Below, piece after piece: positions 1 to 32,338 of a stretch of 32,338 bases of DNA. The number at the start of each line of letters is the position of its first letter. The first letter of the stretch is position 1. Source of the DNA: a bacterium (GTDB lineage Bacteria; Vulcanimicrobiota; Xenobia; Xenobiales; JADMJV01). Location of the stretch: assembly GCA_030149525.1 (NCBI GenBank), contig JASBRJ010000002.1:1-32338 (forward strand), in the 5' to 3' direction. A model generated the notes under the pieces. That model had not been told where the DNA came from and ran no database searches. It worked only from the letters and a program-made list of their open reading frames with translations. The position numbers and the translations under genes are program-made.

Positions 1-497
1 CCACGTCCTTTACAGGTAAAGGACGAAGGCGCCCCGCTGGCTCTCCCATCCCACTGGGATGTGGAGAGTCCAGGGGGGGTAGCGGCTCCAGAAAGCCTTG
101 CTCGTAACATCCACAAGGTGCTGAGTAACGTCGGTACCGGCAGCCGATACGCGAGACTACGTGCCCTTGGGGTAGACGGCAAGGTTCTCTGGCCCCTGAC
201 CCTTCGGGTAACACTGCGTTTGCGGGGCGGCTGATAATCTGGCTCCCCTCCCCGAATCGGCTTTAAGGAAGCTGGACTTCGTATCGCTGGCGCTTTCAGG
301 GTCCCGCGCCTAGGCGCGGGAATGCGGGGCCGGTGGCCCCGGCAGGGTTTGCCAGCGCCGCACCCCGCCTCCCGTCTTCGCGGGACCGAGGTGCCGATGC
401 GAGCCGCTTTGCGTCTCCCACCGGTTCAACCAAACGACATTTGGATCGATCTCGGCCAAACAAACCGAAAGAAGCTCGGTTTTCCGAGCTTCTTTCA
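1..497 (+). ncRNA. Unidentified GC-rich structured RNA candidate (left edge open)
   Basis: No credible protein gene is seen here. The stretch is dense in self-complementary segments: a perfect 10-bp arm dyad at 4-25; a 12-bp bulged hairpin at 41-68 (CTCTCC/GGAGAG outside CATCCC/GGGATG); an ACCC/GGGT hairpin at 199-209 inside a GCCCC/GGGGC pair (192-196 with 224-228); a perfect 20-bp palindrome at 302-321; a GGGGCC/GGCCCC hairpin at 326-340; and a TCCCG/CGGGA hairpin near 371. It ends at a terminator-like hairpin (468-497). This pattern suits a large structured RNA, with plus strand assumed from the terminator position. The conserved cores of RNase P RNA, tmRNA, SRP RNA and group I/II introns were looked for by eye and not found. 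The 5' end may lie outside the window. It could also be a mosaic of intergenic palindromes. Confidence 0.35.
468..497. terminator. Intrinsic terminator-like hairpin between the RNA candidate and the convergent small gene
   Basis: AAGAAGCTCGG and CCGAGCTTCTT form an 11-bp perfect stem around a TTTT loop. The stem begins with an A-rich and ends with a T-rich arm, followed by a short interrupted T tract on either strand. It lies downstream of the structured region on the plus strand and of the gene at 554-808 on the minus strand, so it could serve both. The weak T tract keeps confidence moderate. Confidence 0.65.
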
Positions 498-553
498 CGT
501 CTTGGGGAGCAAATGTTCTTGCGGCCCCGGCTCTTGTCACGAGATGTCTAGAA

Positions 554-808
554 CTATTTCGTGTACTGTTTCATAATCTCGAGAGCTTCCGGACTCAATT
601 GAGTACTGTCTTGAATGCTGGGAACATTGACGTGCCTGGTTTGGTTCACGAGGGCCCTGATTCGGGTCATGTCTTTTTGGGCCTTAGCATCGACGAGTTC
701 CTGTCTCGCTCCCCCTTTGGTGAGGGCCTTGTTCTTGTCGTACTGAGCGATTCTCTCAAATTTTGCCAGTACTGCGGGTCCGAAGTTATTGATTCCGTTA
801 TTTGCCAT
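554..808 (-). CDS. Small protein of unknown function (84 aa)
   Basis: I do not recognise this protein. The reason to believe it is the start: AAGGAGAT lies 7 nt before the ATG on the minus strand, an excellent ribosome binding site, and a terminator-like hairpin lies downstream at 468-497. The product is polar and charged, predicted mostly helical, with an Asn-rich N-terminus (MANNGINNFG), a Lys/Arg/Ala-rich middle and no membrane segment, signal peptide or cysteine. It is transcribed divergently from the PTS operon, across a region that holds a long imperfect inverted repeat (842-878). That arrangement would suit a small regulatory or structural protein, but the sequence does not show a function. 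Confidence 0.7.
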   Translation of the reverse strand: MANNGINNFGPAVLAKFERIAQYDKNKALTKGGARQELVDAKAQKDMTRIRALVNQTRHVNVPSIQDSTQLSPEALEIMKQYTK

Positions 809-841
809 TGTGGTTATCTCCTTAGTGCTTATGTCCTGAGA

Positions 842-878
842 ATAACCTGAACTCCGGCAACAGTTCAGTGACGGTTAT
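842..878. promoter_or_regulatory. Imperfect inverted repeat between divergent genes
   Basis: CTGAACT (847-853) and AGTTCAG (862-868) form a perfect 7-bp inverted repeat around an 8-nt spacer. The flanking ATAACC (842-847) and GGTTAT (873-878) extend the symmetry, with a 4-nt interruption on one side. It lies between the small minus-strand gene and the PTS operon. It could be an operator shared by both promoters or a leader hairpin; no convincing -35/-10 pair was found next to it. Confidence 0.4.
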
Positions 879-964
879 CAACTTTCGGAGTGATCTTGGT
901 CACCCTCAGCCCCCAAGACCCCCCTCCCAAAGGAGCCCTCTCCCCCCACGCGAAGGCCTCCTTT

Positions 965-3523
965 ATGTCAGAGCAGCTCTCCATCAAAGCTCCCCTGTCG
1001 GGGGTTCTCGTTCCGCTTGAAACCGTGCCGGATCCGGTGTTTTCCGAGAAGATGGTGGGTGACGGCATTGCCATTGACCCCACCTCTGAAGTTCTGCTGG
1101 CCCCCTGTTCGGGAACGGTGGTGCAGATGCACCCCGCCGGCCACGCGGTGACGGTGAAGTCGACGGAGGGCGTAGAGATTCTGGTTCACATCGGAATCGA
1201 TACGGTGAAGCTGAAAGGCGAAGGCTTTGAACCGCTGGTGGAGGTGGGTCAAACGGTTGAGGTGGGTGAGAATCTCATCAAGTTCTCCGCCGATGTCCTG
1301 GCTCAGAAAGCGAAGAGCCTGATCTCCATGGTGATCTTCACCAACGAAGACAAGATCGCCAAACTCCACTTCAAAGAGGGGTTCGTGAACGCCAAAGCCG
1401 ACGAGATCGTGGGCCTGGAGCTTGCCGTCGAGTCCGGCGACCAGGTTCAGGAGTCTCATCAAGAGCTTGTTTCCGAGACCATAATCATTCCCAATCCCAC
1501 CGGCCTCCACGCCCGTCCTTCGGCGGTTCTGGCCAATCTTTGCAAACGTTTCGATGCCAAGGTTCAGCTCCAGAAAGGCGACAACCGTGCCAACGCTCGT
1601 TCGGTTGTGGGTATTATGGGCCTGGAAGTGGGCCGAGGCGATAAGGTTCAACTGGTGGCCCAGGGCGCTCAAGCCCAAGCCGCCCTGGACGCGCTCGTTC
1701 CTCAGCTTCGTGAAGGACTAGGCGAAGAGGGGGCCACTCCCGTGGTCATGCGGGGCGCTGAACCGAGCGCCCCACCTGAGGAGGCGGTGGTCCTGCCACC
1801 CAAATCGGGCGACGAGTCTCTTTTAATGGGAGTCGCTGCCTCTCCCGGAATAGGCGTGGGCAAGGTCTATCAACTCAGAGAAAAAGAGATTGAAGTCAGC
1901 GAGAAGCCCGCCGGCAATCCGGAACAAGAACGAGCCGAACTGCGTCGAGCCATCGGAGCGTCCATCCGGGAACTGGAAGCCCTGGTAGCACGTCTCCACG
2001 GCGAAGCCGACCCATCGAAGGCCGCCATATTCGCCGCCCACCAGGAGTTACTCGAAGATCCGGATCTGATGGATCTGGCCGAAAGCTCAGTGGCCAAAGG
2101 CCTCTCGGCGGCTGCGGCCTGGAAAAGAGCCTATCAACTCCACGCCGACCGCCTGGCCAACCTGCGCAACGAACTGCTGGCCGCCCGAGCCAACGACCTG
2201 CGCGACGTAGGCCGACGAGTTCTGGCCAAACTAGCAGGCATCGTGGACAAACCCGCCGAGATTCCCGCAGGCTCTATCCTCATCGCCGAAGATCTCACCC
2301 CATCCGATACGGCCAACCTGGACCGGAAAAAAGTCATGGGATTCTGCACCACGGCCGGTGGCGCCACAAGCCATGTGGCTATCCTGGCCCGATCTCTGGG
2401 TCTTCCCGCCATCGCCGGAATCGAGACCCGAGCGTTGGATATCCCCAACGACACCAAGGTCATTCTCTTCGGTGGACGCGGTCAACTCAAGGTCGACCCT
2501 TCCGACGATCTGGTGGCCGCCGTCCAAGAGACTCAGAAGAAGCGGGAAGAGCGTCGAAAGAAGCAACTTGAACATGCCAAAGAGGAGGCCAAAACCACCG
2601 ACGGGCACCGAGTGGAGGTGGCCGTCAATGTGGGGGGCGTTACCGAAGCCGAAGAAGCCGACGCCCTCGGGGCCGAAGGCGTGGGACTGCTGCGAAGCGA
2701 GTTTCTCTTTCTGGAACGCTCCTTTGCGCCCACCGAGGAAGAGCAGTTCACAACCTACTCCTCGGTGGCCAAAGCCATGGGCAAAGACCGGCCCGTTATC
2801 ATCCGGACACTCGACGTGGGGGGAGATAAACCGCTCCCCTATCTTCCCATCCCCCTGGAAGAGAACCCGTTTCTCGGGCAACGGGGCATTCGGGTGCTGC
2901 TCAACCGGCCTGAAATCTTCCGACCGCAGATTCGAGCCGTCCTTCGAGCCTCGGAGTTCGGCAAGATGCACATCATGTTTCCCATGATCACCACCGTGAG
3001 CGAATTTCGGGCAGCCAAGCGCGTGGTCAGAGAAGAAGAAAAGAAACTGGGAATCGACCCGGTGCCGGTGGGCCTTATGATCGAGGTTCCGGCGGCCGCC
3101 ATGTGTGCCGAAATTCTGGCCAAAGAAGCCGACTTCTTCTCCATCGGAACCAACGACCTCACTCAATACACTCTGGCCATGGACCGGGGCCACCCGCAAC
3201 TGGCCTCCCAGATCGACGGTTTAAGCCCGGCAGTGCTCCGACTTATCAAACGAACCGTCGACGCCGCCCACGCCAACGACTGCTGGGTCGGGGTGTGTGG
3301 AGGCATCGCCGGCGAACCGCAGGCCGTACCCATTTTGGTAGGATTGGGAGTCGACGAACTGTCCGTCGGCTTGCCTCTTGTCCCCGCTGTGAAAGCCCGT
3401 ATCCGTGAATACTCGTTAGAAGAGTGTCAAAAGCTTGCCGCCCAGGCGCTGGATATGGAAGACGCCAAGGATGTCCGGGCCCTCTGCCCCGATAGCCTGG
3501 AAGAGGAGTTGAAACTGTCGTGA
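965..3523 (+). CDS. Multiphosphoryl transfer protein, EIIA(Glc-type)-HPr-Enzyme I fusion
   Basis: Carries phosphate from phosphoenolpyruvate to a sugar permease in the cytoplasm. The 852 residues hold three PTS parts in order. EIIA of the glucose/GlcNAc type (about 5-150) has both active-site histidines, H60 (AGHAV) and H75 (LVHIGIDT). HPr (about 170-255) has H182 (TGLHARPSA) and a serine, S213, at the HPr-kinase site. Enzyme I (about 285-850) has H470 (GGATSHVAI), the [12 protein letters not shown]-binding motif near 573 and C778 (VGVCGG). The domain order matches NagF-type fusions. The ATG at 965 is preferred because the EIIA fold begins there; an in-frame GTG at 890 would add 25 Pro-rich residues with no domain match. 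The last 4 bases overlap the IICBB gene, so the two are translationally coupled. All catalytic residues are intact. Confidence 0.95.
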
Positions 3524-5373
3524 AGAGTTTTAAAGACGCCTTCGGCCTGCTTCAAAAGATCGGTAAGGCGGTTATGCTGCCGGTGTCGGTGTTGCCGGCT
3601 GCCGGTATTTTGCTTGGGGTGGGGAGTGCCGGCTTCAGCTGGTTACCCGCCGCCGTCTCCGAACTCATGGCAAAGTCCGGTAACGCGGTTTTCAGCAACC
3701 TTCCCCTCCTTTTCGCCATAGGCGTTGCCCTCGGGCTGGCCGCAGGCGACGGAGTAGCGGCCCTTGCGGCCACAGTCGGTTATGTTGTCCTCATCGCCAC
3801 ACTGGCCGTCATGGCCAATCTCAGGGGACTCGCTCCCGAGATCAGTGGCGACACCATGATGAGTGTGAAAGAACACGCTGCCGGTCAGTTTAGCGTTCTC
3901 ACCCGAGAGATAGACATTGTGGTCAAAGCCGGGCATATCGACACCGGCGTTATGGGTGGCATCCTGGTGGGCATTCTCGCCGCCTACCTCTTCAACAAGT
4001 ATTATCGAATTGAACTCCCGCCCTATCTCGGCTTTTTTGCCGGCAAGAGGTTCGTACCCATCGCCACTGCCTTCGCCTCTATCGCGCTGGGCGTGGTTCT
4101 CAGCTTCATATGGCCTCCCATCGGAAACGCCATTCAAGCCTTTTCCGATTGGGCCACCCAGGAGAGCACGACACTCGCCGTCTTCATCTATGGTGTGGTG
4201 GAACGATCCCTCATCCCGTTCGGTCTCCACCATATCTGGAATGTGCCTTTCTACTTCGAGATGGGTAGCTTCACCACACCGGCAGGAGAGGTGGTCCGCG
4301 GCGATATCTACCGCTTTGCCGCAGGCGATCCCACGGCCGGCATTCTGGGAGGTGGTTATCTCTTCAAGATGTGCGGACTCCCCGCCGCCGCCATGGCCAT
4401 TTGGCACACAGCCAAACCGGAGCGTCGCAAGCAGGTAGGCGGCATCATGATTTCGGCCGCTCTCACCTCTTTTCTCACCGGCATCACCGAGCCCATCGAG
4501 TTTTCATTTATGTTTGCCGCCCCGTTGCTCTATGCGCTTCACGCCTTTCTGGCCGGGACAGCATTCGCCACCTTCTATCTTTCAGGCGGCCTTATCGGCA
4601 CCAACTTTAGCCATGGCCTCATCGACTACATCATTCTCTCTCCCCGTGCCACGAAACCCGGGATGGTGATTCTGCTGGGTCTTGTCTACGCCGCCCTCTA
4701 CTACACCCTCTTCCGCTTCTGCATCCAATACTTCAACCTGAAAACTCCGGGCCGCGAAGAAGTCTCTGCTGAAGCCGCCGGTGCGGAAATGGGCTCCGAC
4801 GATTTCAGTCGCCTGCTGGTTCTAGCCTTCGGCGGACGCAGCAACATCACAGCCCTCGATGCCTGTATCACTCGACTTCGAGTCACCGTTTCCGACCCCG
4901 CCCTGGCCTCCAAGGCCAAGCTGAAAGGTCTCGGAGCCTCCGGAGTAGTGACAGTAGGCGACAACCTTCAAGCCATATTCGGCCCTCGATCCGAAAATCT
5001 GAAGTCGGCTATGGAAGCTTACTTGAAGACTGCCGGAGACGAGGCCGAACTCAGCGAAGACGATAAACAAGCGCTGGAAACTCAAGCGGCCGTGATCGCT
5101 GTGGTGGAACACCAAACCACCGAAGACCCTCTGGCGGCTGAAAAAGCAGAAAAGTGGGTAAAAGCGCTGGGTGGGTCCAACAACCTCAAAGAGATTGGAG
5201 CCTGCGCCGTCACCCGTGTTCGAGTGTGTGTGAAAGAAGCGGACAAAGTGGACAAGATGAGATTAGAGTCAGACGGGGTACAGGCGGTTATGCCCCTGGC
5301 CGACAATACGTTTCATCTTATCGTCGGTCCGGCAAGTGAACAGTACGCTCGGGAGATGAAGAGACAGAATTAG
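3520..5373 (+). CDS. PTS glucose/N-acetylglucosamine-type permease, IIC-IIB-IIB
   Basis: Membrane permease that imports and phosphorylates a hexose, taking phosphate from the upstream fusion protein. Residues 1-405 form a hydrophobic IIC domain with family motifs: FGLHHIWN near 234-241 and [17 protein letters not shown] from 321. A first IIB domain (about 428-503) has its phospho-cysteine C449 in [11 protein letters not shown] linker of about 40 residues leads to a second IIB domain (about 544-617) that also keeps a cysteine, C562, in [10 protein letters not shown]. Known family members usually carry one IIB, with or without IIA. Here the IIA lies in the upstream gene, so two genes encode a whole PTS. 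The GTG start overlaps the upstream stop by 4 nt. The IIC motifs fit glucose or GlcNAc; which one is not decidable here. Confidence 0.93.
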
Positions 5374-5398
5374 TGCTTTGTCTAATTAAGGACACAAA

Positions 5399-7039
5399 AT
5401 GAGCCCACAATCTCGTACCATAAGGCTGTTCCACAACCCCACCGGGGCGGAACTTAACGTTGAGGTTAAGTCCGACGGCTTGATCATTGGTCGAAGCAGT
5501 AAAGTGGCCGATCTCACCTGCACCTGGGACAACAAAATGTCTCGACGCCACGGCAAGGTGTGGCTGGAGGGCGGTGACGTCTGGTATGAAGATCTGGGCA
5601 GCTCCAACGGGAGTTGGGTAAACAAGGGCCGGGTGACCGAAAAGGTCAAGGTGGAAGGCGACATGCTCATCCTCATCGGTGAGACAAGCCTCACCCTAGT
5701 CTCCAACAACGACGAGCAAACCGTCACCGACGGCGAGCCCACTCAAGACGGAATGACCGTCCAGGCCGGTCACCGAGTGAGCCGGGCCGACTTTGCCAGC
5801 GCTCTCTCCGAGGCCAGTCAACGGGCGGAATTGCTGGACACCCTCACCCAGTTCGTCAACCAACTTCTTGGCGCGGCCAATTTCACGGAGATCGCCCCGT
5901 GCCTTCGCTCTCTCTATCGTCACCTCCCCACGGCCAAGCATATCTACCTGATCCGGCCACCCTCCGCCGACGATTCCATCATCCACCTCATCGAACCGGA
6001 ACTGCTCGCTCGCGACAGCGGCGACGAAGTGGGCACGGTTTCGCGAAGCTTAGCACGAATGGCCATAGAACGGGGGGAAGCGCTCCTCTTCTCCCAGGCC
6101 GACAACCAGACTCAGGAGATTCAGGAAAGCACGCGATTACGGGGCATCCACTCCGCCGCCTACGTTCCGCTCTTAAGCAAGGCAGGCGATCCCCTGGGCG
6201 TCTTGTGTGTGGACAGTCCGCTCTCCCATCTGCCTCTACACGAAGAAAACCTCACCTTACTCAAGTCCGCGGGAGCGCTTCTCTCCGCTCGGATCGATGG
6301 GGAAAGCCTACGCCAGGAGGCCCAACAGAAAGAAGTTCTGGCTCGAGAAGCCGACGCCCGAAAAGAGGCGCTGGCGAGCTTTCTCAAGATTGCAAGTCAC
6401 GACCTCAAGAACCCCCTCACAGTGGTCAAAATGTGTGGTGTTCTCATCAGCCGGATGACCGATAGTGGAACCGTGGCCGATCTGTGTGAACGCCTGCTAG
6501 ACGCGGAACGACGTGCCGAACAGCTCATTTCTACCTACCTGGAAGTCTCGGAACTCCAATCTACCGCCAGTCTGACAGTCAAGAAAAAGGCCGTCTCCGT
6601 CCATGATCTCATCGAACGAGAATTTCAGTTCTTAGAGAAAGCCATGCAACGGAAGAATAAGGCCATCGACTTTCGTAATCAGGTGGCCGAAAGTGTCATC
6701 GTCTCCGCCGATCCCCAGAAACTGCAGCAGATCATCAACAATCTGATCGGCAACGCCATCAAGTACGGTCGGGAAGAGAACCCCAGAGTCGAGGTCAAGT
6801 GCGACTCTCACGAGGAGCACTTTATCATCAGTGTGACCGACAACGGGGTGGGCATTTCGGAGGAAGACCAGAAAAAACTTTTCGCTCAATTCCAACGGGT
6901 AGGAGACACACAGCACCTCCCCGGGACAGGGCTCGGACTTTGGTTATCCAACCTACTGGTTCAAGCCCATGGGGGCGAAATGTGGGTAGAGTCCGAACCC
7001 GGATGGGGTTCAACATTCTTCTTCTCTTTACCCAGATGA
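5399..7039 (+). CDS. Cytoplasmic histidine kinase with FHA and GAF domains
   Basis: Signal-transducing histidine kinase without membrane segments. An FHA domain (about 8-103) carries GRSS (31-34), SRRH (48-51) and SSNG (68-71), the residues that read phosphothreonine. A GAF-like domain follows (about 145-300), then a short coiled linker, HisKA with phospho-acceptor H334 (SHDLKNP) and HATPase_c with N452 (NNLIGNAIKYG), the DNGVG box at 481-485 and GTGLGL at 509-514. AAGGA lies 6 nt before the ATG. The gene follows the PTS permease by 25 nt and precedes a Ser/Thr kinase by 21 nt. An FHA module next to a Ser/Thr kinase suggests, by inference, that the FHA domain docks a phosphothreonine made by that neighbour. 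No response regulator is encoded nearby. Confidence 0.92.
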   Translation: MSPQSRTIRLFHNPTGAELNVEVKSDGLIIGRSSKVADLTCTWDNKMSRRHGKVWLEGGDVWYEDLGSSNGSWVNKGRVTEKVKVEGDMLILIGETSLTLVSNNDEQTVTDGEPTQDGMTVQAGHRVSRADFASALSEASQRAELLDTLTQFVNQLLGAANFTEIAPCLRSLYRHLPTAKHIYLIRPPSADDSIIHLIEPELLARDSGDEVGTVSRSLARMAIERGEALLFSQADNQTQEIQESTRLRGIHSAAYVPLLSKAGDPLGVLCVDSPLSHLPLHEENLTLLKSAGALLSARIDGESLRQEAQQKEVLAREADARKEALASFLKIASHDLKNPLTVVKMCGVLISRMTDSGTVADLCERLLDAERRAEQLISTYLEVSELQSTASLTVKKKAVSVHDLIEREFQFLEKAMQRKNKAIDFRNQVAESVIVSADPQKLQQIINNLIGNAIKYGREENPRVEVKCDSHEEHFIISVTDNGVGISEEDQKKLFAQFQRVGDTQHLPGTGLGLWLSNLLVQAHGGEMWVESEPGWGSTFFFSLPR

Positions 7040-7060
7040 TAAAAGCGGGCAAGACTATCG

Positions 7061-10000
7061 GTGGCAGAGCAGGAAACTAAACAAACTCACGTCGTTCTGG
7101 GGGTGAGTCCGGGGGAGATCGTTGACGGACGTTTTGAGATCATCGATCTCATCGGCTACGGTGGTCAGGGTGTGGTGCTCAGAGTTCGCCACTTGGAGTG
7201 GGACACCACTCTGGCCCTCAAGCTTCCTCTCCCCAATGTGGTCAAATCACCGGCCAACAAGCTTCGCTTTTTGCAAGAGGCGGAAACCTGGATTCGTCTT
7301 GGTGTTCATCCAAACATCGTACGATGCTGGTTCGTTCAGGATATCGCCGGGCTACCCGGACTCTTCCTAGACCTTATGACCGGCGGGTCTTTGGAAGACA
7401 AAATCAAGGATCGCTCCGTCCTCTCGCTCTCCTGGGATGGTTTCATCACCATTTTGTTACAGATCGCCGAGGGGTTGGCCCACTCCCACTCCATGGGTGT
7501 TGTTCACCGCGATCTCAAGCCGGAAAATCTTCTCTTGAGAGAAGACGGCAGAGTTTGTCTCACCGACTTTGGATTGGTCAAGAGCTTCGCCTCCGATCAC
7601 CACGACGGCGAGACCAGTGGTGAAATGCCCAAAGACTCCTCGGTCACCGGTTCCGGTATCTTTTTAGGAACCCCTCGGTACGGAGCCCCGGAACAGTGGC
7701 GAAAAGATATGAAAATCGGTCCCACAACCGACATCTACTCTTTTGGCGTCCTCTTCTTTGAAATGCTCTGCGGTCGACGCCCCTTCGACGGTCCTGGGGA
7801 GAACCCCGACCCGATGAGTCTTATCGATCGCCACCTCACCACACCCCCACCGGACCCACGAACCTTCCGTCCGGATATCCCCAAGGAACTTGCCGCTTAC
7901 TGCCTCAAGTGCTTGACGAAAGACCCGGCCGGTCGCCCCCAGAGCACGGACGAACTGATCGGAGACCTCTCGGTGCTCCTGCAGCAACTGAGTGGGAGAA
8001 CTTATCGAAGGCCCGCCCCTGTCCCGGGTGGAGACCGAGCCGACCTCCTCAACAACGCTGCCGTTTCTCTTTACTCTCTGGGTCAAGTGGAAAAGAGTCG
8101 GAAGCTTCTGGAAACCGGACTGATGCTGGAAGCCGGTCATCACAAGTGTCTTTACAACCTGGTCCAATTGGATCGACGAGAGAACAAGATCAGCACCAAA
8201 GAGTCGCTGCTCCGCCTTCGTCGAGCCAACGCCAAATTGGAACTGGCCCTTCTCTTCATTGAAGAAGCGATGGGTAAACAGGCCATCGATCTCATCGCCA
8301 CCATCCCCGAAGAAGAACGAAACGGTCTGCTTTACCGCACCGAGGGCGACGCCCACATGTATGCCGAAGAGTTCCTACCGGCACAAAAGGCCTATGAAAA
8401 GGCGCGTCGTCTCATGCCCAACGACCAACCGACCCGCATTCGTCGGCTCCTGGCCTCTACCGGGAAAACCTCCGGCGTCAACGGCGAGCTGTTCTTTCCG
8501 TCCACCGAAAGCTCGTATTCCAACCGGGCGCCGGACCCCGAACTCAATCTTGTCATGACCCACGACGGGCGACAGATGATCGGGATCAACGCCCATGAAG
8601 TTGTAGGGATGGACGTGACAACACGAGCTCTAGCCGATCAAGCTCAGCGGGAAAAGAACTCGACCCCACCCATAAAATGTTGGGTCAACAATGATCGCCT
8701 GGTGGTCCAGGACAGATACGGTTTCGAGTTTTGGAGTCTGGAAGTCTTCAAACTCCTCAAGCGCACTCCCGGCCGCGTTCTCGCAGCGACCAGCAATCTT
8801 CAAAGGATGGTTCTGCTCCAACAAGACGGTCTCATCTATGTGGACAAAGCCAGCAACAAGATGTCCGGTCTCAAATTCCCACCGGGGACACCGCCCTCAG
8901 CCCATGTGAAAGCCGCCTTCACGCCCGACGGGCAGGGGCTTTGTATTCTCACCCCAACGGGGAAAATCGGTCAAGTGGACGGCGACTTCAACGTGGTTCA
9001 TCTGGAATGGCCTCCGCCGCTCAAAAATTTCTCCGAAATGGCCTGTTTTTCCATCGGCTCAGACGGCAACATCTACCTCGCCACCCGCGAAGGTAAAATG
9101 AAAGCGTTCAATATTCATGCCAAGAAAGGCGTGTTCAGCTTCCAGGTGCCGTTCCAACCTCAAGAGATGGAATTGGATATCACCAGCAATACCCTGGTGG
9201 TGACGTCCGAGCGATTCTGCGGCATTTTCAGCAAAACCGGCAAACTGCTCCATCGTGGAGAGGGCCCCTGTGCTGTGGACTTTCAGAAAGAGCACGCCCT
9301 GACATGGGTGAACGGGTATCTCACCCTCTTTAAGCTGTATCCCTTTCGCAAGATCCGTGCCTTCTCCGAGCGGATTCCCCGACCTCGACAGATCGCTTTC
9401 AGCAACAATGGACGGCGGGCTGTCACCCTGGACCCCACAGGCGAGCATCATGTCTGGGAAGTGGACGAAGAGCACCGCGTCTACGAACGAAGCCTTTTGC
9501 TTACACCCGGTGAGTCCTATCAGCAACTGATCACCTCATTCGACTCCTATCTACGCTCTTTCAATCACTCCCTGGAACTCTTTCGCCAGGGTAAACTCTA
9601 CGACTGCTACCGAAAGCTCTCGGAGGCGCGCTCGGTAGCCGGATTCTCTCAAGCGGAGGAGGCCCTGGAGCTGCAATGGGAGCTTTGTCGGCGACTCAAA
9701 CGTGGCAAGATGGAGGCGATCTGGGAGCGATACTATGCCTCCGAAACCACCTTCGGCTGCCTTCTCCCCACCGACGACACCATCGTCTTATCCGACTCGA
9801 GAGGCCTCCATCTCCATAAATTCACGGGCATGTCGGCCTCTCCCCGATACTCGGTTCCCGAAGCCAAAAACACCGTTCTTGCCGGCCTCTATCCGATCCC
9901 CGAGCAGGGGACCTACCTCATGGCGGTGAGCGATTCTGGAAATATCTTCTACCTCAACCCCGCCGACGGTGCCCTTCTCCATCGCGTGGATCTCGAGATG

Positions 10001-10684
10001 GGCCCGGTGAGATCGGCTCACCTCATCCACGACTCCATTTTTCTCTTTTTTAACTCAGGTGCCGTCTCTTTCTACGATCTCACCACTTCGTCGCTGGCCG
10101 GCACCCTTTCCATGGAAGGCTTCCAAGTGTTCAGGGCCTTTCCCGTGGGCAAGGGGCGCGCTCTTCTCATGACAGATCGCGGACATGTTATGGGTGATGT
10201 GGCCAAACAGACCCTGGAGCCCGGTCTTCCTCTTTCCCTTACGGAATTGCCGGGTGAGGTGACTTTCGCCGTGGAGGAGCCGGAGCGGGGACTGGCTATG
10301 TTGGGTTTCTCCGACGGAACCCTTATGGTCGGTTCGGTGAAAAACCGACGGGTGGTTTTCGGCGTGAAACAGACTCTTGGAGCGGTGACCGGTGCCTCTC
10401 TGAACTTCGCCATGAATGTGGGAATCAGTGTGAGCGCCAAAGGTGGACTCACCCTTTTCGATCTCACCAGCGGCGAGGTGTTCGAACGCTTCACGGCCCA
10501 TTCCGATGCAGTCACCTCCGTCGTGATGCAGGAGAATGGGCGCTACCTCACCACCTGCACCGCAGGCGGCCAATTCCGGCTGTGGGAGCTTTCCTGGCTA
10601 CTTGAGAACTCCACTCATCGGGAATCGGCGAGCTGGCTTCCCACCAGCGCTTTCAGACGCTTAGGCAAGATCTTCAAGTTATAG
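7061..10684 (+). CDS. Giant Ser/Thr protein kinase with helical-repeat and beta-propeller regions
   Basis: Eukaryote-like protein kinase of 1207 residues. The kinase domain (about 25-315) is complete: glycine loop GYGGQG (32-37), K54 (ALKLP), HRDLKPEN with D151, DFG with D169, and APEQ in the activation segment. Residues about 325-470 look like TPR-type helical repeats. The remainder, apart from a helical stretch near 820-880, has two long runs of WD40/PQQ-like strands, probably two beta-propellers, the last blade ending in FRLWELSW. No signal peptide or membrane segment is visible, so it is likely cytoplasmic. The GTG start has no strong ribosome binding site and probably relies on coupling to the gene 21 nt upstream. 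It is the last gene of the PTS-kinase operon and overlaps the convergent PilC-like gene by 6 nt. Substrates are unknown; the neighbouring FHA kinase is a candidate partner. Confidence 0.9.
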   Translation: MAEQETKQTHVVLGVSPGEIVDGRFEIIDLIGYGGQGVVLRVRHLEWDTTLALKLPLPNVVKSPANKLRFLQEAETWIRLGVHPNIVRCWFVQDIAGLPGLFLDLMTGGSLEDKIKDRSVLSLSWDGFITILLQIAEGLAHSHSMGVVHRDLKPENLLLREDGRVCLTDFGLVKSFASDHHDGETSGEMPKDSSVTGSGIFLGTPRYGAPEQWRKDMKIGPTTDIYSFGVLFFEMLCGRRPFDGPGENPDPMSLIDRHLTTPPPDPRTFRPDIPKELAAYCLKCLTKDPAGRPQSTDELIGDLSVLLQQLSGRTYRRPAPVPGGDRADLLNNAAVSLYSLGQVEKSRKLLETGLMLEAGHHKCLYNLVQLDRRENKISTKESLLRLRRANAKLELALLFIEEAMGKQAIDLIATIPEEERNGLLYRTEGDAHMYAEEFLPAQKAYEKARRLMPNDQPTRIRRLLASTGKTSGVNGELFFPSTESSYSNRAPDPELNLVMTHDGRQMIGINAHEVVGMDVTTRALADQAQREKNSTPPIKCWVNNDRLVVQDRYGFEFWSLEVFKLLKRTPGRVLAATSNLQRMVLLQQDGLIYVDKASNKMSGLKFPPGTPPSAHVKAAFTPDGQGLCILTPTGKIGQVDGDFNVVHLEWPPPLKNFSEMACFSIGSDGNIYLATREGKMKAFNIHAKKGVFSFQVPFQPQEMELDITSNTLVVTSERFCGIFSKTGKLLHRGEGPCAVDFQKEHALTWVNGYLTLFKLYPFRKIRAFSERIPRPRQIAFSNNGRRAVTLDPTGEHHVWEVDEEHRVYERSLLLTPGESYQQLITSFDSYLRSFNHSLELFRQGKLYDCYRKLSEARSVAGFSQAEEALELQWELCRRLKRGKMEAIWERYYASETTFGCLLPTDDTIVLSDSRGLHLHKFTGMSASPRYSVPEAKNTVLAGLYPIPEQGTYLMAVSDSGNIFYLNPADGALLHRVDLEMGPVRSAHLIHDSIFLFFNSGAVSFYDLTTSSLAGTLSMEGFQVFRAFPVGKGRALLMTDRGHVMGDVAKQTLEPGLPLSLTELPGEVTFAVEEPERGLAMLGFSDGTLMVGSVKNRRVVFGVKQTLGAVTGASLNFAMNVGISVSAKGGLTLFDLTSGEVFERFTAHSDAVTSVVMQENGRYLTTCTAGGQFRLWELSWLLENSTHRESASWLPTSAFRRLGKIFKL

Positions 10685-11782
10685 ATTCTTAATCAGCTCC
10701 ATGAGCGGCAGCATAGTGGCGATAATGAAAATGGCCACGGTGATCCCCATAAACAGCATGGCCAGAGGCTCCATGGCAGCCAGAATGCCTCGGGCTCGAT
10801 ATTCAAGCTCTGTTTCGTAAAGCACCACGATCTTGGATAGAACATCAGAGAGCGACCCCGCCTCCTGCCCTAAACTCACGCTGCTGATAAAGGTGGCGGG
10901 AAAGAAATCGGTCTCTGCAAGAGCCTCATCGAGTCTGGAACCGTTGATCATGGCTTGAATGGCCCCTGGCATGCGGCGCTTCAAAATGGGGTCGCCTGCC
11001 GCATTGCCCGCCAATTTGAGAGCCTGGGTAATGGGCACACCCACCTCTGTCATCAACTCCAGACAGCGAGAGAATCGGCAGGTGGCAAGCGCCGTGAGTT
11101 GACGCCTGAGAAAACTGTTGGAGTGGAGAAAAAGAAAGAGCTTGTACTGACTGGCCGGGCTCTCCACCATCTTTATGATGGTTCGAATAACAAAGAAGCC
11201 CACCACAACGGCACCAAGGTAGAAAAAGGGACTGGCCACCATCTTGGAGAGCCTCAGAACGACCCGGCTAATGAGAGGAAGCTCCACCCCTGACGATTCC
11301 ACCAACGAAAAGAGTTCGCCGAACAGAAACGGTGGAACCCACAGCACAAAAATGACGCAGATTACCAGAATCCAAATGGGATAAATGAGGGCCTGTTTGA
11401 AAAGAAGGGAAGTCTGATAGCTCTTCTCTTCATATTCGGAGAGCCGGCTCATCACCTGAGGCAGGGCGCCGGCCGCTTCGGCCACTTCAATAGTTCGCCG
11501 GCAGTGATCGCTAAAGAGGTATGGGAACTCTTTCACCGCGAAACTGAAAGAAACACCGGAGAGAATTCTCTCTTCAATCTTCTCCAGGGCGTATTTGAGT
11601 TGCTTATTCTGGACCTGGTCTCGCAGAATCCGCAAACTCCGGGGCAAACTCAAACCCGCCTGAAAAAGCACCTGCAAGCTCCTAAAGAGAAGCGCGCGCT
11701 CGCGAATCTTGACCTGCCCAATCACCATTGCCGGAGATCTTCGAGAAACCCCGGCTTGTTCCGTCTGCCTAACGGAATTCAT
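10679..11782 (-). CDS. PilC/GspF-family inner-membrane platform protein
   Basis: Inner-membrane platform of a type IV pilus or type II secretion machine, which couples the assembly ATPase to pilin polymerisation. The 367-residue product has two T2SSF repeats (about 30-152 and 233-355), each with a family glycine motif: EVAEAAGAL near 99-107 and GQEAGSL near 305-311. Three hydrophobic segments lie at about 134-156, 187-203 and 338-358. I start it at the ATG at 11782; extending in frame to 11980 would add a basic, low-quality N-terminus lying over the start of the divergent gene. Full-length relatives are about 400 residues, so the N-terminus is slightly short. No assembly ATPase is encoded in the window. 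The stop overlaps the convergent giant kinase gene by 6 nt. Confidence 0.9.
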   Translation of the reverse strand: MNSVRQTEQAGVSRRSPAMVIGQVKIRERALLFRSLQVLFQAGLSLPRSLRILRDQVQNKQLKYALEKIEERILSGVSFSFAVKEFPYLFSDHCRRTIEVAEAAGALPQVMSRLSEYEEKSYQTSLLFKQALIYPIWILVICVIFVLWVPPFLFGELFSLVESSGVELPLISRVVLRLSKMVASPFFYLGAVVVGFFVIRTIIKMVESPASQYKLFLFLHSNSFLRRQLTALATCRFSRCLELMTEVGVPITQALKLAGNAAGDPILKRRMPGAIQAMINGSRLDEALAETDFFPATFISSVSLGQEAGSLSDVLSKIVVLYETELEYRARGILAAMEPLAMLFMGITVAIFIIATMLPLMELIKNL

Positions 11783-11816
11783 GATTGAACCAAATAACCT
11801 CAAGGCTCCAATTTTG

Positions 11817-11825
11817 TGGTATCTT
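11817..11825 (+). promoter_or_regulatory. Extended -10 promoter candidate, probably giving a leaderless mRNA
   Basis: TGGTATCTT matches the extended -10 pattern TGNTATNNT. The hexamer ends at 11825, 6 nt before the ATG at 11832, so a start about 7 nt downstream would fall on the A of the ATG. No Shine-Dalgarno sequence is present before this ATG, which agrees with a leaderless transcript. No good -35 was found. Confidence 0.4.
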
Positions 11826-11831
11826 TGTCTT

Positions 11832-13760
11832 ATGGGTTTTCGCTTTGTTCTCAACCGTCTTCGTTCCAACGGCATGACGATAGGCACGGTACTGCTGCTG
11901 GTGACAGTCGGTTCGCTTGCCGTTTTCACCATGGTGGCCATGGCGTTTTTCCACATGCGGTTCAGCAATGTGGTGGTCAATCAACGGAGCGCGCGAAACA
12001 TCGCTGAATCGGCTCTCTCTACCGCCCTAACCAAGATTTGGGAAAGTGATAAGTACGGCGTCACCCGAGATACCCTCGACACGATTCACATCACCTCCAC
12101 AACCGATGAGGCCGCCGAGGGCTTTCTCGCTTTCAACGAGGCCGACGCCAACAGGTTAGGCGTGCCCTACTCCACCAACAACTTCGAGTCGGAAAAAGCG
12201 GTCGAAGGAGGCAACGGCCGCACCATCCCAGACAGCACCGTCCACCTGGTAGCCGTGGGCAAATGTCGAGGAGCCCAATACAAAGCCGAAGTTCTCTACT
12301 ACGTGCCCCCATATCCCAACGCCCTGGCTTCCAGCGGTCCGGTGGTTTCCACAGGCGGTCTCCTGGTGGCGGGCATTCCAACGGTGGAGAAAGCTGCCGC
12401 CATGGGCCCGAGCGGGATCGAAGTGGACAAATTGGAACCGGGACACATTCTTTCCAACGCCAAAGGCAAGAAAGCGATCTATCTCGGGCCGAGTTCGTCG
12501 GTTCGCGGAGACGTGGTCGCAGTCGGTGGCATCGAGGTGATCACCCCCACCGATATTCAGGGCGAAGTCCGGCCTAACGCCTCTCCCCAAACCGTCCCGA
12601 ATCTCAACGTCGACGATGTCTTCACTCGCCTCGACAGCATCGAAACTCGAGACAAGATTACGGCTCCCACAGTGGCCGACGGGCATGTGGTGGACTACTT
12701 CACGGAAGCGGCCGCCCCCCTCACCGTCAAGGGCGATCTCTTGCTCGACGGCGGGGTTCTCTACTGCCGCGACGACCTCAATGTTCAGGGGAAAGTCACC
12801 GGCAACGGTGCCATCTTCTCTTTAGGCGACGTGAAGATCGACGGCGGAGCCGATCTTTCCGCCAAAGATCAGGTCGCCGTGGTTGCCAAAGGCGCTCTTG
12901 AACTCCACGGAACCTCCAAAGATTCCCAATTTTTCAACGGTCTGATCTACTCGGAGTCCGAGATTCTTGCCAGCGACATCACCATCATCGGAGCGGCCGT
13001 GGTCAACGGTGACGACAAGAGTCCGTTGGAATTAGACAACGTCACCCTGGTCAAAACTCCCCTGGCTGTGAGCATGGTGATCGGAACGCCCTCTAAGCCC
13101 TCTTTCGATGCCGCCGTCCTCAAATCAGGCAATAAGAAGGATAAAATCGGATTAACCGGCATCCTGGGCGGCTCCAAGACAAGCTATTCCTACTCTCCTC
13201 CCGACACTGAGTCGACCCTTAAGTCAACCCTGGCCGGAGGTCTTCAAATTTCCGGGTTTCAAATGCCCAAAGTGGATGGCGAAGTCAAATACTCTTTACT
13301 CTATGAGGGCGTCTTCAGCCGGGCCATCGGTGGTCTGAAAACGATTGGCGATCTTACTCCCGACGAGCAAGCGGCCCTAGAACTCGACACCCGCCGCCAC
13401 TACTTCGCCGGAGATAACCTCTACATCCGCTACGACCGACTCACCGGAGTCAACAGAGAACAGGCTCAAAGCGCCTACAATACTCTCAAGACTCAGCTTG
13501 AGTCGGTTCTGCCGAGCCCTGTGAGCTACAGCATCGTGGAAAAGAAGAAGAAACGCATTCTCTTTTTCTCCAGCAGCAAAACCAAAAAGACACCGGCGGT
13601 CTTCGATCCGGCGGAAGGTCTGGTTTTGGACGTGGATGGGTTTCTGGACACCCTCAGAGAGCCCCGCACCAAGAAAGGCCCTACTTTCATCGATCTCAAT
13701 CTCAATCAGGTTTTCGACCCGGCTGAGACCTCAAAAATTCTGCTCTGGAAGAGTTTTTAA
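11832..13760 (+). CDS. PilX-like pilus-associated protein with beta-rich middle
   Basis: The N-terminus has a short basic segment, then SNG followed by a hydrophobic run MTIGTVLLLVTVGSLAV, which resembles the class III prepilin/PilX signal but lacks the usual Glu at +5. An amphipathic helix follows (VNQRSARNIAESALSTAL), as in PilX proteins. Residues about 210-400 contain short glycine-rich strand repeats (for example VKGDLLLDGG, VQGKVTGNG, LGDVKIDGG), suggesting a beta-helix or bactofilin-like stack. The C-terminal third is polar with a Lys-rich patch near 570-590. The ATG at 11832 is chosen because the signal starts there; an in-frame upstream extension would overlap the divergent PilC-like gene. 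It is probably a minor pilus or secretion component anchored in the inner membrane. The 3' end overlaps the convergent kinase gene by 30 nt. Confidence 0.7.
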   Translation: MGFRFVLNRLRSNGMTIGTVLLLVTVGSLAVFTMVAMAFFHMRFSNVVVNQRSARNIAESALSTALTKIWESDKYGVTRDTLDTIHITSTTDEAAEGFLAFNEADANRLGVPYSTNNFESEKAVEGGNGRTIPDSTVHLVAVGKCRGAQYKAEVLYYVPPYPNALASSGPVVSTGGLLVAGIPTVEKAAAMGPSGIEVDKLEPGHILSNAKGKKAIYLGPSSSVRGDVVAVGGIEVITPTDIQGEVRPNASPQTVPNLNVDDVFTRLDSIETRDKITAPTVADGHVVDYFTEAAAPLTVKGDLLLDGGVLYCRDDLNVQGKVTGNGAIFSLGDVKIDGGADLSAKDQVAVVAKGALELHGTSKDSQFFNGLIYSESEILASDITIIGAAVVNGDDKSPLELDNVTLVKTPLAVSMVIGTPSKPSFDAAVLKSGNKKDKIGLTGILGGSKTSYSYSPPDTESTLKSTLAGGLQISGFQMPKVDGEVKYSLLYEGVFSRAIGGLKTIGDLTPDEQAALELDTRRHYFAGDNLYIRYDRLTGVNREQAQSAYNTLKTQLESVLPSPVSYSIVEKKKKRILFFSSSKTKKTPAVFDPAEGLVLDVDGFLDTLREPRTKKGPTFIDLNLNQVFDPAETSKILLWKSF

Positions 13761-15032
13761 AGCTAGTCGGACATCGGTCAAGTCGGCGTAGCGCTTGGCC
13801 GGCTCCTTCTCCAGCATCGTCAGGATAAGCTCGCACAGTTCGTCGGACAGGGCGGCGTTGTAAACCCGGGGACTTGGTGGCTCCTCAATCAGATGTTTGG
13901 TAATCGTTTGCATCATGTCCTCGCACTCGAAAGGCAACCTGCCGGTGAAAATCTGGAAAGCGACTACACCGAGAGCGTATTGGTCCATGGAGGCTGAAGG
14001 CGGTTCGCCCTGAATCTGTTCAGGGGCCATGTAGGCCGGTGTTCCCATGACGGCCCCCGTCACCGTCACGGTCTTAATATTTCGAACCTTGGCCAGACCG
14101 AAGTCGGAAATCTTCACTTTGCCGCTCTTGGTCATCATGATATTGTCGGGCTTTAAGTCGCGGTGAGTGACTCCCTGAGCGTGAGCAAACTCCATTCCGG
14201 CCAGAATCTCGTCGAAGATTCGAAGCCCTTCTGGAATGGGAAGTCCGCCCTCGGTAATTCGATCCTCAAGGGTCCCCCCGTCCACCAACTCCAAAGCCAA
14301 GTAGATCAGCTCGTCGTTCATGCCCCAGTCGTGCAGAGCCACGATATTGGGATGGAACAGCTTCTGACAGATCTGAACCTCTCGCTTGAACCGCTCCACC
14401 GTGCTCTCGTCATCGGTGGCGGACAGCACCTTGACCGCCACATGTTCACCCGTTTTGTGGTCGTCACCGGTGACTCCGCGGTAAACCACAGCCATGCCCC
14501 CTTTGCCCAAGAAGCCGGTGAGAAGATAGTTACCCAACCGTTGGCCGAGCGCCGTGTCTTTGGAGACGACAGCTTTGCTCTTGAGCTCGTCGAAGAAGGC
14601 CACTTGCTCTTCTTTCTTCTCCTCAAGCACTCTGAGACGCCGAACGATAGGCCGTGCGACAGCGGCCACGATACCTAGAAAGACGAGAGTGAACGCCCCC
14701 TTCAGAGGCCACCCGGCAGAAAGAGAAATCTTCTGGCCGCGCAAAGGGTAGACTCCGGAATTCAGCTCCTTCTCCGATAGTGCCATAGTAATGGACTGAT
14801 AACCGGCGGCTCGGAAGCGAAACTCCATAAACTTCGGCGCCTTGAAACTCAAAGGTTCATTGGCCGGTCCCACATAGTTTTCATCGGCCATATCGTTCAT
14901 CATATAGACCTTGGTATGAGGCGGCCAACAGTTGAAGGTCACTGTCTTTGTCTCGCTTTCGTCGGCGGCCACAGAAACGCCGAGGGAAAGGAGCATGAGC
15001 ATCATTATGAGATTCTGGAAACGTTTTTTCAC
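13731..15032 (-). CDS. Membrane Ser/Thr protein kinase with secreted PEGA-like sensor
   Basis: A transmembrane Ser/Thr kinase of 433 residues. A signal peptide (about 1-23, ending VSVAADE) is followed by an extracytoplasmic beta-rich segment (about 28-105) resembling PEGA domains, with the FRAAGYQSI pattern near 73-81. A membrane helix at about 111-128 and a Lys/Glu-rich coiled linker lead to a complete kinase domain (about 168-430): GKGGMA glycine loop, K201, HRDLKPDN with D292, DFG with D310, and APEQ. The predicted topology puts the sensor outside and the kinase in the cytoplasm. The GTG start overlaps the upstream prepilin stop by 4 nt, so it is co-translated with the prepilin operon. This suggests it senses or controls pilus assembly; that is inference. 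Confidence 0.9.
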   Translation of the reverse strand: MKKRFQNLIMMLMLLSLGVSVAADESETKTVTFNCWPPHTKVYMMNDMADENYVGPANEPLSFKAPKFMEFRFRAAGYQSITMALSEKELNSGVYPLRGQKISLSAGWPLKGAFTLVFLGIVAAVARPIVRRLRVLEEKKEEQVAFFDELKSKAVVSKDTALGQRLGNYLLTGFLGKGGMAVVYRGVTGDDHKTGEHVAVKVLSATDDESTVERFKREVQICQKLFHPNIVALHDWGMNDELIYLALELVDGGTLEDRITEGGLPIPEGLRIFDEILAGMEFAHAQGVTHRDLKPDNIMMTKSGKVKISDFGLAKVRNIKTVTVTGAVMGTPAYMAPEQIQGEPPSASMDQYALGVVAFQIFTGRLPFECEDMMQTITKHLIEEPPSPRVYNAALSDELCELILTMLEKEPAKRYADLTDVRLALKTLPEQNF

Positions 15033-15640
15033 AGCTGATTACGCAAAGACACAGTTCGTATCAATTCAAAGGATCGCATTCCCGACTCGGCCTGCTCTCG
15101 CATTTTTATTCGAGCTAGGAGCGGCATCTGCACGAGAGTACCCGAGCCGGAGTGGGTGAACTCGAAATCCTCAACATTTCGGGCCACCACCCGCCCGTCG
15201 ACCGCGTAGTTCTCGGCTTGGGTCAGTTCCGTGGGAGTCAGCTTACGGGGGCCGTCCACACTCGGGTCGGAGCCGTTTCTCCAACGGAAACGCTTGATCA
15301 CACCACTGGCCTTATCGAATTTGTAAACGATGAGATGATCCGCATAGACCCGCTCCCCGGTAGGCGTGACTTCCTCAACGGGATGGACAGCCACTGCCGG
15401 AACACCCGGAGAAAAGCTGATTCCGAAAAGATTACTCCTCTCCATCTCTCCCACCATCTGCCGCAGGGCGAGGGTTCCCCCCTGTTGAGATTCCGCTCGG
15501 AGAGTGGTTCTTGAGGAGATCTTCAAGGCCGGCACCAAGAATTGATAAGCCAGACCCAATAGCAAAACAGCCAGGGTGAACCCAACAAGCAGTTCGACCA
15601 GGGTCATGCCCCGTTTCTGATTTATGGCAGGCTGATACAC
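15029..15640 (-). CDS. Prepilin-type N-terminal protein, PilW/GspJ-like
   Basis: A minor pilin or pseudopilin of 203 residues. The type III signal is clear: a short polar leader, then KRG followed by MTLVELLVGFTLAVLLLGL, with Glu at +5 of the predicted mature protein, so prepilin peptidase should cut after the Gly. After the long N-terminal helix the protein is beta-rich and has the pattern of PilW/GspJ members (VDGRVVARNVEDFEF, then LLARIKM near the C-terminus). The GTG start lies 2 nt after the upstream prepilin stop, and the stop overlaps the kinase start by 4 nt. It is the middle gene of a three-gene operon read from 16062 to 13731. Whether the machine is a pilus or a type II secretion system cannot be decided here. 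Confidence 0.88.
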   Translation of the reverse strand: MYQPAINQKRGMTLVELLVGFTLAVLLLGLAYQFLVPALKISSRTTLRAESQQGGTLALRQMVGEMERSNLFGISFSPGVPAVAVHPVEEVTPTGERVYADHLIVYKFDKASGVIKRFRWRNGSDPSVDGPRKLTPTELTQAENYAVDGRVVARNVEDFEFTHSGSGTLVQMPLLARIKMREQAESGMRSFELIRTVSLRNQL

Positions 15641-15642
15641 AT

Positions 15643-16062
15643 CTAACGCTTCTGGTTGAAAATCCTCAGTTCGTAGCTTAAAGACTGATTCTTTTGCCGC
15701 TCCGCCCAGGTGACTTTGACTTTAGCTAGCTTTATGTAATCCGACCTGGTCCCGGCGATGTCTTCCACCTGAGTCTCGACCTTGAATTGGGTCGAGCCCC
15801 GTCTCTCGGTTCGAACTCTCCCGTTGGCCGCCGCCAGATCGGAAAACGCACCGCTTCTCAACGTCTCCAATTCGTTCTGGGCAATATTGCTGGCCGAAAG
15901 ACGATTCTCCGCCCTTAGGGAGGCAAGAGTTGAGGAGGGGATGAGATTGAAGAAAATCGCCACCATAATCGACAACAAGCCGAAAGCTACGATCACTTCA
16001 ATAACGCTGAACGCGCGTCTGCCCTCCGATATCGGTTGCATACGACCCCTTTCTCCCGTCAT
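15643..16062 (-). CDS. Prepilin-type N-terminal protein, PilV/GspI-like
   Basis: A minor pilin or pseudopilin of 139 residues, first gene of the prepilin-kinase operon. The leader ends RRA and is followed by FSVIEVIVAFGLLSIMVAIF, a class III signal with Glu at +5; the residue before the cut is Ala rather than the usual Gly, which prepilin peptidases can accept. The remainder has the short IAQNELETLRSG helix typical of PilV/GspI and a beta-rich tail. GGGAGG lies 5 nt before the ATG at 16062, which decides this start over an in-frame TTG 6 codons upstream. No GspH/FimT-type partner or major pilin lies next to it, so other components must be encoded elsewhere. Confidence 0.88.
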   Translation of the reverse strand: MTGERGRMQPISEGRRAFSVIEVIVAFGLLSIMVAIFFNLIPSSTLASLRAENRLSASNIAQNELETLRSGAFSDLAAANGRVRTERRGSTQFKVETQVEDIAGTRSDYIKLAKVKVTWAERQKNQSLSYELRIFNQKR

Positions 16063-16145
16063 TTCGACCTCCCGGAGCAACCTTCCTTACCCGGCGCGGC
16101 ACTTTCCCATTGGGGCAATGTTGAATAATAAATTTGTTACACCGA

Positions 16146-16154
16146 TGTCATAAT
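16146..16154 (+). promoter_or_regulatory. Extended -10 promoter candidate for the kelch operon
   Basis: TGTCATAAT matches the extended -10 pattern with 5 of 6 bases of TATAAT. It lies 46 nt before the kelch ATG in the AT-richer gap between the divergent prepilin and kelch operons, leaving room for a short leader with AAGGAG at 16189-16194. No clear -35 at 17 nt was found. Confidence 0.4.
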
Positions 16155-16199
16155 CAGGAGCGCTCCATAGGTGAGAATGTGGCCCGGCAAGGAGCAGAC

Positions 16200-17366
16200 A
16201 TGAATATTACACACACATTGCCGTCTCGCTACGCATTCACAAACCAAAAAGTTGCCCCATCGACTTCTCAGACAACAGTGCCCGCCGACAGCTTTCAGAT
16301 GTCGGCAAAATCTGAGACCCCACCCTCCCTGGCAGACCTCAAAGCGTTTTTTGAGCCCCCCAAGGAATCCCAGGGTGTCCTGAAATTGAGCCGTCTTCCG
16401 GATCTTCCTCAACCGGCTCGGTCCTCTTTCGGTGTGGCCAAACAGGGAACCAAAGTTTATATGTGTGGCGGTCACAAGGGCCGCGAACACACCTACCCCA
16501 AGGAATCTTTCATGGATTCTTTCGAGGTCTACGATACCGAGACTCAGTCCTGGTATACTCTGGCACCTCGCCCCGTAAAGGCCCACGGCTACGGCATCAT
16601 CGCCGACGGACCTTACGTGTATGCCTACGGTGGTTTCACTTTTTCCGAAGATCACGATCCCAAATGGAAGTCGATTTCCGATGTTCACCGCTACGACACC
16701 CGCACCGACGAGTGGGAGAAGGTGGGCGATCTCAAGAGCCCTCGCTCCTCCAACGCGGCGGTTCAGGTAGGGCGCAAAGTCTACCTCATCGGAGGATGGG
16801 ACAGCACACCGCAATCAGCGGGCGACAAAGAGGGTGAGTTCCTCAAGTCGGTGGAGGTGATGGACCTCGACACCGGTGAGATCACCACCGCTCCGTATGA
16901 GATCCCCAACCCTACCCGACGGGCTTTCACCGCTCTGGAAAAAGACGGCGAGATCGTCATGCTGGGTGGCCTAGGCGAAGGATCGACCCACTTCGAGATG
17001 CTGGACAATGTGACGGTTGTTAACCCGGAAACGGGCGAGAGCCGCGAACTGCCGCGCCTCCCATTTCCTACCTTCGCTCCTGGTGCCGGCAGAATCGGGG
17101 ACACCCTGTTCATCTTCGGCGGACTGATCCGCGAAGGGGAAGAAGGCTACCACTACACCGATTCCGTTTACAAACTGGAGCCCGGTGCCGAGCAGTGGGA
17201 AGACGCCAAAGTCTACCTGGCCGAGAACAAAGGCTTCCCCATGGTTGTGGGCATGAGCGACAATCAGCTGGGCATTCTCGGGGGTCACAGCTACGACGAC
17301 GGCGACGCACCGGTCAGCACTTTCGAACTGTTGACTCGCGAAAAGCCCGACACCGAAGACGAATGA
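16200..17366 (+). CDS. Kelch-repeat beta-propeller protein
   Basis: A 388-residue protein with about six kelch-type blades (about 60-380), shown by recurring double-glycine turns: KVYMCGG, YVYAYGG, KVYLIGG, EIVMLGG, TLFIFGG and QLGILGG, each followed by a conserved aromatic position such as SWYTLAPR or EWEKV. No signal peptide is present. The first 50 residues are Ser/Thr/Pro-rich and probably disordered. AAGGAG lies 5 nt before the ATG at 16200, which decides this start over an in-frame upstream codon at 16134. The stop overlaps the next start by 4 nt (ATGA), so the two propeller proteins are co-translated. Kelch propellers mostly bind partners; a few are enzymes (sialate mutarotases, galactose oxidase), but the sequence gives no specific sign of that. 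Confidence 0.88.
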   Translation: MNITHTLPSRYAFTNQKVAPSTSQTTVPADSFQMSAKSETPPSLADLKAFFEPPKESQGVLKLSRLPDLPQPARSSFGVAKQGTKVYMCGGHKGREHTYPKESFMDSFEVYDTETQSWYTLAPRPVKAHGYGIIADGPYVYAYGGFTFSEDHDPKWKSISDVHRYDTRTDEWEKVGDLKSPRSSNAAVQVGRKVYLIGGWDSTPQSAGDKEGEFLKSVEVMDLDTGEITTAPYEIPNPTRRAFTALEKDGEIVMLGGLGEGSTHFEMLDNVTVVNPETGESRELPRLPFPTFAPGAGRIGDTLFIFGGLIREGEEGYHYTDSVYKLEPGAEQWEDAKVYLAENKGFPMVVGMSDNQLGILGGHSYDDGDAPVSTFELLTREKPDTEDE

Positions 17367-18229
17367 TAAACTCTGTCTCAGGAGTCCGTCCCTCCGGCCG
17401 CCTGGTCTACATGGAGGAGACGGACTCTGAAAAGAACGTCATCCTTGCTGAGAACGGCGAGTCCAGGCACCTGACCACAGGACCGGACTGGCATCTCTAT
17501 CCCGACATTTCCGAGAGAGGCGATAAAGTCACTCTGGTGAGCGGCCCCGATGCCGATCATCTGGGAGTGAGTGTGATCGACATCGCCACCGGTCAAAAGA
17601 GGCTCGTTTCGGATCGAGACGGGCGAGATCTTCACCCCACCTTCTCAGGCGACGGCAAGAAGATCGCCTTCAGCGACCAGACCGGCCCCGAAAGCCGCCG
17701 GATCACCATCGTGGATACCCCCACTTTCGAGGCGGGGTTTGAGCCGCCCAACGAAAAGCCACGACAGATCGCTGTTCCGGGCTCGGACGGCGGCTATTTT
17801 CCGGCGCTTTCTGAAGACGGAAGCCGGGTCGTTTACCAGCGAAGCAACGACGGCAAACGAGAGATCGTGAGCTACGACTTCTCCACCCAAAAGGAGCAGG
17901 TTCTGGCCGAAGGTATGTCACCGAGTCTTTCCATGGACGACCAGTGGCTCACCTACACTCGAAAAGTGGACGGCCAATGGAACATTCACTTACAGAACCT
18001 TGAGAGCGGAGAAAGCCGTCAGGTCACCCGAACACCCCACCTCGACTTCGCTCCCTCCTTCGACGGTGAGGGAGGCATCTATTTCGCCTCCAACCGGGCC
18101 GGAACGTTCGATATCTATCACCTGTCGGCGGAGAACATCGCCAAAGGTTCGGAGGAAACGACCCTCATCGCCCAGAGTCCTCATACCCTCTACGCCCCTG
18201 AGGCGGACTATCCCGACAAGAGTCTTTAA
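17363..18229 (+). CDS. PD40/TolB-like beta-propeller protein
   Basis: A 288-residue protein built of PD40 (WD40-like) strands of the TolB C-terminal type: HLYPDISERGDKVTLVSG, DLHPTFSGDGKKIAFSD, GGYFPALSEDGSRVVYQR and FAPSFDGEGGIYFASNRAG. About five or six blades cover nearly the whole chain. Unlike TolB it has no signal peptide and no N-terminal TolB domain, so a cytoplasmic binding role is more likely than a Tol-Pal role. The ATG at 17363 overlaps the kelch stop by 4 nt; the reading frame is open further upstream, but that part is arginine-rich shadow sequence inside the kelch gene. The next gene begins 44 nt downstream on the same strand. Confidence 0.85.
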   Translation: MINSVSGVRPSGRLVYMEETDSEKNVILAENGESRHLTTGPDWHLYPDISERGDKVTLVSGPDADHLGVSVIDIATGQKRLVSDRDGRDLHPTFSGDGKKIAFSDQTGPESRRITIVDTPTFEAGFEPPNEKPRQIAVPGSDGGYFPALSEDGSRVVYQRSNDGKREIVSYDFSTQKEQVLAEGMSPSLSMDDQWLTYTRKVDGQWNIHLQNLESGESRQVTRTPHLDFAPSFDGEGGIYFASNRAGTFDIYHLSAENIAKGSEETTLIAQSPHTLYAPEADYPDKSL

Positions 18230-18273
18230 CCCCTCAAAGCAGGACCAGCCATACCTTTGGGAAAGCGCTTTGG

Positions 18274-19986
18274 GTGAGTTCAGATTCGCTCAGATGGGCC
18301 ATCGTGGCCAAAGAAGCCGCCTTCGACCAGCTTAAGCTGGACCTTCAGGGCTCCCACATCCTCACCCGTACCCCCCGCGACAAAGTTCATCAAGTCCTGG
18401 GGGAGAGTGATGTTGTTTTAGTGGAGCTAGAGCAAAGCGGGCCGGGATTTGATTTTCGTCTAGCCGCAGAACACGGGCTTCCCGTGCCTTTCTTGTTGCG
18501 CTCCGACACCGACGGTCAGTTCGTGGGAGTGTGTCGCTTCGGTCTGCACAAAGAGATTTTCAATTCCCTCACAAGCGTGGGGGAGTGGTGGGAGTTGAGA
18601 GCCGGTCGCTCGCGCCCCTACGAGGTTTTTCGCAAGCTCCTCAATCGAGTCAGCGACGGCATCGCCGAACTGGATGCCAACGATCGCATCCGTTGGGTGA
18701 ACCGCCCCCTGAAAAAAGCTCTTCCTGAAGTGGAATGGGAAGGCGCCCGCCTGGAAAATGTGGTCACCAAAGAGGACCAGGATCGCCTGCTCACGCTCAG
18801 GAGCCAGCACGCCACCGGTGTGGTCGTTCCGTTCGCCGTTCATCTCCCCAATGGAGAGCAGGTGGAGCTCGACCCGTCCCCCTGGTACGACGAAGACGGC
18901 GAACTGGTGGGCACATCGCTTCTTTTCCGCACCGTTCGCAACACCAAAGAGCAAGAAGATCGCGCTAACGAACTGTTCTGCATGTACAGTGTGGCCAGTT
19001 CTCTGGGGCAAGCCACCAATGTGGGAGAAGCCCTGGAAACCGCCGTAAGACGGTCTTCCGAGCTTCTGAACTTGCCCGCCGGCGGGGTGACTCTAAAATA
19101 CGGGCATTTCGAGGAAAACCATCACTACAGCCAGGACGGGGAGCTGCCGGAGCCGGTTCTCGAGCACTTCACCCAACTGGTACAAACTTTTCCCGCTAAC
19201 AAGAAAGCGATCGTTAAGCGAGAGGTTGAAAAAGAAAACTTTATTGCTAAACACGGCATGAACGCCTACATCATCCTCCCCATCGACATCGGAGAAACCC
19301 GGGTGGGTGGGATGTGGCTCGTTTCCGGTGAGAAAGGTGCTTTCGCCCGGGAAACGGTTTCGCTTCTCATCTCTATCGTCAACCAGCTCTCGGTTATCGT
19401 GGAGAACCTGGCCTACACTCAGGCCCAACTCACCGCCGAGTTGGAGAAAAAAAGATTCTACAAAGACGCCCTGTGCGCTGTGACTCGTGGCAAACTCACC
19501 CTGTGCGACCGGGAAGAGCTGGAGGAGGCCTGGTCTCTTGCCGGTGAAGACAAGGGTGAGGTCTCCATCACCGAAACCGTCGACGTTCCTAAGAGTCGAA
19601 GGTTTGTGGAGGAGGCTTTGGCCGATCAGGGCTTGCCCGAAGAAAAGATTCAAGATGCGGCCCTGTGCGCCACCGAGGCCGTGGGCAACGTGGTCAAACA
19701 TGCCGACTTCGGAAGTCTCGCCGTGCGGTTCACCGACCAAAAGGTCACCATCCGGATCACCGACCAGGGCCCCGGTATCGACTTCGCCCACCTGCCCAAT
19801 GCCGTTCTCAACGCCGGCTTTTCCACCGCACCCTCACTGGGAATGGGCTATTCCATACTGCTGGAAATGATGGATCATGTTCATCTCTCCACCGATTCTC
19901 GAGGGACCTTGCTCCTTCTGGAAATTCAAAAACAGGAGGCCGACCCACTGGAAGCCTTCGCCCATCTTCTGGAAGGAGACTTCTGA
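18274..19986 (+). CDS. PAS-GAF sensor with RsbW-type HATPase and receiver-like N-terminus
   Basis: A 570-residue cytoplasmic signalling protein. Residues 1-108 look like a degenerate response-regulator receiver (RWAIVAK then VVLVELEQSG), with Glu at 51 where the phospho-Asp would be. A PAS-like domain (about 115-222) and a GAF-like domain (about 232-385) follow. The C-terminus (about 435-555) is an ATPase of the RsbW/SpoIIAB type: ALCATEAVGNVVKHAD with E468 and N472, then ITDQGPGID and a glycine-rich LGMGYSILLEM. There is no phospho-acceptor His region, so it probably acts as a serine kinase or anti-sigma switch rather than a two-component kinase; its partner is not visible here. The GTG start is chosen by domain extent and has only a weak GGGAAAG upstream. 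Confidence 0.85.
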   Translation: MSSDSLRWAIVAKEAAFDQLKLDLQGSHILTRTPRDKVHQVLGESDVVLVELEQSGPGFDFRLAAEHGLPVPFLLRSDTDGQFVGVCRFGLHKEIFNSLTSVGEWWELRAGRSRPYEVFRKLLNRVSDGIAELDANDRIRWVNRPLKKALPEVEWEGARLENVVTKEDQDRLLTLRSQHATGVVVPFAVHLPNGEQVELDPSPWYDEDGELVGTSLLFRTVRNTKEQEDRANELFCMYSVASSLGQATNVGEALETAVRRSSELLNLPAGGVTLKYGHFEENHHYSQDGELPEPVLEHFTQLVQTFPANKKAIVKREVEKENFIAKHGMNAYIILPIDIGETRVGGMWLVSGEKGAFARETVSLLISIVNQLSVIVENLAYTQAQLTAELEKKRFYKDALCAVTRGKLTLCDREELEEAWSLAGEDKGEVSITETVDVPKSRRFVEEALADQGLPEEKIQDAALCATEAVGNVVKHADFGSLAVRFTDQKVTIRITDQGPGIDFAHLPNAVLNAGFSTAPSLGMGYSILLEMMDHVHLSTDSRGTLLLLEIQKQEADPLEAFAHLLEGDF

Positions 19987-20043
19987 ACAGTCCGTTTTAC
20001 CAGAGGATTCATATCCATCGACGAGAATTGACAGTGGCGCAGC

Positions 20044-20979
20044 ATGACAGATTTCCTAGACAATATTGTTTCGGCTTGGAATGACGAAGAGGGCGAGAAA
20101 GAATCGGAGCTCTATCCCGATGAGACTAACTCGCCTAATATCAATATTCTCATTCGCGCGGGTCGCAAATTCCTCGATGGAAAGCTCACCCAAGACGAAT
20201 TCATAGCCGAGGTAGACGCCACCGCCGACCGCTTGGAGAAGGCTCTGGGTGAGCTGCAGAGTTATTCGGAAAATTTGGCCGAAGACGATCCGGCTCGGGA
20301 ACTTGCCGAACAATCGGAACTGGCCTACGAAGAGTTCGGCCAAGGCCTCGAAGAGATGGAGAAAGCCACTCCCGAGGATGTTGAGAGAGGGATCGATCTC
20401 TGTATTGAAGCGGCCTACAAACTCGAGTACCTGAACCAGAGCTACATCGAGCTTGAGCAGCAATCCATGATGATCGAGTGCTTGCGCTGCTCTCATCCCA
20501 ACCCGCCCAATCGAGACACCTGCGAAAGCTGCAACGCCACTCTCCCCAACGCCATGAGGGAAGCTTCGGCCGAAAATGCCGGATACTCCAACGACCTGGT
20601 TATGGTTCCCAAAGAGTATTTGGAACTGTACGACGCCTGCGACAAAGTGGCCGCCGGTGATATCGCCGTGGAAGACTGGCAGCAGCAAGTCTACCTCTTC
20701 AACGAACGTTTTAACTCGGCCAGTCAGCAAATTCACGACATCAGCTCCACCTACCAGGAGACCTTCAAAGACCACCCCGAGCTCCTGGTAGCCGCCGAAA
20801 GTGTGGTCGATGCTCTAGATGAATCGATAGAAGCCTTGCATAGGATGCACCTTTTCGCCGATGATGGAGATGTAGAACATCTCAATCAAGGTTGGATGGA
20901 ACTCTTAGCAGGAACACAGAAGGTGCAACAAAGTGGTCTTAACTTCTATCAAATGCTTGAGTCCGCTCAAGAAGGGTAA
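20044..20979 (+). CDS. Helical protein with central zinc ribbon, unknown function
   Basis: I do not recognise a family. The 311-residue chain is acidic and strongly helical (about 35-140 and 185-305), probably coiled-coil bundles, around a central zinc ribbon: C146 and C149 (CLRC), then C160 and C163 (CESC), with a Pro-rich loop between. The N-terminal 30 residues are acidic and probably flexible. No membrane segment or signal peptide is seen. It lies 57 nt after the RsbW-type sensor and only 3 nt before the M14-like gene, on the same strand, so it is probably part of the same operon. A scaffold or adaptor role in this signalling cluster is plausible but is inference. Confidence 0.8.
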   Translation: MTDFLDNIVSAWNDEEGEKESELYPDETNSPNINILIRAGRKFLDGKLTQDEFIAEVDATADRLEKALGELQSYSENLAEDDPARELAEQSELAYEEFGQGLEEMEKATPEDVERGIDLCIEAAYKLEYLNQSYIELEQQSMMIECLRCSHPNPPNRDTCESCNATLPNAMREASAENAGYSNDLVMVPKEYLELYDACDKVAAGDIAVEDWQQQVYLFNERFNSASQQIHDISSTYQETFKDHPELLVAAESVVDALDESIEALHRMHLFADDGDVEHLNQGWMELLAGTQKVQQSGLNFYQMLESAQEG

Positions 20980-20982
20980 AAC

Positions 20983-23277
20983 TTGCCGGTCGTCCCAACT
21001 CTAGACGTCGAGAAATATCTCGATTTTAAAAGCATGACTCACTACCTGAAAGCGGTGAGTAGTGCGGCTCCGCATTTGGTCAGAGCCTTCTCTATCGGCA
21101 AGTCGAAAGCAGGTCGGCCCATTTTGGTGGCCGAGGTCACCAACAGAAATCTTCGAGAAGGGCGTCAGAAGCCTGGAATCTGGATCGACGGTGGTCATCA
21201 GGGCTGGCATCTACTCGGCTCCACCGCCTGTTTGGAATTGCTCAGATTTCTCGTGGCCGGACACGGCCGAGACGAATTCCTCACCGACCTCGTCGATCAG
21301 ACCGTTTTCTATATCGCTCCCCGCCTGGCTCCAGACGAAATGGAACTGTGCCTCAAATCCGGCGCCCTGGTGCCTCAAACCGCCGGTGAGGAAAAAGTCA
21401 GCGAAGTGGGCCGCCAATTCCGAGTTCTCAACAGCCTGGGAAGCTGGAAGCCTTTCAAGCGAGACAACCGTGTTATGGTGGGCCGCAACCCCGAGGATCG
21501 CAAAGGGCCCTTCTTCGATCTCTACCGCCAGGTGGACAGCGAACGTCTGGGCCAGATAGGTCCTCACGATTTCCCCAACACCAGTCGCCAGGAGATCCCC
21601 CTTCAACTGCCCTCCACTCGCGCCGTTTTCGAGTTCATGAGAACCTACGGCAACGTCTTCGCCGCCATCTCCACCTCGGGCCCCGGCGACCGGGTCAGCC
21701 TGGTCAGTAACCACGCCGACACCGGTCTTTTGAAGAATCTCAGTCAGCGCCTCAGCGAGCTGGCCGGTCTGCCCTGCGCCCCCTCCAATCCGGCTCGAAA
21801 GAAACCGGGTCAGTTCCTCAGTTGGGTGAGCGAAAGTCTGGGGCTTTTGGCCGCCGACTGTCAGATGTGGTCGCTCAAAACTGCAGCCGGTCTCAAAGAA
21901 ACCGACATGGACGACCCTCTCAGCGCCGAGGAGACGGAGATTCTCCAACTCCTGAGATTCTGTGAAAAAGAGTTTCCCGAGGGAAGCTTCAGCGATTGGA
22001 AAGAGTTTGTCGACCCGCTGCTCGGCAAAGGAGAGATCGGTGGATGGGACTGGAGCACCACCTGGCTCAACCCTCCTAGCGGGCCGTATCTCAGTAACGA
22101 ACTCAAAAAGCTTTCCCGACTGGCACTCGGCATGGCGGCTGCCGCCCCTCGACTTCAGTTCGGCGCCGTCACCGAAGAGGTGATCGGATGGGGTCATGAT
22201 CAGCAGCCCCTGCGCAAAATCACCGTCACTTTGGAAAATCTCGGCTACCTACCCACCTGCCCGGTGGAAAGCTGTCGCGATCAAAACGGGCACCTCAATC
22301 TCAACCTCGGTTCTAACTCTCTTGTCATGGGTGAAAAGAGCACCCCCTTGCAAGAGCTGAGAGGCAGCGGCGCTCACCCCGCCATCGACGGCCTCCCTCA
22401 GCATCGAGAACCGCTCAATCTTCCCCCCCGACGGGATTGGACGGTCACTTTCTTGATTCAGGGCTCAGGGCCGGTGGAGTTCGAAGTCGTCCATCCTATC
22501 GCCGGTCGCGAAAAGACCGTCTCACGCCCTCCACAAGGGCTCCAACCCCCAAGCTTCGACGGCTCTATCCCGGCTGTTCAACAGGCCCAACAGCCCACGG
22601 TGACTGACGATCCGTTTGAAGAGGCTTTCCCCTCTTTTGAAGACCTCTACCAGGCGCCACAAACCAGCGAGTTGCCCACCCTCCCGACAGACCTCCCGGC
22701 GGCAACACCTCCACCACCCATGCCACCCGCCCCACCGGCCAATCCGGCTCCCCCTCAGCGAGCTCCCGAGCCTGCAACAGCCTCCGGCGAATTCAATATC
22801 CCCGATCCCACTCCGACCCCGGGGGAAGCCCGTCCCGTCACCTTCGGCAGCCTGGACGAAGCGCCCAAGCCGCCGGCCAAATCGGGTCCCTTTCCGGCCA
22901 AAAAACCGAGCAAAGGCCGGGTCTTTGGAAGCCCGCCGCAAAAGCAGACCGGTGGACTCCCCATGGGTCTGGGCAGCGATGTTCCGAAAGCGAAACCGGC
23001 AGGCGGACCAACTCCGGCCAAAGAGGGCGATTTCTCCCCCCTTCCCCTGGTCAAGTCCAGTCAGCCGTCTAGCGGCGCTTTTGAACCCCTGTCTCCCACC
23101 GGAGACGCCGGCGACACCTTCGGCAATCTCGATCCCACACCGCCGCGCCAGCCCAACGAGCCGGACTCGAAACCTGCGGCTCCCCCGGCTCGTCTGAGTC
23201 GTATGTCGGCTCCTCAGCTGCTGCGCCGACAACGTGGCAGCGGTCAGCAACCTCGAGAACCTTTCAAACGTAGCTAA
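20983..23277 (+). CDS. Degenerate M14 carboxypeptidase-fold protein with Pro-rich tail
   Basis: A 764-residue protein. The first 250 residues follow the M14 zinc carboxypeptidase pattern: PGIWIDGGHQGWHLLGS at 65-80, an IAPRLAPDE strand where relatives have NPDG, and an ISTSGPGD strand. The zinc site looks broken: the usual H-x-x-E is H72-Q-G-W75, and the strand that should carry the third ligand (xHS) reads STSG. It is therefore probably inactive as a peptidase and may bind a ligand or scaffold. The middle (about 270-520) is of unknown fold, and residues about 520-764 are Pro/Ala/Ser-rich and disordered. The TTG start is supported by GAAGGG 6 nt upstream and a 3-nt gap to the zinc-ribbon gene. 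No signal peptide is visible. Confidence 0.75.
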   Translation: MPVVPTLDVEKYLDFKSMTHYLKAVSSAAPHLVRAFSIGKSKAGRPILVAEVTNRNLREGRQKPGIWIDGGHQGWHLLGSTACLELLRFLVAGHGRDEFLTDLVDQTVFYIAPRLAPDEMELCLKSGALVPQTAGEEKVSEVGRQFRVLNSLGSWKPFKRDNRVMVGRNPEDRKGPFFDLYRQVDSERLGQIGPHDFPNTSRQEIPLQLPSTRAVFEFMRTYGNVFAAISTSGPGDRVSLVSNHADTGLLKNLSQRLSELAGLPCAPSNPARKKPGQFLSWVSESLGLLAADCQMWSLKTAAGLKETDMDDPLSAEETEILQLLRFCEKEFPEGSFSDWKEFVDPLLGKGEIGGWDWSTTWLNPPSGPYLSNELKKLSRLALGMAAAAPRLQFGAVTEEVIGWGHDQQPLRKITVTLENLGYLPTCPVESCRDQNGHLNLNLGSNSLVMGEKSTPLQELRGSGAHPAIDGLPQHREPLNLPPRRDWTVTFLIQGSGPVEFEVVHPIAGREKTVSRPPQGLQPPSFDGSIPAVQQAQQPTVTDDPFEEAFPSFEDLYQAPQTSELPTLPTDLPAATPPPPMPPAPPANPAPPQRAPEPATASGEFNIPDPTPTPGEARPVTFGSLDEAPKPPAKSGPFPAKKPSKGRVFGSPPQKQTGGLPMGLGSDVPKAKPAGGPTPAKEGDFSPLPLVKSSQPSSGAFEPLSPTGDAGDTFGNLDPTPPRQPNEPDSKPAAPPARLSRMSAPQLLRRQRGSGQQPREPFKRS

Positions 23278-23353
23278 ACACCGGCCCCGAAAAGGGTAAT
23301 TGGGGTCTTGCTTACTATTGCTCCTAGTGGGACACGAAAGAGAGACTGATTGA

Positions 23354-24877
23354 ATGTCAAAAAAAGTAACTATCATTGGAGCCGGACCTGGCGGACTGGC
23401 GGCCGCGCTACTCTTAAGACACGCGGGACTTGAAGTTACGATCATCGAGAGAATGAAGCGCGTAGGCGGTAGAACATCGGCCATCGAAGCCGACGGCTTC
23501 CGCTTCGACCGGGGACCCACATTTTTTCTCTACCCTCGTATACTGCAAGAAATTTTCAGCACCATCGGGTTGGACCTCTTTGAAGAGGTTCCCATGACCC
23601 GACTGGACCCCCAGTATCGTCTCATCTTTGGAAACACCGGTCAGATCGACGCCACTTCCGACGTGGCGAGAATGCAAGAGCAGATCGCCCAGTTCAGCCC
23701 TGAAGATGCGGCCCAGTTGCCCGCCTTCCTGAAGGAAAATCGCACCAAGCTAGACAGCTTCGCTCCTATTTTAGAGAGTGAGTTCGGGAGTTGGACCCGA
23801 CTGTTCAGCCGGGATATGCTCAAGCTTCTGCCTCTGGTCCGCCCCTGGAGAAATCTAGACGCCGATCTCAAATCGTTCTTTAAGGATCAGCGCATTCGAT
23901 TGGCTTTCTCATTCCAATCCAAGTATCTAGGAATGTCGCCGTTCCAGTGTCCCAGTCTCTTCACTATCCTGAGCTATCTGGAATACGAACACGGCGTCTA
24001 TCACCCCAAAGGGGGTTGCGCCAGCGTTTCCGAGCGGATGGGTCAGATCGCGCGCAATATGGGCGTAGAGATCCGTTTGGAGGAAGAGGTCCAGGAGATT
24101 CTCTTCTCCGGCCGTCGAGCGGTGGGTCTCGTCACAGACAAAGATCGCCACTCCTTCGATGCCCTGGTGGTGAATGCCGACTTCGCTCGAGCGATGACCC
24201 GACTGGTACCCCAGGATGTGCGCCCCGGTTGGAACGATCGCAAGATCTCCACCAGAAAGTATAGCTGTTCCACCTTCATGCTCTATTTGGGCGTCAAAGG
24301 TGAGGTGGATGCCGCCCACCACAACATCTACTTCTCCAACGAGTACGTCCAAAATATCGAAGACATCTCGGTCAACTACAATCTTCCCAAAGATCCCAGC
24401 TTCTACCTGGAGAATCCCGGTGTCACCGACACCTCCATGGCTCCCAAAGGGATGAGCAGCCTCTACCTCCTGGTTCCCGTCTCCCATATGCATGAGCGAA
24501 TCAACTGGGCTCAGGAGACCATGAAATTCCGCGAAATCGCCTACGAGCAATTGGCCCGAATCGGTCTGGGAGACATCAAAGAGAGGGTCGTCTATGAGAA
24601 GATTTACACTCCCGACGACTGGCAAAACAGGATGGAGATCTTCCGCGGAGCCACTTTCAGCATGGCCCACAATCTGCTGCAAATGCTTCACTTCCGTCCC
24701 AACAACCGGTTCAAAGAGCTGGAAGGCGTCTACCTGGTAGGAGGCGGAACGCACCCGGGAAGCGGTTTGCCCGTCATCTACTCCTCGGCACGCATCTCCA
24801 GCAATCTTCTATGCCAGGATCTAGGAGTCAACGCCGACTTCTCACCCAAACCTCTCCGTGAGATGGCGGGTGTCTGA
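23354..24877 (+). CDS. CrtI-family carotenoid desaturase/oxidase
   Basis: An FAD-dependent oxidoreductase of 507 residues in the phytoene desaturase family. The N-terminal dinucleotide-binding motif is GAGPGGLAAALLLRHAG (9-25), followed by the acidic ribose-binding end (IIER) and the GGRTS turn. The C-terminus has the family signature YLVGGGTHPGSGLPVI. Family members desaturate (CrtI, CrtN), oxidise (CrtP) or isomerise carotenoids at the membrane. The downstream gene is an aldehyde dehydrogenase overlapping by 20 nt; that pairing recalls the CrtP plus aldehyde dehydrogenase steps of staphyloxanthin-type pathways, so a terminal-oxidising role is possible. No phytoene or squalene synthase lies in the window. 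The ATG has only a weak AGAGAG upstream. The exact substrate cannot be read from sequence alone. Confidence 0.88.
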   Translation: MSKKVTIIGAGPGGLAAALLLRHAGLEVTIIERMKRVGGRTSAIEADGFRFDRGPTFFLYPRILQEIFSTIGLDLFEEVPMTRLDPQYRLIFGNTGQIDATSDVARMQEQIAQFSPEDAAQLPAFLKENRTKLDSFAPILESEFGSWTRLFSRDMLKLLPLVRPWRNLDADLKSFFKDQRIRLAFSFQSKYLGMSPFQCPSLFTILSYLEYEHGVYHPKGGCASVSERMGQIARNMGVEIRLEEEVQEILFSGRRAVGLVTDKDRHSFDALVVNADFARAMTRLVPQDVRPGWNDRKISTRKYSCSTFMLYLGVKGEVDAAHHNIYFSNEYVQNIEDISVNYNLPKDPSFYLENPGVTDTSMAPKGMSSLYLLVPVSHMHERINWAQETMKFREIAYEQLARIGLGDIKERVVYEKIYTPDDWQNRMEIFRGATFSMAHNLLQMLHFRPNNRFKELEGVYLVGGGTHPGSGLPVIYSSARISSNLLCQDLGVNADFSPKPLREMAGV

Positions 24878-26246
24878 TCCCGTTCCGGTATCGGTCCTCA
24901 CCAGGCTCCGGCACCGAATGGTTCAAGATAAAGACAAAATCCTCGCCCTTCTGGGCAAAGCCAGGACGAACTCCTCCCCCAGCGAGCTTCTCTCCTCGGA
25001 ACTCTTGCCGTTGCTCGATGCCTGCCGCTTTCTGGAAAAGGAGTCGGCTGCTATTCTGGCTCCCCGGAAACTGGGCAAGGATGGTCAGCCCGCCTGGTTG
25101 TGGGGCGTAGATACCGTCGTCTATCACGAGCCTGTGGGCAAAGTTCTGATCCTGGCCCCGGGGAATTACCCCCTCTTCTTGCCCATGGTCCAGGCTCTCC
25201 ACGCCTGGGCTGCCGGCAACGAGGTGTGGCTCAAATCAGCCCCTGGCAGTCTCGCGCTTCACCAATACCTCCACCAGCTTTTCCTAGACGCAGGGGGCCG
25301 AGAGTCGGCCTTCGTTCTGCTCGGGGAAGAGGTCGAACAGTTTGAGAAGAGCTTGCCCCTGGTTCAAAAAGTTGTTCTGGTGGGTTCGCTTGAGACCGGT
25401 CGCAGCGTGCTTTCTCAAGCCGGAGAAGCTCTGGTTCCGGTAGTGGCCGAACTGTCCGGCTGGGATTCCGTGTTCATCCACCCCGAAGCCGACCTGGAAA
25501 GGGCCGCCCAGGCCGTGGCTTTCGGTCTGGCTATCAACCAGGGACGCACCTGTGTGGCTCCCCGACGAATTTTTCTACGCGGACATGTGGAGAAGTTTGA
25601 AAGCCTCTTTCTGGAGGCCATAGGAAAGAGAGAAGCGCGACCCCTCACCCAGCAGGAGTCCCAGGTGGTGGCCGCTTCGGTGGAAGCAGGAGCGAAAGCT
25701 CTTCAGAGTGGGGAGAACATGGGGCCTGTTCTCTTGAGTCGCATCCCCAAAAACCATGAACTTCTTTCCAAGGAGCAGTTCGGCGCTCTCGCTGTCCTGT
25801 GTGTGGTGGAGTCGGATCAAGAGGCCCTGGAACTCGCCCGGAGTTGCCCCTTCGCCCTTGGAGCCACTCTTTTCGGACCGGAAGATTGGGCCGAACCGTT
25901 AGCTCACCAGGTGCCGGCTCAGGTGATAAGCATCAACGACATTATCGTTCCCACCGCCGATCCCAGAGTGCCGTTCGGCGGCTCCGGACAAAGCGGTTTC
26001 GGCCGGATGCGTGGTGCCGAGGGGTTGCTGGAAATGACCCAAACCCGCACTGTCAGTGTCAGACGATCGGGGGGTCTCGATCACTTGCTTGCCCCGGGAC
26101 CGCTGGACAAACTGATCGTAGAGAAGTATCTGGTCATGTCCCACGCTCCAGGGCTTGCCCGAAAAGGTCGGGCTTTGCTGGAACTGGTGATGGGGATCGC
26201 TCGCGAACGGATCCGCAAGCGGAGACTGCGCTACCGAAAGTCTTGA
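24858..26246 (+). CDS. NAD(P)-dependent aldehyde dehydrogenase, possibly apocarotenoid
   Basis: Aldehyde dehydrogenase of about 462 residues that oxidises an aldehyde to an acid. The catalytic cysteine is C232 (GRTCVAPRR) and the general base is E198 (VVAELSGWDS). The cofactor region has ILAPGNYPLFLP near 98-109, and the FGGSGQSGFGR motif lies near the C-terminus. A basic C-terminal tail ends with the gene. The GTG at 24858 overlaps the CrtI-like stop; an equally open GTG at 24870 would shorten the product by 4 residues, and neither has a strong ribosome binding site, so coupling is likely. Next to a CrtI-family gene, the likely substrate is a carotenoid-derived aldehyde (inference). Its last 16 nt overlap the end of the convergent small gene. 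Confidence 0.88.
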   Translation: MRWRVSDPVPVSVLTRLRHRMVQDKDKILALLGKARTNSSPSELLSSELLPLLDACRFLEKESAAILAPRKLGKDGQPAWLWGVDTVVYHEPVGKVLILAPGNYPLFLPMVQALHAWAAGNEVWLKSAPGSLALHQYLHQLFLDAGGRESAFVLLGEEVEQFEKSLPLVQKVVLVGSLETGRSVLSQAGEALVPVVAELSGWDSVFIHPEADLERAAQAVAFGLAINQGRTCVAPRRIFLRGHVEKFESLFLEAIGKREARPLTQQESQVVAASVEAGAKALQSGENMGPVLLSRIPKNHELLSKEQFGALAVLCVVESDQEALELARSCPFALGATLFGPEDWAEPLAHQVPAQVISINDIIVPTADPRVPFGGSGQSGFGRMRGAEGLLEMTQTRTVSVRRSGGLDHLLAPGPLDKLIVEKYLVMSHAPGLARKGRALLELVMGIARERIRKRRLRYRKS

Positions 26247-26578
26247 AGCGGCTTGCCGGGATCCGGATTGCGATGGTTGCGGTCCTGACTGCCGTTCTGA
26301 AACGACTCCTGAAGGCCGGTTAGAATTCTCATGGTACGGGATGTATTCCGGCTGTCGAGACTGGCCGCCCCGTTGATGGCTTCGGCAGAGATGGACAGAA
26401 CATCGTCCTGATTGGAATTCTGAGGGGCGGGAGTTGCGGGGATCATTTGGGAGGCTTGAGAGCTTGCCATGCGTTCGGCGGCCATGCTCTGAGCCATGCG
26501 GCGAACCTCTTCACCTCTTTGGGTGTAATCGAACTTCTTGCCCTTACCCTTAACGGAATCAATCTCTTCTATCTGCAA
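26231..26578 (-). CDS. Small protein of unknown function (115 aa, TTG start)
   Basis: I do not recognise this protein. The TTG at 26578 is chosen because GGAGG lies 6 nt upstream on the minus strand; the frame is open 16 codons further, but no ribosome binding site is there. The product begins MQIEEIDSVKGKGKK, then has a helical Met/Ala-rich stretch (RRMAQSMAAERMASSQASQM), a Pro/Asn-rich linker and a polar C-terminus ending NPDPGKPLQDFR. There is no membrane segment, signal peptide or cysteine. It is divergent from the large hybrid kinase and convergent with the aldehyde dehydrogenase, overlapping its end by 16 nt. A perfect 15-bp palindrome lies about 27 nt before its start codon and could control it. 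Confidence 0.65.
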   Translation of the reverse strand: MQIEEIDSVKGKGKKFDYTQRGEEVRRMAQSMAAERMASSQASQMIPATPAPQNSNQDDVLSISAEAINGAASLDSRNTSRTMRILTGLQESFQNGSQDRNHRNPDPGKPLQDFR

Positions 26579-26604
26579 CGAAAACCTCCATCTCTTTTTG
26601 GACC

Positions 26605-26619
26605 ATTCTTTTAAAGAAT
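26605..26619. promoter_or_regulatory. Perfect 15-bp palindrome upstream of the small minus-strand gene
   Basis: ATTCTTT-T-AAAGAAT is a perfect 7-1-7 palindrome, about 27 nt upstream of the TTG start at 26578 in an AT-rich gap between divergent genes. It has the look of a dimeric repressor operator, or of a small leader hairpin. No second copy was noticed in the window. Confidence 0.35.
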
Positions 26620-26649
26620 AAGCCAAAATGCGACAGAAAAAAGAAAATA

Positions 26650-26679
26650 TTGGTAAAGTTTGTAACAGTTCTGTAAATA
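26650..26679 (+). promoter_or_regulatory. Weak promoter candidate for the hybrid kinase gene
   Basis: TTGGTA (26650-26655) and TAAATA (26674-26679) are separated by 18 nt in an AT-rich stretch. Both hexamers are imperfect. The predicted transcript would start near 26686 and contain the AGGAGG at 26712-26717. This is the best plus-strand pair in the gap but remains tentative. Confidence 0.25.
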
Positions 26680-26711
26680 GAGCAGTTATCGAGAGTCTGC
26701 CTCATGTTTCT

Positions 26712-26729
26712 AGGAGGATACCGGTGTAA
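26712..26729 (+). promoter_or_regulatory. Strong ribosome binding site feeding a GTG-TAA start-stop
   Basis: AGGAGG (26712-26717) is the best ribosome binding site near the hybrid kinase gene, but the correctly spaced start codon 6 nt downstream, GTG at 26724, is followed at once by TAA at 26727. That GTG is in the same frame as the kinase ORF, whose next start is the GTG at 26754, 10 codons later and without its own Shine-Dalgarno sequence. It could be a start-stop element with reinitiation, or a damaged 5' end of the kinase gene. Confidence 0.5.
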
Positions 26730-26753
26730 GCTGGAAATGCCCCTCATGCGCCA

Positions 26754-29700
26754 GTGTGGGGACAGAGTTTGAGTCGGCTTCCTGAGCGATTCCGTGTGGA
26801 TAGCGAACTCGGACGCGGTGGAATGGGCATTGTTTACAAGGCCTTTGATTCCGCCTTCGGTCGAGAGGTGGCGGTCAAGGTTCTCCCTGAGCAAGTCGAT
26901 CACGACGAACTGCTTTATCGTTTTCGTCGAGAAGGCACGGATCTGGCCGGGCTCAATCATCCCAACGTGGTCGCCTGCTATGAGTTCGGCGCCCACAACG
27001 GCCACGACTACATCGTCATGGAGTACGTCGCCGGCGGAAATCTTCGAACCTTTGCCCGAAGCTCCGACAGTCTCGCCGACATTGTGGCGGCCTACATGGC
27101 CATCTGCAACGGCCTGGAGCACATTCACTCCCAGGGGATTGTTCACCGAGACGTCAAGCCGGGCAATATTCTTTTCACCACCGACGGCATCCCCAAAATC
27201 ACCGACTTCGGAATCTCCCGTCGCATGGATTCCGAAACCCAACTCACTCAAGTGGGCACTATCATGGGCACAAGCTCCTTCGTAGCCCCGGAGATGATCT
27301 TGAGTAGCTCCTCGGTCACCCCGTCGGCCGATCTTTACGCCCTCGGTGTTTGTCTTTTCGAATCTCTCACCGGCAAACTTCCCATCACCGGAGAAACGGA
27401 ATACGCCGTTCTCAACGCCCACCTCAACGAGAAACCGGCTAAGCCCTCCGAGCTGCGCCCGGACGTGCCGCCGATGCTCGACGACATCGTCCTCCAACTG
27501 CTGGCCAAGAAGCCCGAGGAGCGCCCTTCCAGCGCCAACGAGGCCGCTCGACTCTTGCAAGAGTGTCTTCAGAACTCGCTCAACATCAAGCCACCGGATT
27601 TTCTTACCGAAGACGACGAACCCACCGAACCCACTGCCACCGGCCAGTATCTGGAGGGTTTGATCACCATCGACACTCAGGGCAAAATCGAATCTTGCAA
27701 TCCCGACGCCGCCGCTCTGCTCGGCCGCGCCAGCACCGAGCTGTTCGGCCAACCGGTGGATCGCTTCTTGCCTAAAATGCGGGTACTGGCTAAGAAAGGT
27801 CAGAAATTTACCGGTGAAACTTTCGTCATGGAAGGTCGGCGCCGAGTCGATCAACCGATTCCCCTGGAGGTCACTCTCACCGCCACACAAAGCGCCCGGG
27901 GACCTCAGCTCAACGCGGTGATCAAAGCCACCGAACAGGACAACCCGGAAACCGCCGCCTCCGAACTCTTAAGAGCGGGACAGTTCGACTTTCTCAACCG
28001 CATGAGTCACGAGGTGTGGACTCCCATGAACGGGATCCTGGGCATGACCCGCCTCACCCTCAACACCGATCTCACCACCGAGCAAAGAAAGTATCTCAAA
28101 GACTTGGAGACCAGCGCCGAGCGCCTCCGAGAAGTTCTGGGCACGGCCATGGATTTCTCCCGTCTGGGCGACGGAACGCTCCACTTAGAGCCTGTTCCCA
28201 TCGATGTTCGCCAGTTCGTGGAATCGGTCCTCAAGCCGTACATCTTCCAGGCCAAGGCAAAGAATCTTCAGCTCTCTATTCAGGTGGCGCCCCTGGTTCC
28301 CGACACCATCGTGGCCGACCCGGCCCGCCTCAAGCAAGTTCTGGGCCATCTTCTCGACAACGCTCTGAAGTTCACCGACAAAGGCCACATAGGTGTCACC
28401 GTCGACCGCCAATCCGGCGACGATCATGTGGTCACCCTGAAATTCGCCGTCTCCGACACCGGTCAAGGGCTTCTGCCCGGGCGAGAAAAGCTCGTCTTTC
28501 GACCTTTCTACCAAGAAGATTCTTCCATTTCCCGAAAAACCGGCGGTGTTGGGCTCGGACTCGCCATCGTCAAGGGCTTGGTCAGCAAGATGAACGGTCG
28601 AGTGTGGGTCGACAGCCAGCGCGGTCGAGGTTCTGTCTTTCAATTTGTGGCCGACTTCGGCGTCGCCGAACGACCTCACGAGACCTCCTACCGCAACCGC
28701 ATGGGAAGTCTCAAGGTTCTCCTCCTCGACCCAGGGCGACAGTATCAGACCGTGGCCAACCTCCTCAAACGATGGGGTCTTGAAGTCTCCGTAGGTCACG
28801 AAGTGGGCGAGTCGGGCAAAGCCATCGAGCAAGCCAGAACAGACGGAGAGCCGTTCGATCTCGTCCTTGCCGAAGCTCACGGCGTTTACTTCGACGCCTT
28901 CAATTTCGTTCGGAACTATAAGCTTTCCAACGAGGCCTTCGTTCTCTTCACCCGGGAAATCCAGGACGGAGATGCTCAGAAGTGTCGCCTTCTCGGTGTG
29001 GATTCGCTGCTGGAGAAGCCGATCAACGCCACCGAGCTTTGGGAGTGCGTGCACAAGGTTCTCAACAACGGCCCCCGCAGTCGAAGCGCGAGTTTCGGCA
29101 GTCTTCGCATACTGCTTGCCGAGGATAACCCGGTCAACCAGACCCTGGCCACCGTCCTCCTCAAGTCACGAGGCCATGAGGTCACCGTGGCAGGCGACGG
29201 TCTGCAAGTTCTCAAGCAGTTGGAAGAGAAAGAGTTCGACTTCATCCTCATGGATCTTCAGATGCCCCAGATGGACGGCATCACCACTACCAAAAAGATC
29301 CGAGCAGACGAAGAAGGCAGTGGCCGGCGCATCCCCATCGTGGCGTTGACCGCCCACACCCAGGCGGGCTCACTGGAAAAATGTCTGGAAGCCGGAATGG
29401 ACGGCTTTCTCAACAAACCGATTGAGGAAGACGAACTGATGGATGTGATCGCCCGGGTGGTGGATCGCAGCACTCGCATGGATATCGCCGAGGAGGCCCC
29501 GCCGTCTCGCTCCGACAACGAGCCCACCTACGTCCCCGCTCCGAAACAGGCAGAGGCGGCCCCGCCGGTGGTCAGCGATACCGAGACCACCAACTACAAC
29601 GTCATCGACGAAAAAATGTTCCTCAACCGGATCGGCCACAACAGTCAGAATCTCTGCACCCTGGTGGACATCTTCCTCACTCTCTACGGGGAACAGCTGC

Positions 29701-29948
29701 AAAATATCAAAAAAGCCATCGATGCCGGTGATCCCGAGGCGTTGCGCCAATCCGCTCACAAGTTCAAAGGATCGGTGGCCAACTTCAGTGCCAAAGCGGC
29801 CGCCGAACAAGCCGAAGCCCTGGAAGAGTTGGGACGAGCCGGAACCACCATGGGAGCCGAGAGCGAGTATGTGGCCCTGGTACGCGAAACCGAAATCCTC
29901 ATCATCGCCTTGAAATCATTAAAAGAGCGCCACACCGGTAAGGGGTGA
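26754..29948 (+). CDS. Ser/Thr kinase-PAS-histidine kinase-REC-REC-HPt fusion
   Basis: One chain of 1064 residues joins a eukaryote-like kinase to a whole phosphorelay. Ser/Thr kinase (about 12-272): GRGGMG (20-25), K42, HRDVKPGN with D133, DFG with D151, and VAPE. PAS-like (about 297-392). HisKA with H419 (SHEVWTP). HATPase_c with N536 (LLDNALKF), SDTGQG (567-572) and GVGLGL (598-603). A first receiver (about 652-770) lacks the phospho-Asp, with E707 in its place, but keeps the Lys. A second receiver (about 783-903) is canonical: AEDN (789-792), D834 (LMDLQMP) and the Lys in NKP. HPt domain (about 948-1060) with H1002 (AHKFKG). No membrane segment is seen, so it is probably cytoplasmic. The GTG start is uncertain because the ribosome binding site lies further upstream, before a stop. 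The last codons form part of a terminator and of an 88-bp direct repeat. Confidence 0.9.
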   Translation: MWGQSLSRLPERFRVDSELGRGGMGIVYKAFDSAFGREVAVKVLPEQVDHDELLYRFRREGTDLAGLNHPNVVACYEFGAHNGHDYIVMEYVAGGNLRTFARSSDSLADIVAAYMAICNGLEHIHSQGIVHRDVKPGNILFTTDGIPKITDFGISRRMDSETQLTQVGTIMGTSSFVAPEMILSSSSVTPSADLYALGVCLFESLTGKLPITGETEYAVLNAHLNEKPAKPSELRPDVPPMLDDIVLQLLAKKPEERPSSANEAARLLQECLQNSLNIKPPDFLTEDDEPTEPTATGQYLEGLITIDTQGKIESCNPDAAALLGRASTELFGQPVDRFLPKMRVLAKKGQKFTGETFVMEGRRRVDQPIPLEVTLTATQSARGPQLNAVIKATEQDNPETAASELLRAGQFDFLNRMSHEVWTPMNGILGMTRLTLNTDLTTEQRKYLKDLETSAERLREVLGTAMDFSRLGDGTLHLEPVPIDVRQFVESVLKPYIFQAKAKNLQLSIQVAPLVPDTIVADPARLKQVLGHLLDNALKFTDKGHIGVTVDRQSGDDHVVTLKFAVSDTGQGLLPGREKLVFRPFYQEDSSISRKTGGVGLGLAIVKGLVSKMNGRVWVDSQRGRGSVFQFVADFGVAERPHETSYRNRMGSLKVLLLDPGRQYQTVANLLKRWGLEVSVGHEVGESGKAIEQARTDGEPFDLVLAEAHGVYFDAFNFVRNYKLSNEAFVLFTREIQDGDAQKCRLLGVDSLLEKPINATELWECVHKVLNNGPRSRSASFGSLRILLAEDNPVNQTLATVLLKSRGHEVTVAGDGLQVLKQLEEKEFDFILMDLQMPQMDGITTTKKIRADEEGSGRRIPIVALTAHTQAGSLEKCLEAGMDGFLNKPIEEDELMDVIARVVDRSTRMDIAEEAPPSRSDNEPTYVPAPKQAEAAPPVVSDTETTNYNVIDEKMFLNRIGHNSQNLCTLVDIFLTLYGEQLQNIKKAIDAGDPEALRQSAHKFKGSVANFSAKAAAEQAEALEELGRAGTTMGAESEYVALVRETEILIIALKSLKERHTGKG

Positions 29949-30004
29949 CGCTCTTCGTTGCTCGGGGAGCTTAAGGTCTTATCTTAGAGAAAACCGCTAT
30001 TGGT
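29917..30004. repeat. 88-bp perfect direct repeat, left copy
   Basis: Identical over all 88 bases to 32251-32338. It covers the last codons and stop of the hybrid kinase gene, the terminator hairpin at 29923-29955, and the 3' end of the convergent 54-codon ORF. The base before each copy differs (T here, A at 32250); the right limit is set by the window end, so the true repeat may be longer. Confidence 0.95.
29923..29955 (-). terminator. Intrinsic terminator overlapping the end of the hybrid kinase gene
   Basis: AAGAGCG pairs with CGCTCTT, continued inward by CAC/GTG and CC/GG around a short loop. Read on the minus strand, the stem is followed by a T run (CTCTTTTAATG), as expected for a terminator of the AlbA operon. 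On the plus strand the T run is poor, so it ends the kinase transcript less well. The plus-strand hairpin includes the kinase stop codon. Confidence 0.7.
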
Positions 30005-30148
30005 CGTGCGATTCATACGCTCTCCCAGATAGATGAGGCGCTCCACGATCCGCTCCAGTTGAACTCCGTCGTCGTACTGAAGTTCATCGAACCCTCGCCC
30101 TCCCATCTGCTTGAATACAATCAACACGTCAGCTCGATTTCGGTACAT
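29984..30148 (-). CDS. Small ORF (54 aa) overlapping the AlbA-type gene
   Basis: I do not recognise a family. The ATG at 30148 lies within the last 20 nt of the AlbA-type gene, in another frame, so translation could be coupled; GGTGA lies close upstream as a weak ribosome binding site. The product (MYRNRADVLIVFKQMGGRG... ending NRTTNSGFL) looks like a plausible folded peptide with an amphipathic helix in its second half (LERIVERLIYLGERM). Its stop lies in the 88-bp repeat, 29 nt before the terminator. A copy of its last codons recurs at the right window edge, which hints that the gene has been duplicated with the unit. The short length keeps confidence modest. Confidence 0.5.
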   Translation of the reverse strand: MYRNRADVLIVFKQMGGRGFDELQYDDGVQLERIVERLIYLGERMNRTTNSGFL

Positions 30149-32021
30149 TCTCACCCGCCTTGTACGCCTGGTCAGGATGGCTCGTTGAGTCGGGATAGTG
30201 ATACCTGAGCTGGCCACTCTTCAGCATTTCCGACAAGATTTGGTCCACGCGGCGTTCCGATCTACGGACAGTCTCGGCGATTTCTGCCCGAGAGCGAGGT
30301 TCATTCAAGCACAACCCCCAGATCAGAAACTTCAACTTGTCGGGGTTGGTTCGCTTGCCTAATTCGCCGGCGAGTTTCTCAAAATCAACATGGCCGAATC
30401 GAACATTTGTTTCATTATTGCGGGGGTTTATTTCGTTACTTCGAGGGCTTGTTTCGTTATTGCGAGGGCTTATTTCGTTACTTCGAGGGCTTGATTCAAG
30501 CTCAAGCTCAATTTGGACCGGATGAGTGCCGGTCTCCTGTCCCAAAAGCTTCAGTGAGGGTTCGTAGTAAGTGGCCGGACCGGCGCCCTTTTGTTCGAGC
30601 AGTTCCAAATCTCTCATTCGTCTCAAAAGACCACTCGCGGCAAGCGTGTCCAACCCGCACATATCTCTCACAACGGAATTGCTCACAGCACCGATCTCTC
30701 TGGCCGCGACAAGAGTCTTGGCTTCATCCTCATTCAAGTTGCAAGATCTAAACCGGCCAAGCCATTCAATATCCTCGGATCCCAAGAAATGGTGGACAAG
30801 GAGAATCACGGTAAAGGTATTGTCGGCTCTGTTGGAATGAAATATGGGGACTGAAAGATTCGCAGACTTCATGGCCGCGCGCATCGTTCTTATACCCGTC
30901 CCCTTCGTCTCGGCTAAGCCGACCTCGTGAAGGACTGCGGCAATCTTTTCGTTCCGCGAAACAGATCCGGGCTCTCCCAACGTCTCTTCAGGAACAAGGC
31001 TATAGCCCGGATTTCGAATCTCTATTCGATTCGGGTATCGAATGATCTGGACCGGCCTTCTTGCCCGAAGGTCCCGATGCATCAGTGCATTGACGATAGC
31101 CTCCCGAACAACAGCCCGCGGAATCAAAGGGACGTCTTCCCGAAACGAGCTGCCTTTGGGGAGAGAAAAGCTCCTGGGGATGTCGTCCAAAATTGTTGTG
31201 ATAACCTTCGGAATGAGAGTAAACAAAGCTTCCCGCATCTCGACTGTTGTATGATAACGACTATCAGGATGGGAGACCCACTCCCTGGTCTCGGATCGGA
31301 TATAATCGACCCTGGTCATGGGCATGTGCCTTCGAAGAGCCTCCCTTCTGCCGAACAGGAGGAGTCCCGCAATAGTGCAGCTGGGATCCCTTCTTTTATC
31401 CGTGCAGTTCAGCGCATAAAGGAGGCTTTGATCATCAAGCTTGACTTCTTCCCCCGTGAGAGAGGTTTGACGCCGAGCTTTACGGTAGGATTCCACCAGA
31501 GACAAGTCTAGATCTTCTGTGGTGCTCCCACGGACTACCGTCTGGTCGAAAGTGTCTCCGCCTCTGAGTGCATAGAGTTCCGCTAGATCTTCGTCCGTGC
31601 AGACCTGGTCGACCGAGCCGATTCTCCGAAAAGCACCCCCGGGCAGACCTTTCTTCTTGAAGTAAACGGGCTTGACACTGGGATGAGCTTCGGCCACATA
31701 AATCACAAGCACGGGTTTCCCGTCGTACAACTCCCGTGAGACCTCGACTTTGACCGGAACATTAAAGGTTGTGCGAGCCTGAGTGACGATGTCGGTCTGA
31801 ATCTTATCCGGGTCATTGACGCCAACGACGTCGTAGCGTTGACCCGAAGCCCGAGAGAGGCCGAGGATGATGTGACCACCGCTCAGACCTGGCTCATTAG
31901 CGAAGGCACACATCGTTTCCCCAATGCTTTTACCGGACTCGCTGCCCTTCTTCGCTTCCAGTCTCGACGCCTCATCGCCTATCTGGAGAGCCTGCAGCAA
32001 ACCTTCAAAGCCGACCGTCAT
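30129..32021 (-). CDS. AlbA/Schlafen-type ATP-binding transcriptional regulator (COG2865-like)
   Basis: A 630-residue protein. The N-terminal AlbA_2 (Schlafen AlbA) domain (about 12-150) shows EASRLEAKKG, CAFANEPG and GGHIILGLS. A GHKL-type ATP-binding domain (about 295-405) has REAIVNALMHRD (306-317) and KGTGIRTM (373-380). A winged-helix-like region (about 428-480), four 7-residue repeats (511-538) and a second winged helix (about 570-615, RSRAEIAETVRRSERRVDQIL) follow. Such proteins are widespread in accessory regions, where they are annotated as regulators or helicase-related; their activity is poorly known. AAAGGAG lies 9 nt before the ATG, and a promoter candidate lies about 64 nt upstream. 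It sits in a 2,334-bp segment bounded by 88-bp direct repeats, consistent with acquisition or duplication. Confidence 0.88.
   Translation of the reverse strand: MTVGFEGLLQALQIGDEASRLEAKKGSESGKSIGETMCAFANEPGLSGGHIILGLSRASGQRYDVVGVNDPDKIQTDIVTQARTTFNVPVKVEVSRELYDGKPVLVIYVAEAHPSVKPVYFKKKGLPGGAFRRIGSVDQVCTDEDLAELYALRGGDTFDQTVVRGSTTEDLDLSLVESYRKARRQTSLTGEEVKLDDQSLLYALNCTDKRRDPSCTIAGLLLFGRREALRRHMPMTRVDYIRSETREWVSHPDSRYHTTVEMREALFTLIPKVITTILDDIPRSFSLPKGSSFREDVPLIPRAVVREAIVNALMHRDLRARRPVQIIRYPNRIEIRNPGYSLVPEETLGEPGSVSRNEKIAAVLHEVGLAETKGTGIRTMRAAMKSANLSVPIFHSNRADNTFTVILLVHHFLGSEDIEWLGRFRSCNLNEDEAKTLVAAREIGAVSNSVVRDMCGLDTLAASGLLRRMRDLELLEQKGAGPATYYEPSLKLLGQETGTHPVQIELELESSPRSNEISPRNNETSPRSNEINPRNNETNVRFGHVDFEKLAGELGKRTNPDKLKFLIWGLCLNEPRSRAEIAETVRRSERRVDQILSEMLKSGQLRYHYPDSTSHPDQAYKAGENVPKSS
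30407..30490. repeat. Four 21-bp tandem repeats inside the AlbA-type gene
   Basis: Units at 30407-30427, 30428-30448, 30449-30469 and 30470-30490. Units 2 and 4 are identical; units 1 and 3 differ from each other at three positions, giving a 42-bp higher-order pattern. On the coding strand they encode four heptapeptides of the form SPRSNEI/SPRNNET (residues 511-538), a polar, probably disordered linker before the C-terminal winged helix. The 21-bp length keeps the reading frame when copy number changes. Confidence 0.95.
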
Positions 32022-32084
32022 CGTCCGTTGCTCCTTTGCAAGGTCGTCCTTTGCTCAGCCGTCATCCCATCGAGCCAGCCGCCC

Positions 32085-32112
32085 GGTATAGTAAAGCGAG
32101 GCTGCGGGTCAA
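32085..32112 (-). promoter_or_regulatory. Sigma70-like promoter for the AlbA-type gene
   Basis: On the minus strand TTGACC (32112-32107) and TATACC (32090-32085) are 16 nt apart, a good match to housekeeping promoters. The predicted start near 32078 gives a leader of about 55-60 nt with AAAGGAG before the ATG at 32021. The rest of the gap, to 32250, is AT-richer and holds no gene I can see. Confidence 0.55.
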
Positions 32113-32256
32113 ACTGATTTCGAACCTCACCAGTTAACAAACCAAAACTCCAAGAAGAACTTTCTCATTACTACGAATTTTCCCCAAACTCTCCTAGCCT
32201 TTCCTCAGACTAGCATCTGTATATCACAGCGCACTGGCAAAAAGGTGGCACATTAA

Positions 32257-32289
32257 AAGAGCGCCACACCGGTAAGGGGTGACGCTCTT
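32257..32289 (-). terminator. Second copy of the bidirectional-looking terminator
   Basis: Same hairpin as at 29923-29955, with AAGAGCG/CGCTCTT outer stem and a T run on the minus strand. In this position it would end a minus-strand transcript entering from the right of the window and insulate the AlbA promoter from it. Confidence 0.65.
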
Positions 32290-32317
32290 CGTTGCTCGGG
32301 GAGCTTAAGGTCTTATC

Positions 32318-32338
32318 TTAGAGAAAACCGCTATTGGT
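32318..32338 (-). pseudogene. 3' end of a second copy of the 54-codon ORF (partial at window edge)
   Basis: The last codons (TNSGFL and stop) of the small ORF recur here inside the right repeat copy. The rest lies beyond the window, so whether it is an intact gene, a remnant or an assembly overlap cannot be told. Confidence 0.4.

Follow-up and report, generated by a model that had tools for sequence, protein, structure and literature searches.

We find that one gene (26754-29948, forward strand) in the 32,338-nucleotide stretch of DNA analyzed here, hereafter called the window, encodes a 1064-amino-acid protein in which a Ser/Thr kinase is joined to PAS, HisKA, HATPase, pseudo-receiver, receiver and HPt domains, an assignment that draws on the open reading frame, Pfam matches and a check of individual residues. 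Every residue needed by an active Ser/Thr kinase and by a His419-Asp834-His1002 relay is present. The fusion is not unique to this gene. With slightly better than even confidence, we interpret the protein as a soluble Ser/Thr kinase that senses through its PAS domain and whose activity would be set by the phosphorylation state of the fused His-Asp-His relay.

Seven domains in one reading frame

The gene is a single intact open reading frame with a GTG start codon and no internal stop codons. A frameshift splitting the gene, which the original prediction had raised as a possible flaw, is ruled out because the whole coding region lies in one open frame. The exact start is uncertain: no clear ribosome-binding site precedes the GTG at 26754, a strong AGGAGG sequence at 26712-26717 runs instead into a GTG-TAA just 5′ of the gene, and a TTG at 26769 is an alternative start that would leave the domains unaffected. 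Another frame at about 26726-26783 (within 26711-26783) reads VSWKCPSCASVGTEFESAS, which resembles a zinc ribbon. An N-terminal zinc ribbon (CPSC) was nevertheless ruled out, since this frame lacks a start codon and the relatives described below carry no such ribbon.

Pfam matches were judged by curated cut-offs, above which the Pkinase, HisKA, HATPase_c, Response_reg (786-899) and Hpt models all score, and an AlphaFold model of the protein has a mean pLDDT of 81.8. The N-terminal Pkinase match (amino acids 14-261; 26793-27536; 8e-54, 183 bits) carries the residues that define Hanks-type kinases, namely the VAxK lysine (K42), D133 and N138 of HRDxKxxN, the DFG aspartate (D151) and the APE glutamate (E180). 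It is followed by a PAS domain (302-384; 27657-27905), for which PAS_9 reaches 28.8 bits against a cut-off of 27 when the segment is scanned alone and for which the AlphaFold fold is of low confidence. The HisKA dimerization and phosphoacceptor domain (412-474; 27987-28175) presents H419 within the H-box SHEVWTPMNG, where Trp422 stands in place of the Arg found in every sequence compared; because this conserved Arg is replaced, histidine kinase activity of the window protein is not certain. The HATPase_c domain (522-633; 28317-28652) has its N, G1, F and G2 boxes, including N536, DTGQG and GVGLG.

Two receiver folds come next, as had been predicted, but only one of them is a canonical receiver. 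The first (654-771; 28713-29066) matches Response_reg weakly (E=0.0047, 17.5 bits against a cut-off of 30.2) and shows (beta-alpha)5 topology in the AlphaFold model, strand 3 ending at Glu707. It retains K755, has D659-P660 instead of the acidic pair and has E707 in place of the phosphorylated Asp, and is thus a pseudo-receiver, leaving a single relay path through H419, D834 and H1002. The second (786-899; 29109-29450; Response_reg 2.5e-33) has the acidic pair E790/D791 along with D834, T866 and K888. The HPt domain (970-1037; 29661-29864) contains H1002, and one chain therefore holds all the residues that define a tripartite histidine kinase (H419, N536, DTGQG, GVGLG, D834 and H1002). The best curated NCBIfam match to the C-terminal half is BarA (equivalog NF008318; 382.9 bits against a cut-off of 890), followed by TorS and, lower in the ranking, ArcB, and we conclude that this half is of the BarA type, a tripartite histidine kinase lacking the BarA sensor, rather than BarA itself. 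Apart from the status of the first receiver, the predicted order of seven domains in one chain was borne out by the reading frame, Pfam and, for that receiver, AlphaFold, and the residues singled out in advance (K42, D133, D151, H419, E707, D834 and H1002) had all been identified correctly.

Live and lost residues among the relatives

Seven further genes that fuse a Ser/Thr protein kinase (STPK) to histidine kinase, receiver (REC) and HPt domains were found in the six genomes nearest to the window genome (G000). The other five genomes of the same family, which form a sister genus (G001-G005), have one each, and the sole genome of the next family (G006) has two. Their products are 573-802 amino acids long as read, two of them (L140 and L151) being cut by contig ends, and have the domain order of the window protein minus the PAS domain and the pseudo-receiver. 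A profile of the eight fusion proteins, applied to 149 genomes of the phylum, revealed no further full-length member in the other 142, and the window genome (8.27 Mb) gave no second fusion among the matches listed. The related contigs that were scanned held unfused histidine kinases only, G275 (from a phylum with more than 200 candidates per genome) gave no such fusion among the matches listed, and plasmid records yielded cyanobacterial hybrid multi-kinases, none of which covered 80% of the query at a single location. Among some 240 genomes from other phyla, no collinear fusion was found at E<=1e-95, a search that is no census, given that the best two candidates per genome were scored and that a collinear profile would split HstK-like proteins.

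These relatives also bear on whether the window gene could itself be an artifact, arising from a chimeric contig or from neighboring genes fused by annotation. The assembly is fragmented (398 contigs), and the last 83 bases of the contig (32256-32338) repeat 29922-30004, from the final codons of the fusion gene to past its end, which is probably an assembly overlap artifact. Against such an origin stand the single open frame and the recurrence of the domain order, minus the PAS domain and pseudo-receiver, in six other genomes, and we regard it as highly improbable.

The window protein is the only one of the eight fusions that keeps every catalytic residue. Wherever the gene covers them, the STPK lysine, HRD and DFG aspartates and APE glutamate are kept in all seven relatives, as are the acidic pair, Asp, Thr/Ser and Lys of the receiver in the six that reach this domain (6/6). 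Gln or Pro stands in for the HisKA phosphoacceptor histidine in 6/7, and the N-box Asn has disappeared equally often (6/7). The ATP-binding G1 box (DxGxG) of the HATPase domain is broken in 7/7, and the HPt histidine has become Gly, Ser, Glu or Trp in 6/6. Pfam still detects most of the folds. Furthermore, pairwise dN/dS values between close orthologues are 0.01-0.29 in each domain, the dead ones included, indicating that the dead domains are maintained by purifying selection and are not rotting. By the same measure the STPK is usually the most constrained domain, and the receiver evolves faster than the STPK.

Because the Ser/Thr kinase and the receiver are the conserved minimal unit of the family, we read its members as putative Ser/Thr kinases gated by Asp phosphorylation. 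On the best reading, signals would enter at the receiver and leave through the Ser/Thr kinase as the conserved output, a direction suggested by the pattern of conservation. Specifically, a PAS signal would lead the HisKA/HATPase dimer to autophosphorylate on H419, and the phosphate would pass to D834 and then on to, or back from, H1002, which would link the protein with other response regulators. Receiver state, together with that of the dimer core, would turn the N-terminal kinase on or off, and the main output would be phosphorylated Ser/Thr proteins. In the window species the relay could charge the receiver itself. The sister lineages would have lost their own histidine kinase chemistry, such that a separate HPt protein or kinase would have to charge the receiver while the dead HisKA, HATPase and HPt domains serve as a scaffold for dimerization and docking. 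The original prediction was that a Ser/Thr signal and a two-component relay gate each other; we retain the idea of coupling, although the relatives favor a receiver that controls the Ser/Thr kinase over symmetric cross-talk. To our knowledge, however, receiver control of an STPK has no direct biochemical precedent in bacteria.

Signals might run the other way if the Ser/Thr kinase is the input, phosphorylating sites in the linker, PAS or HisKA regions (or in partners) and so tuning a histidine kinase whose output leaves through H1002 for an external response regulator. Such an arrangement would suit the intact HPt domain and relay of the window protein and the N-terminal position of the STPK, which is where BarA-type kinases have their sensors, and PrkC, which is described as acting on the WalRK system (PMC12189002), offers a precedent. 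However, the relatives have lost the HPt histidine (6/6) and the G1 box (7/7) and have kept the STPK, and so an HPt output cannot be the conserved output of the family. As a result, we consider the Ser/Thr kinase an unlikely input. In the window protein, the retained HPt histidine does suggest that an external response regulator may be fed as well. We count this histidine, Trp422, the placement of the window kinase in the kinase tree (see below) and the faster evolution of the receiver as points against our preferred reading of a relay-controlled Ser/Thr kinase.

Origin and genomic setting of the fusion

In a tree of the HisKA-HATPase-REC parts, the eight fusions group together as a single clade (SH-aLRT 96), in which the window protein occupies a branch basal to the seven decayed ones, and we therefore regard the decayed forms as true relatives. 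The eight also form one clade when HisKA-HATPase is used alone (support 87), and do not in the best tree of the receiver alone. The kinase domains of the fusions all sit in an 18-member clade of kinases from the same order (support 100/100) that includes unfused kinases, among them some from the window genome. In the best kinase-domain tree the other fusion kinases are not the sister group of the window kinase, and a single fusion clade is not rejected (AU p=0.22). These trees are most simply read as a single ancient fusion event, after which the protein decayed in the sister lineages; exchange of the kinase domain in one of the lineages would also be compatible with them, as an alternative to a single origin. 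The closest unfused kinases (L130-L134, G000:C50 and G000:C105) are 45-50% identical and have long C-terminal regions, in which PEGA-like repeats can be recognized by eye in the two from the window genome (G000:C50 and G000:C105), a different type of output attached to kinases of this clade.

It is also conceivable that two independent modules share one chain with little direct coupling, given that domain shuffling is common in modular signaling genomes. In favor of this explanation, STPKs and hybrid kinases are very abundant in the window genome, and the fusions do not all group together in the kinase tree. Yet the fusion persists in 7/7 of the most closely related genomes (the window's included), with its dead parts under purifying selection, and the histidine kinase and receiver parts form one clade, leaving uncoupled modules with a rather low probability. 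Somewhat short of even confidence, we propose that a Ser/Thr kinase acquired an entire histidine phosphorelay, which the sister genera cut down to an Asp-switch and a scaffold; the outcome would be a Ser/Thr kinase gated by its receiver and accompanied by pseudo-forms of the HisKA, HATPase and HPt domains.

The neighbors of the fusion gene are an aldehyde dehydrogenase gene on one side and a convergent Schlafen-AlbA_2 gene on the other. No response regulator adjoins it among the neighboring ORFs checked in the window, a result that we count in favor of the relay-controlled Ser/Thr kinase, and no synteny was found between the window gene and its relatives. In 5/5 sister-genus genomes (L198, L199, L200, L201 and L204), the decayed fusion is immediately preceded on the same strand by a PilZ-domain gene, whose stop codon in G001 (gene at L198:9302-10036) overlaps the fusion start (TGATG). 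Neither G000 nor G006 yielded a close relative of this PilZ gene. Since c-di-GMP is a common ligand of PilZ proteins, this arrangement hints at a connection between the decayed fusions and c-di-GMP.

Other parts of the window also carry signaling genes. At 5399-10684, a gene for an FHA-GAF-histidine kinase is directly followed by a Ser/Thr kinase gene; the FHA domain could read phospho-Thr on the neighbor, which would make a second link between an STPK and a two-component system. Type II secretion or pilus-like genes (GspF-like, prepilin-like) at 10679-16080 surround a gene for a Ser/Thr kinase that looks membrane-anchored (13731-15032), and apparent PTS genes, as read from the sequence, occupy 890-5373 (a fused IIA-HPr-enzyme I followed by a IIBC-type permease).

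Comparison with known systems

What is known of how bacterial Ser/Thr kinases communicate with two-component systems comes mostly from cases in which the two are separate proteins, and here both occur in one chain. The eight fusions form a natural series, from the fully equipped window protein to forms with dead HisKA, HATPase and HPt domains and a conserved Ser/Thr kinase and receiver. This series suggests which parts the output needs, and coupling between Asp phosphorylation and the Ser/Thr kinase is testable with single-residue variants. The family is, furthermore, a phylogenetically bounded case of how pseudo-enzymes arise, pseudo-histidine kinases being a recognized class (PMC12632262).

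Fusions of Ser/Thr and His kinases, also with a receiver, are already known. An early HK-STYK was described in Spirulina (PMC1183210), and 38 cbSTKIII proteins, HstK among them, in cyanobacteria (PMC2176072, PMC1262709). The comparison with HstK in the original prediction was apt, since cbSTKIII proteins (HstK/Alr2258, Pkn40/41) share with the window protein an N-terminal Hanks kinase and a C-terminal HisKA-HATPase in one chain (PMC2176072, PMC1262709). They differ in having at least one GAF domain between the STK and HisKA domains (PMC2176072), where the window protein gives no GAF match and has PAS_9 instead. A large AAA_16 domain is present in the two cyanobacterial examples scanned and absent from the window protein, whose PAS, pseudo-receiver, receiver and HPt contrast with cbSTKIII proteins, for which no HPt or BarA-type tail is described in the studies cited. 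Neither feature was found in the described Ser/Thr-His kinase fusions compared here, cyanobacterial or fungal, and the expectation that no well-studied fusion also carries two receivers and an HPt held up, as no described protein with the seven domains was found. The Leptolyngbya protein BAY59659.1 (‘multi-sensor hybrid multi-kinase’) likewise has STPK, PAS, HisKA, HATPase and a C-terminal receiver in one chain, but is 2006 amino acids long, includes AAA_16 and GAF domains, and has one receiver and no HPt.

BarA, TorS, ArcB and EvgS have the same HisKA-HATPase-REC-HPt order. The window protein falls far below their equivalog cut-offs, however, and has a Ser/Thr kinase and PAS domain in the usual position of the membrane sensor. 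Fungal hybrid histidine kinases of groups X and XVI are known to include AAA/GAF parts, and degeneration of their kinase domain is frequent. They too combine a Ser/Thr kinase-related domain with a histidine kinase and a receiver (PMC4965123, PMC8510515), whereas in fungi the HPt is supplied by a protein of its own, Ypd1 (PMC8510515). Finally, fungal Rim15, although it lacks histidine kinase domains and its receiver Asp is often replaced in Ascomycota, resembles the window protein in being a Ser/Thr kinase with an attached C-terminal receiver that appears functionally important (PMC8510515).
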